In this document: positions 1-64,000 of the stretch, in pieces
Layout of the letters: every line of letters starts with the position of its first letter
Numbering within the stretch: position 1 is the stretch's first letter
Assembly: GCF_003086295.3 (NCBI RefSeq)
Contig: NC_092054.1
Span: 19,998,144 to 20,062,143, forward strand
Source of the DNA: Arachis hypogaea
Lineage: Eukaryota > Streptophyta > Magnoliopsida > Fabales > Fabaceae
DNA length: 64,000 nucleotides
Direction: 5' to 3'
The notes under the pieces: generated by a model
Told to the model about the DNA's origin: nothing
Seen by the model: only the letters and a program-made list of their open reading frames with translations
Databases searched by the model: none
Translations under genes and position numbers: made by a program

Positions 1-963
1 TGCAAGGTAAGTTAATAAAATCCACTCTTTTCAAGTAAAAAAAATCATACAATATGGATTTATCAGTGACGCACAATCGAGAGAAAAAATCTAAGTTTGA
101 GATCCGGATCGAGTCGGGCATGGGGATTCTGTTTTAGGTTTGGGACTGGGCCAGATTGGTACCCCGGGTCGGTAACAAAAAAAAAAAAAGAATAATGGAC
201 TCAGAATAAATTCTACCTAAATATTGATATGTATTTTTTAAGGAGAAATAAATGGTCCTGGATTTGAATGGGAAAAAAATTGGAATAAAGTTGTTAGTAA
301 AGTTGGAATGAAAATAAAAAGTGGTCAGGACCCTAGGTTGCTCTGATGAGTTCACCACCTTCTCAGATTGTTGCGATCAATTATCTGTTGTTGTAGCAGG
401 TTATTATTTCGGGTTGATGGCGGTGCAAGAGTGGAATGTAACCTCGTTGTGGTGGCGTTGTGGCTTCGCATCGGTTTGACATAGTGTTGGCGACGTCAGA
501 TGCGAAAGTAGGAACTAAAAATCGGTAAGAAAAAAAAATATTCATGTTTATGAGTACAACTACTTCGTATTTCCAGTACAATTCTTTCATTGTGGATTTC
601 ATTGTGGATGCATTTAGTTGTAGGTACTTGAGGGTTTACATTGTTGTAGGGTTAGGCCGAAGTTGTGTATTTTTGGATGGTTGACAATATATGGTTATGA
701 CTATGTATATGGATTGTTGCTGTTAGGGTGGGTGATGTATGATTTTCACCTTTAATTTGGAGTATCTGAGATTTTCATGGGTGTGAAAAAATGCTTTGTT
801 CATTACAGGATAGATACTTAGGTTAGATTCGTGTAGTTTATGATCATTAATGTTATTCGATTTGGGAGAATAATATTTTGGTTGTTCTTTTCTCTATTTA
901 AATAATTTTTATTCAGTAGTTATGCCTTTTGTGTGGACTAAAATATACCCTCCTTTGGCATAG
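1..963. other. Intergenic, no gene seen
   Basis: AT-rich sequence with an A-run near 177-190 and no convincing coding frame. It lies upstream of the FAR1-like relic and may contain its decayed promoter or 5' exons. I looked for Mutator-type long terminal inverted repeats here against the far side of the Ulp1 relic and could not recognise any by eye. Confidence 0.5.
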
Positions 964-3428
964 TTGTGGTTGATGTTTTGTATGTTATCAGGCCAAAACG
1001 TTGCAGAGATTATTGCGATGGATTTCGAGCGTATGTTCAGCGTTGAGGTGGAAGACTTGGATGGGAGTAGTTCCAATGATTGTCGCAAACATTATTGTGT
1101 GAGTGATAATGAAAATGACGACAACAAAGACTTTGAGTGTCGTAGAGGTCATGACGGTGGCGAAAAAGGTGACAAGGAAGCCGAAGATGGTAAAGGGTCT
1201 AGTGGTGCAAGACTGCAAGTGATGCAAGGGATGATGGGTTTAGCCGGCCACTCATTGTAGAGGACTTTTTGGGTAGAGAGTTTGCTGCAGAGGATGATGT
1301 TTATGCCGCATACAAGGAGTTTTCTAGAATAAGGGGTTTTGGAGTTTGGAAGGGAGATGTAGGACGTGTTAATGGGGTTTTGGTTAGGAGACACTTTTTC
1401 TGCAATTGACAAGGTATCAGACATTCTAAACACTATGACTGTCCAAAAAAAGCGAGTAAAGGAGGAGAAGTTGGAGAGTTGACCAGACTGCAAGGCCAAG
1501 TTGAAGATCTACTATGATGTGCAGCATAGCGTATGGAAGGTCAGGACCATCATTGACGAACACAACCATGAGCTTGCTCTGGCCATGTTTACACATCTCC
1601 TTCCTAGTCATCGGAAGATGAGTGATGTGACAAGGCACAAGTTGATAGTATGAAGCAGTTTGGGATCCCAACTTTGAAGATAATGACTTACATGGCGGGG
1701 CAGTGTGGTGGGTATGGCATGCTTCGATTTACAAAGCAGGATTTGTATAATTATGTGCACGGACAAAGGCTTGCTTGAATCTGTGATGGTGATGCAGCAG
1801 CAACTATTAGTTACTTAGAGGGTAAGGCAAATACGGATATGAATGATAGTGGCACGCTACACACGGACCTCGGATAATCGTTTGGGAAGCCTATTTTGGG
1901 CTGATGGTGAGATGATGTTAGATTATTAGTTATTTTGTGATGTTCTGGCATTTGATTCGACGTATCAGTCTAATAAATACAAGAAACCACTTGTAGTTTT
2001 CTCCGAGTCAAATAACCACAAACAGACACCCATTTTTGGTTTCACATTGCTGGAGGATGAAGATGTTCGCACTTACAGATGGGTGTTGTTGAACCTACTC
2101 GATGTTATGGGACAAAAGAAGCCCTGTGTAATGGTCACGGATGGGGACAAAGCGATGCGCGTTGCAATTATGGAGGTGTTATCGATGACGAGACATAGAC
2201 TGTGTGGTTAGCACCTGGAGAAGAATTGCGTCCAAGGTATAAAGATATAGAATTCCGCAAGCTTTTAAGAAAGCTATAAATGCAAAATTTGAATTAAAGG
2301 ACTTTGAGGAGTATTGGAAGACGTCGGTTGAGTCACTTGGCCTACATGATAACAGTTAGGTTCAGAGCACATACGAAATTAGAGAAAGTTGGGCGATGGC
2401 ATACCTTAGGGGAACATTTTATGCGGGATACAAGACAACTTCAAGATGTGAAGGAATCAATGCTTTCATAAAGAGTTTTCTTAAATCAACCGATAGCATT
2501 TTAGAGCTTGTGAACAACTTAGATTAGGTTGTAAAAGACTACCAGAATAATGAAGTGAGAGCCTAATTCTATTCCACCTATTATAGTCCAGTTCTGACGA
2601 CTAGACTTGATTCAATCGAGCTGTTTACATCAAAGTTGTATACACGAGCAGTTTTTAGAGATGTAAAGAAACAAATTAACGGTGTTGCAACATTATTGTT
2701 TTGGGGTAGGGACAGCATTAGCACGACGAGTGTGTACACGTTTTTGAAGATGGGAAAACCTAGTAGAGTACATAAGGTGTTGTATGACCCAAATGAGCAA
2801 AAGATTGAGTGTGAGTGTACGATGTGGAATAGTGAGGGGATTCTTCGTGATCATATCTTCTGTGTGATGAAGTACGAGGGCTTGGAACTAATACTGCAGG
2901 GTCTTATTTTGAGCAGATGGTGCAAGAATGTAAAGGATTGGAGATCGACACCACTTCAAAGTAAAAAGGGGGAATGAAAGACGTTTGCTTACATATGGTG
3001 CCATTTGTGCAGCAACGAGTTTGGTTGTAAAACTTAGGTCCGAAGAGGCTGCAGAGTTTGTACTGGCTAGGGATGGCACTGCGAGTCTCGCTGAAGCGCT
3101 TCAGTGGAGACTGTATGAGAGGGTTGGAAGACAACTTGGTCTATTGCCACTGCCCGAGATCAAGGATCTAGTGGTAGAAAAAACAAAGGGAGCTCTCAGG
3201 AAGGGCAAGGAGTCTGAATCGTGTAGCCAATGTGAGATTGGAACGAATAGACGATATTGCACCAACTGTGGTGTTCTCGGACATACCAAGAAGACATGCA
3301 CGTGGGACCGGGGACAGGGTGTTGATGGCACTTCTGATGGAGCATCAACCAGGTTCGGGGATTGTTCGTCGCATGACCCAACTGCTGCATCGCATCGCTC
3401 TCGATTGATTACCATGAAACCGCTGTGA
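964..3428 (+). pseudogene. FAR1-related / MULE-type transposase relic
   Basis: Plant FAR1/FHY3-related proteins derive from Mutator-like transposases. The order here is FAR1-type N-terminal domain (about 1255-1500), DDE transposase core (about 1930-2480), SWIM-type zinc finger (about 2800-2870), then a short C-terminal zinc knuckle (CTNCGVLGHTKKTC, near 3259-3300). In the core the first Asp is in FDSTY (codon 1954-1956) and the second in VTDGD (2140-2142). In the SWIM motif the pair ECEC is present, but the downstream Cys of the usual CxH is Arg (ILRDH). Many in-frame stops (one turns the Trp of a C.WHLE motif into TAG, near 2209) and frame changes make it non-functional. It could be a MULE transposase or a domesticated FAR1 paralogue; the Ulp1 relic downstream favours a MULE. 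Confidence 0.8.
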
Positions 3429-3598
3429 TTAGTAAGTCAAGTTACTTCGTTGTTGGAATCACATGGTTAGTTACTGTGTGGCATGTTCGTAAACTTGCCT
3501 GATTTTGTATGAAAATCTTCCTATTAAGTCGGATTATTAATGTTGAAGCTTTGTCGTAGTCTCTTATACAAGACATATATAACACTGGCACTTCGACA
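3429..3598. other. Spacer, no gene seen
   Basis: AT-rich sequence between the transposase relic and the MITE, probably its 3' untranslated region. Nothing else is recognised. Confidence 0.4.
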
Positions 3599-4002
3599 TA
3601 AGGGTGTTCATGGTTTAGTTTTAAAATATAAACTCAACTAAAAAAATATAAAGTAACTTGGAACAAGAAAAACTAAATTACAGGGGTTAAAATATTTTAA
3701 AAAAATAGCTTAAAAAAATAATAAGAATAGAAAAATAAAAGAAAACGGAGTTTGTATCAGATTTCATGAAAATGCAAAGTGAAAACAGAGTGAGAGGAGA
3801 AAATCTGATTATTAATTGAAGTTAAAATGAGAAACTAGTTTTGTTTGTTTTAACACCAAACTCAACTATAAAAACTGGTTTCTCATTAACTATTTTTTAT
3901 AAAAAAGACTATAGTTTCAATTCAGTTTTTCACTTAAAGGAACTGCTTTATTTAGTTTAGTTTTAGTTCAGTTTGGTTAAACTGGTTTTTTGAACAGCCC
4001 TG
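3599..4002. mobile_element. hAT-like MITE, about 404 bp
   Basis: The ends form short terminal inverted repeats: the left reads AAGGGTGTTCA and the right, in reverse complement, CAGGGCTGTTCA. Flanking 8-bp sequences CTTCGACA (3591-3598) and CTTCTATA (4003-4010) match at 6 of 8 positions, as expected of an aged hAT target site duplication. The interior is AT-rich with no coding potential, so this is a non-autonomous copy. Its exact ends may be off by one or two bases. Confidence 0.7.
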
Positions 4003-4719
4003 CTTCTATATTGTCATGTGAATATTGAATGCTGAATTGTAGGGCCTTTGGTCAGAGAACGAAATCTCTGATCACACTGTTTCAACTATAGCATATGGGA
4101 ATACACCATCTATCATTCATGGATGTTGCAGTCCATTTTTTCGTCCTCCTACTGGTGTTGGAGGTGGTGGGGGCAACTTCTTCCTAATGGGGCAACACAT
4201 ATCTAGCAATTTTATGCTTCTCAAACTTGATCGGGGCACATAGGGGAGTCTATTGCACATGCTGCCACCTCTAGTATATCGAATCCTACAAGGTCTACAA
4301 ACGAAGAATTGTTTGAGCAGTGGCTGTTACAGGTATGGTTTGAGAATTAAATTTAGTTGTATTTTTAATGTCCTTTTTTATTGATCGTGAGTTGTAACAT
4401 TTATTGTTTTAGCGTGTGTTTTTTCGCCTTGTTACAGAATGTGGTGGGTAAGTCTTCTTCTAGCAAAAGACATGGGGCATCCTCAATAAGAAAGCATGTT
4501 TAAAGTTACTTGTGTTAGACCCAACTTGGTTGGAGGTGGCATAATATTCTGGTTAACCGATTCTGAGTTTGTATTCTGATATATTTGGGTCTGAGTTTAC
4601 ATTGTACTTTATATATTTTTGAGTTGGAATATCATGAAATGATTGTTTGATTAAGGGTTTTAGTTTTTTTGTTTGATTAGATTTAATATCGTTAGCTAAT
4701 CTGAGCTGATAATGGGCCT
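4003..4719 (+). other. Possible 3' remnant of the FAR1-like relic
   Basis: A short glycine-rich reading stretch (a GVGGGGGN motif near 4155-4175) and two exon-like pieces around 4040-4340 could be the 3' end of the MULE-type gene, split off by the MITE. No domain is recognised. The remainder is AT-rich and ends at the left border of element B. Confidence 0.3.
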
Positions 4720-4882
4720 TGGGACAAACGAAACTCTTGCGCGATCTAGAATTTTCACAAATAAATTCCCGTTGTAAGTATAGCTTCTAGACCGACAAGA
4801 ATTCTTTTCATACAAAAGTTTTGGTTGTCACTTAAGCAAACCCAATAAAATTGATAACCAAAGTATTGAAACCTCGGGTCGT

Positions 4883-6370
4883 TGACGATCGGTTTTCCAG
4901 TCGGTAAAGAAATTCACAAATATATTATCACGTTGTAAGTATAGTTTCTAAACCAACAGAGAATCCTTTTGTGCAAAAGTTTTGGTTGTCACAAGTAACA
5001 AACCCCTTTAAAATTTATAACCGAAGTATTCAAATCTCGGGTCGTCTCTCAAGAAATTGTAGGGAGGTATGTTCTTATTATTGGTTATGAGTTTTGTAAA
5101 TTGGGAGTTTTTTGAAATAAGGAGCAAGTAATTTAAATGACAAGAAAAATAGATTAATAATAATAAAATCTCTTGGCAAGGTATAAGAATTTGGAATTTC
5201 TATCCTAGTTATCCTTATCAGATGTGATGAGAATTGTGTTTTAATCCCACTTAATTAAGTCAAGTGGACTAATTAGCTTGATCCTCAAGTCCTAGTCAAT
5301 CCCTGTAGGAAGACTAGCTTCAGAGCGATCCAAATCAATTAGTAATCTGCCAATTTCAATCACTGCTGAGTTTGACAACTCAAGTGTTACCAATTACTTA
5401 ACCAAAGCCAAAAGGAAGAAAATATATTAAATTAAATCAAAATCATTCATAACATAAATAAAATAAAACAATCTTATATCTGAAATACCTCAAATTATAT
5501 TAATTAGAAAATCAATCTAAACATAAAGAATTCATAAACTAAATTGAGAAAATAAGTAAAAGGAACAATGAACCTGGAACTTGAAAGAAATTATAAGTTG
5601 AAATAATAAGAAATCCTAAATCCTTTAAGAGGAATCCTAATCCTAAATCGTAAGAGAGAGGAGAGAACCTCTCTTTCTCTAAAAACTACATCTAAATTAT
5701 GAAAAGTGAATAATGGAAGACATGTTAATGAATGGATGCATTCCCCCACTTTATAGCCTCTAATATGTGTTTTCTAGGCCGAAAACTGGATCAAAAACAG
5801 CCCAGAAATCGCCCCCAGCGTATTCTGGTACGTACAGGTCACGGGAAAGTGACGCGGAAGCGTCGTCCACGCGTTTGCATGGATTGCATTTCTGCCAGGT
5901 CATCCGTGTGATCCACTCGTTCGCGTCACCTAGCTTCGGGGAAACTATGGCAAATTATATATCGTTGCGAAGCCCTGGATGTTAGCTTTCCAACGCAACT
6001 AGAACCGTATCATTTGGATCTCTGTAGCTCAAGTTATGGTCGATTTAGTACCAAGAAGTCAGGCTGGACAGCTTTAGCAGTTCCTTCAGTTTCTTGTATT
6101 CCTTCTACTTTTGCATGCTTCCTTTTCATCCTCTAAGCCATTCCTGCCCTGTAATATCTGAAAACACTTAACACACATATCAAGGCATCAAATGGTAATA
6201 AGAGAAGATTAAACATATCAAAATTAAGACCAAAGAAGCATATTTTCAATCATAGCACAAAATCAGGAAGGAAAACGTAAATTCATGCAAATCATATGAA
6301 TAAGTGTATGAAAGATTAATAAAATCCACTCAATTGAGCACAAGATAAACCATAAAATAGTGGTTTATCA
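4883..6370 (-). repeat. 3' LTR of element A (1488 bp)
   Basis: On - it begins TGATAAACC and ends with TCA. It contains a TATA-like TATATAATT (5953-5961, - strand), a CpG dyad cassette about 25 bp further (roughly 5930-5840), and a purine-rich tract that folds with a CTCTC tract near 5660-5690. It is 41 bp longer than the other LTR because that copy has a deletion. Confidence 0.9.
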
Positions 6371-6409
6371 ACCTCCCCATACTTAAACATTAGCATGTCC
6401 TCATGCTAA
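6371..6409 (-). promoter_or_regulatory. Polypurine tract and AGGA hairpin of element A (3' copy)
   Basis: Immediately inside the 3' LTR, the - strand reads AAGTATGGGGAGGT (PPT, plus-strand primer). It is preceded by a perfect 8-bp stem, TTAGCATG, loop AGGA, CATGCTAA (6390-6409). Confidence 0.8.
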
Positions 6410-7824
6410 GCTCAAGAGAAGCTATAAGGGAGTGAAGAGGAATGGTAGAATGTATGAAATGCAACCTATCTATATGAATGCAACTCCATGCAAAATGTTT
6501 CTACCTACTTGGTTAAAAGTAAATAAGTCCTCCAAGACAAATATGAATCAAATTCCACTAATTCAAATTACACAATAAAAGACAAGTAAACTTGTAAGAA
6601 GATAGCTCATGAAAGCAGGGAACATAGAATTAAGCACTGAACCCTTACTGGTAGTGTATATCACTCTAACTCTCAAGTGTCTAGGGTCAATCACTCTACT
6701 CTTCCCTAGTCATGCTTTCTCAACCTTGTTCTTCATCTAACCAATCAACAAATATTTAGTATACTAATGCAAACATCATGAGGTCTTTTCAGGGTTGTAA
6801 TGGGGCTGAGGTAAAGGTAAGGATATATATATATATAAGGCTAAGTGAGCTAACAAAGTGAATCCTTGATTAGTCTAAGATCTCACCTAACATATACATA
6901 CTTTAAAATGCTTTACCTAACTACCCAAATTTTTCCCATTTTTGTATTACATGCTCATGTATCAAACTTATTTTTGAATTTTGTCCCATGTGCATTGATT
7001 CTTTTTATTTTTCATTTGGGGTAATATTATTTTTCTTCTTTTTTTTTGTATCCCCTTATTTAATTACTTAATATATATATATTTTTTTCAATGCACATGG
7101 TAATTTAATTATTTTAATTTCACATGAGCATGCTTCCCAAATTTTTAAATAACTTATTCAATTTAATTCCCTTTTTTTTTCTATCATTCTATGTTCCCAT
7201 GAAATTTCCCATACTTAAATTATACACAATATCTATCTTAAGCTAACCAAGGATTCAACTTGAAATTTTTATTTTGTTTTTCTGCTTAAGGCTAGTAATG
7301 TGGTTATGGAATAGAGGGGGGTTAAAAAGCTCAAAGTGGCTAACAAGGGTGACATAAAAGGGTAGGCTTATGTGGGATATGTGAGTGAAAATAAGTAATG
7401 GCCTCAATCATATGCAAGCATGTAAATACACTAAATAATGGACATATAGAGTGGAACAAAGTAAAGATTGCAATTATAGAGAAGAAAACACACAAGAATA
7501 AAATATTTATGGTTAACTAATGTAACCATGTAATTAATCTCAAAATCTCACAAGTTGTGTATTCTTTGGCTCAAAAACCATGTTCCAAATACAACTTCAA
7601 ACAAATTTAACACATAGAAAATTTTAATTTTTTTATTTAAATTAGTGAAATTTTTTTTCAAAAATAAGGTCCTAGAAAGAAACTTATTATTTTTCAACCA
7701 AGTAGTATTTAAATGCAAACAATCAACTACACATGCAATCTATTATGCAATGCAACAATGAACTAATGAAGAAAATAAGACATTGGTGTTGAGAAGAGAA
7801 TAACTAACCCATGGAGATCGGTAT
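6410..7824 (-). other. 3' non-coding region of element A
   Basis: AT-rich sequence with no ORF, containing a (TA)n tract at about 6824-6838. It is collinear with 35100-36510 of element C, so it is a conserved part of this family and not random filler. Confidence 0.6.
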
Positions 7825-7864
7825 CGACCTCTCCACACTTAAAGGTTGCACCGTCCTCGGTGCA
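7825..7864 (-). promoter_or_regulatory. Internal AGGA hairpin with PPT-like tract, element A
   Basis: On - a perfect 7-bp stem, TGCACCG, loop AGGA, CGGTGCA (7847-7864), is followed by TTTAAGTGTGGAGAGGT, which closely resembles the PPT at the 3' LTR. This interior duplicate could act as a second plus-strand priming site; that role is inferred. Confidence 0.6.
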
Positions 7865-7866
7865 TG

Positions 7867-7983
7867 CTAAGATGTACAAGTGGACGGGCTGCTCCAACTG
7901 ATACCTTTCTCTATAGATTGTGCAGATTGACTTGCCTGTCCCCCCATATAGAAGTTCTTCCTTTTCCCTTCCTCGGCGGCCAT
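7867..7983 (-). pseudogene. 38-codon stub of the third ORF, element A
   Basis: ATG at 7983-7981 follows a good 3' splice site (TTCTTTCAG then G) and reads 38 codons to TAG at 7869-7867. The product is lysine/serine-rich and ends STCTS. Element C has the same stub with the same ending, and in both the AGGA hairpin starts at the stop codon. It appears to be the N-terminus of the post-pol ORF that is full length in H. Whether it is translated is unknown. Confidence 0.5.
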
Positions 7984-8539
7984 CCTGAAAGAAGAGGAAA
8001 ATGGAGAAAAGTAACCCAGAAATAAAGATAAGAAAAATAAATAAAATATGGGTTGGTAATGCCAAATAATAAAGGTCTCAATTACATGGTAGCTACAACA
8101 TGCAGTGAGAAAACAGTAGAAGCATACGTCATATCAATAGTGCAAGAATTGCAACAATGAGGGTGTGGGTAATGCAAAATAGTGTAAGTGCATATCAATG
8201 CAAAAGGAATATCAGTATTATAAAAATTAGCATTGACTTATGAATAATAATACCCAATTAGAATAAAACAAGTCATGAAGCACTAGAATAATTCAAAAAG
8301 ATGTAACAGTTGAATGAAAAAATTTTAACACCAATGAAAAAAATAATAATTTTAGAAAAGAAAATAAAAATATACCCAAAAGTAAAATGCAATGGATGAA
8401 AGTATGCAAATAAATTAAATAAAATAGAATGGAAGTGAAGAGGGATGAGAAGTTAAAAAGATGAAGTAAGAAAGAAAGAAGAAAGAAGAAAAGATAGAAG
8501 AAATTAGGATTATAAAAGAAAAGATAAGATAATTGGCAC
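7984..8539 (-). other. Intron-like stretch before the stub, element A
   Basis: T-rich on -, ending in a polypyrimidine tract and CAG. No coding capacity is convincing. It matches 34206-34944 in element C in position and character, which suggests a spliced leader for the stub ORF. Confidence 0.4.
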
Positions 8540-9115
8540 TGATCTGGATAAGCTGTGCATCGCATGTGACGCGGACGCGTGGTGCACGCGATCGCGTGGT
8601 GCACGCGATCACGTGGTCTGTGATAAATTCAGGTAACGCGGATGCGTGGGGCACGCGGACGCGTGAATCGAGTTGTGCTAGTGGCGCGAGAGCAGCCTCA
8701 CGTACGCACAACTCTCTGTTTAAATGCATTTTTGCCAAAAATCTGGGGTGACGCATTTGCGTGGGTGACGTGATCGCGTGGATGGCCATATTTGCAAAAC
8801 GACGCGGACGCGTGGGGCACGCGTTTGTGTGGTAAGGCTTGTGCTTCTAGCACCATTCCAGCCCCATTCCAGCCTAACTTGCTGCCAAACACTCGTTTAC
8901 GTCGATTTTACAGGGCCACGCGTTTGCATGGGTGACGCAGACGCGTGGCAGGCATTTTTCCCACATGACGCAGATGCGTCAGCGACGCGGTCGCGTGGAT
9001 CAATTTGTGCCAAAGGCACGCCTCCAGCCACGCTTTCGCGTGACTCTCTGTTCAATCTTGTTTTCTTCCCAACGCACATATGACGCGGACGCGTCGGCGA
9101 CGCTGTCGCGTCGCG
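8540..9115. repeat. CpG-rich dyad array of element A
   Basis: Dense copies of self-complementary words of the type ACGCGNNCGCGT or CACGCG..CGCGTG, arranged in a longer unit that also holds TTGTGC..GCAC, CCAGCC and ACAACTCTCTGTT. The unit recurs three to four times at about 130-160 bp. Long open frames on both strands here are a by-product of the palindromes. Confidence 0.8.
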
Positions 9116-9266
9116 TGCCATTTTTTTTATGCAAAATGCAGAATGCAGTATGCAGATGTTAATACAGATGTTATGAATAATTCCAGGTTCAATAAAATAA
9201 AATAAAACTAAAAAAAAGAAACAAAACAGACTAGAATTAAAATTGAAAAAGGGACGATCATACCAT

Positions 9267-9284
9267 GGTGGGTTGTCTCCCACC
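9267..9284 (-). promoter_or_regulatory. Stop-proximal hairpin, element A
   Basis: On -: GGTGGG, loop AGACAA, CCCACC, a perfect 6-bp stem. It starts 50 nt after the stop codon of the ORF of unknown function. Confidence 0.7.
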
Positions 9285-9334
9285 TATCACTTTTAGTTAA
9301 AGTCCTTAAGTTGGACATTTGGTGAGCTCCCTTG

Positions 9335-10895
9335 TTATGGTGGCTTGTGCTTGTACTGATCCTTGAATCTCCACCAATGTTTGCAATTCCAGTATCCTCC
9401 GGGATCCCAAACTAGCCACATAAAGCCTTCAAGCAAGTTAAAGCAAGTGACAAGGCCCCAAGAGTGTTGATTGCCAGAATGAATTCCGGGGTCCCAAACC
9501 TTGCTTTTGCCCCTGTCTTCTTTTTGACCATTAGTGTTCCAACCGGGTGGCAGGCAATCTGAATTCTCACTAAAGTGGCCAAACAACTTCCTAGACCCAT
9601 TCAGTTGAGCTTTACACCAACCTTTGCATTTAAACTTTGAGCTTTCCACCATATTGAATCTTGCATGACGACTCCTACCACTAACCATCTCCCTCTTACT
9701 CTTAAAGCCACAAGAGCTCTAAGCTGACCATCTGTTTCAAGCAAAGCATATTCAAGTGAGCTAATTAAGCTTAGAGATGAGAGATTTACCCACTTGAATG
9801 AAGGGCTGGATGGTGATGGATTTGGGAAAGAGGTCTCCAGCAACTGTGGTAAGGTGATTTCCAGCTCCATTCCCTTGTGCTCTTCCTTGACAACTTCCAC
9901 CTCTTTGCGAGCTTCTTCAATTCTAACCTCTTCCTCTTGATAGCTTTCTTCCAAATCAAACTCTTCTTTATGGCTTACTAAGGGCATGGGAGGTTGTGAT
10001 TCCTCTTCTTTAATCTCCATCTCTTGATCAACCTCTGCAAAATCTTAAACCATGATATGCCTTGGAGGTTGTACACCCTCTTCAACATCAAATTCAAAAT
10101 TCTCAGCAGAATCCTGTACAGTTCTCGATTCCCATCGAGGTTCAGCATCTCCTAAATCTTCAACCATTTCTTCCTCTGCAACTATTATGGCTTCCTCCAC
10201 TTGTTCCAATACAAAGCCATGTTCCTCATTGTCCACCGAAGTTTCTAGTGTCTCCTTCATGCTACGCTCTTCTTTTGATTCCCCACATGCAGCCATGGGA
10301 GTACTTTGAGTGCTTAGATGTTGAGAAGCTAATTTATTTACTACCTCGGTTAAGGCAGTCGTGAGTTCCAGTACATCCCTTTGCATCTTCGCTTGCCCTT
10401 GAAGAAGACCACGAAGGATGTCATCCATTGGAGATTGGGGTGGATATGAGGGTTGATTATTTTGGAAAAAGGGTTCATAATAGAAAGGTGGTTCTTCTTG
10501 ATAAGGATATGGAGATGGTGAATATTGAGGTGGTGGTTCTGGGTGTGGTTCATATGGTGGTTGGTGTGGTGGATATTAGGGTCATATGGTGGTGTTTGGT
10601 GGTAAGAGACTTGTGAGTATGGTGATTCAAAATTACGTGGAGGAGGAGGTTCATAGGTATTTTGTGGTGGGTGTTGATTGTCACGAAGAGGTCCACCATA
10701 ACCATTGTCTTGGTGCGCATTATAGAATGGTTTTTGATAGTGCCTTGGAGGTGGTTGTCGCCAAGAGGGTTGATCAAATCCTTGTGATTCCTCCCATCTT
10801 TGATTGTCCCATCCATGACCCAAGCCTTCATTGTAATCTCCTCTTCCTGTAACATAATTGTAACCAAACTCATAGCCAAAGGAGTGAGAATTCAT
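9335..10895 (-). pseudogene. Conserved ORF of unknown function, element A
   Basis: ATG at 10895 opens about 520 codons to TAA at 9337-9335, broken by frame changes near 10560 and 9700 and a TAA near 10046. I do not recognise a named domain. Three parts are visible: a Pro/Gln/Tyr-rich N-terminus (motifs GWDNQRWEE and GFDQPSW), a long acidic, Glu-rich probably coiled middle, and a Trp-rich C-terminus (SWGLVTCFNLLEGF, then HWWRF, ending KHKPP). It sits where gag-pol would be and is shared in the same order by elements B and C, so it probably serves the non-autonomous element. It is not a standard Gag: no zinc knuckle is seen. Confidence 0.65.
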
Positions 10896-10914
10896 AGTAG
10901 CTAATAAAATTAAA

Positions 10915-11374
10915 AATAAAAATAAATTTAAATTAAAAGGTTATTGAAATTTAAATTTTGAATTTGAAAATTAAATTTTGAATTTTGAAATTTGAAAATT
11001 GAAAATTTTTAAATTTGATTTTTTTTTCAAATTTTAAAATTTGAATTTTGAAAAATTCAACAATATAAGATAAAGATTTGAAAAAGATTTAAATTTTGAA
11101 TAGGTTTGATTTTTAAAATTTTAAATTTAAAATTTAAAATTTAGATTTTGAATTTTTAAATATTGAAATTTGCAATTTGATTTTTGAAATAAGATAAGAT
11201 AAGATTTTGAAAAGGATAAATTTTTTTTTTGATTTTCGAAAAAAATCAATTAAAATAAAGAGCAATAACCTCTTAATTTACGAAAAAGAAAAAATAAAAA
11301 CAAAAATAAAAGCAAATAAATAAGCAAAAAGTAAATATTTACAATAATCAATAATAAGGCACACGTTTGCAATT
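10915..11374 (-). other. AT-rich 5' leader of element A
   Basis: Low-complexity leader between PBS and the ORF, built from imperfect repeats of AAATTTGAATTTTGAAA-like words (10915-11260), followed by an A-rich stretch. The same low-complexity leader occurs in element C at 31530-31860. Confidence 0.6.
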
Positions 11375-11391
11375 CCCCGGCAACGGCGCCA
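11375..11391 (-). promoter_or_regulatory. Primer binding site (tRNA-Asp), element A
   Basis: On - TGGCGCCGTTGCCGGGG is complementary to the 3' end of plant tRNA-Asp (ending CCCCGGCAACGGCGCCA). It starts 3 bases inside the 5' LTR and fixes the element on the - strand. Confidence 0.9.
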
Positions 11392-11394
11392 TTT

Positions 11395-12841
11395 TGACGA
11401 ACATATTTTCTATCGGTAAAGAAATTCACAAATATATTATCGCGTTGTAAGTATAGTTTCTAAACCAACAGAGAATCCTCTCGTGCAAAAGTTTTGGTTG
11501 TCACAAGTAACAAACCCCTTTAAAATTTATAACCGAAGTATTTAAACCTTGGGTCGTCTCTCAAGAAATTGTAGGGAGGTATGTTCTTATTATTGGTTAT
11601 GAGTTTTGTAAATTGGGGGTTTTTTTTAAATAAGGAGCAAGTAATTTAAATGACAAGAAAACTAAATTAATAATAATAAAATCTCTTAGCAAGGTATAAG
11701 AATTTGGAATTTCTATCCTAGTTATCCTTATCAGATGTGATGAGAATTGGGTTTTAATCCCACTTAGTTAAGTCAAGTGGACTAATTAGCTTGATTCTCA
11801 AGTCCTAGTCAATCCCTGTGGGAAGACTAGCTTCAGAGCGATCCAAATCAATTAGTAATCTGCCAATTTTAATCACTGCTGAATTTGACAACTCAAGTGT
11901 TACCAATTACTTAACCAAAGCCAAAAGAAAGAAAATATCTTAAATTAAATCAAAAGAATTCATAACATAAATAAAATAAAACAATCTTATATCTGAAATA
12001 CCTCAAATTATATTAATTAGAAAATCAATCTAAACATAAAGAGTTCATAAACTAAATTGAGAAAATAAGTAAAAGGAACATTGAACCTGGAACTCGAAAG
12101 AAATTGTAAGTTGAAATAATAAGAAATCCTAAATCCTTTAAGAGGAATCCTAATCCTAAATCCTAAGAGAGAGGAGAGAACCTCTCTCTTTAAAAACTAC
12201 ATCTAAATTATGAAAAGTGAATTATGGAAGACATGTTAATGAATGGATGCATTCTCCCACTTTATAGCCTCTAATCTGTGTTTTCTAGGGCGAAAACTGG
12301 GTCAAAAACAGCCCAGAAATTGCCCCCAGCGTATTCTGGTACGTACAGGTTGCGGGAAAGTGACGCGGAAGCGTCGTCCACGCGTTTGCATGGATTGCGT
12401 TTCTGTCAGGTCACGCGTCCGCGTGATCTACGCGTTCGCGTCACCTGGCTTCGAAGCAACTATGAAAAATTATATATCTTTGCGAAGCCCCGGATGTTAG
12501 CTTTCCAACGGAACTGAAAACGCGTCATTTGGACTTCTGTAGCTCAAGTTATGGTCAATTTAGTACCAAGAAGTCAGGCTGGACAGCTTTAGCAGTTCCT
12601 TCAGTTTCTTGTATTCCTTCCACTTTTACATGCTTCCTTTCCATCCTCTAAGCCATTCCTGCCCTGTAATAAGAGAAGATTAAACATATCAAAATTAAGA
12701 CCAAAGAAGCATGTTTTCAATCATAGCACAAAATCAGGAAGGAAAACATAAACTCATGCAAATCATATGAATAAGTGTATGAAAGATTGATAAAATCCAC
12801 TCAATTGAGCACAAGATAAACCATAAAATAGTGGTTTATCA
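11395..12841 (-). repeat. 5' LTR of element A (1447 bp)
   Basis: Collinear with 4883-6370. It lacks 41 bp near 12667; the breakpoint lies at GTAATA, which flanks the lost segment on both sides in the intact copy, consistent with a microhomology deletion. The CpG dyad cassette is at about 12360-12445. Confidence 0.9.
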
Positions 12842-13508
12842 GTCGTCTCTCAAGGAATTGCAGGGAAGTGTGTTTATTATTGGTTATGGAAAAAGGTATA
12901 TTTTTTGGTTTTTGAAATAAGGAACGAGTGATTTAAATGGCAAGAAAAATAAATTAATAATTATAAAGACTCTTGGCAAGGTATGAGAACTGGAAATCCC
13001 ATCCTTGTTATCCTTATCAGGTTTGATGAGAATTGTTGTTGCTCCCACTTAGTTAACCCTTACTAAATAAAGGAAAGTCAAGTGGACCAATTAACTTGAT
13101 TCCTCTAGTCCTAGTCAACTCCTGTGGAAAGACTAGCTTTAGAGGGATCCAAATTAATCAGCAATTTCCAATTCTCAATCAACTGCTGAGTTTGACAACT
13201 CAAGTGTTACCAATTACTTAACCAAAGCCAAAAGGAGAAAAATCTAAATTAAATTGAAAGCATCATAAATAGAATAAAACAATCATAAATCTGAAATAAC
13301 TCAAATTATATTAAATAGAATATTTAAATCTAACATGAAGAGTTCATAAGCCAATTTGGTAACATAAGTAATTAACAAGTAAAAGCATTAGAATAAATAA
13401 AAATAGAAGAGAACATAAATTAAAGTTGGGAACATTGAACCTGGAATGGAGTAATAACCATAAAGTAAAAGAAATCCTAATTCTAAAACCTAAGAGAGAG
13501 GAGAGAGC

Positions 13509-13542
<34 letters not shown>

Positions 13543-13806
13543 TTCTCTAAAACTACATCTAAAACCTAAAATTGTGAATAATGAATGTTGTATCAATTGT
13601 GTTTATTGATTCCCCCATTCTCTGGCTTCTATTCTGTGTTTCTGGGCTTGGATTTGGGCCGAAAAAGGGCCCAGAAATCGCTGGGGGCAACTTCTGCAAT
13701 TTCCTGCACGTGGCATCCGTCACGCGTGCGCGTCATATGGAGTTTTTCCTTGTCACGTGTACGCGTCAGTCACGTGTATGCGTCACTTGCGTTTTGCGCT
13801 AGGCAC

Positions 13807-14026
13807 GTAATATCTGAAAACACTTAACATACATATCAAGGCATCTAATGGTAATAAGAGAGGATTAATAATAAGCAAATATAAGATCAAAGAAGCATGT
13901 TTTCAATCAAAACACATAATTAGGAAGGAAATATAAAACCATGCAAATAGTATGAATAAGTGGGCAAAGAGTTAATAAAAACCACTCAATTGAGTACAAG
14001 ATAAACCATAAAATAGTGGTTTATCA
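13807..14026 (-). repeat. 220-bp LTR fragment inside the B LTR
   Basis: The segment runs from GTAATATCTG to GTTTATCA, equals the first 220 bp (element orientation) of an A-type LTR, and interrupts the CpG dyad cassette of the B LTR. The flanks GCAC and GCAT suggest a short duplicated target. It could be a truncated insertion or the residue of a larger deleted element. Confidence 0.65.
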
Positions 14027-14318
14027 GCATGCGTCTGCATCGTCCATGCGTGCGCGTCTCTGCCATTTTCTTCAAAACTCCATTTTGTACGTTCCTTCTA
14101 TTTTTGTATGTTTCCTTTCCGTCCTCTAAGCCATTCCTGACCTATGAAGCCTGAAATTACTTAACACACAGATCACGACATCGAATGATAATAAAGAATA
14201 ATTAAAATAAATATTTTGAAAGCATAGGAAACATGTTTTCACATATATCATAGAATAAGGAAGGAATTATAAGCAAATCTTATGAATAAGTGGGTGAAGA
14301 ATTGATAAAAACACTTAA

Positions 14319-15318
14319 NNNNNNNNNNNNNNNNNNNNNNNNNNNNNNNNNNNNNNNNNNNNNNNNNNNNNNNNNNNNNNNNNNNNNNNNNNNNNNNNNN
14401 NNNNNNNNNNNNNNNNNNNNNNNNNNNNNNNNNNNNNNNNNNNNNNNNNNNNNNNNNNNNNNNNNNNNNNNNNNNNNNNNNNNNNNNNNNNNNNNNNNNN
14501 NNNNNNNNNNNNNNNNNNNNNNNNNNNNNNNNNNNNNNNNNNNNNNNNNNNNNNNNNNNNNNNNNNNNNNNNNNNNNNNNNNNNNNNNNNNNNNNNNNNN
14601 NNNNNNNNNNNNNNNNNNNNNNNNNNNNNNNNNNNNNNNNNNNNNNNNNNNNNNNNNNNNNNNNNNNNNNNNNNNNNNNNNNNNNNNNNNNNNNNNNNNN
14701 NNNNNNNNNNNNNNNNNNNNNNNNNNNNNNNNNNNNNNNNNNNNNNNNNNNNNNNNNNNNNNNNNNNNNNNNNNNNNNNNNNNNNNNNNNNNNNNNNNNN
14801 NNNNNNNNNNNNNNNNNNNNNNNNNNNNNNNNNNNNNNNNNNNNNNNNNNNNNNNNNNNNNNNNNNNNNNNNNNNNNNNNNNNNNNNNNNNNNNNNNNNN
14901 NNNNNNNNNNNNNNNNNNNNNNNNNNNNNNNNNNNNNNNNNNNNNNNNNNNNNNNNNNNNNNNNNNNNNNNNNNNNNNNNNNNNNNNNNNNNNNNNNNNN
15001 NNNNNNNNNNNNNNNNNNNNNNNNNNNNNNNNNNNNNNNNNNNNNNNNNNNNNNNNNNNNNNNNNNNNNNNNNNNNNNNNNNNNNNNNNNNNNNNNNNNN
15101 NNNNNNNNNNNNNNNNNNNNNNNNNNNNNNNNNNNNNNNNNNNNNNNNNNNNNNNNNNNNNNNNNNNNNNNNNNNNNNNNNNNNNNNNNNNNNNNNNNNN
15201 NNNNNNNNNNNNNNNNNNNNNNNNNNNNNNNNNNNNNNNNNNNNNNNNNNNNNNNNNNNNNNNNNNNNNNNNNNNNNNNNNNNNNNNNNNNNNNNNNNNN
15301 NNNNNNNNNNNNNNNNNN
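14319..15318. other. Assembly gap (1000 N)
   Basis: Exactly 1000 undetermined bases, so probably a nominal gap length. It should contain the last roughly 30 bp of the B LTR, the B PPT region and the C-terminal part of the B third ORF. Reading frames across it have no meaning. Confidence 0.95.
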
Positions 15319-16093
15319 CTGGACATATGCGGATAAATCTGGGAAGGTACAGGTCCTTGCCCTCCATCACACACCAAATGAGGGTAATCATGGCAGCTGG
15401 CACCTCTATCTCATGAGTGCTCGACATCACGTAGTTGCTCAGAATTTGCTGCCAAAGCTGAGCCTCATCATTCAGATAGATAATCTTTATTCCCTTTGGG
15501 GCTACTGTAGACTTGCCCATGACCCATGGGACAGTAGGATCAAGAGCTATAGTCTGCTTCACTGCGTCCCAGTCAAACCTCATAAATCACATATCATCTT
15601 CAGCCTTTTCGTAACTATCTGGCTGATCTGATTTAGGCTGGAGGTTGAGGATATCTTCTATTGCTTCCTCAGTAACCAGAATCTGCTTGCCTCTGAGCTG
15701 CACTGCATCCAGGGTCATTTTGAAGTAGTTGCAGTAAAATTCTCTGACCCAGGATGCATTGACCTCAGTCAAGTTCCTTTCCAGAAAGAACCAGCCTCTC
15801 TATTTTATTTGTTCTGAGGTGTATTATTGTAGTTCTTCTGGAATTTTGAGGGTCTTTTCCAGGTATAGGTTCCTTGAAGTTGCAAAGACCGGATACTTCA
15901 GCTCACAGTATCTGTTGGCAAACTTGACTGGGTCAGTGGTAGGCAAAAGCTGATCAGCATTTTCCTACGGGGTAAAATTCTTCCCCTGCCAGGAATCATC
16001 ATGAAGGATATCTAAGATGGTGGTAGAGGATTCTCCTCTCTTTCTTTTGCTTGTGGTTGCTTTGGTTTTCCCTTTGCCTTTTGGGTTTGACAT
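15319..16093 (-). pseudogene. Third ORF of element B (plant transposon-protein type), broken
   Basis: ATG at 16093-16091 follows a consensus 3' splice site (CTGCTTTTCAG then A). A single frame runs to the gap with four in-frame stops (near 15965, 15810, 15795 and 15586). The N-terminus is a basic Lys/Arg-rich tail; then come a WVREFYCNYF motif and, nearer the gap, a VPWVMGKS stretch. The same arrangement (basic tail, then QEFYAN motif, then a predicted helical domain) occurs in the third ORF of H, so both belong to the post-pol 'putative plant transposon protein' type. No signal peptide or membrane segment is seen, so I do not call it envelope-like. Function unknown. Confidence 0.6.
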
Positions 16094-17590
16094 TCTGAAA
16101 AGCAGAGGTTCCAGGATACAGTTTATTAAACTAAAGCAGGAAAACAATTAAGAAAATAGGATTTTAACAATTATAAGCATAAATGGGAAAAAGAGGAATA
16201 AAATAGCAATATAAGCATGGAGTGAGTTAAATATATGTAAAATTTTAGACTGTATGCAAGTTAAAAGTCAGAGAATAAAAATCACAATCCAAAATCTATG
16301 ATATGCGGAATTCTTGTTAATCAGGAACAACAGTAATCATGCCTTGAAATGGTTTGAAAGTTGTTAGGTAAAAACCAAAAGAGAAGTTTAGAAAGTTAAA
16401 GCAGTTAGGAGTTAAAAAGTGAGGTTAAAGTAAATGGCATGGTATGGTAGTTCCTAATTAAAAAAAATTGCACAGATTTGAAGAACAAGCAATTCACATT
16501 CAAGTAAATATTGCAGATTATTGATAAATCATACAAAGAAAAGAATTGCAAAATGAAATTGAAATCATCAATAATGCTATTTAATGAATAAGGGAACTAG
16601 AAAGAATAAGAATGCTAGCCCATTTATCCATGAATTGGCTTGGTTGAAACCAATTAGTGCAAAACTTGAAAGTGCCAAAACCAATTCATGAATGGGAGTT
16701 GAGTGAAACAATTTGTCAAAAAAAAATCGGGCAGCATTCCGGCTAAAAATTGGACGTTCCCGGGTAATAAACAGCAGCAGAAATAGTTCACATGATAATA
16801 AAGTAGTGCAGAAAAGAGTAACAAATAGCAAGTCACATGAATTCAGAATAAACAAACTCAATCTGCAGCAAGGAATGCAATTAAGGTTGAATAGTATAAC
16901 AACATCATTAAACAGTAAAGAACAGCATATGAATAGCATCATCATCACAGCAGTTTCAAAACGGCGAGACAGATAAAACAAGTAGCAAGAACGGCGCAAT
17001 TATCAGGCCTAAATCCACTAACCACATCCTAGCTACCTAACCACCTAAAATCCACTACGATCATGCGTCTCTAACTATCCTAATTTGAACAGAATTTGAA
17101 AAATATGGAATTCACTAAAAAACTGGGAAAGGAATCGGTGTTCGGCGGAACCTGGTTGGCACAGTAATAATTTGAACGCAGAGAGAGGGTGGTGGTTCGG
17201 GTGGGTGACACGGCGGCGCTGGGAGTTTTGCGGCGGTAACAGGGCGGCGCGGCGATGGTCCTTGGCGGTTCGGTTTGGCATAGGGGATGAAAGAGGGAGG
17301 GGAAGAGAAGAAGAAGGATAGGGGTGAGGCGTTGGGGTGGTGGTTGGCAGTCTGGGTGGTGGCGGCGGGGTTGGCTCGGTTCGGTGGGGCACGAGAGGGT
17401 GGAGGGTGGAGGGTGAAGCAGAGGGGGAGAAGAAGAGAAGGGAGGGAGGGGCGAGGACGGTGCGGCGAGGGCGACGCGGCGATTGGGTCGGTGGTGACGC
17501 GGCGGCTGGTCGGCGGTGGGTGCAAAGGAGAAGAGAGGGGGTTGTGAGGGAGGGGAGGGGGAAATGGTGATGCGGGGGGGCTAGGGTTCC
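16094..17590 (-). other. Gene-like leader and probable 5' UTR intron, element B
   Basis: On -, 17580-17100 is a CCGCCGCC- and CCCTCTCC-rich block resembling a cellular 5' UTR. It is followed by about 950 bp of AT-rich, intron-like sequence ending in a polypyrimidine tract and CAG directly before the third ORF. No other element in the window has this block, which suggests capture from a host gene. Proline- or glycine-rich frames here are compositional. Confidence 0.5.
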
Positions 17591-17624
17591 GCGTGGGTTG
17601 GGTTAAGTGGATTCAAATCCACCC

Positions 17625-18030
17625 GTGGGTCACGCGAACATGTGGATGAGGCAGAAACGCAACTACGCGAATGCGTCATTGATGCGAACGCGTGAGTGAG
17701 GGATAATGAAAGTGACGCGTACGCGTGAAGCACGCGTTCACATCACTCAGAATTGTGCTAAACGCACAATTCCAGCGTCATTTTGGCGTAACTCTCTGTT
17801 TCAATTGAGGGGGCAATAATTTCCACGCGACGCGTACGCGTTGCCCACGCTTTTGCGTGGTGTGTGTGAAGTGAAAGTGATGCGTACGCGTCATTGACGC
17901 GTACGCGTGGCCCAAATTGTGCCTAACGCATAACAGCCACACGATTCCATCCCAACTTTCTGGGCGTTGGATTGTGACGTCGATTTTGAGTCGACGCCCA
18001 CGCGTGGCCTATGCGCACGCGTGGGGTGAT
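17625..18030. repeat. CpG-rich dyad array of element B
   Basis: ACGCG..CGCGT words combined with TTGTGCTAAACGCACAA-like arms and the block GTAACTCTCTGTTTC. Same family of composite repeat as in A, C and G, with fewer units. Confidence 0.75.
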
Positions 18031-18166
18031 TTTTTACTTTTTTTTATGCAGCATGCAAGAGGCAGATGTCATGAATGATTCTAGGGAATATGAAATAAAA
18101 TAAAATGAAGCTAAAAATGAACAAAATGAAATAAAATTAAAATTGAAAAAGGAACGATCATACCGT

Positions 18167-18184
18167 GGTGGGTTGTCTCCCACC
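18167..18184 (-). promoter_or_regulatory. Stop-proximal hairpin, element B
   Basis: On -: GGTGGG, loop AGACAA, CCCACC. It begins 49 nt after the stop of the ORF of unknown function. Confidence 0.7.
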
Positions 18185-18233
18185 TAGCACTTTTAGTTAA
18201 ATTCCTTAAGTTGGACGTTTGATGAGCTCATTG

Positions 18234-19889
18234 TCATGGTGGCTTGTGTTTGAACTCATCTAGAAATCTCCACCAACGTTTGCAATGCCAATATCCTCTG
18301 GGGTCCCAAACTAGGCATGTAAAGCCTTCGAGCAAGTCAAAGCAGGTTTTCAGGCTCCAGGAGTGTTGATTATCAGAATGAATCCTAGGATCCCAAACCT
18401 TGCTTTTGTACCCGTCTTTGTATTGATCTTCATTTTTCTAGTTGGGTGGTACGTAACCTGGATTTCCACTGAAATACCCAAACATCTTCCAAAACTCATT
18501 AAATCGAGCTCTATACCAATCCTTGCACTTCCAATCGGAGCGTGGAACCGTGTTGAACCTTGGATACCAACTTCTATTACTAACCATCTCCCTCTTACTC
18601 TTAAAGTTGCAAAGAGCGCTAAGCTGGCCATCTATTTCAAGCAAGCCATATTCAAGTGGAAAAGTAAAGATGAAGGCTAAGGATTTTATCCACTTGAAGT
18701 TTGTATTAGGTGGTAATGGCCGTGGGAGAGGTGTTTCCAGTGGTTTTTCAAGCTCCACTTCCTTGTACTCCTCTATGAATTCTTCCAATTCCTGACAAAT
18801 CTCTTCAATTGCAACCATGTCTTGATCAAAGTCTTCAATGTCTTCCTCATCACTCAGGTCATAAGTTGGAGGTTGAGAAAAGTCTACCTCCACATCGTCT
18901 TCATATTCACTCGGGGAAAACTCTTCAATCTCAAAGAATTCAATTGTGGATGCAAGTTCATCATTAGGAGAGCTTAGTTCATGATCATCACTACCAAGGA
19001 AACTTGCTTCTTGATTTGTTCCGTCCAGTTCTTCATAAGATACATGCTTTGGGGGTTGTGCACTATCCTCCTTAGCATCGATTTCAAATTTCTTGACGGA
19101 ATTGTCCATAATTCTTAATTTCCATGGAGGTTCAGCGTTTCCTAAGTCTTCAACCAATTCATCTTCTTCGATAATTGCAGCTTCCTCTACTTGTTCCAGT
19201 ACAAAGTCATGTTTCGTGTTGTCCACCGGAGCTTCTAATGTCTCCTTCATGCTACGTTCTTCATTAGATTCTCCACATGATGCCATGGGAGTTCCTTGAG
19301 TGTTTGAACGTCGGGAAGCTAATCGATTTATCGCTTGCTCCAATTGATGGAGGGTTGTATGAAATTTATCCACGGTTTCCTTGAGACGATTCTATGATTC
19401 TTGGTTCGATGGATATGGATATGGTGCATATGGAAGTGGTGGTTCTTGGGAGTAATTGGATTGGAATTGGGGTGGATAAGGGTTAGGGGCATATGGAGGT
19501 GAATGGTTGTGGTTGCCTTGTGAGTATGATGGTTCAAAGTTATGTTGAGGAGGTGGTTTATAGGCGTATGTTGGGGCTTGTTGGTAACCACAAGGGAGTC
19601 CACCATATCTATCATCTTGGTACGCACCTCGGAATGGCTCTTGACCATAGTAATTTGGTGGAGGTTGGTTGTCACGAAGGGGTCTACCATAACTATTGTC
19701 TGAGTATGCATCGTAGAATGGTCGTTGTCTGTGGTATCTTGGAAGGTGTTATTGCCGAAAGGGTTGATCAGATTCTCATGGCTCCTTCCATCTTTGATTG
19801 TTTTGACCTTGATGCATGTTCCTATTATAGCTTCCATTCCTTTCAACAACATTGGAACCAAACTCAAAGCGATGGGGGTGAGAGCTCAT
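18234..19889 (-). pseudogene. Conserved ORF of unknown function, element B
   Basis: ATG at 19889-19887, stop TGA at 18236-18234. The longest unbroken part (19373-18438, 311 codons) covers the acidic, Glu/Asp-rich middle and the start of the Trp-rich C-terminus; the Pro/Gln-rich N-terminus and the final VWDPRGYWHCK and KHKPP motifs lie in other frames, so at least two frameshifts have occurred. It is collinear with the ORFs of A and C, with a longer acidic insert. No named domain is recognised. Confidence 0.65.
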
Positions 19890-19984
19890 AGTAGCTAATA
19901 AAAATTAAAAACAAAAATAAAAGCAAATAAACAAGAAAAATAAAATATTTACAATAACCAATAATAAGGCACACAATTGAAATT

Positions 19985-20001
19985 CCCCGGCAATGGCGCC
20001 A
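19985..20001 (-). promoter_or_regulatory. Primer binding site (tRNA-Asp type), element B
   Basis: On - TGGCGCCATTGCCGGGG, one change from the tRNA-Asp complement, 3 bases inside the 5' LTR. Confidence 0.85.
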
Positions 20002-20004
20002 TTT

Positions 20005-21450
20005 TGATGAACAAAACTCTCGTGCGATCTAAAATTTTCACAAATAAATTCCTGTTGTAAGTATAGCTTCTAGACCGACAAGAATTCCTTTCATACAAAA
20101 GTTTTGGTTGTCACTTAAGCAAACCCAATAAAATTGATAACCGAAGTATTGAAACCTCGGGTCATCTCTCAAGGAACTGCAGGGAAGTGTGTTTATTATT
20201 GGTTATGAAAAAAGGTATATTTTTTGGTTTTTGAAATCAGAAACGAGTGATTTAAATGGCAAGAAAAATAAATTAATAATTATAAAGACTCTTGGCAAGG
20301 TATGAGAACTGGAAATCCCATCCTAGTTATCCTTATCAGGTGTGATGAGAATTGTTGTTGCTCCCACTTAGTTAACCCTTACTAAATAAAAGAAAGTCAA
20401 GTGGACCAATTAACTTGATTCCTCAAGTCCTAGTCAACTCCTGTGGAAAGACTAGCTTTAGAGGGATCCAAATCAATCAACAATTTCTAATTCTCAATCA
20501 CCTGCTGAGTTTGACAACTCAAGTGTTACCAATTACTTAACCAAAGTCAAAAGGAGAAAAATCTAAATTAAATTGAAAGTATCATAAATAGAATAAAACA
20601 ATCATAAATCTGAAATACCTCAAATTATATTAAATAGAATACTCAAATCTAACATGAAGAGTTCATAAGCCAATTTGGTAACATAAGTAATTAACAAGTA
20701 AAAGCATTAGAATAAATAAAAATAGAAGAGAACATAAATTCAAGTTGGGAACATTGAACCTGGAATGGAGTAATAACCATAAAGTAAAAGAAATCCTAAT
20801 TCTAAAACCTAAGAGAGAGGAGAGAGCCTCTCTCTCCCTCTCTCTAAAACTACATCTAAAACCTAAAATTGTGAATAATGAATGTTGTATCAATTGTGTC
20901 TATTGATTCCCCCATTCTCTGGCTTCTATTCTGTGTTTCTGGTCTTGGATTTGGGCCAAAAAGGGCCCAGAAATCGCTGGGGGCGACTTCTGTAATTTCC
21001 TGCATGTGGCGTCCTTCACACGTGCGCGTGGGTCACGCGTGCGCGTCATATGGAGTTTTTCCTTGTCACGCGTACGCGTCAGTCACGCGTACGCGTCGCT
21101 TGCGTTTTGTGCTAGGCACGCGTCCGCGTCGTCCATGCGTGCGCGTCGCTGCCATTTTCTTAAAAACTCTATTTTGTGCGTTCCTTCCATTTTTGCATGT
21201 TTCCTTTCCGTCCTCTAAGCCATTCCTGCCCTATGAAGCCTGAAATTACTTAACACATAGATCACGGCATCAAATGGTAATAAAGGATAATTAAAATAAA
21301 TATTTTGAAAGCATAGGAAACATGTTTTCACATATATCATAGAATAAAGAAAGAATTATAAAACCATGCAAATCTTATGAATAAGTGGGTGAAGAATTGA
21401 TAAAAACACTTAATTGAGCATAAGATATATCATAAAATAGTGGTTTATTA
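20005..21450 (-). repeat. 5' LTR of element B (1446 bp)
   Basis: Related to the A/C LTRs at both ends but divergent in the middle. The dyad cassette (CACGCGTACGCGTC words, about 21005-21150) is present. The TATATAATA block seen in the other LTRs is not evident, so its promoter may differ. The terminal TG has become TA at 21449-21450. Confidence 0.85.
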
Positions 21451-22214
21451 CCTTGTCACCTTCATGGTTTTTGTATGTGTTTTTATAAGGCTTACAGAAC
21501 CAGACTTCATTAACATACAAAACAACACCATGATTATTATGCAGTCTTGTCATAAAGGATCCTCTCATCCTTAACAAAAAGGACATGTGATTAAAACAGT
21601 GATAGGATAACAAAAAATAAAGCAAATAAGCATAGTGTTTGAATTTGGAGTAGATTATGTCTTTTAACCATAGAGAACATAAAGATTTCAAAGGCATGTA
21701 AGAACCTAAGTGTCGCGATAGTGTTGTATCTTAATTTGGGTAAATTCTGTTCCAATCAAAAGGCTTTGTGTATACAACAAAGGATCGTCAAGTTATTAAA
21801 AAAGACGTTATAATTATAGGTATGAATGCCAGTTTCTTAGTTTTTCTTCCACCACTTGCGTATAGTCTTCTTTTCAAGTGTTTACTGAAGCACTCAAGGG
21901 CCAACCAAAAAAACAAACACCCTAAAGGATTCTTCAAAAAATTACTTTATGGGTTGTGTTTAAGCTAAAAGAAAACTTTTTCAGGGAGCCCTATGTTGCC
22001 AATGTGCAACTGCTTTGGAGACAACTTCCCATGTTATTTTGTTGTGTGACTTCAGAATGAAATCCACAGCTAAGCGCATTCGCATAGCATTGTTGGTGTG
22101 CTAAAACAAAAATAGAGTTACCAAATAGATTAACAATTACCGAGAATGTAGTTCATGATGAGTACAATATTATTTAAACTTGTGTGTGGGACCGGATGAC
22201 GGCATATACCTGTA
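21451..22214. other. Host sequence, no gene seen
   Basis: AT-rich sequence following the B border. Short frames only; it may be the decayed 3' end of the Ulp1-type gene that follows on -. Confidence 0.4.
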
Positions 22215-24700
22215 CTCCATAATCTTGCCATAGGTGCTCTCAAATCATCCATTGGCCAATCCAAATACCGCAGTCATGTTGTTGAGGCAAACATTTTAGA
22301 AATGGTGTTAGTATTGTTAGTTTAACCACTTGAAAAGAGATAAAAGGAATGCGATATATAAGCATGTATGAACAACATATGAAATATGAGGTAACATCTT
22401 ACGAGTCCCCTTCTTGTTGAGGCACCTTCGGCTCTTCAACTTAAATGTGGAAAATCTAGGACGTGGCACTCCTCAAAGTACATTGCCTACAAAACGCGTA
22501 GAGGTCACACGGTTTAGGTTACTGTAGAAAGTGATTGCAAGCACTTAGAAAAGGTGTAACTTACCACACTCATCATCCCTGTCTTCCTTGCATTGGCTTC
22601 AACTCGATCCTAAAGTGAGTCAAGGTAGATCCACTTCATGCATGGCACGTCAATGATCATAAGGTAACATTTTTGGTCGTACCACATCAGCTGATAAATC
22701 TATCTGTAAAGTCGTTCCAAAGTCATTGTGTAGTCCTCTACACCTAAGTTATGAATGTACAAAAGTGAATACTGTGTATGTACCCTCGTTGCATGGTCAA
22801 CCTTACATCGCATGTATTTATTCTGTAAGGATGTCAGGTTCCCAGACGTGAGGCACCGACCATTGAATGTTGCTTGCTATTAAGTAGAAACACAAAAGTC
22901 ATTAAAATGTTTGTTCATCATGGGATATGACAGACTGTTAGATACAGAATTTTTAAATATGACTGACCATAATACTCTAGGGAGGAACCAACAATGTTGT
23001 TGTGAAGTACTTGTGAGCATGAAAACAATAACATTTAGTACCTGTAGTGTAAACGCCACACGAAAATCGAGTGAATAGAATTTAATTCCATAACAATTTC
23101 ACATTTTAAATGGATGGAATGACAAATAAATTTGGCTATGGGCACCCACATCATCAACAACCTCTCCTTTTGGGACAAGAGTCAAGAGTGCTCCCTGGCT
23201 AGCGATACAGTCGCCGACGTCAATTAAAGTCTCGCTGTCGTTAACATGAACACATATAAAAATCAACAAGTTTAACTGTGCATTACAGATGTAATACTTG
23301 AGATAGGGTATGTGCATCAGGATCATATTAACAAAAGAATGTGTGAGAGTTTAACCGCTCGTATAGTGTGTGGTGGGTTACCTCTTCGAAAGATCTTTGC
23401 AAAAGATGTAAGTAGCCACCGCCAAATCTATTCCAGACAAATTCATGTCGTTGTCGGGACGAAAAACAAGGTTCAGGAACTACAATATGTATAGCAAAAT
23501 AATTACGACCATGGCCAGAATGCAACATAATTCGAGGATTAGAGTACTGATGGTATGAAAAATAATTATCTATATCATCACCTTTGGAATGCCTCGACTT
23601 TCATACTTAGCGAGCTTCCAACGTTGATGATACTGTTTGATTCTGTCGAAAGTATGTCACACTTTTGCCTTCCGGATAGTACCCTGAGTTGCATCTCAGT
23701 GTCGACACGAGTGTGCAGTGAGGATGTGTCCTGAACTTTGTTTGACATCATATCGACCTAAATTAGGGCAAAGGATTGTGTTATGAGAATGACGTCAAAT
23801 AGATAAGGGCTAAGTGCTTTACTTGTAAACAAATCAAAGGTCGTTGTATCACGCACCACTTCTGGTGAGTTAATCAATGGGACCTTTTTGCGAGTTGGGT
23901 AAGGATACCTTGAGGGTTTATTCTTTCTCTTGGTGCTAAATGGAATGTGGTCGACGGTGAAGGTTGTGTCAAATGTGGGATGGTATGTCGGATCGCGCAT
24001 GAACTGTGCCCTGGCGACGACTATGGTTGGCTGGCTTCTTGGTCATTGGAGTCCTTTTCTTGTTAGTGGCAATGAAAATTTCTATCGTGCGAGAGTATTG
24101 ATTACATCTCGCATCTCGGTCACAACCGCATCCTGTCGAGAAGTGGCATCCAACAATCTCTTGATTTCAAAGTGCATCCCCAATACACTTGTTACCACGC
24201 TAATTTCTACGGTACTACAATCCTTCAGTTCATTGTGCATTTCAGTTTATCAAGGAAGATGCCTCGTTACTATAGACTTTAATTTAAAGATAAATGACCA
24301 TGCTAACCTGGTTGTGTGCTTGAAATGAAGAGCAGTAGTTGGCAGCCAAAATGATGGGTTCATCGTCATCCTGAGAAGGAACCCTGCAAGTTCATTTCCA
24401 AGGGAATTTGTCAACTGGTTTATGCGTATTATCTGAAACTACCACATATAACCAATCAAGGAAGATTGAAATGACCTCGAAGTGCATGGCCTGCTACTTT
24501 TTCGCGCATAGGACGTAGAGCATTTTGAACTGGAACAACGCTAACGCAGTCGAGACCCATTTGGTTTTCGCCCTCTTTGTCTCTCGACTTCTCACCAAAT
24601 GAGAGATGACGGGAGTGCCTGCATCAAACATGAACTGAAATGTTAGCCAACATGTAGCACGATAGTTTTTGGAATGGATTCTAGGGTTCGTCGGACGTTA
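22215..24700 (-). pseudogene. Ulp1-type cysteine protease relic (C48-like)
   Basis: Ulp1 peptidases cleave SUMO-like proteins, and plant MULEs often carry Ulp1-like domains. On -, exon-like pieces occur in the expected order: an upstream variable part (about 24000-23100, including TLVPKGEVVDDV), then YLMIIDV..WIYLDSL (about 22690-22610, holding the Asp region), then PQQHDCGIWIGQWMI (about 22290-22240) with the oxyanion Gln and catalytic Cys. The residue expected to be the catalytic His reads differently (QKCYL), and stops interrupt several pieces, so it is inactive. Intron-like gaps separate the pieces. Domain identity is by motif only. Confidence 0.65.
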
Positions 24701-25607
24701 CTATTATGGTTTCTATCTAAGTGGATCCGGGAATGGCATGTGGGGATCCTAACCCACTGGGAACCCTAATACCTCATTCGATTAGGGGGAACACTGTATC
24801 TTAAATTCTTTTTTTGAATAGTTTTGGGCTGCAGGCCAAAGTTATTCAACGGGTTCAGATGGTTTCTGAAATAAAATTCAAATTTTATCGGGCCTTGCCC
24901 TACTATGAAAACCCTAAGACGGGTTCGGGGATAACATTTTTCGGGTCCAAAATTTGTTTCGTTTAATTGTCTTCACCCATGTTACTTTAAACATTTCTTA
25001 CTTTTCATTTGGACCAATCATCAACTATGACCACAAAAAGTCCAGAGTCGCTTAACCATTAAAAAGAAAGAAAAGCCCACGGAATAAAAATTTGAAGACG
25101 GTTTCATAAAAAATATAGATAGCAAGGATTGAGTTCATACATGGTCAAAGGTTTTCATTCTTTGAAAAAGGGATTTATTGAACTATAGGGACATGCGTAG
25201 TAACTGAAAACTTCAATGTAATTCCAAACACAAATACATTTTCCATTTAGTCACCAGAATTATAAAAATTTCAAAGTGGTCAATCCTAAAATAACACCAC
25301 TCGAATGCTAATCGTTAGGTTCAAACATTGGTACTGCCATCGGTGTTTATTAACTATCGTTACAGGGGTTATTAACTTTATGTAAATATTGATGCACATC
25401 AACACCCTATCCCTAACACTATGGCCAAAACAAAACTGAAAAGGCTACAAAACACATGGCCAAGAATATTTTTAGGTTCCATTATCAAGGATGTATTGTG
25501 TCCAAGGGCCACTGGAAATATGTGACTGTTGAAAAAAAAGCACTAGCATGAGTGCGGACAAAAGGGTAAAGAATGAACTCACATGGAGTCAATGCATGCG
25601 TGACTTT
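24701..25607. other. Host sequence, no gene seen
   Basis: AT-rich sequence with no recognisable coding or repeat structure. It ends at the left border of element F; the last five bases, ACTTT (25603-25607), are its target duplication. Confidence 0.5.
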
Positions 25608-25871
25608 TGATGCGTGAGCATCTTTCCTATCTTTTCCTAGTGAATTTGCATTCAATTTGTTAAGTTTAATCAAGAATTAATTATATTTTAACCATTATGG
25701 ATACTACTTTGAGTCGTGTGCAATTCTGTTTATTTTAGGTAGCATTCGACTGGATTTGATAGAGTTTTCACAGAAAAAGAGAAGGCGAATGATGCTGTCA
25801 ACCCTGACCTCCCTACACTCAAACCTGAATAACTCGAGCTACAGAGGTCCAATGGCCATGATTTTAGTGGC

Positions 25872-25913
25872 GTTGGAAAGCTAACTTCTAGAGCTTTCCA
25901 ACGATATATAATA
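25872..25913 (+). promoter_or_regulatory. Inverted repeat and TATA-like box in the F LTR
   Basis: GTTGGAAAGC (25872-25881) and its exact complement GCTTTCCAAC (25893-25902) flank 11 bases and are followed after two bases by TATATAATA (25905-25913). This is the likely core promoter of the element. Confidence 0.6.
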
Positions 25914-25948
25914 GTCCATACTTATTCTCCAACCATACTGCCAAGGCT

Positions 25949-25980
25949 GCGCCTAACTTGAGAAATCTCAAGTTAGGCGC
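25949..25980 (+). repeat. 32-bp near-perfect palindrome in the F LTR
   Basis: Arms GCGCCTAACTTGAGA and TCTCAAGTTAGGCGC separated by AA. It starts 35 bp after the TATA-like box, so it would lie at or near the 5' end of the transcript. Further half-words follow to about 26130. Confidence 0.85.
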
Positions 25981-27131
25981 AAGACATCAATAAGCACGCA
26001 CAAGGAGTAGGTTGCATTTCAAGTTAGGCGCAACCTATCTTCAAGTAATGCACAGCACTCAACATTCCACGCCACTCCTCACTGCAACCTTTGAGTTAGG
26101 TGTAGCCCATTCTCAAGTTAGGCGTGGGTTATTAATGAATCACATGGTCCCCCCGCCTATACACAAACCATGCGAGATCTTCTATTTATTCTGATTAGAC
26201 TTTAATTTTAATTTAAAAATAGGAAAAGATATTATTTAGTTTTAGGAAATATAATTTACATTAATTAGGATTAGATATAAAAGGGAAAATAATCATTCCT
26301 TCAGGCTCTCTTCTCTTCTCCTCTACCTCATTCCGCAATTTACAGTTTTTTTGAATCCTAGTTTTTCTCTCTGAACCATGAGCAACTAAACCTCCACTGT
26401 TAAGGTTAGGAGCTTTGCTATTGTATGGATTGATACTATTATTTTTCTATTTTAATTCATGTATTGATTTCTATTTCAAGAATTGTTTTCGTTCTTTATC
26501 TTATGAATTTGGGTGGAACGGAAGTATGACCCTTGTTCTAATTGAGTTCTTGTATAATTTGGAAAAGCTCTTTACTTGAACAACAGCTTGAAAACAATTT
26601 CTTCTAAATTTCTAATTATCTGGACTTAACAGGATACGTGACATATAATCCTCTTATATTTGGGTAATTAGGATTTTTGTGGCATATAACTAGAATTGAA
26701 CTTCACCCTCTAATTGGAATTAAGTGACCAAAGAATTGGCGGTTGATGAATTTCAAAGAAAACTAAAAAGGTCTAAGGAATTAGGGTTTAGTCACATATA
26801 GTTTGCCATGAATTAAATCTTGTATGATTAAAATAGTTAGTAAGAAAATTCAATCCGGAAAATAGATAACTCTAAAGCCTTAACTGTTTCTTCATATATT
26901 ATTCACTACTTGTTTATTTACTGCTTGCTTTATGATATTCTAAATTTATTGTTAATACTTTTGAACCTTCAAGACCATTTTCTATTTGTCTGACTAAGCC
27001 AATCACTTGACCATTGTTTCTTGATCCATCAATCCTCGTGGGATCGACCCTCATTTACTTGAGGTACTACTTGGTACGACCCGGTGCACTTGCTGGTTAG
27101 TTCGTGGATTGTAAATTTTGCACCAAGTTTT

Positions 27132-27149
27132 TGGTGCCGTTGCCGGGGA
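27132..27149 (+). promoter_or_regulatory. Primer binding site (tRNA-Asp type), element F
   Basis: TGGTGCCGTTGCCGGGGA, one C-to-T change from the tRNA-Asp complement, 6 bases after the LTR. Confidence 0.85.
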
Positions 27150-27746
27150 TTGACTGTGATTGACAACTACTCGTTGTTTGATTGCTTAGATTAGATAATT
27201 TTTCACTTTAATTAGTTTCTTTTAGCATTATTAATTTTTATTTTCCGTTTCTTTATCTTTCTTTAATTCTTTTTCTTTTCTTCGTTAGTATTTTGCTTCC
27301 CTCCCCTTGTCCTCGTACAATTTTGTTATTTTTTTCTTTAACTACAATTTTTATTTTTTTTTTCAACTTCCATTAGTTCTTTTTTTTTCCTTTCTACTTT
27401 CATTTTCTTTTCGTTTCGTTTTATTTTTTTCCATTGTTTTTTATTCCTATATTTTATTAGTTTTATTTTATTTTGGTTTTTAATTAAAAAAAAATTTGCA
27501 TCATATATTTCTTTTTCTTTAATTTTTGAAATTAAGTTTGGTGTCACCTAATTATTTTTATTTTTATTTATATTTTTTTATATATAAATTTCAAAATTTT
27601 CATTCCCATTTTCTTATAATTTTGAAATTCTACTGCTTTAATTATTTAGTTTTTTTTATTTTATTTCTTTTACACAGGTTACCTTACTGGGAATTCTCTG
27701 CACTCTGACGTAGAAATTCCCACTTTTCTTTGTTTTCTGTTTGTTT
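27150..27746 (+). other. T-rich leader of element F
   Basis: Pyrimidine-rich untranslated leader with one copy of the word AAGTTTGGTGT (27534-27544), shared with the H leader and with the PPT region of F, G and H. Confidence 0.6.
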
Positions 27747-29914
27747 ATGAGCAGGAACAGGGATAAAGAGTCCCTTCATGATTTTGATCCTGAACCTGAG
27801 AGGATCTACAGACGGCATTTGCAACAAGCACGACTATACAAAGCTGCAGAGTACACTATGGATCATAATAATGCTGTTAATTCTAATGTGGGAAATCCAG
27901 TTGGGAATGAGCAACCTAGAAGAGTTTTTGGCTCTTACACTGCTCCTAATGCAGATTTTTATGGCAAAAGTATTGTGGTGCCTCCTATAGCTGCGAATAA
28001 CTTTGAACTGAAGTCACAGCTAGTTACTCTTGTGAAACAGAATTGCTAATATCATGGGCTCCCTCATGAAGACCCAAATCAATTTATTTCTGATTTTCTG
28101 TAGATTTGTGATACAGTGAAGACCAATAGAGTGAATCCTAAGGTATACAAACTCATGCTCTTCCCATTTGCTGTGAGGGATAGAGCAAAGCTGTGGTTAG
28201 ATTCTCAACCCAAGGAGAGTCTGGATACTTGGGACAAGGTTGCCATTGGATTTCTGACTAAATTTTTCCCACCTCAAAAGCTGACTAAGTTAAGGGTGGA
28301 GGTTCAGACTTTCAGACAGAAAGATGGTGAGACCCTTTATGAAGCTTGGGAGAGATTCAAGCTACTGACTAGGCAATGCCCTTCGGACATGTTTCTAGAT
28401 AGATTCAGCTGGATATCTTTTATGAGGACTTATGTGAAATGTCCAAGATGCGCTTGGATAATTCTGCAGGTAGTTCCTTGCACATGAAGAAGACACCAGA
28501 GGAGACTATTGAGCTTATTGAGTTGGTTGCTAACAACCAATACTTATATTACTCCAACAGGAATCCTTTGCACTCTGAGACCTCTCAGAAAAAGGGAGTT
28601 TTGGAAGTGGAAGTTATTGATGCTCTTCTTGCTCAGAACAAGCTCTTCTCTCAGCAAATAAATCTGATTACTCAACAGTTGAGTGGAATGTAAGTTTCAG
28701 TTGTCAACACTCAGAATGCACCTCAAGAGGTCCCTTATGACATGACAGGTAATTTTATGCCAAATGAAAATTATAATTATGCTCAATCTTCTACTGAACA
28801 GGTCAATTACATGGGGAATGCTCCTAGAAATACCAATAATGATCCCTATTCTAAGACCTACAATTAGGGGTGAAAAAATCACCCAAATTTTGGGTGGAGA
28901 AAGCAACCTTAGAGGCCACAAAATTTTAATAATAATTCTCAGGGTGGTTTTCAACAGAATAATTTTAATAACCACCAGTTTCAGTCATCTCAGCAAGCAA
29001 CTTCTTAGCCACAGCAGAACAATGATTTGGGAGCAATATTGGCAAGTTTTAGACAGGAAACCGGAGTATCAATCAAGAACTTGGAGATTCAGATGGGTCA
29101 ATTAGCCACAAAAGTTAATGAAACTGATCAGAGGACCACTAATAGCCTTCCTGATAACACAATTCCAAATTCAAGAGAGGAATGCAAGGCTATTATCTTG
29201 ATAAGTGGACAAGTGGCAAGTATGGAAGCACAAGTTAATGAGGAGCCAGTTGAGAAAGAAGCTTCAGAGGAGAAGAAGGAAGAAGTAGAGCACGTCCCTC
29301 CAAAGAGTGCGGACAACCCATTCCCAGACTCTCTTGACACTTATCCTACATTGCCAAAGGCTCCTGAGTACAAGCCTTAAATGTCATATCCTCAGAGACT
29401 TCGAAAGGAGACCAAGGACAAGCAGTTTTCAAAGTTCTTGGAAGTCTTCAAAAAGTTGCAAATCAATATTCTTTTTGCTGAGGTTTTAGAGCAAATGCCT
29501 CTCTATGTCAAATTCATGAAGGAGTTGTTGTCAAAGAAGAAGCCTTTAAAGGGAGATGAGACAGTGATCCTGACTAAGGAATGTAGTGCCATCATTCAAA
29601 ATAACTTGCCAAGGAAGATGCCAAATCTAGGGAGCTTTCAAATTCTATGCACCATTGGAAGCACAACCTTTGAGAAAGCGTTATGTGATCTGGGAGCAAG
29701 AATCAATTTAATGCCCTTGTCTGTGATGAAGAAGCTGCAAATCCAAGAGGCACAACCCACAAGGATAGCATTACAGATGGCAGATAAATCTATAAAGCCT
29801 GCATACGGATTAGTGGAGAATATCTTGGTCAAAGTGGGTAAGTTCTTCCTCCCAGCAGATTTTGTGATTCTTGAAACAGGGGAGGATGAGAATACCTCTA
29901 TAATTATAGGAAGG
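27747..29914 (+). pseudogene. gag-protease of element F, broken
   Basis: ATG at 27747. A retrotransposon gag domain is readable at about 28060-28400 (YKLMLFPFAV..AKLWL..W..LTKFFPP..ETLYEAWERF), then a Gln/Asn-rich linker, an acidic stretch, and a retropepsin-like domain with active-site motif LCDLGARIN (about 29683-29710) ending at IIIGR where element C is inserted. The protease continues at 38012 with PFLATGRALIDV. Breaks: a frame change near 28405 and stops near 28047, 28101, 28691, 28865, 28912, 29008 and 29378. No zinc knuckle is seen. Compared with H, the gag and protease order is the same. Confidence 0.85.
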
Positions 29915-31384
29915 TGATAAACCACTATTTTATGGTTTATCTTGTGCTCAATTGAGTGGATTTTAACAATCTTTCATACACTTATTCATAGAAATCGCAT
30001 GTTTTACGTTTTCCTTCCTAATTTTGTGCTATGATTGAAAACATGCTTCTTTGGCCTTATATTTGCTAATATTAATCCTCTCTTATTACCATTAGATGCC
30101 TTGATATGTGTGTTAAGTGATTTCAGAGATTACAGGGTAGGAATAGCTTGGAGGATAGAGAGGAAGCATGCAAAAGTGGAAGGAATACAAGAAGTTGAAG
30201 AAATTGCTAAGCTGTCCAGCCTGACCTCTTTGCACTCAAACGGTCATAACTTGAGCTACATAAGTCCAAATGAGATGGTTTCAGTTGAGTTGGAAAGCTA
30301 ACATCCAGGGCTTCGATTTGATATATAATTTGCCATAATTTCCCTGACGCTAGGCGACACAAACACGTGCTCCACGTGGACGCATCGCAGTGACAAAAAT
30401 AAGCCTGGCAGATTTCTTCTCCAGTGATTTCTGGGCTGTTTTCGACCCAGTTTGCAGCCCAGAAAACATAGATTAGAGGCTATAAAGTGGAAAAATCCAT
30501 TTATTCATAATCATGCTTTCATAATTCACTTCTCATAATTTAGATGTAGTTTTTAGAGAGAGAGAGAGAGGTTCTCTCCTCTCTCTTAGAATTTAGGATT
30601 AGGATTCCTCTTAAAGGAATTAGGATTTCTTATTATTTCAACTTATTATTTCAACTTCCTCTCAGGTTCAATGTTCCTTTAATTTATGTTTCTCTTTTAC
30701 TTTTATATACTCTAATGCTTATATTTGTATTTGACTTATGTTGCCCAATTGGCTTATGAACCATTCATGTTAGGATTTTCTTTATTTAATATAAATTGAG
30801 GTATTTCAGATTTATGATTCTTATTTAGCTTTTTATATTCTTGGCTTTAATTGATTAACTGGAGACTCTTGAGTTATCAAACTTATCGTGGTTGTTAATT
30901 GTTATTTTTGCTAATTGAATTGAATTCCACTAACTCTAGTCTTTCCTTAGGAGTTGGCTAGGACTTGGGAATCTAACTAATTAGTCCACTTGACTTTTCT
31001 TTGCTTTAGAAAAGGTTAACTAAGTGGGATTAAAACTCAATTCTCATCACCATCGATAAGGATAACTAGGATAGGACTTCCGAATTTTCATACCTTGCCA
31101 AGAGTTTATTTAGATATTAATTTAATAATTCCTGCAATTTATTTTCCTTGTTCAAACCTTTCAAAATCCAAATTCTACCTTTTCCATAGCTAATAATAAG
31201 TCATACCTCCCTGCAATTCCTTGAGAAGACGACCCGAGATTTAAATACTTCGGTTTATAATTTTTATTGGGTTTGTTACTTGTGACAACCAAACGTTTGT
31301 ACGAAAGGATTTTCTGTTGGTTTAGAAACTATACTTACAAAGCGATCACTTTTATTCTTTACCGACATTAAATCTCGTTCGTCA
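29915..31384 (+). repeat. 5' LTR of element C (1470 bp)
   Basis: Contains TATATAATT at about 30322-30330 and a degenerate dyad cassette just after it (30345-30395, CACGTGCTCCACGTG). A GA microsatellite at 30556-30571 can fold onto the CTCTCCTCTCTC tract beside it; the 3' copy has a shorter GA run, which accounts for part of the length difference. Confidence 0.92.
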
Positions 31385-31387
31385 AAA

Positions 31388-31405
31388 TGGTGCCGTTGTC
31401 GGGGA
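31388..31405 (+). promoter_or_regulatory. Primer binding site (tRNA-Asp type), element C
   Basis: TGGTGCCGTTGTCGGGGA, two C-to-T changes from the tRNA-Asp complement, 3 bases after the LTR. Confidence 0.85.
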
Positions 31406-31876
31406 ATTACAAACGTGTGCCTTATTATTGGTTATTGTAAATATTTTCTTTTTGCTTGTTTATTTGTTTTTATTTTTGTTTCTATTTTTGCTTTTTTGTA
31501 AATTAAGAGGTTATTGCTCTTTATTTTAATTGATTTTTTTTAAAATCACAAAAAAAAATTATATCCTTTTCAAAATCCTATCTTATCTTATTTCAAAAAT
31601 CAAATTCCAAATTTCAATATTTAAATTCAAAAATTCAAAATCTAAATTTAAAATTTTAAAAATCAAACCTTTTCAAAATTTAAATCTTTTTCAAATCTTT
31701 ATCTTATATTGTTGACTTTTTCAAAATTCAAATTTCAAAATTCAAATTTCAAATTTCAAAATTCAAATTTCAAAATTTAAAATTCAAAGTTTAATTTTCA
31801 AATTCAAAATTTAAATTTTAATAACCTTTTAATTTAAATTTTCTTTTATTTTCGTTTTTAATTTTTATTTGCTATT
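31406..31876 (+). other. AT-rich 5' leader of element C
   Basis: Low-complexity AAATTCAAATTTCAAA-type repeats (about 31530-31850), the mirror on + of the leader of element A. No ORF. Confidence 0.6.
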
Positions 31877-33438
31877 ATGAGTTCTCACCCCTATCGCTTT
31901 AAGTTTGGTTCCAATGTTGTTGTAAGGAATGGAAACTATAATGAAAATAGGCATCAAGGTTGGAAGAATCAAAGATGGGAGGAGCCACAAGGATTTGATC
32001 AACCCTCTTGGCAACAACCCCCTCCAATGCACTATAACCAACAACCATTCTGTGATGCATACCAAAATGATGACTATGGTGGACCCCTTGTAGTTACCAA
32101 CAAGTCCCGCTATATGCTTATGAACCATCTCCTCAACACAACTCTGGACCACCATACTCACAAGCCCCTTACCACCAAACACCACCATATGACCCTAACC
32201 TATATCCACCACACCAACCACCATATGAACCACACCCAGAACCACCACCTCAATATTCACCATCTCTATATCCTTATCAAGAAGAACCACCTTCCTATTA
32301 TGAACCCTTTCTCCAAAATAATGAACCCTCATATCCACCCCGATCTCCAATGGATGACAAACTTCGTGTTCTTCTTCAAGGACAAGTGAAGATGCAAAGG
32401 GACGTATTGGAACTCATTACTGCCTTAACCGAGGTAGTCAATAAATTAGCTTCTCAACATCTGAGCACTCAAAGTACTCCCATGGCTGCATGTGGATAAT
32501 CAAAAGAAGAGCGTAGCATAAAGGAGACACTAGAAACTTCGGTGAACAATGAGGAACATGACCTTGTATTGGAACAAGCGGAGGAAGCCATAATAGTTAC
32601 AGAGGAAGAAATGGTTGAAGACTTAGGAGATGCAGAACCTCCATGGAAAAGTCCAGTCATAGAACCTCCTTCCGAGACATTTGAATTTGATGCCAAAGAG
32701 GGTGTACAACCTCCAAGGCATATCATAGCTAAAGACTTTGAAGAGGTTGATCAAGAAATGGAAATTAAAGAAGAAGAAGCACAACCTCCCATGCCCTTGG
32801 TAAGTAATGAAAAAGAGATTGAATTGGAAGAAAGCTACCAAGAGGAAGAGGTTGAAATTGAAGAAGTTTGCAAAGAGGTGGAAGTTGTCAAAGAGCACAA
32901 GGGAGTGGAGCTTGAAATCACCTTGCCAAAGTTATTGGAGACCTCTCCGCCTAAGTCACCATCATCCTTCACAACATTCAAGTGGGTAAAATTCATATCC
33001 CTTAGCTTTCTCATCCCAGTTGAATATGATTTACTTGAGACAGATGGTCAACTTAGAGCTCTTTGTGGCTATAAGAGTAAGAGGGAGATGGTTAGTGGTA
33101 AGAATTGTCATGCAAGGTTCAATATGGTTGCATGCTCCAAACTGAAGTATCATAGTTGGAAGAATACTAAATTGTATGGGTCTAAGAAGCTGTTTGGATG
33201 CTTCAGTGAGAATTTAGATTGCTTACCACCCAGATGGAATCATGATGATCAACAAGAAGGGTGCAAAAGCAAGATTTAGGACCCCGGAATTCATTCTGGC
33301 AATCAACACTCTTGGGGCCTTGTCACTTGCTTTAACTTACTTGAAGGCTTTCTGCGCCTGGTTTGGGATCCCAGAGGCTGTTGGCATTCCAAACATTGGT
33401 GGAGATTTCTGGATGAATTCAAGCACAAGCCACCATAA
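31877..33438 (+). pseudogene. Conserved ORF of unknown function, element C
   Basis: ATG at 31877, stop TAA at 33436-33438. It has the same three-part plan as in A and B: Pro/Gln-rich N-terminus (QRWEEPQGFDQPSW), acidic Glu-rich middle (frame 32542-33279), and Trp-rich C-terminus (NQHSWGLVTCFNLLEGF, HWWRFLDEFKHKPP at about 33300-33435). Frame changes near 32090 and 33275 and a TAA near 32498 break it. The His-rich reading of 32130-32340 is an out-of-frame version of a Pro/Tyr-rich segment. Unknown function; no enzymatic motif seen. Confidence 0.65.
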
Positions 33439-33487
33439 CAGGAAGCTCATCAAATGTCCAACTTAAGGACTTTAACTAAAAGTGCTA

Positions 33488-33505
33488 GGTAGGAGACAAC
33501 CTACC
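33488..33505 (+). promoter_or_regulatory. Stop-proximal hairpin, element C
   Basis: GGTAGG, loop AGACAA, CCTACC, a perfect stem starting 49 nt after the stop. Relative to A and B one G-C pair has become an A-T pair with both sides changed. Confidence 0.75.
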
Positions 33506-33654
33506 ATGGTATGATCGTTCCTTTTCCATTTCTTCAATTTTGATTTTATTTCGTTTTGTTTGTTTTTGAGTTTTATTTTATTCTATTTTCATTGAACCTA
33601 GAATTATTCATAGCATCCACACTATCATTGCATTTTGCATCCTGCATAAAAAAA

Positions 33655-34205
33655 ATCGCACGCGACGCGACAGCATCGCCGACACGTCCGCGTCACCAGT
33701 GCGCTTTGAAGAAAAGAGAATTGAACAGAGAGTCACGCGAGAGCGTGGCTGGAGGCGTGCCTTAGGCACAAACATGCCCACGCGACCGCGTTGCTGATGC
33801 GCTCGCGTCGTTTGCGAAATAGCTTCCCCACGCGTCCGCGTCACCCACGCGAACGCGTGGCCCTGTGAAATCGACGTAAATAGGTGTATGGCAGAGAGTT
33901 ATGATGGAATGGGGCTGGACTCGTGCTAGAAGCCCAAGTCCTCTCACGCGAACGCGTGCCCCACGCGGCCGTATCGTTTTTCCAAAAATGGCCATCTACG
34001 TGATCGCGTCAACCACGCGACCGCGTCACCCTAAAATTTGGCAAAATGAGTTTCAAACAGAGAGTTGCGCGAACGCGAGGCTGCACTCGCGCCAATCGCA
34101 CAAATCAGGCCACGCGATCGCATGAGCCACGCGCCCGAGTCACCTGATAATTATTGCACACCATGCGACCGCGTCACTCACGCGCTCGCGTCGCCTGCGC
34201 CGCAC
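33655..34205. repeat. CpG-rich dyad array of element C
   Basis: CACGCGNNCGCGTC words in composite units that include GAACAGAGAGT, GCTGGA and GCACAA, the complement of the unit in A. Three to four units. Confidence 0.8.
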
Positions 34206-34944
34206 AAATTATCCAGATCAGCGCCAATTATCTTATCTTTTCTTTTCTAATCCTAATTTCTTCTATCTTTTCTTCTTTCTTCTTCCTTTTCTTACTTTCT
34301 TCTTCTTCATCTCTTTAACTTCTCATCCCTCTTCACTTCCATTCTATCTCATTTAATTTATTTCCATAATTTCATTCATTGCATTATTTTCATAGGTGTT
34401 AGAATTTTATTTGGGTCATTATTTTCTATATTTTGCTTGTGGATTATTAAAGGAATTGTTTGACAATTATATATTACTTTTTAAAGGGTTGCTTGCATGT
34501 TCAATTTAATATATTCAATAACTTATTTACCATGCATGCTATGTGTTTGTGAAAACGCCTGTATGGCATTGTGCACTATTTTTAGATTTCTTTTATTCTA
34601 CTACTCTAAATGCTTGCTTTTCACAAAATCCTTTTTATATTTTATTACTTAAATATAATTGTTATTACAAATATGTTGTTAATTTGAAAGACTTGGTAAT
34701 CCAACTTGGACAGTGAATGCTTTATCTATGCTACTCATGCCTTTGCCAACATGCCAATAAACACCTTGCATTTAATTGTCATCATATGCACTTGCTATAT
34801 TTCCATTAATGATTTTACACATGTAGTCATGACCATGTGTTAGCATCATTCATCTTTAATGTGCATTGATTACCACCTTTTCCGTTCTCTTTCTTGCTCT
34901 AATCCTTGACATTTTAACATACTTTCTCTTTTCTTTCTTTTAGG
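34206..34944 (+). other. Intron-like stretch before the stub, element C
   Basis: T-rich sequence ending TTTCTTTTAG then G, a good 3' splice site, directly before the stub ATG. Corresponds to 8539-7984 in A. Confidence 0.45.
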
Positions 34945-35055
34945 ATGGCCACCAAGAAAGGTAAAGAGAAAGCTACTCCCAAACTACCGGCAAAGAAAGA
35001 AAAAAAAAGAGCCCCTGCTGAGGAACCACAACCCCCATCCACTTGCACATCTTAG
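34945..35055 (+). pseudogene. 36-codon stub of the third ORF, element C
   Basis: ATG at 34945, TAG at 35053-35055. Lys-rich product (MATKKGKEKATPK start) ending STCTS, as in element A. The basic start resembles the N-termini of the full-length third ORFs of H and B. Translation unproven. Confidence 0.5.
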
Positions 35056-35057
35056 CA

Positions 35058-35095
35058 TGCACCGAGGACAGTACAATCTTTAAGTGTGGGGAGGT
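35058..35095 (+). promoter_or_regulatory. Internal AGGA hairpin with PPT-like tract, element C
   Basis: TGCACCG, loop AGGA, CAGTACA (35058-35075; two C-A mismatches, both explained by G-to-A changes relative to A), then TTTAAGTGTGGGGAGGT (35079-35095), nearly identical to the PPT of this family. Confidence 0.6.
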
Positions 35096-36516
35096 CGATA
35101 CCGACTTCCAGGGGTTAGTTACCTTCTTTTCAACACCAATACTTTATTTTCTTTGTTTGTTCATTATTGCATTTGCATGTTTAATTGCATGTTTGTTTGA
35201 TTTTATGCATTTAGCTACTGCTTGGTTAAAGTAGTGAGTTTCTTCTAAGATCCTATTTTTGAAAAAAAAAATTCACTAATTTAAATAAAAAAATTAAAAT
35301 TTTCTATGTGTTAAATTTGTTTGAAGATCGTAAATTGGAACATGGTTTTTGAGCTAAAGAACACACAACCTGTGAGATTTTGAGCTTATTTATATGGTTA
35401 CATTATTTAACCATAAATTTTTATTCTTGTGTGTTTTCTTCTCTATAATTGCAATCTTTACTTTGTTCCACTCTATATGTCCATTATTTAGTGTATTATG
35501 CTTGCATATGATTGAGGCCATTACTTATTTTCACTCACTTATCCTAGATAAGCCTACCCTTTTATGTCACCATTGTTAGCCACTTTGAGCTTTTTAACCT
35601 CCTTCTATTTCATAACCACATTACTAGCCTTAAGCAGAAAAACAAAATAAAAATCCCAAGTTGAATTCTTGGTTAGCTTAAGATAGATATTGTGTATAAT
35701 TTAAGTGTGGGGAATTTTATGGAAACATGGGATGATAGAAAAAAAAGGGGGGGGGGGAATTAAATTGAATAAGTTATTTGAAAATTTGGGAAGCATGCTC
35801 ATGTGAAATCAAAATAATTAAATTACCATGTGCATTGAAAAAAAATATTAAGTAATTAAATAAGGGATACAAAAAAAAGAGAAAAATAATATTACCCCAA
35901 ATGCAAAATAAAAAGAATCAATGCACATGGGACAAAATTCAAAAATAAGTTTGATACATGAGCATGTAATACAAAAGTGGGAAAAATTTGGGTAGCTAGG
36001 TAAAGCATTTTAAATTATATAAAGTATGTATATGTTAGGTGAGATCTTAGACTAATCAAAGATTCACTTTGTTAGCTCACTTAGCCTTATATATATATAT
36101 ATATATACCTTTACCTCAGCCCCATTACAACCCTGAAAAGACCTCATGATGTTTGCATTGGTATACTAAATATTTGTTGATTGGTTAGATGAAGAACAAG
36201 GTTGAGAAAGCATGACTAGGGAAGAGTAGAGTGATTGACCCTAGACACTTAAGAGTTAGAGTGATATACACTACCAGTAAGGGTTCAGTGCTTAATTCTA
36301 TGTTCCTTGCTTTCATGAGCTGTCTTCTTACAAGTTTACTTGTTTTTTACCGTATGGTTTGAATTACTGGAATTTGATTTATGTTTGTCTTGGAGAACTT
36401 ATTTATTTTTAACCAAGTAGGTAGAAGCATTTCACATTTAGTTGCATTCATATAGATAGGATTGCATTTCATACATTTTACCATTCTTCTTCACTCCTTT
36501 ATAGCTTCTCTTGAGC
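35096..36516 (+). other. 3' non-coding region of element C
   Basis: AT-rich sequence with a G-run at about 35749-35758 and (TA)n at about 36090-36107. Collinear with the same region of element A. Confidence 0.6.
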
Positions 36517-36555
36517 TTAGCATGAGGACATGCTAATGTTTATGTGTGGAGAGGT
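36517..36555 (+). promoter_or_regulatory. AGGA hairpin and PPT of element C (3' copy)
   Basis: TTAGCATG, loop AGGA, CATGCTAA (36517-36536), then ATGTGTGGAGAGGT (36542-36555) abutting the 3' LTR. Confidence 0.8.
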
Positions 36556-38006
36556 TGATAAACCACTATTTTATGGTTTATCTTGTGCTCAATTGAGTGG
36601 ATTTTATCAATCTTTCATACACTTGTTCATAGAAATCGCATGTTTTACGTTTTCCTTCCTGATTTTGTGCTATGATTGAAAACATGCTTCTTTGGCCTTA
36701 TATTTGCTAATATTAATCCTCTCTTATTACCATTAGATGCCTTGATATGTGTGTTAAGTGATTTCAGGGATTACAGGACAGGAATGACTTGGAGGATAGA
36801 GAGGAAGCATGCAAAAGTGGAAGGAATACAAGAAGTTGAAGAAATTGCTAAGCTGTCCAGCCTGACCTCTTTGCACTCAAACGGTCGTAACTTGAGCTAC
36901 AGAAATCCAAATGAGATAGTTTCAGTTGCATTGGAAAGCTAACGTCTGGGGCTTCGATTTGATATATAATATGCCATAGTTGCCCTGACGCTAGACGATG
37001 CGAACGCGTGCTCCACACGGACACATCGCAGTGACGAAAATCAGCATGGCAGATTTCTTCTTCAGCGATTTCTGGGCTGTTTTCGACCCAGTTTGCGGCC
37101 CAAAATACACAGATTATAGGCTATAAAGTGGGGGAATCCATTTATTCATAATCATGCTTTCATAATTCACTTCTCGTAATTTAGATGTAGTTTTTAGAGA
37201 GAGAGGTTCTCTCCTCTCTCTTAGAATTTAGGATTAGGATTCCTCTTAAAGGAATTAGGATTTCTTATTATTTCAACTTCCTCGCAGGTTCAATGTTCCT
37301 TTAATTTATGTTTCTCTTTTACTTTTATATACTCTAATGCTTTTATTTGTATTTGACTTATGTTGCCCAATTGGCTTATGAACCATTCATGTTAGGATTT
37401 TCTTTATTTAATATAAATTGAGGTATTTCAGATTTATGATTCTTATTTAGCTTTTTATATTCTTGGCTTTAATTGATTAACTGGAGACTCTTGAGTTATC
37501 AAACTTATCGTGGTTGTTAATTGTTATTTTTGCTAATTGAATTGAATTCCACTAACTCTAGTCTTTCCTTAGGAGTTGGCTAGGACTTGGGAATCTAACT
37601 AATTAGTCCACTTGACTTTCCTTTGCTTTAGAAAAGGTTAACTAAGTGGGATTAAAACTCAATTCTCATCACCATCGATAAGGATAACTAGGATAGGACT
37701 TCCGAATTTTCATACCTTGCCAAGAGTTTATTTAGATATTAATTTATTAATTCCTGCAATTTATTTTCCTTGTTCAAACCTTTCAAAACCCAAATTCTAC
37801 CTTTTCCATAGCTAATAATAAGTCATATCTCCCTGTAATTCCTTGAGAAGACGACCCAAGGTTTGAATACTTCGGTTTATAAATTTTATTGGGTTTGTTA
37901 CTTGTGACAACCAAACATTTGTACGAAAGGATTTTCTGTTGGTTTAGAAACTATACTTACAACGCGATCACTTTTATTCTTTACCGACATTAAATCTCGT
38001 TCGTCA
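36556..38006 (+). repeat. 3' LTR of element C (1451 bp)
   Basis: Highly similar to 29915-31384. Differences are mainly single transitions plus a shorter GA run near 37195 and a short deletion near 37278. Confidence 0.92.
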
Positions 38007-38011
38007 GAAGG

Positions 38012-38518
38012 CCATTTCTAGCCACTGGGAGAGCTTTAATTGATGTAGAAGTGGGTGAATTAGTGCTTAGAGTGCATAATGAGCAACTGGTATTTCATGT
38101 CTTCAAAGGTATACATTCAGCAGGTGAAGAAGAACGGTGCATGCAGACTGAGCTTATTAATCCAAACCTGCAAGAACCCCCTGATGATGCACAACAGAAT
38201 TTGCAGCTCAAACCTCCCTTAGTGACCATCAATAAAATTCCTCCTGACATCAAACCTAAGTTTGGTGTCCAAAATGCATCATCCACCAAGGAGGAGGTTC
38301 CCAAAAAGAAGAAAGTACCCAGGAGATGGAGAAACAAAAAGATTTCCACTGAAGACTTCTCCCCAGGAACGAAGGTGGTATTCACTGCATGTCCAATCCT
38401 GCCTCATACAGTGAACAGGATCCTATCTCTTGAGCATATAGAGTTGATCAATGGGAGCATAGGAAAGAAGTTCACAGTGAGGGGTGAAGAGCTGAGCCCC
38501 TATTATCCTCCTCCTTAG
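38012..38518 (+). pseudogene. Continuation of F protease and short integrase-like tail
   Basis: Resumes the F frame after element C: PFLATGRALIDVE, then VLRVHNEQLVFHVF. At the point where RT should begin, the frame passes through about 60 codons of Pro/Lys-rich linker into KFTVRGEELSPYYPPP and TAG at 38516-38518. That ending resembles the integrase C-terminal [12 protein letters not shown] of G. So RT, RNase H and the integrase core are absent from F; this is a natural internal deletion, and F needs enzymes in trans. Confidence 0.75.
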
Positions 38519-38559
38519 AGGAGCTGACCGTCAAGCTAGTGACGGTAAAGAAGCGCTTG

Positions 38560-38575
38560 TCGGGAGGCAACCCGA
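38560..38575 (+). promoter_or_regulatory. Stop-proximal hairpin, element F
   Basis: TCGGG, loop AGGCAA, CCCGA, starting 41 nt after the stop. Just upstream ACCGTC (38528-38533) and GACGGT (38541-38546) can form a second 6-bp stem. Confidence 0.75.
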
Positions 38576-38765
38576 TATTTTCGTATCCTTTATTTGATTT
38601 TTGTTGGTTTGATTTTGTTATTTTTTTAGTTTTAGTTGAGTTTTACTATCATTCCTTTGTTTTATGTGTGTTTAGATCATGCAGAATTATTGAAACATAA
38701 ACAGGCTCCTAAATACAGAGTTACAGACACTAGGAGAGGAGTATATTGATTCCAAAGAGTTGACC

Positions 38766-39120
38766 CCTAACTTGAAAATTTTCAAGTTAGGCACTACATA
38801 CTACGCGCAACATACAATTTCTCTCTGGAGGGTCTGCGCCTAACTTGAGAATTTTCAAGTTAGGCACCACATACTACGCACCAAGGAGCAAATTTCTCTA
38901 GAGGGTTTGCGCCTAACTTGAGAATTTTCAAGTTAGGCGCAAGGTGTGAAGACGCAGAACAAGTTAGGCGCAAAGAAGAGCAAGTTAGGCGCAAAAATAG
39001 CTAGTACATTGGGAAAGGATGAAGTTAGGCGCCAGGGGGATTACAATACATGAAGTTAGGCGCGGGTTGTGAAGGATACATCAAGTTAGGCGCCAGTGAG
39101 ATGAAGTTAGGCGCCAAGTG
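38766..39120 (+). repeat. GCGCCTAACTTG / CAAGTTAGGCGC dyad array, element F
   Basis: Two to three near-palindromes with the central part TTGAGAATTTTCAA, followed by about eight single CAAGTTAGGCGC or GAAGTTAGGCGC words. The same word forms the palindrome in the LTRs of this element. Confidence 0.85.
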
Positions 39121-39295
39121 CATCAAACCAAAATCAATTCATTTGATTTCCAAACCAAATTTTGCATCAAACCAATAAAAAAAAATCAAATCCAATCCTT
39201 CATGATTTGTGACCCCACCTTCCATTCCTTATACATATATTAACGCCCCCATCCACTATCATATCTTTCTATTCCCATCCCCCACCAACGTAACC

Positions 39296-39298
<3 letters not shown>

Positions 39299-39340
<42 letters not shown>
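39299..39340. repeat. (TA)n microsatellite
   Basis: About 20 TA units, the insertion context of the hAT derivative that follows. Confidence 0.95.
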
Positions 39341-39341
<1 letters not shown>

Positions 39342-41439
39342 TAGGGGTGTAAGTTATCGAACCGGACTGAAAATTATCGCAGAATCGAACCGAATTTTAC
39401 AACAACCGATTGAAAAACCGAAAAAACTGGTTTTTTTGGTTTTTTTCGAACTAAACTGATCGGTTCGGTTTGGTTTTCGGTTGCCTTTGCTAAAACCGAA
39501 CCGAACCGGACCGAACCGAAGAGTGAGGGTTCAGTGAAGTGTGTTTTTACTAAGTTGCCCTTTAACTTAGGTATAAAAGCAACTCAGCCACATAACCTAG
39601 CTTTCTTCTTCTCCTTTTACGTCGCGAACCCTAAACTCAGTCTGCCAATCACCCATACTTCTCTCCCCCATTCTTCGAAGGTTCCACCTCCGACCTCCAT
39701 GCTTGAGACTTGAGAGAAGGAGAGACTGAGGGAGACAGAGAAGTTGCCAATCATCGTTCGAAGCCTCAAAGTCGTTCATTCATCTCCGTCGCAGGGTCGC
39801 CGTTGCAGGGTAGCCGTCGCAGGGTCGCCGTCGCAGGGTCGCCGTCGCAACAAAGCCAAAGCCGAGCAGCATTCCAATGTCCAACCAGTCCGTCGCCGAG
39901 CAGCAAACGATTCGCCGAGCAGCAGTCCGTCGCCGAGCAAGACTCCAGTGGCCGAGCCGCCGAGCAACCAGTCCCTCTCCTGCAAAAACCCAAAAAGCAA
40001 CAGAACAATGTCTTCTTCGGAGGTTAGATTTTGTGCTTGGTTATAATTTTTTTACAGTAATTAATGCATATATTGTCAACAAAATCCTAGTCTGCAATAT
40101 TTTTAGTGATATTGGTACTTGATTTAGTGGAATTTTTAGTGATATTTGTACTGTTATGTGAGTTTCTTATTGTATGTTGAGAAACAAAGGTTTTGGTGCA
40201 AGGTGTTGAAGTTGTTTCAACAATAATGCTTGTTATCCAATGCTTTTGATAATTTTTTATTCAAACAATTGAATAATGCATACACATCTGCAGTTCTGTT
40301 CAGCACAAACAATAGTATTAAAAGATAGAAGTTGTTTTAACTTCAATTAATTAAGCTCATCCATTAAATCATGTACTGCACTTTATTGTGTTATTGATAT
40401 TAAATGTCATTGCTATTCTTTCTTACTGTTGAGTGCATTCTTATGCGTTTAAGTCATCAATTCATTATTGTTGCTCAATAGTGGAAGATTTTAGTGTGGG
40501 CAACTTTGTAAGCAACAGTGCTGCTGTGCTGCATTATAACACAATATACATATATGAATGATCACATAGAGAAATGAAGAGAGAATCAAAATTGTCCACA
40601 AACAATGGTTGAGTTTGAAATTTTATAGTGTAATGTGCTTGTATCCATGCTTTAAAGGATTTATATACTAGCTATTGGTTTATTTTGTATATAGTTTGTC
40701 TGCACCTTTTTCATAGTAGTCTAGTTTCATCTTTGTTTATTAATGAACATGCTTACTTTGAAAAAAAAAACACTATGCATATACTCTTATAACAAATATC
40801 ATTTTGACTTCAGTATTGTTATCAACCAAATTTATTTTCTTTGTTAATATATAATTAATTGTTGATTGGCTGCTTATGAGCTGTTGTGGTTGTGTTGCTG
40901 GAAACAAAACTGTTGGTGTTGTTCATGATTTATGTTTATAATTTATAATCTATATTATGTTTATAATCTATATTGATTTTCTTGTTTTATTTTTGTAGAA
41001 ATTGCACCAACCGGAGAAGATGAGGATGAGTCTGGTGTGGATTCAGATTAAACATGGTGGCTGTTTGGTTTTTATTTGTTTTAAAGTGAATGTTTCGGTT
41101 TAAACTGTGTTTATTTTTGTTGTTTTGCTAGACATTTTTAATTGTCTTTGTTTTATGTTTAATTAAGTTGAATTTATATTGGATTTGGATGTGATATACT
41201 CTTGTTATTCTAGTTTATTGAAGGTTTTAAACTTTATTTTATGGTATTTTAAATTCTGATAATTAGGTGTAAAAAACCGAAAAAACCGACCGAACCAAAC
41301 CGCTGTTGGTTCGGATCGGTTCGGTTCGGTTGTTCAAACAGTAGCCAACCGATTGGTTGGCCTCTTTGTAGAACCGATCAGGTCGGTTCGGTTGATTTTC
41401 GGTCCAAAATCGAACAGAATCGAGCCGATTACACCCCTA
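39342..41439 (+). mobile_element. hAT deletion derivative, about 2.1 kb
   Basis: The ends are inverted: left TAGGGGTGTAAG, right TTACACCCCTA; subterminal regions are dense in GGTTCGGTT / AACCGAACC words on both sides. Inside are a cellular-looking leader with a (CGTCGCAGGGTCGC)n tandem block (about 39783-39850), a start ATGTCTTCTTCGGAG at 40008 followed by GTTAGA (5' splice site), and a terminal exon at 40999-41051 ending in an acidic tail (GEDEDESGVDSD). The transposase body is missing. The target lies in (TA)n, so the 8-bp duplication cannot be defined with confidence. Confidence 0.7.
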
Positions 41440-41459
41440 TATATAACCCCCCACCAACG

Positions 41460-41462
<3 letters not shown>

Positions 41463-41504
<42 letters not shown>
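41463..41504. repeat. (CA)n microsatellite
   Basis: About 20 CA units, followed by a (TA)n tract at 41508-41527. The flanking CCCCACCAACGTA occurs on both sides of the hAT derivative (39286-39298 and 41450-41462), a local duplication. Confidence 0.95.
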
Positions 41505-41505
<1 letters not shown>

Positions 41506-41733
41506 AATATATATATATATATATATAACTAAATTAATTAATAAATAAATGATTATATATATAAATAAAAAAATACAAAAATACAAAAATAAAACAATAC
41601 AAATTGAAAAATATATATATTTTAATTATGTTAACTTCTCTTGTCCTTCTATCATTTTATTCTTCTTTTGTAATAATATTTATTTTTATTCCTCCATACG
41701 TCTTTTTATGTCCCTCCCTATTTTTAGTTTTTC

Positions 41734-41770
41734 TTTGCTTGGGGACAAGCAAACTTTTAAGTTTACTGTT
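41734..41770 (+). promoter_or_regulatory. Internal AGGA-type hairpin, element F
   Basis: TTTGCTTG, loop GGGA, CAAGCAAA (41734-41753), then TTTTAAGTTTACTGTTG, a changed copy of the TTTAAGTTTGGTGTTG word next to the 3' LTR. Confidence 0.65.
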
Positions 41771-41805
41771 GTCTATTCGCTTGTAGATTTTTTTTGTTTA
41801 TTTTA

Positions 41806-41853
41806 ATGGCACCAAAGGGAGGCGAATCATCTTCACGGAGGAGCACAGCCTGA
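41806..41853 (+). pseudogene. 15-codon stub of the third ORF, element F
   Basis: ATG at 41806, TGA at 41851-41853, product MAPKGGESSSRRSTA. Its start MAPKG equals the start of the third ORF of H (MAPKGKQ), and G has the same stub without the ATG. The downstream ORF body is missing. Confidence 0.55.
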
Positions 41854-42891
41854 AAAATGAGACGGCCACTACGATATCTGAGGTGGTTGAGTTCCTTTCA
41901 TTCTATATTTCCTCCCATTCTTATTATGTTATATTCTTGTTTTCTGCTATTTTACTTAGTTTCTGCATGATCCTTTGTTATTTCAATTTCTAGGTTCTAG
42001 TTTAATTTGCTATTTTTTTCTGTTATTTGTTTTTAATTCCGAAAAGTGTCTCATGTATTGCTCACTGAACTTGAATTCAAAAGAAAAGGAAGAAGAAAAA
42101 GGTGTATTGCATGAGAATTAGAGTCTATAACAAAGAATAGTCTTATTTACTTAAATGTGGTGGTGTTTTTTTGTGATTCTGAATGCATGACATGAACAGT
42201 GCATATTTGAATTTGAATCAAAGGATGTTGATGTATAAGAAATAGAAATTTAGAGAACTATTATGAATTCTCTGAAGTTAGTGAAAGCTTAATCCTTGAG
42301 GCAAAAGAAACAGCAAAAGAATAATAAAAGCAAGGTCCAAGACTCTGAGCATCAATGACTAGGAAGGTCAAATATGATTAAAAGCTCAAAGAGTTGTTTC
42401 CCTAGTCATATGCCTGTGGTGTTTTTGTGTCAAGTAATCCTTGAGACAGAACACTTAGAGTCGAGACCAAGTGTATTTAGCAGAGTATGCCAAAGACTTT
42501 GAGCACCACTGTTTGGGAGTAACTGAAAGAAAAAAAAAGAACTTAAAGAGAGTCTCCCAGTTATGTGCTTGTGGTGTTTTTGTGTCAAGTGAAGCTTGAG
42601 ACAAAACATTTAAATTCACGGCTAGGATCAAGGTGCAAAGCACCGAGGAAAAGAGAATTAAAAGGAATTTGTTGTGCTCAAGGATTAAACTGAAATATAA
42701 AAGATTAGAGAATTCATAATACTATCCGGATTCTAATTTCGAAAGACATTGACATCCTTCTAATTAAAAGGAGAGTGAGATGCCAAAACTATCCAGGATC
42801 GCAGTTATAAACCCCACTTCAAGAAGAGACATGAGCTTAATTGAACTTTCACTCTCATGCAAATTCACATCTTAAGCCTATGTTGGTTTTG
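41854..42891 (+). other. 3' non-coding region of element F
   Basis: Contains two diverged tandem copies of a block with GTGCTTGTGGTGTTTTTGTG then TCAAGT and TTGAGAC (about 42405-42480 and 42560-42630). Blocks of the same type occur in H (58630-58870) and, inverted, in G (46850-47110). Confidence 0.6.
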
Positions 42892-42929
42892 GTTGCTTGA
42901 GGACAAGCAACTATTCAAGTTTGGTGTTG
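42892..42929 (+). promoter_or_regulatory. AGGA hairpin and PPT-position tract, element F (3' copy)
   Basis: GTTGCTTG, loop AGGA, CAAGCAAC (42892-42911), then TTCAAGTTTGGTGTTG abutting the LTR. The tract is less purine-rich than a classical PPT. Confidence 0.7.
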
Positions 42930-44447
42930 TGATGCGTGAGCATCTTTCCTATCTTTTCCTAGTGAATTTGCATTCAATTTGTTGAGTTTAATCAAGAATT
43001 AATTATCTTTTAACCATTATGGATGCTACTTTGAGTCGTGTGCAATTCTGTTTATTTTAGGTAGCATTCGGCTAGATTTGATGGAGTTTTCGCAGAAAAA
43101 GAGAAGAAGGCGAATGATGCTGTCAATCCTGACCTCTCTTCACTCAAACCTGAATAACTCGAGCTACAGAGGTCCAATGGACATGATTTTAGTGGCGTTG
43201 GAAATATGACTTCCAGAGCTTTCCAACGATATATAATAGTTCATACTTCTTCTCCAACCATATTGCCAAGGCTACGCCTAACTTGAGAAATCTCAAGTTA
43301 GGCACAAGACATCAACAAGCACGTACAAGGAGTAGGTTGCATTTCAAGTTAGGCGCAACCTATCCTCAAGTAAGGCACAGCGCTCAACATTCCATGCCAC
43401 TCCTCACTGCAACCTTTGAGTTAGCCGCAGCCCATTCTCAAGTTAGGCGTGGGTTATTAATGAATCACATGGTCCCCACGCCTATGCACAAACCATGCGA
43501 GATCTTCTATTTATTCTGATTAGACTTTAATTTTTATTTAAAAATAGGAAAAGATATTATTTAGTTTTAGGAAATATAATTTACATTAATTAGGATTAGA
43601 TATAAAAAGGAAAAGAATCAGTCCTTCAGGCTCTCTTCTCTTCTCCTCTACCTCATTCTGCAATTTACAGTTTTTTTTAATCCTAATTTTTCTCTTTGAA
43701 CAATGAGCAACTAAACCTCCACTATTAAGGTTAGGAGCTCTGTCTATTGTATGGATTGATACTATTATTTTTCTATTTTAATTCATGTATTGATTTCTAT
43801 TTCAAGAATTATTTTCGTTCTTTATCTTATGAATTTGGGTGGAACGGAAGTATGACCCTTGTTCTAATTGAGTTCTTGTATAACTTGGAAAAGCTCTTTA
43901 CTTGAACAATAGCTTGAAAACAATTTCTCCTAAATTTCTAATTATCTGGACTTAACAGAATACGTGACATATAATCCTCTCATATTTGGGTAATTAGGGT
44001 TTTTGTGGCATATAACTAGAATTGAACTTCACCCTCTAATTGGAATTAAGTGACCAAGGAATTGGCGGTTGCTGAATTTTAGAGGAGACTAAAAAGGTCT
44101 AAGGAATTAGGGTTTAGTCACATATAGTTTGCCATGAATTAAATCTTGCATGATTAAAATAGTTAGTAAGAAAAGTCAATCCAGAAAATAGATAACTCTG
44201 AAGCCTTAACTGTTTCTCCATATATTATTCACTACTTATTTACTGCTTGCTTTCTGATATTCTGAATTTACTGTTAATGATTTTGAACCTTCAACACCAT
44301 TTTCTATTTGTCTGACTAAGCCAATCACTTGACCATTGTTGCTTGATCCATCAATCCTCGTGGGATCGACCCTCATTCACTTGAGGTACTACTTGGTACG
44401 ACCCGGTGCACTTGCCGATTAGTTTGTGGATTGTAAATTCTACACCA
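42930..44447 (+). repeat. 3' LTR of element F (1518 bp)
   Basis: Same length as the 5' LTR with scattered substitutions. The dyad cassette is at about 43273-43450, and several CpG-containing words have lost a CG. Confidence 0.92.
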
Positions 44448-44452
44448 ACTTT

Positions 44453-45152
44453 TATGGAAAGGTTTCTGCCAATGAATGATCAACTTGTAGTGCCTCACGA
44501 AGCCATTACCGAAGCATAAGAATCTCCCACCTAGCACAACTTGTCGTCTTGCTTCATTAGATTCCCGTGTGACAATAAACAGTTCCTTGCATTTTTAATG
44601 TCAGAAGGGGTTTCAAGTCTTCCCTGCCATTACTACCGACTACAAGAGGAGGAGAGAATAAGGAGATTCTTCCTCCTCTGTGATATATCCTCACGCTATT
44701 TTTACCCAACTTTCTCATCCCATTAGGTGACCACAATTTTACTTTAACAAGGAAATTCACACCCTTGGATTAAATTTTCCCTTCACATTTCTGTAAATTA
44801 GCACTTACAACTGTGTAGAGCCAAGACAATGTATGGATGTCCAAAATCATCTTTTCAATTGGCCTATTTCCCGAGTACAGCTACAATATGAAACTTGTGT
44901 TGACAATCAAACTGTCACATCATCCTGCCTTGAATCGAAGAGGGGGAGCTGGAAGAAAACCAAATTGTATAGGTGCAAAGTAATACGACGTCACATATGG
45001 GGGCATGTTCTAGTTTAAGCAAAATTTCCTTGTGCATCGTTATTATTGGAAGGCCAAATTCATCCTTGCAATAAATGATATTGAGGTTTTTTTGTATAAA
45101 TACCGAGTCTCTGCTACCAAACCACAATGATAGATAATTAGGCTTAGCTCCA
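44453..45152. other. Host sequence, no gene seen
   Basis: Continuation of the pre-insertion sequence after element F. No ORF is supported by a recognisable motif on either strand. Ends at the left border of G; CTCCA (45148-45152) would be the G target duplication if repeated beyond the window. Confidence 0.5.
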
Positions 45153-46551
45153 TGGTGCGGTATTTACAACCACACTTACTAACCAGCAAGTGCACCGGGT
45201 CGTACCAAGTAATACCTTACGTGAGTAAGGGTCGATCCCACGAGGATTGATGGACTAAGCAACAATAGTGTTTGATAGGCTTAGTTAGACAAACAAAAAT
45301 TGGTGTTGAGATGCAATATAAAAGACATTAAACAATATCAAAAATATTGAAGAAAGGCAAGTAAATACTTTGGAAAAAATATGGAGAAGATAGTTAAGGT
45401 TTCAGAGTTATCTATTTTTCCGGATTAACTTTTCTTACTAACTAATTTAATTATGCAGGATTTAATTTATGGCAAACTGTATGTGACTAGACCCTAATTT
45501 CTTAAATCTTCCTAGTCTCCTCTAAAATTCATTAACTGCCAATTCCTTGGTCAATTAATTCCAATTAGAAGGTGATAATCAATTTCTAGTTTATATGCCA
45601 CAAAAACTCTAATTATCCAAGAGGTAAAAGGATTATATGTCACGTATCCTATTAAATTCAGATAATTAAAATTTAGGAGAAATAGTTTTCAAGCTGTTGT
45701 TCAGGTAAAGAGCTTTTCCAAGTTTTACAAGAACTCAAATAGAAAGAGGGTCATACTTCCGTTCCACCCAAATTCATAAAATAAAGAGAGAAAATAATTC
45801 TTAAATTATAAATCCATACATAAATTAAAATAGTAAAAGTAATAAAATTAATCCATAGAAATAGACAGAGCTCCTAACCTTAACAGTGGAGGTTTAGTTG
45901 CTCATGGAAAAGAGAAAATAAGGATTCAGGTAAAAATGTACCGTGTTCCAATCTGATGGCATCAGATCCCTTTTTATAACTAATCCTAATAAATTTAAAA
46001 TATAATATTTAAAATTAAACTTAAAATAATATCTTTTCCTAATTTAAGATTTGAATTTAAATTTGAATTAATTAACAGATCTTCAGTTGATGGGTGGAGA
46101 CCACTTGTTCTGTCCATTCTGCAGCTTCTAATGTGTTTTCTGGGCTGAAAATTGAGTTAAAACAGCCCAGAAATCGCCCCCAGCATTTTTCTGCATTTTC
46201 TGCACATGGCGCATGTGACGCGTCCGCGTCGTTCACGCGTTCGCGTCATTTGTGCAGATTCCAGTCCATGCGATCGCGTCAGGCACGCGATCGCGTCATT
46301 GCGATTTCCTCCATTCCGCGCGGTCGCGTGAGCCATGCGTCCGCGTCGGTATTCGCTGGTCATCTCCTTGGCTTCTTCTCTTTCTCTACAGAAACTTCAT
46401 CAAATCCATCCGAATGCTACCTAAATTAAATAAAATTGCACAAAACTCAAAATAGCATCCATAGTGGCTAAAATATAATTAATTCTTAATTAAACTCAAC
46501 AAATTAGATGCAAATTCACTAGGAAAAGATAGACAAGATGCTCACGCATCA
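45153..46551 (-). repeat. 3' LTR of element G (1399 bp)
   Basis: On - starts TGATGCGTGAGCATCTTGTC, as in F, and ends with ACCGCACCA. In place of the CAAGTTAGGCGC words of F it has ACGCG..CGCGT dyads (about 46355-46210). Confidence 0.88.
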
Positions 46552-46589
46552 CAACACCAAACTTAAACTGTTGCTTGTCCTCAAGCAAC
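46552..46589 (-). promoter_or_regulatory. AGGA hairpin and PPT-position tract, element G (3' copy)
   Basis: On -: GTTGCTTG, loop AGGA, CAAGCAAC (46589-46570), AGTTTAAGTTTGGTGTTG, then the LTR. Confidence 0.7.
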
Positions 46590-47708
46590 CAACACTAATA
46601 TAAGCTTAGGATGTGAATTTGCATGAGAATGAGAGTTCGATTAAGCTCATGTCTCTTCTTATAGTGGGGTTTACAACTGCAATCCTGAACAGTTTTGGCA
46701 TCTCACTTTATCCTTTGAAGTTCAGAATTATTGGCATCCATAGGAACTCAGAATTCAGATAGTGTTATTGATTCTCCTAGTTCAGTATGTTGATTCTTGA
46801 ACACAGCTACTTTATGAGTCTTGGCTGTGACCCTAAGCATTTTATTTTCCAGTATTACCACCGGATACATAATTGCCACAGAGACATAACTGGGTGAACC
46901 TTTTCAGATTGTGACTCAACTTTGCTAGAGTCCCTAGTTAGAGGTGCCTAGAGTTCTTAAGCACACTCTTTTTGTTTTGGATCACGACTTTAACCGCTCA
47001 GTCTCAAGCTTTTCACTTGACACCTTCACGCCACAAGCACATGTTTAGGGACAGCTTGATTTAGCCGCTTAGGCCAAGATTTTATTCCTTTGGGCCCTCC
47101 TATCCATTAATGCTCAAAGTCTTGGATCCTTTTTACCCTTTGCCTTTTAGTTTAAAGGGTTATTAGCTTTTTCTGCTTGCTTTTTTTTTTCTTGTTTTTT
47201 TTTTCTTTATTTTATTAAATTTTTTTTCGCAAGCTTTGTTTTTTTCACTGCTTTTTTCTTGCTTCAAGAATCAATTTTTTTATTTTTCAGATTATCAATA
47301 ACATTTTTCTTTTTCATCATTCTTTCAAGAGCCAACAATTTTAACATTCATAAACTTCACTATCAAAAAATATGCACTGTTCATGTCATGCATTCAGAAT
47401 CACAGAAAATACCACCACATTTAAGTAAATAATACTATTATTCAATATAGACTCACTTTCTCATGCAATATATCACTCCTATATTTTTTTTATTTTTGAT
47501 TTAAGCTGAGTGAGTAATACATGAGACATCTATTTAGAATTAAAGCAATAGGAAAACTAAACTAGTCCAAGGATTCTAACTAATAAAGGATCATGCAACA
47601 AACAAAGCAAAATAACAGAAAACCGGAACATAACATAAAAAAGAGGGGAGGAATAAAAAAATGAAAGGAACTCAACCACCTTAATTATCCTAGCGGTCGC
47701 TTTCTTCT
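46590..47708 (-). other. 3' non-coding region of element G
   Basis: Collinear in reverse with the F and H 3' regions, including the block CACTTGACACC..CACAAGCACATG (about 47020-47045). No ORF. Confidence 0.6.
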
Positions 47709-47755
47709 TCAGGTTGTGCTCCTTCGCGAAGATGATTCGCCTCCCTTTTGTACTA
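47709..47755 (-). pseudogene. Third-ORF stub of element G, start codon lost
   Basis: On - the frame reads KGGESSSRRSTT then TGA (47711-47709), matching the F stub, but the bases corresponding to ATGGCACC have changed. The downstream body is absent as in F. Confidence 0.5.
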
Positions 47756-47794
47756 GAAAACCTATAAGCGCAGCGTCAACACCAAACTTAAAGG

Positions 47795-47814
47795 TTTGCT
47801 TGTCCTCAAGCAAA
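47795..47814 (-). promoter_or_regulatory. Internal AGGA hairpin, element G
   Basis: On -: TTTGCTTG, loop AGGA, CAAGCAAA, followed by CCTTTAAGTTTGGTGTTG (to 47778). Confidence 0.7.
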
Positions 47815-47919
47815 GAAGAACTAAAAATAAAAGAGACAAATATTAAAATGAAAGAAAAAATAAAAGGATAAGAGAATAAGAGAGAATTCGGATTGAGAGA
47901 GAGAGAGAAAGAAAACTGG

Positions 47920-48458
47920 GCGGCGCAAGCGACGCGTTCGCGTGCAACACGCGATCGCGTATGTCGCGCATTCTTCATAATGACGCGTTAGCGTCAGGCA
48001 CGCGTCTGCGTGCCCTGGATTTTGTGCGATTCGCACGAAGCCAGCCGTGCACCCGCGTGACTTTCTGTTCGCATGGCTTGGGAGCCAAATTTTCATACGA
48101 CGCATTCGTGTGGGCGACGCGGACGCGTGGATGGCTGTTTGGTCAAATGACGCGTACGCGTGGGGGACGCGTCCGCGTGGGGGATTTTGTGCTTGTAGCA
48201 CATTTTCAGCCCCAAACCAGCACAACTCTCTGCCAAATCACCTTTTACGTCGATTCTGCAGGTCACGCGTTCGCGTGAGCGACGCGGACGCATGGGTGGC
48301 GAAAATCATAAGCGACGCGAATGCGTGGGGCATGCGTTCACGTCGGATCATTTGTGCGAAAAGCATAAGTCCAGCGCCACTCCCGCGCAACTCTCTGTCA
48401 ATATTTAATCTTCACGCACACTTGATTGACGCGTTCGTGTCAATGACGCTTACGCGTC
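47920..48458. repeat. CpG-rich dyad array of element G, cut by H
   Basis: ACGCGTTCGCGTG-type words in composite units with TTGTGC..GCAC, CCAGC and CAACTCTCTG, as in A, B and C. It continues for a few bases after H at 60691. Overlapping long frames on both strands are compositional. Confidence 0.8.
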
Positions 48459-49997
48459 TGATGAGCGGATATTTTATACGCTTTTGGGGGTTAATTTCAT
48501 ATAGATTTTAGTATGTTTTAGTTGGTTTTTAGTTTATTTTCATTAGTTTCTAGGCAAAATTTATATTTCTGGACTTTACTATGAGTTTGTGTGTTTTTCT
48601 GTAATTTCAGGTATTTTCTGGCTGAAATTGAGGGAGCTGAGCAAAAATCTGATTCAGGCTGAAAAAGGACTGCTGATGCTGTTGGATTCTGACCTCCCTG
48701 CACTCAAAATGGATTTTCTGGAGCTACAGAACTCCAAATGGCGTGCTTCCAATTGAGTTGGAAAGTAGACATCTAGGGCTTTCTAGCAATATATAATAGT
48801 CCATACTTTGCTCAAGGATAGACGACGTAAATTGGCGTTCAACGCCAGTTCTCTGCCCAATTCTGGCGTCCAGCGCCAGAAACAAGTTGCAAGTTGGAGT
48901 TCAACACCAGAAAAGGATCCAAAGCTGGCGTTGAACGCCCAAAACAGCCCCAGGCACGTGAAAGCTTTAGTCTCAGCCCCAGCACACACCAAGTGGGCCC
49001 CAGAAGTGGATTTCTGCACTATCTGTTATAGTTTACTCATTTTCTGTAAACCTAGGTTACTAGTTTAGTATTTAAACAACTTTTAGAGATTTATTTTGTA
49101 TCTCATGACATTTTAGATCTGAACTTTATACTTTTTGAAGGCATGAGTCTCTAAACTCCATTGTTGGGGGTGAGGAGCTCTGCTGTGTCTCGATGAATTA
49201 ATGCAAGTATTTATGTTTTCCATTCAAACATGCGTGTTCCTATCTAAGATATCCATTCGCGCCTAAATATGGAGAAGGTGATGACCAGTGACACTCATCA
49301 CCTTCCTCAATCCATGAACGTGTGTCTGACAATCACTTTCGTTCTACATCAGATTGAATGAATATCTCTTAGATTCCCTAATCAGAATCTCCGTGGTATA
49401 AGCTAGATTGATGGCGGCATTCATGAGAATCCGGAAAGTATAAACCTTGTCTGTGGTATTCCGAGTAGGATTCTGGGATTGGATGGCTGTGACGAACTTC
49501 AAACTCGCGAGTGCTGGGCGTAGTGACAGACGCAAAAGGATAGTAAATCCTATTCCGGTACGATTGAGAACCTGCAGATGATTAGCCGTGCGGTGACAGC
49601 GCATTTGGACCCTTTTCACTGGAAGGATAGATGGTAGCCATTGACAACGGTGATCCACCTACACACAGCTTGCCATAGGAGGACGTGCGTGCGTGAATCA
49701 GAAAACAGAGGAAAGCAGAATTTCAGAAGACAAAGCATCTCCAATACTCCAACATATTCTCCATCATTGCATACAAGTATAATTTGTGTTCTGCCCTTTT
49801 ATTCCTTGCAATCAAATTTGATAAGTGAATTATTTTATTGTTTTTCTGACTAAGAGTTACAAGATAACCATAGATTGCTTCAAGCCAACAATCTCCGTGG
49901 GATCGACCCTTACTCACGTAAGGTATTACTTGGACGACCCAGTGCACTTGCTGGTTAGTTGTGCGGAATTACATTGTGAAGTAATTTTCGTGCACCA
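48459..49997 (+). repeat. 5' LTR of element H (1539 bp)
   Basis: Starts TGATGAGCGG and ends GTGCACCA. TATA-like TATATAATA at 48790-48798; dyad cassette from 48833 (TGGCGTT, C, AACGCCA) to about 48940 with CTGGCGTCCAGCGCCAG and a GGCGTTGAACGCC word. It then continues as a long R-U5 leader. Confidence 0.93.
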
Positions 49998-50003
49998 AGT
50001 TTT

Positions 50004-50020
50004 TGGCGCCGTTGCTGGGA
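50004..50020 (+). promoter_or_regulatory. Primer binding site (tRNA-Asp type), element H
   Basis: TGGCGCCGTTGCTGGGA, 6 bases after the LTR, matching the tRNA-Asp complement with changes near its 3' side. Confidence 0.85.
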
Positions 50021-50763
50021 ATTGTTTGTGTTTGAACAACTGACGGTTTATTTTGTTGCTTAGATTAGGAAAATTTTTCTTTTTGGTTTAGAGTCTCTTA
50101 TTATTGTTCTTGGTTAAAAATATCCTTCTTCAAAACAAGTGTTACATTTATTGCCCAATTGGCTAGAGTGTTGGTTTATGTTCTTGATGATTGGGCACCA
50201 GTTTTCTTAAAAATCTTTTTCAAAAATAATTTGCCCTTGATTAAATCTTGTGCCAAACTTTAAGTTTGGTGTTTTCTTGTTGATTTTTTCTTTGGTTTTC
50301 GAAAATTTTATTTTGGTTTTCTAAAAATTTTAAGTTTGGTGTTCCTTATTCATGTTCTTGTGTTCTTGCGAATCTTCAAAGTGTTCTTGAGTTTTTCCTT
50401 GTGTCTTGATCTTAAAATTTTTAAGTTTGGTGTTTCTTGGTGTTTTCCCTCCAAAAATTTTCGAAAACAAGGAGCATTAGATCTAAAAATTTTAAATCTT
50501 GTGCTATTTTATTGTTTTTCTCTCTCCTCCTTAAATTCAAAAATATCTTCCCTTTCTATTTTAAAACAAATTTTCGAAAATTATTTTTTAAAAAAAATTC
50601 ATATCTTTTTCAAAACTTCCTAACCACTTTCTCTCTCCTCAGTTTTTCGAAATTCTTCACCCATTTTTATTTATTTTATTTTAATTTTTTTTATTTCGAA
50701 AATAAAATAAATTAAATAAAAAAATATTTTTATTCTATTTTACATCATCTCCCTTTCTCCATC
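50021..50763 (+). other. Leader of element H with repeated AAGTTTGGTGTT word
   Basis: T-rich untranslated leader containing three copies of TTTAAGTTTGGTGTT (about 50260-50274, 50329-50343, 50420-50434). The same word stands beside the 3' LTR and before the third ORF. Confidence 0.65.
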
Positions 50764-52185
50764 ATGGATTTAAGCGGAAATGAACAGTCCAGGAGGACTC
50801 TGGGGTCATACGCTAACCCCTCTACTGCTTCATATGGGAGCAGTATCTGCATACCCTCCATTGGAGTCAGTAGCTTTGAGCTGAATCCTCAGCTCATCAT
50901 CATGGTGCAGCAAAATTGCCAGTATTCCGATCTTCCACAGGAAGAACCTACAGAGTTTCTGGCACAATTTTTACAAATTGCTGACACAGTACATGATAAG
51001 GAAATAGATCAGGATGTCTACAGACTATTACTGTTTCCATTTGCTGTAAAAGATCAAGCTAAGAGGTGGTTAAATAACCAACCTAAGGCCAGCATAAGGA
51101 CATGGAAACAGCTGTCAGAAAAATTCCTGAATCAATACTTTCCTCCAAAACGGATGACACAGCTAAGGCTGGACATCCAAGGCTTTAAACAAGGAGATAA
51201 GGAATCTCTTTATGATGCCTGGGAGAGATACAGAGAGATGCTACGAAAATGCCCCTCTGAAATATTTTTAGAGTGGGTTCAGTTAGACATCTTCTATTAT
51301 GGGCTTGCAGAAGGAGCTCAGATGTCTCTAGATTACTCAGCTGGTGGATCTATCCACATGAGAAAGACAATTGAAGAGGCTCAAGAGCTCATTGATACAG
51401 TTGCCAGGAATCAGCATCTGTATCTATGCAGTGACCCTTCCATGAAAGAAGAGGTTAAAGCAGTAACTGCTGAACTCAGCCCTGTAAAACAAGCTGCTGA
51501 ATTCAATCAGCAATTGGACTTTCTAACAAAGCAGTTAGCCGAATTCAAGGATAAACTACAAGAGACAAGGATGGCTAATATAAATATGGAAGAACAATTG
51601 AAGCAAACAAAGCAGCAGCTGTCAAGACAAATAACAGAAGAATGCCAAGCAGTTCAATTAAGAAGTGGGAAAACATTAAATACCCCATCTCAAGGCAGCA
51701 AAAAGTTAAGGAATGAGCAAATCACCCAAAATTCACCTGAGGATAGTAAGAGCCCAGGGAAAAGTAATTCTGGCGTTAAAACGCCAGCAATCTGGTGGAA
51801 GGCTGGCGCTGAACGCCCAGATCATGCCCAAGACTGGCATTCAACGGCAGTAACAAGCAAGGACTGGCGTTCATTGCCAGAAACAAGCAAGGATCTGGCG
51901 TTGAACGCCCAAAATGGGCAAGATCTGGCGCTAAACGCCCAAAATGGGCACAGTTCTGGCGTCCAGACGCCAGGAACAGACAAGGAGTTGGCGTCTCACA
52001 TCACTCCAGCTTCTAACTCTGGCACTCAATTGTCAGTGAGGGATCAGACACACACAAGTGCTGATGACAACCCCTCTAAAAAGGCTTCTTCAACCACTTC
52101 TGTAGGCAATAAACCTACAGCAACTAAGGTTGAGGAATATAAAGCCAAGATACCTTATCCTCAAAAACTCCGGAAAGAGGAATAG
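50764..52185 (+). CDS. gag: gag of element H
   Basis: ATG at 50764, 473 codons to TAG at 52183-52185. Capsid-type retrotransposon gag domain at about residues 55-165 (VYRLLLFPFAV, WLNNQP, KFLNQYFPPKR, SLYDAWERYREMLRKCP), then a Gln-rich probable coiled coil (about 235-300). Residues about 335-425 are Ala/Asn/Thr-rich and are encoded by the GGCGTTNAACGCC dyad repeats, giving repeated DLALNAQNG. No CCHC knuckle is seen. The frame continues past the TAG into protease (DKQFARF), so gag and pol were probably one polyprotein; F has Lys at the stop position. The TAG is therefore more likely a mutation than a programmed stop. Confidence 0.85.
   Translation: MDLSGNEQSRRTLGSYANPSTASYGSSICIPSIGVSSFELNPQLIIMVQQNCQYSDLPQEEPTEFLAQFLQIADTVHDKEIDQDVYRLLLFPFAVKDQAKRWLNNQPKASIRTWKQLSEKFLNQYFPPKRMTQLRLDIQGFKQGDKESLYDAWERYREMLRKCPSEIFLEWVQLDIFYYGLAEGAQMSLDYSAGGSIHMRKTIEEAQELIDTVARNQHLYLCSDPSMKEEVKAVTAELSPVKQAAEFNQQLDFLTKQLAEFKDKLQETRMANINMEEQLKQTKQQLSRQITEECQAVQLRSGKTLNTPSQGSKKLRNEQITQNSPEDSKSPGKSNSGVKTPAIWWKAGAERPDHAQDWHSTAVTSKDWRSLPETSKDLALNAQNGQDLALNAQNGHSSGVQTPGTDKELASHITPASNSGTQLSVRDQTHTSADDNPSKKASSTTSVGNKPTATKVEEYKAKIPYPQKLRKEE
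51766..52040 (+). repeat. Dyad repeats inside gag, element H
   Basis: About nine copies of words such as CTGGCGTTNAACGCCAG, several at about 33-bp spacing and therefore in frame. They belong to the same word family as the LTR and the post-pol array of H. Several are partly degraded. Confidence 0.85.
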
Positions 52186-55100
52186 GATAAGCAATTTGCT
52201 CGCTTTGCAGATTATCTCAGGACTCTTGAAATAAAGATTCCATTTGCAGAGGCACTTGAGCAAATACCTTCTTATGCCAAGTTCATGAAAGAGATCTTGA
52301 GTCATAAAAAGGATTGGAGAGAAACAGAAAGAGTTCTCCTCACTGAAGAATGCAGTGCAGTCATTCTAAAAAGCTTTCCTGAAAAGCTTAAAGACCCTGG
52401 GAGTTTTCTGATACCATGCATATTAGAAGGTAATTGCACCAAGACAGCTTTGTGCGATCTTGAGACTAGCATCAACCTAATACCTGCATCCACTATCAGA
52501 AAGCTTGGCTTAACTGAAGAAGTTAAACCAACCCGGATATGTCTCCAACTTGCTGATGGCTCCATTAAATACCCATCAGGCGTGATTGAAGACATGATTG
52601 TCAAAGTTGGGCCATTCGCCTTTCCCACTGACTTTGTAGTGCTGGAAATGGAGGAGCACAAGAGTGCTACTCTCATTTTAGGAAGACCCTTCCTAGCAAC
52701 TGGACGAACCCTCATTGATGTCCAACAAGGGGAAATAACCCTGAGAGTCAATGATGATGAGTTTAAGTTGAATGCTATCAAAGCCATGCAGCATCCAGAC
52801 ACATCAAAAGACTGCATGAAAGTTGATCTTATTGACTCTTTGGTAGAAGAGATCAACATGGCTGAGAGTCTCGAATCAGAATTGGAAGACATCTTTAAAG
52901 ATGTTCAGCCTGATTTGGAGAATTCAGAGGAGATGAAAGAGCCTCTGAAATTTCCTCTGGAAGAGGAAAAGCCTCCTAAACCCGAGCTCAAACCATTACC
53001 ACCATCCCTGAAATATGTATTTCTGGGAGAAGGTGACACTTTTCCAGTGATCATAAGCTCTGCTTTAAATCCACAGGAAGAGGAAGCACTTATTCAAGTG
53101 CTAAGGACACACAAGACAGCTCTTGGGTGGTCCATAGGTGACCTTAAGGGCATAAGCCCAGCTAGATGCATGCACAAAATATTATTGGAGGATAATGCTA
53201 AACCAGTGGTTCAACCACAGAGGCGGCTAAATCCAGCCATGAAGGAAGTGGTGCAGAAAGAGGTCACCAAATTACTAGAGGCTGGGATTATTTATCCTAT
53301 TTCTGATAGCCCCTGGGTGAGTCCTGTCCAAGTCGTCCCAAAAAAGGGAGGCATGACAGTGATCCATAATGAAAAAAATGAACAGGTTCCTACAAGAACA
53401 GTTACATGGTGGCGCATGTGTATTGACTATAGAAGGCTCAATACAGCCACCAGAAAGGATCATTTTCCTTTACCATTCATAGACCAGATGCTAGAAAGAC
53501 TGGCAGGTCATGATTATTACTGCTTTTTGGATGGCTACTCAGGCTATAACCAGATTGCAGTAGATCCCCAGGATCAAGAGAAAACAGCATTCACATGTCC
53601 ATCTGGAGTGTTTGCTTATAGAAGGATGCCATTTGGGCTGTGTAATGCGCCTGCAACCTTCCAGAGATGCATGCTCTCTATTTTCTCTGATATGGTGGAA
53701 AAATTTCTGGAGGTCTTCATGGATGACTTCTCAGTATATGGAGACTCATTCAGCTCCTGTCTTGATCACCTGAAACTTGTCCTGAAGAGATGCCAAGAGA
53801 CCAATCTAGTCTTAAACTGGGAAAAATGTCACTTCATGGTGACTGAAGGGGTTGTCCTTGGGCATAAAATCTCAAACAAGGGAATAGAGGTGGATCAAGC
53901 AAAAATAGAGGTAATTGAAAAATTATCACCACCTGCCAATGTTAAGGCAATCAGAAGCTTTCTGGGGCATGCGGGATTCTATAGGAGGTTTATAAAGGAT
54001 TTTTCAAAAATTGCAAAACCTCTAAGTAATCTGCTAGCTACTGACACGCCATTTGTGTTTGACACAGAGTGTCTGCAGGCGTTTGAAAGGCTGAAAGCTA
54101 AGCTGGTCACAGCACCAGTTATTTCCGCACCAGACTGGACATTACCATTTGAGCTAATGTGTGATGCCAGTGATCATGCCATTGGTGCAGTATTGGGACA
54201 GAGGCATGACAAGCTTCTGCACGTCATTTATTATGCTAGTCGCGTTTTAAATGATGCCCAGAAAAATTACACAACCACAGAAAAAGAATTACTTGCGGTG
54301 GTTTATGCCATTGACAAGTTCAGATCATACTTAGTAGGATCAAAAGTGATTGTGTATACTGACCATGCTGCTCTTAAATATCTACTCACAAAGCAGGATT
54401 CAAAACCCAGGCTCATCAGATGGGTGTTGCTTCTGCAAGAGTTTGATATAGAAATAAGAGACAGAAAAGGGACAGAGAACTAAGTGGCTGATCATCTGTC
54501 CCGGATAGAGCTAGTAGAAGGGACGTCCCTCCCCTCTCTTGAGATCTCTGAGATTTTTCCGGATGAGCATTTATTTGCCATTCAGGAAACACCATGGTTT
54601 GCCGATATTGCAAACTATAAAGCTGCAAGGTTCATACCCAAAGAGTACAACAGGCAACAAAAGAAAAAATTAATCACTGATGCAAAGTACTACTTGTGGG
54701 ATGAACCCTATCTCTTTAACAGATGTGCAGATGGAATAATCCGTAGGTGTGTTCCTAGAGAAGAAGCACAGAGGATCCTATGGCATTGCCATGGATCTCA
54801 ATATGGAGGCCATTTCGGAGGTGAGCGAACAGCCACCAAGGTCCTCCAATATGGCTTCTATTGGCCCACACTCTATAAAGATTCCTGAGAGTTTGTACGT
54901 AACTGTGACAGTTGCCAAAGAGCTGGTAATTTACCGCATGGTTACGCCATGCCTCAACAAGGAATCTTGGAGATTGAGTTGTTTGACGTATGGGGAATTG
55001 ACTTCATGGGACCTTTCCCACCATCATTCTCAAATACTTATATTTTGGTGGCAGTTGACTATGTATCAAAATGGGTTGAGGCCATTGCCACACCCACCAA

Positions 55101-55870
55101 TGATACTAAAACAGTGCTGAAGTTCCTCCAGAAATATATCTTCAGCAGGTTTGGGGTCCCTAGAGTACTAATCAGTGATGGGGCACTCACTTCTGCAACA
55201 AACAGCTTTACTCTGCCATGGTCCGGTATGGGATTCGCCACAAGGTGGCGACTCCATATCATCCATAGACTAATGGACAAGCTGAAGTCTCTAACAGAGA
55301 GCTAAAAAGAATCCTAGAACGGACTGTAAATACCCGTAGAAAGGATTGGACAAGAAGCTTGGATGATGCTCTGTGGGCATACAGAACAGCATTCAAGACT
55401 CCTATAGGGACCTCTCCATACCAACTGGTCTATGGTAAGGCATGTCACCTGCCCGTGGAACTAGAACATAAAGCCTACTGGGCAACCAGATTCCTAAACT
55501 TTGATGCCAAATTAGCTGGAGAAAAAAGATTGCTCCAGCTAAATGAGCTAGAGGAATTCAGATTCATCGCTTTCGAAAATGCCAAGCTTTATAAAGAAAA
55601 ATAAAAAAGTGGCATGATAGAAAGCTGTCATCTAGAATCTTTGAACCAGGACAAAAGGTTCTGTTGTTCAACTCTAGCCTCAGGCTATTCCCCGGGAAAC
55701 TGAAGTCCCAGTGGAGGGGACCATATGTGATTACAAGTGTATCACCATATGGTTATGTGGAGCTTCAAGATATTGATTCTGATAAGAAGTTCATTGTCAA
55801 TGGACAGAGAATCAAGCACTATCTTGAAGGCAATGTTGAGCAAGAGTGCTCAAGGCTGAAGCTAGACTAA
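52186..55870 (+). pseudogene. pol: Protease, RT, RNase H and integrase of element H, broken
   Basis: Domains in order: retropepsin-like (motif LCDLETSIN, codons near 52450-52475, where F has DLGA), RT with FMDD (53716-53727) and [13 protein letters not shown], RNase H (LMCDASDHAIGAVLGQ, later TDHAALKYL), integrase zinc finger (HCHGSQYGGHF, then CDSC) and DDE core (Asp 55000-55002, Asp 55177-55179, Glu 55284-55286), and C-terminal KFIVNGQRIKHYLEG before TAG at 55868-55870. Defects: TAA at 54481 (Gln in G), TGA at 54886 (Arg in G), a one-base loss near 55182 in the second-Asp region, and another in an A-run near 55600. The FMDD box and the tRNA-Asp primer fit the Athila-like group. Confidence 0.92.
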
Positions 55871-55911
55871 AAGCTCAGCAAGGTCCAGCTAAAGACAATA
55901 AAGAAGCGCTT

Positions 55912-55929
55912 GCTGGGAGGCAACCCAGC
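55912..55929 (+). promoter_or_regulatory. Stop-proximal hairpin, element H
   Basis: GCTGGG, loop AGGCAA, CCCAGC, starting 41 nt after the pol stop, preceded by AAGAAGCGCTT as in F and G. Two stem pairs differ from F and G, both sides changed. Confidence 0.8.
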
Positions 55930-56103
55930 CATGGGGCATCAATCCTCTAAGCATTTTGCCCTATTTTTATTTTTATTTGTTTATATAAAGTTCATTGATA
56001 ACAAGGTAGAAAATCAATTGCATAAGTTCACAGGGTTACAGAAGGAATCTGCACACAAAACAGAGAAAAAGAGCTCACTGGCAAGAAAACGCCAGTAAGA
56101 GTC

Positions 56104-56352
56104 TGTTTTGGGCGTTCAACGCCCAAAAGAAGCATCCACTGGGCGTTGAACGCCAGTGAGGATAGCCATCTGGGCGTTAAACGCCAGATTTACAGCATTC
56201 TGGGTGTTCAGAAAAACGCCCAGTAACAAAGGACTTCCTGGCGTTCAACGCCAGAAAGAAGCAGCAGCTGGGCGTTGAACGCCTAGGAGAGGCAGCATTT
56301 GGGCGTTGAACGCCCAAAACATGCAGCGTTTGGGCGTTCAAATGCCAGGATG
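56104..56352 (+). repeat. GGCGTTNAACGCC dyad array after pol, element H
   Basis: Eight copies at roughly 30-bp spacing, alternating GGCGTTCAACGCC and GGCGTTGAACGCC cores flanked by TGG or CCA. Confidence 0.9.
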
Positions 56353-56850
56353 GTGGGGAGGAGGTAAATTCATTTTTTCTTCATATTTTTCATTTTAATC
56401 TTAATTTTCATATTTCAATTCATGATTTCTTGCATAAACATGTTAAGAACCCTGATTTCTAAAATCCCTAATTTCTAAAAATCCTACCTTAAAAATATCA
56501 AATGTATCTTAATCCATAAGCACAAACCCTCTTTTTCAATTCAATTCAACTCTTTTTCAAATTTTCAAAACAAATCTATCTTTTCAACTAATATCTTTTT
56601 CAAATCTCCACATTATCTTTTTCAAAATCTAGATTATCTTTTTCAAAAATCTTTCATATCTTTTTCAATTTTAAACTACATCCTCTCTTATCATATCTTC
56701 TATCTTATCTTTTCCAAATCAATCTTTTTTTATCATATCTTTTCTAAATTTTCGAACCCACCCCTCTCCCTTTAAATATGGGTTCGGCCTCCCTCTCCTT
56801 CCATCAACAATTGCACCTAGCTCTCCTTCTATCCCTCTCCTTTCTTTTCT
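56353..56850 (+). other. Pyrimidine-rich leader of the third ORF, element H
   Basis: T/C-rich stretch with repeated ATCTTTTTCAAA words (about 56570-56670), probably untranslated. No ORF of its own. Confidence 0.5.
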
Positions 56851-56885
56851 TTTGCTTGAGGACAAGCAAACCTCTAAGTTTGGTG
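56851..56885 (+). promoter_or_regulatory. Internal AGGA hairpin, element H
   Basis: TTTGCTTG, loop AGGA, CAAGCAAA (56851-56870), then CCTCTAAGTTTGGTG. It lies 40 nt before the ATG of the third ORF. Confidence 0.7.
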
Positions 56886-56909
56886 TGTTTCTCCGTGATC
56901 ACTAAGACC

Positions 56910-58011
56910 ATGGCTCCTAAGGGAAAACAACCCACTTCAAGAGGCAAGAAAGAGAGAGTTCCAAAACCACTTTGGAATCAAGGGAAGTTCTTATCTAAAG
57001 AACATTCAGACCATTATTACAAAATAATGGGTCTAAGATCAGTGATCCCGGAAGTTAGATTCGATCTGAAAGAAGACGAATATCCGGAGATCCAGGAGCA
57101 AATTCGAATCAGGAACTGGGAGGTCCTAGCTAATCCTGAAACGAAAGTGGGAAGGAATATGGTCCAGGAGTTCTATGCTAATATGTGGCAGACAGACAAG
57201 CAAAAACTATTTGGAACTGCTTTCTATGAATATCGGACCGTGTGTCAGAGGAAAGATTGTTCATACCAACCCTGATAAGATCAGGGAGATCTTAAAGCTA
57301 CCTCAGCTGAAAGATGATCCAGACTCTTTCAACAGGAGAATGATGAGAACAGACAAGGGCCTGGATAAGATTCTAGAGGATATATGTATCCCTGGATCCA
57401 GGTGGACCACCAGCACAAAGGGTGTCCCAAATCAACTCAAAAGAGAAGATCTCAAACCAGTCACCAGAGGATGGCTGGACTTCATTGGGCATTCTCTGCT
57501 GCCCACCAGCAACCGTTTTGAAGTCACTGTTAAAAGAGCAGTGATGATCCATTGCATCATGATGGGAAAAGAAGTGGAAGTTCATCAACTGATTTCAACT
57601 GAATTCTACAAAATTGCTAATAAAAATTCTAAAGAGGCCAGGTTGGCTTACCCAAGCTTGATTTCTCTGCTCTGCAAGGACGCTGGAGTAAGGATGGGAA
57701 TAACTGAGTATATCTCAATTGAGAAACCAATCACCAAAGCATCAATGGAAAAACAACAAGCACAGGATGACCCCATCAAGAAGAAAATACAGGAATTTCT
57801 CCCAGAAATCCCTCAATCTGAATATTGGGAGTATCTTGAAACATCAGTTACCAAGATGCAAGAAGCTATGGAACAAATAATAAAGGAACAGAAGGAACAA
57901 AGTCAAATTCTTTGCTATTTGATTAAAGAACAGGAAGAGCAAGGGCGTGACTTGAGGGAATTGAAGCACCAGAAGTTATCTCTTGAAGGACCAAGCACCC
58001 CACAGATCTGA
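56910..58011 (+). pseudogene. Third ORF of element H (plant transposon-protein type), one frameshift
   Basis: ATG at 56910 in good context (ACCATGG). The basic N-terminus MAPKGKQPTSRGKK is followed by a helical domain with NMVQEFYANMW; a one-base insertion near 57240 moves the frame, which then runs to TGA at 58009-58011. The second part holds the motif VKRAVMIHCIMMGK and a C-terminal Gln/Glu-rich coiled coil (about the last 70 residues). Together about 365 codons. It corresponds to the B third ORF and, by its start, to the stubs of F and G. The position after pol is where Athila-like elements carry an extra ORF, but no signal peptide or transmembrane segment is visible. Role unknown; possibly nucleic-acid or capsid associated. 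Confidence 0.75.
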
Positions 58012-59108
58012 GGAACATCCACTTCCCAGAACAAAGGTTGTTAAATTCCAATTTCTGCTTTAACTCTGTGATAGTTGTCATTATAAGAGTTTACCTTAGG
58101 AGTCATATAATAGTAATTAGTATCTATTTTGATTTTTTTCTCCAATCAAGTTATAGTCTATTTTTCTCATCATCAGCAAACATGAATAAAATAGTAGATC
58201 TTTTGAATAAGAGGCAATAAAATTTCGAGTTTTTAATAATAAAAATTCTAATTAGTTACATGTGGTGGTAATGCTTTCTGTCTTCTGAATGAATGCTTGA
58301 ACAGTGCATATGTCTTTTGAATTTGTTGTTTAAGACTGTTAAATATGTTGGCTCTTGAAAGAATGATGAACATGAGACATGTTATTGATAATCTGAAAAA
58401 TAAAAAAAATGATTCTTGAAGCAAGAAAAAGCAGCAAAGAACAAAGCTTGCAGAAAAAAAAATATATATAATAATATAGAGAAAGAAAAAGAGAAAGCAA
58501 GCAGAAAAAGCCAATAACCCTTAAAATCAAAAGGCAAGGGTAATAAAAAGGATCCCAAGGCTTTGAGCATCAGTGGATAGGAGGGCCTAAGGGAATAAAA
58601 TCCTGGCCTAAGCGGCTAAACTAAGCTGTCCCTAACCATGTGCTTGTGGCGTGAAGGTGTCAAGTGAAAATTTGAGATTGAGCGGTTAAAGTCAAGGTCC
58701 AAAGCAAAAAAAAAGAAGAGTGTGCTTAAGAACTCTGGACACCTCTAATTGGGGACTTTAGCAAAGCTGAGTCACAATCTAAAAGGTTCACCCAATTATG
58801 TGTCTGTGGCATTTATGTATCCGGTAGTAACATTGGAAAACAAAGTGCTTAGGGCCACGGCCAAGACTCATAAAATAGTTGTGTTCAAGAATCATCATAC
58901 TGAAATAGGAGAATCAATAATACTATCTGAATTCTAAGTTCCTATAGATGCCAATCACTCTGAGCTTCAATGGATAAAGTGAGATGCCAAAACTGTTCGG
59001 AAGCAAAAAGCTACTAGTCCCGCTCATCTAATTAGAATCTGAGCTTCACTCAAAAACTCTGAGATATTATTGCTTCTCAACCTATTAGTCTTCTATTTTA
59101 TTTGTCTA
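58012..59108 (+). other. 3' non-coding region of element H
   Basis: Collinear with the F and G 3' regions. Two copies of the GTGCTTGTGGCGT..GTGTCAAGT-type block are visible near 58635-58700 and 58795-58870. No ORF. Confidence 0.6.
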
Positions 59109-59146
59109 GTTGCTTGAGGACAAGCAACAGTTTAAGTTTGGTGTTG
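59109..59146 (+). promoter_or_regulatory. AGGA hairpin and PPT-position tract, element H (3' copy)
   Basis: GTTGCTTG, loop AGGA, CAAGCAAC (59109-59128), then AGTTTAAGTTTGGTGTTG abutting the LTR. Compared with the interior copy the closing pair is G-C instead of T-A, both sides changed. Confidence 0.75.
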
Positions 59147-60685
59147 TGATGAGCGGATATTTTATACGCTTTTTGGGGTTAATTTCATATAGATTTTAGT
59201 ATGTTTTAGTTGGTTTTTAGTTTATTTTCATTAGTTTCTAGGCAAAATTCATATTTCTGGACTTTAATATGAGTTTGTGTGTTTTTCTGTAATTTCAGGT
59301 ATTTTCTGGCTGAAATTGAGGGAGCTGAGCAAAAATCTGATTCAGGCTGAAAAAGGACTACTGATGCTGTTGGATTCTGACCTCCCTGCACTCAAAATGG
59401 ATTTTCTGGAACTACAGGACTCCAAATGGCATGCTTCTAATTGCGTTGGAAAGTAGACATCCAGGGCTTTCCAGCAATATATAATAGTCCATACTTTGCT
59501 CAAGGATAAATGACGTAAACTGGCGTTCAACGCCAGTTCTCTGCCCAATTCTGGCGTCCAGCGCCAGAAACAAGTTGCAAGTTGGAGTTCAACGCCAGAA
59601 AAGGATCCAAAGCTGGCGTTGAACGCCCAAAACAGCCCCAGGCACGTGAAAGCTTTAGTCTCAGTCCCAGCACACACCAAGTGGGCCCCAGAAGTGGATT
59701 TCTGCACTATCTGTTATAGTTTACTCATTTTCTGTAAACCTAGGTTACTAGTTTAGTATTTAAACAACTTTTAGAGATTTATTTTGTATCTCATGACATT
59801 TTAGATCTGAACTTTGTACTCTTTGACGGCATGAGTCTCTAAACTCCATTGTTGGGGGTGAGGAGCTCTGCTGTGTCTCGATGAATTAATGCAAGTATTT
59901 CTGTTTTCCATTCAAACATGCGTGTTCCTATCTAAGATATCCATTCGCGCCTAAATATGGAGAAGGTGATGACCAGTGACACTCATCACCTTCCTCAATC
60001 CATGAACGTGTGTCTGACAATCACTTCCGTTCTACATCAGATTGAATGAATATCTCTTAGATTCCCTAATCAGAATCTCCGTGGTATAAGCTAGATTGAT
60101 GGCGGCATTCATGAGAATCCGGAAAGTCTAAACCTTGTCTGTGGTATTCCGAGTAGGATTCTAGGATTGGATGGCTGTGACAAACTTCAAACTCGCGAGT
60201 GCTGGGCGTAGTGACAGACGCAAAAGGATAGTAAATCCTATTCCGGTACGATTGAGAACCTGCAGATGATTAGTCGTGCGGTGACAGCGCATTTGGACCC
60301 TTTTCACTGGAAAGATGGATGGTAGCCATTAACAACGGTGATCCACCTACACACAACTTGCCATAGGAGGACGTGCATGTGTGAATCAGAAAACAGAGGA
60401 AAGCAGAATTTCAGAAGACAAAGCATCTCCAAAACTCCAACATATTCTCCATCATTGCATACAAGTATAATTTGTGTTCTGCCCTTTTATTCCTTGCAAT
60501 CAAATTTGATAAGTGAATTATTTTATTGTTTTCCTGACTAAGAGTTACAAGATGACCATAGATTTCTTCAAGCCAACAATCTCCGTGGGATCGACCCTTA
60601 CTCACGTAAGGTATTACTTGGACGACCCAGTGCACTTGCTGGTTAGTTGTGCGGAATTACATTGTGAAGTAATTTTCGTGCACCA
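59147..60685 (+). repeat. 3' LTR of element H (1539 bp)
   Basis: Same length as the 5' LTR. Here the first dyad is complete (AACTGGCGTT, C, AACGCCAGTT, 59519-59539), whereas the 5' copy has lost two pairs. Confidence 0.93.
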
Positions 60686-60690
60686 GCGTC

Positions 60691-60831
60691 GTGTGCCCCC
60701 TTTTTTTTATAGCTTGAGGTGTTCGGTTCCTGGAAGAACATAGCTGCATGATCAGAAAATTAGTAAGAACTCAATGAAAATAAAATAACTAAGAAAAACT
60801 ACTACGAAAAATAGCGAACGATACGAAATTA
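60691..60831 (-). other. Spacer of element G between dyad array and pol hairpin
   Basis: AT-rich with a homopurine tract on - (AAAAAAAAGGGGGC, about 60709-60696). No ORF. Confidence 0.5.
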
Positions 60832-60847
60832 TCGGGTTGCCTCCCGA
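60832..60847 (-). promoter_or_regulatory. Stop-proximal hairpin, element G
   Basis: On -: TCGGG, loop AGGCAA, CCCGA, starting 41 nt after the pol stop and preceded by AAGAAGCGCTTG. Confidence 0.78.
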
Positions 60848-60888
60848 CAAGCGCTTCTTTAACGTCACTAGCTTGACGGTCAGTTCTG

Positions 60889-63800
60889 CTAGTTCAGCAG
60901 ATGAGTGGACCTCTGGCGATCAATCTCGCCTCCAAGATAGTGCTTCAACCTCTGGCCATTCACTGTGAATTTTCTGTCAGAATTCTCTTCCTGTATCTCC
61001 ACATGACCATATGGTGAAGCTCTGATAACCACAAATGGTCCTGACCACCGGGATTTTAGCTTTCCGGGAAAGAATTTGAGCCTTGAATTATATAGAAGCA
61101 CTCTCTGTCCTGGCTCAAATATTCCGATGGCAATCTTCTTGTCATGCAGTAGCTTGGTTCTCTGCTTATAGAGCTTGGCATTCTCATAAGCTGAATATCT
61201 GAATTCATCAAGCTCGTTCAACTGAAGCATCCGCTTTATTCCTGCAGCTTATGAATTAAGATTCAGGTACCTGATTGCCCAGTAAGCCTTGTGCTCCAAC
61301 TCAACTGGCAAGTGACAGGCTTTGCCATAGACCAACTGATATGGGGACATGCTAATGGGAGTCTTGTATGCTGTCCGGTATGCCCAGAGAGCATCATCAA
61401 GCTTCTTAGACCAATCCTTTCTTGAAACACTGACGGTCTTCTCTAGAATCCTTTTGAGTTCTCTGTTGGAAACTTCAACCTGTCCACTTGTCTGAGGGTG
61501 ATAGGGGGTTGCCACTTTATGACGGACTCCATATCTATGCAGAAGAGAGTCCAGCTGTCTGTTACAGAAGTGGCTTCCACCATCACTAATGAGTGTCCTT
61601 GGGACACCAAACCGGCTAAAGATATATCTCTGAAGAAAGCTCATTACCACCTTGGCATCATTGGTGGGTAAAGCTACAGCTTCCACCCACTTGGACACAT
61701 AATCAACTGCCACTAGAATATAGTTGTTTGAATGTGAGGGTGGAAAAGGTCCCATGAAATCAATACCCCACACATCAAACAACTCAACCTCAAGAATCCC
61801 CTGCTGTGGCATTTCATAGTTGGCAGGGAGATTCGTGGCTTTTTCACATCTGTCACAGTGCTTTACAAATGCTCTTGAGTCTCTGAAGAGAGTCGGCCAG
61901 TAAAACCCACTCTGAAGGACCTTTGTAGCTGTCCTTTCATCACCAAAGTGGCCTCCATACTCAGAACCATGACAGTGCCAAAGAATCTGCTGTTTTTCTT
62001 CATCTGGGACACACCTCCGGATAATTTCATCTGAACACCTTTTAAAAAGGTATGGTTCCTCCCAAATGTAGTACTTTGCATCAGTCAATAGCTTCTTCAC
62101 TTGTTGCCTACTGTACTCCCTTGGGATAAAATTCATGGCCTTATAATTTGCAATGTCTGCAAACCATGGAGCCTGCTGAATGAGGAACAATTGCTCCTCC
62201 GAAAATGTCTCAGTTACAGCTGTGGGTGGTTGCACTCCTGCTTCAGGCTCAATTCTGAAGAGATGGTCAGCTACTTGATTTTCTGACCCTTTCCTGTCTT
62301 TTATTTCAATATCAAACTCCTGAATGAGCAACACCCATCTTATTAATCTTGGTTTAGAATCCTGCTTGGTTAGAAGGTACTTCAAAGCAGCATGGTCAGT
62401 ATAAACAATAACCTTAGAACCAAGTAAATAGGACCTAAACTTATCAACAGCATACACAACAGCTAATAATTCCTTTTCTGTAGTTGTGTAATTCTTTTGA
62501 GCATCATTTAACACACGACTGGCATAATAAATGACATGTACAAGCTTACCATGCCTCTGTCCTAAAACAGCTCCTATAGAAAAATCACTAGTATCACACA
62601 TTAATTCAAATGGTAAATCCCAGTCAGGGGGAGCTATAATGGGAGCAGATGTAAGGTTTGCTTTCAGAGTTTCAAAAGCATGCAGACAATCAGAATCAAA
62701 GACAAAAGGAACATCAACAACCAATAGGTTTCTCAATGGTTTAGCAATTTTAGAAAAATCCTTTATAAATCTTCTATAAAATCCTGCATGACCCAAGAAA
62801 CTCCTAATTGCCTTAACATTAGTTGGTGGTGGTAATTTTTCAATTACATCCACCTTTGCTTTGTCAACCTCAATTCCCTTACTTGAAATCCGGTGTCCAA
62901 GAACAATGCCTTCTGTAACCATAAAATGGCATTTTTCCCAATTTAAAACAAGGTTTGATTCTTGACACCGTTTCAAGACAAGAGATAAATGTTTAAGGCA
63001 GGATTCAAAAGAATTTCCAAAAACAGAAAAGTCATCCATAAATATCTCAATAAACTTTTTAACCATATCAGAAAAAATTGAAAGCATACACATCTGAAAA
63101 GTTGCTGGAGCATTGCAAAGTCCAAATGGCATTCTCCTGTAGGCAAATACTCCAAAGGGGCATGTGAATGCTGTCTTCTCTTGATCTTGAGGGTCCACTG
63201 CAATTTGATTATATCCAGAATATCCATCTAGAAAACAATAAAAAGCATGACCAGCTAACCTCTCAAGCATCTGATCAATGAAAGGGAGGGGGAAATGATC
63301 CTTCCTTGTAGCAGTGTTGAGCCTCCTGTAATCTATGCACATTCTCCATCCTGTGATTGTTCTTGTAGAAATAAGCTCATTCTTTTCATTCTTGATCACT
63401 GTCATCTCTCGTTTCTTGGGAACTACCTGCACAGGACTTACCCAAGGACTGTCAGAAATAAGGTAAATAATACCTGCTTCCCATAATTTCATTACCTCTT
63501 TTTGGACCACCTCTTTCATAGTTGGATTGAGTCTCCTTTGTGGTTGCACAACTGGTTTAGCATCATCTTCAAAAAGGATCTTGTGCATACACTTGGTTGG
63601 ACTAATCCCCTTCAAGTCACTAATGGTCCACCCAAGAGCTGTTTTATGGCTCCTGAGCACTGAAATAAGCGCCTCCTTTTCTTCAGGCTTCAGAGAAGAG
63701 CTAATAATCACTGGATATGAATCATTCTCACCCAAGAACACATATTTCAGAGAAGGGGGTAAGGGTTTAAGCTCAAGCTTGGGGGCTTCCTCCTCCTTGA

Positions 63801-64000
63801 TTGGCGTGTTCATCAGCTCATTTTGGGGTGGTGACTCGTCAACTTCAACTAATTCACACTCAGAAATAGGATCCAGAACATCATCAAGTACCTCAATTTC
63901 CAGTACTTCTTGAACAAGTGGTTCAATAACATCTATTTTCATACACCCCTCAGAATCATTGGGGTGTTTGAGGGCTTCAAAAACATTTAGGACCACTTGT
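60889..64000 (-). CDS. pol: pol of element G (protease end, RT, RNase H, integrase), partial
   Basis: The frame is open from the right edge to TAA at 60891-60889 with one in-frame TAA at 61251-61249, near the integrase C-terminus. The frame enters from beyond the window; no true start is seen here. [15 protein letters not shown] and FMDD (63042-63031). RNase [17 protein letters not shown] and TDHAALKYL. Integrase: [11 protein letters not shown] with CDRC zinc finger, DDE core with Asp 61761-61759, Asp 61584-61582 and Glu 61476-61474, and C-terminal [15 protein letters not shown]. All catalytic residues are present. The H protein is the closest relative in the window. Apart from the single stop this is the least damaged enzyme set here. 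Confidence 0.93.

Follow-up and report, generated by a model that had tools for sequence, protein, structure and literature searches.

Why do six LTR retrotransposons, some of them with unrelated ORFs, carry the same small hairpin behind their main ORF, and what might it do there? The question is raised by the window—the whole 64,000-nucleotide stretch of Arachis hypogaea DNA analyzed here—in which a preliminary description had placed one such hairpin, here termed SL2, in each of the elements A, B, C, F, G, and H. All six are found in the window sequence at the positions and on the strands claimed for them. SL2 of H (55912–55929, plus strand) is a 6-bp stem closed by the loop AGGCAA at 55918–55923. 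For F (38559–38576, plus strand) and G (60831–60848, minus strand), five stem pairs had been described, which hold, and a sixth, outer G–U pair had been missed. The A-type carries the loop AGACAA and is represented by A (9267–9284, minus strand), B (18167–18184, minus strand), and C (33488–33505, plus strand), the last with a GGTAGG/CCTACC stem. The string GGAGRCAACC occurs six times in the window as compared with 0.17 matches expected from shuffles.

The LTR pairs, the nesting, and the ORFs of these elements were derived from a self-comparison of the window and from ORF lists. H (48459–60685, plus strand) is bounded by LTRs at 48459–49997 and 59147–60685, which are 97.7% alike, and bears gag/pol frames at 50716–55870—the pol frame being broken by stops—with Pfam matches to PF03732, PF00078, and PF17917 (gag, RT, and RNase H), followed by an ORF with PF20167 at 57130–58011, which is env-like by position. 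The full set of Athila-like features, i.e., gag, RT, RNase H, env-like ORF, and an extra PPT between pol and the 3′ LTR (at 56853, a further GCTTGAGGACAAGC accompanied by a CTCTAAGTTTGG stretch), is found in H only. F (25605–44453, plus strand; LTRs 25605–27131 and 42927–44453) is split by C (29915–38009, plus strand; LTRs 29915–31387 and 36556–38009), which is nested in it; A (4882–12841, minus strand; LTRs 4882–6370 and 11394–12841) is nested in an LTR of B; and the end of H and the G hairpin lie 146 nt apart. The ORFs tested of A, B, and C are without a Pfam match at E 0.001. In A, B, C, F, and H, the PBS GGYGCCRTTGYYGGG follows the 5′ LTR at a distance of a few bases, the 5′ end of G lying outside the window; it was matched against letters that we take to be those of a tRNA-Asp PBS. 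A PBS pairing with tRNA-Asp is described for Diaspora and Calypso in the available text of PMC1142308. A long-range interaction between SL2 loop and PBS was considered and rejected, as the A-type loop GACAAC mismatches and, of the window's A-type elements, C alone fits. Also, a joint change of GRCAAC in the loop and GTTGYC in the PBS is absent: six PBS were found in 20 A-type regions, five reading GTTGCC and one GTTGCT.

A further hairpin with matched stem changes, GCTTG-AGGA-CAAGC or, in A and C, AGCATG-AGGA-CATGCT, lies closely upstream of a PPT-like TTTAAGT/CTAAGTTTGG stretch. It occurs twice in H (56853–56868, inner, and 59111–59126, before the 3′ LTR), in F at 42894–42909 and—by pattern only and with one mismatch—at the inner position 41736–41751, in G (assigned by inference; as in H, one copy before the 3′ LTR and one more internal) at 46572–46587 and 47797–47812 on the minus strand, in A at 6392–6407 on the minus strand, and in C at 36519–36534; a match at 51091 with two mismatches is probably due to chance. 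The window also holds a match to the plant snoRNA snoR71 (RF00097), its one Rfam match above the gathering score, at 28287–28390 on the minus strand, and a run of 1,000 N at 14319–15318, in or beside an LTR of B, which produces six false long ORFs.

Is SL2 a conserved RNA structure? The preliminary description had argued so from paired stem swaps between the six copies. At the level of families this stands, but the double change of C, GGTAGG/CCTACC, is found in none of the 100 A-type matches listed, at least two of which are chance matches; these mostly bear a GGTGGG/CCCACC stem with scattered single mismatches. Hence, the swap in C may be private to one copy, and the window by itself provides three family-level stem types (A/B/C, F/G, and H). 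The stronger covariation evidence is that of further families in the same genome.

This genome was scanned over 2,557,474,382 bases in 440 contigs, and all comparative evidence stems from it. The core motif GGGAGRCAACCC has 36,530 + 36,316 matches (72,846) as compared with 137 + 143 (280) for the reversed pattern, and the stem-free pattern AAGCGCTT-N6-AGGCAA-N6-H has 15,441 + 14,941 (30,382) as compared with 2 for the reversed control. The A-type pattern AAGTGCT-N7-AGACAA yields 7,757 + 7,657 matches against 29, and a pattern of SL1 loop and linker—two upstream parts described below—with seven free bases yields 41,683 against 0. Samples drawn with such exact linker or loop patterns are biased toward young copies. 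A viral contig collection gave no match by pattern scan or by pol protein search, and a plasmid collection gave no hairpin match; the single match in a genome contig collection, on a GC-rich bacterial contig, is taken as chance.

Among the first 100 stem-free matches listed, all six pairs of SL2 are intact in 84, and the outer three pairs are formed in 289 of 300 cells, where 2,000 shuffles average 248.5 and never exceed 261. Counting each of the 28 distinct stems once, 74 of 84 outer cells are paired (mean 62.0, maximum 70 in 5,000 shuffles), and 14 stems are fully paired against a shuffle mean of 8.3, with the best shuffles reaching 14. A second sample, selected by nothing but SL1 loop and linker, comprises 40 consecutive copies out of 100 listed matches and overlaps the first sample in many places; here, all six pairs are intact in 34 copies, and 116 of 120 outer cells are paired (shuffle mean 104.2, maximum 111). 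The loop, which had been described as almost fixed, reads AGGCAA in each of these 40 copies even though they were chosen by SL1 loop and linker alone.

Between families, the outer pairs switch jointly among G–C, G–U, A–U, C–G, and U–A. In a covariation set of 17 sequences, hand-chosen across families, pairing in SL2 reaches 99%, and four of its six pairs have changed on both sides: pair 2 is U–A in eight, C–G in four, G–C in four, and A–U in one sequence, and G–C, G–U, A–U, and C–G all occur at pair 1. The covariation score over SL1 and SL2 is 0.361 as compared with 0.129 after shuffling (reached by 0 of 500 shuffles) and with no more than 0.100 when the partners are slid. Weaker measures separate less well, since the six doubly changed pairs are reached by 16 and the 12 further pair types by 131 of 500 shuffles. 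In a hand alignment of 12 representatives—excluding L006, where SL1 is lost—a home-made simple score places the three outer SL2 pairs at ranks 1, 3, and 4 of 630 column pairs and one SL1 pair at rank 7, tied with rank 6. RNAalifold, unaided, calls exactly SL2, with SL1 absent. For the 72-nt stretch, folding energies are unremarkable, with z between −0.28 and −1.77 in the seven of 17 sequences that were folded. Shared ancestry is only partly corrected for in these covariation tests. Taken together, the counts of paired cells and the covariation score, which exceed every shuffle, support the conserved RNA structure proposed earlier, and that the hairpin is real and under selection seems hardly in doubt from the compared copies.

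Rank 2 of the same alignment is held by the fourth position of the linker together with the third of the SL2 loop (e.g., 55907 and 55920), which are C with G in the AAGCGCTT/AGGCAA families and T (U) with A in the A-type. This column pair possibly marks a tertiary pair, or else chance or one shared change, as it rests on one split.

Two readings can be weighed directly on these data. The first is a dyad at the level of DNA, such as a protein site or a cruciform: the copies are DNA, after all, and the dyad is perfect in many of them. However, the outer pair among the 100 listed matches is G–U in 46, A–U in 24, G–C in 22, and A–C in a single one, a spectrum that is as expected of plus-strand RNA. 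A G–T combination preserves the pair in plus-strand RNA alone and disrupts a dyad in DNA, which argues against this reading—even if, since the families share ancestry, few independent events stand behind the argument—and we consider it very unlikely. The second is a sequence inherited from a common ancestor and retained by descent with no present function. The A-type copies would suit it, as their stem is otherwise fixed and decays mainly through single unmatched changes. A comparison of flanking 8-mers, however, sorts 77 loci into 11 clusters (two of them, L042 and L060, being chance matches, and another, L035, having a core of the H type); between clusters, the flanks have few 8-mers in common, yet loop and linker stay constant and stem letters change in matched pairs. 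Descent without function is hence already disfavored and has very little left to recommend it.

SL2 is half of a larger arrangement: upstream lie a second, weaker hairpin (SL1) and a linker of fixed sequence, downstream a U-rich tract; SL1, linker, stop spacing, and U-rich tract had all been overlooked before. The comparison of copies shows a plus-strand RNA element of ~50 nt—SL1, fixed linker, and SL2 with its near-invariant loop, followed by the U-rich tract—that is kept between families of Athila-like LTR retrotransposons, whether or not they have pol-type ORFs. In most AGGCAA families, SL1 takes the form YGUCA-AGCUAN-UGACR, as in F (38529–38544, plus strand; CGTCA/TGACG with loop AGCTAG); SL1 of G is at 60863–60878 on the minus strand. 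The H type retains GUC/GAC only, and H itself (55882–55897, plus strand) has a weak SL1 of 3 bp, GTC/GAC, with the inner and outer pairs of GGTCC/AGACA mismatched. In the A-type, the form is GUCC-AACUUAA-GGAC and once GUCU...AGAC; SL1 of A lies at 9301–9317 on the minus strand (GTCC/GGAC, loop AACTTAA), that of B at 18201–18217 on the minus strand (GTCC/GGAA, one pair broken), and that of C at 33455–33471 on the plus strand. Across the 17 sequences, SL1 is 74% paired, partly because four A-type rows are one base out of register. The conserved linker of H (55898–55911, plus strand) leads from SL1 to SL2 and ends with AAGCGCTT.

The U-rich tract follows SL2 directly, in H at 55930–55992 on the plus strand with limits set by eye: across 41 loci, U makes up a fraction of 0.19 of the 50 nt that end with SL2 and of 0.55 of the next 50 nt. 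With a set of 4-mers that we take to be PTB-like, the tract holds 56 occurrences as compared with 49.7 expected from composition (11 cluster representatives, including the two chance matches). At its end, TGATCATG is met again in otherwise different families (e.g., in G, L007, L016, and L018), and from ~150 nt 3′ of SL2 palindromes like GGCGTTNAACGCC are seen at 56105–56190 in H and in the same region of L007, L008, and L016. In 17 of 110 matches fetched, duplicates included, RTATCCTT stands directly 3′ of SL2, 17 to 18 nt past the start of the loop (e.g., in L002, L003, L005, and L006), and F has it as well. It resembles what we take to be the U12-type 5′ splice site; by eye, no consistent U12 branch site is seen near it.

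Such a tract might suggest that SL1 and SL2 regulate a 3′ splice site, i.e., that they stand upstream of a U-rich stretch with a terminal acceptor-like YAG, which would be used for a spliced subgenomic RNA with the env-like ORF. In many loci, the U-rich tract has by eye an end that resembles an acceptor, TTTTTTGTAG/G and TTCTTACAG being examples, and according to the available text of PMC2829016 splice acceptors have been predicted for BAGY2 and Athila, which counts in favor of this reading. On the other side, the downstream ORFs of A and B (one each) have no Pfam match, and the PF20167 ORF of H does not begin until 1.2 kb further downstream. The best 5′ donor score, obtained with a simple consensus, does not reach the average best score of shuffles in any of the five leaders or the five 5′ LTRs, G being excluded. 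As leaders and LTRs gave no donor, regulated splicing is regarded as improbable.

The position of the element relative to the upstream stop codon was measured as well. In H, the TAA ending the pol frame (55868–55870, plus strand; further stops lie inside pol) is 50 nt before the SL2 loop. When the end of the longest open frame is sought within 20 to 110 nt before the loop, the distance from stop to loop is 49 to 65 nt in 36 of 44 rows, three of which are duplicate places; the eight outlying rows have 25, 30, 44, 47, 47, 72, 76, and 76 nt, where the 30 nt of C belongs to another frame than the stop of its KHKPP end. For the A-type, 23 of 29 rows fall within 52 to 58 nt, the rest having 29, 30, 30, 80, 85, and 97 nt. 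The gap from stop to SL1 mostly measures 10 to 26 nt. From the stop to the 3′ LTR, a further 3.0 to 4.4 kb follow in A, C, F, and H, so that compactness hardly explains the narrow spacing. Readthrough of the stop was rejected as a general role because in F and G another stop follows shortly. That the element serves to translate a downstream ORF, one of the roles suggested earlier, is unlikely as well: the tested ORFs of A and B (one each) lack a Pfam match, and C has no stop-to-stop ORF of at least 120 aa there on its own strand.

The ORFs that end at this position differ. By BLASTP, performed without the tail of L065, their ends fall into three groups with no mutual similarity at E 0.01: pol-type ends (G, H, F, L002, L003, L005, L022, and L079), ends with SNSKFGV repeats (L007, L016, and L018), and KHKPP ends (A and B). 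The earlier claim that the hairpin follows the main ORF in elements with unrelated ORFs is thereby borne out, and a hairpin past the stop in three such groups has to be part of the element RNA and not of a protein. L079 combines an A-type hairpin (AGACAA, A-type linker, and GGTGGG stem) with a pol-type end that is 47% identical to that of G over 94 residues. Judged by these features, L079—and L063—might be an autonomous partner of the A/B/C family.

What, then, would an RNA element gain from standing just past a stop codon? Our preferred reading, to which we assign a probability of roughly 0.35, is a putative role in protection from decay, with the SL1/SL2 element acting as a stop-proximal RNA-fate signal. 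It would begin at or just past the edge of the terminating ribosome and could, hence, remain folded on RNA that is being translated. Together with the U-rich tract, it would recruit a sequence-specific factor for which the fixed letters of loop and linker are the mark. This factor would shield the full-length RNA, with its 3.0 to 4.4 kb from stop to LTR, from nonsense-mediated decay in the manner in which the RNA stability element (RSE) of Rous sarcoma virus (RSV) acts on gag mRNA. Non-autonomous elements would keep the hairpin because their mRNA has an equally long 3′UTR.

There are precedents for such signals. In the text available from PMC5580461, the RSE of RSV is placed immediately 3′ of the gag stop, has a minimal length of 155 nt, and binds PTBP1; binding of the RSE to polypyrimidine tract binding protein is also stated in the available text of PMC4764554. 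The element described here resembles it in its place directly past a stop on a full-length retroelement RNA with a multi-kb 3′UTR, a position from which 8 of 44 and 6 of 29 rows deviate by falling outside the main range. The RSE differs in being 155 to 400 nt long, and no fixed-loop hairpin is described for it in the accessible parts of PMC5580461, so that the likeness is one of position and no homology is claimed. For turnip crinkle virus (TCV), the available text of PMC6277124 describes a 51-nt stretch after the coat-protein stop that protects the RNA from nonsense-mediated decay in Nicotiana benthamiana, and sets the first 15 bases past the stop aside as the footprint of the terminating ribosome. 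That region likewise lies directly past the stop and works in plants. It is unstructured, however, whereas the present element is structured over its first ~50 nt, with an open U-rich part behind them. As far as these sources go, RSV and TCV demonstrate that stop-proximal stability signals exist.

Several points count against protection from decay. The PTB-like 4-mers are barely above composition, RNAalifold found SL2 only, and the folding energies are unexceptional. From what is available on them, neither the RSV nor the TCV element is made up of small fixed hairpins, the TCV one being unstructured. Also, the AGACAA variant is common to the pol-less A/B/C elements and to pol-type L079, which would fit a partner-specific signal or plain descent. 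From the constancy of loop and linker letters, we infer a binding partner, either a host protein or Gag, and the fixed loop would suit recognition by Gag equally well.

This leads to a packaging (perhaps dimerization) signal, a tentative possibility in its own right: Gag of autonomous elements would bind the fixed loops and the linker and thereby select full-length RNA of autonomous and non-autonomous elements alike. Being past the stop, the signal would not be unfolded by ribosomes. Packaging and dimerization signals of retroviruses and Ty elements consist of tandem short hairpins with fixed loops and are shared with non-autonomous elements, and dimer-forming loops are often palindromic. In line with this, the hairpin is common to elements with pol-type and unrelated ORF ends, the A-type variant goes with a possible partner in L079, the loop is constant in 40 of 40 copies, and palindromes are seen both in the loop of SL1 (AGCT) and in the linker (AAGCGCTT). 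Sharing of the variant may, however, be plain descent; the A-type linker is no exact palindrome, and some copies carry AAACGCTT (L005 and L124). Unlike the known packaging signals, which are mostly in the 5′ leader, the hairpin element sits after the main ORF. Packaging by itself requires no narrow stop distance, and binding by Gag is putative here. Overall, protection from decay is only a little ahead of packaging, the two being nearly level, and both are well ahead of splicing.

A dedicated plant retrotransposon module of two fixed-loop hairpins, placed where the terminating ribosome ends, might also couple the termination of translation to the fate of the RNA, in that it marks the element RNA, blocks nonsense-mediated decay, and hands the RNA to Gag. 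Non-autonomous elements with new ORFs would then have had to end beside the hairpins in order to be propagated, and would carry the hairpin variant of their pol-bearing partner. This wider proposal is rather unlikely as it stands.

Has such an element been described before? No Rfam family matches the hairpin, searching the window at the gathering score and 55840–56050 at E up to 1, where one sub-threshold match (E 0.42) lies on the opposite strand. A literature search by topic, covering titles and abstract starts of open-licence papers—a scope outside which the founding Athila4/Calypso and BAGY-2 papers fall—returned no such element, and a full-text search by motif letters matched, by title, no plant retrotransposon paper. 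The available portions of PMC1142308, PMC2829016, PMC2410132, PMC6317226, PMC10578108, and PMC11963269 contain no passage on such a hairpin. Comparable signals are those of the Sireviruses, for which the available text of PMC2829016 reports short conserved non-coding motifs, an inverted repeat at the PPT among them; it also describes one extra PPT in the linkers of Athila4 and Calypso. Unlike the hosts of SL1 and SL2, Sireviruses are Copia elements with other sequences, and stop-proximal hairpins are not mentioned in that portion of the paper.

The element is a cis-acting RNA element of retroelements; unusual are its place and its sharing by elements with unrelated ORFs. To our knowledge, little is known about how the RNA of plant LTR retrotransposons—above all of the non-autonomous ones—is kept, translated, and packaged. 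A short, nearly fixed RNA element that covaries and exists in tens of thousands of copies offers a tangible entry point to this RNA biology, and the hairpin variant may act as a sequence tag that pairs non-autonomous families with their partners.
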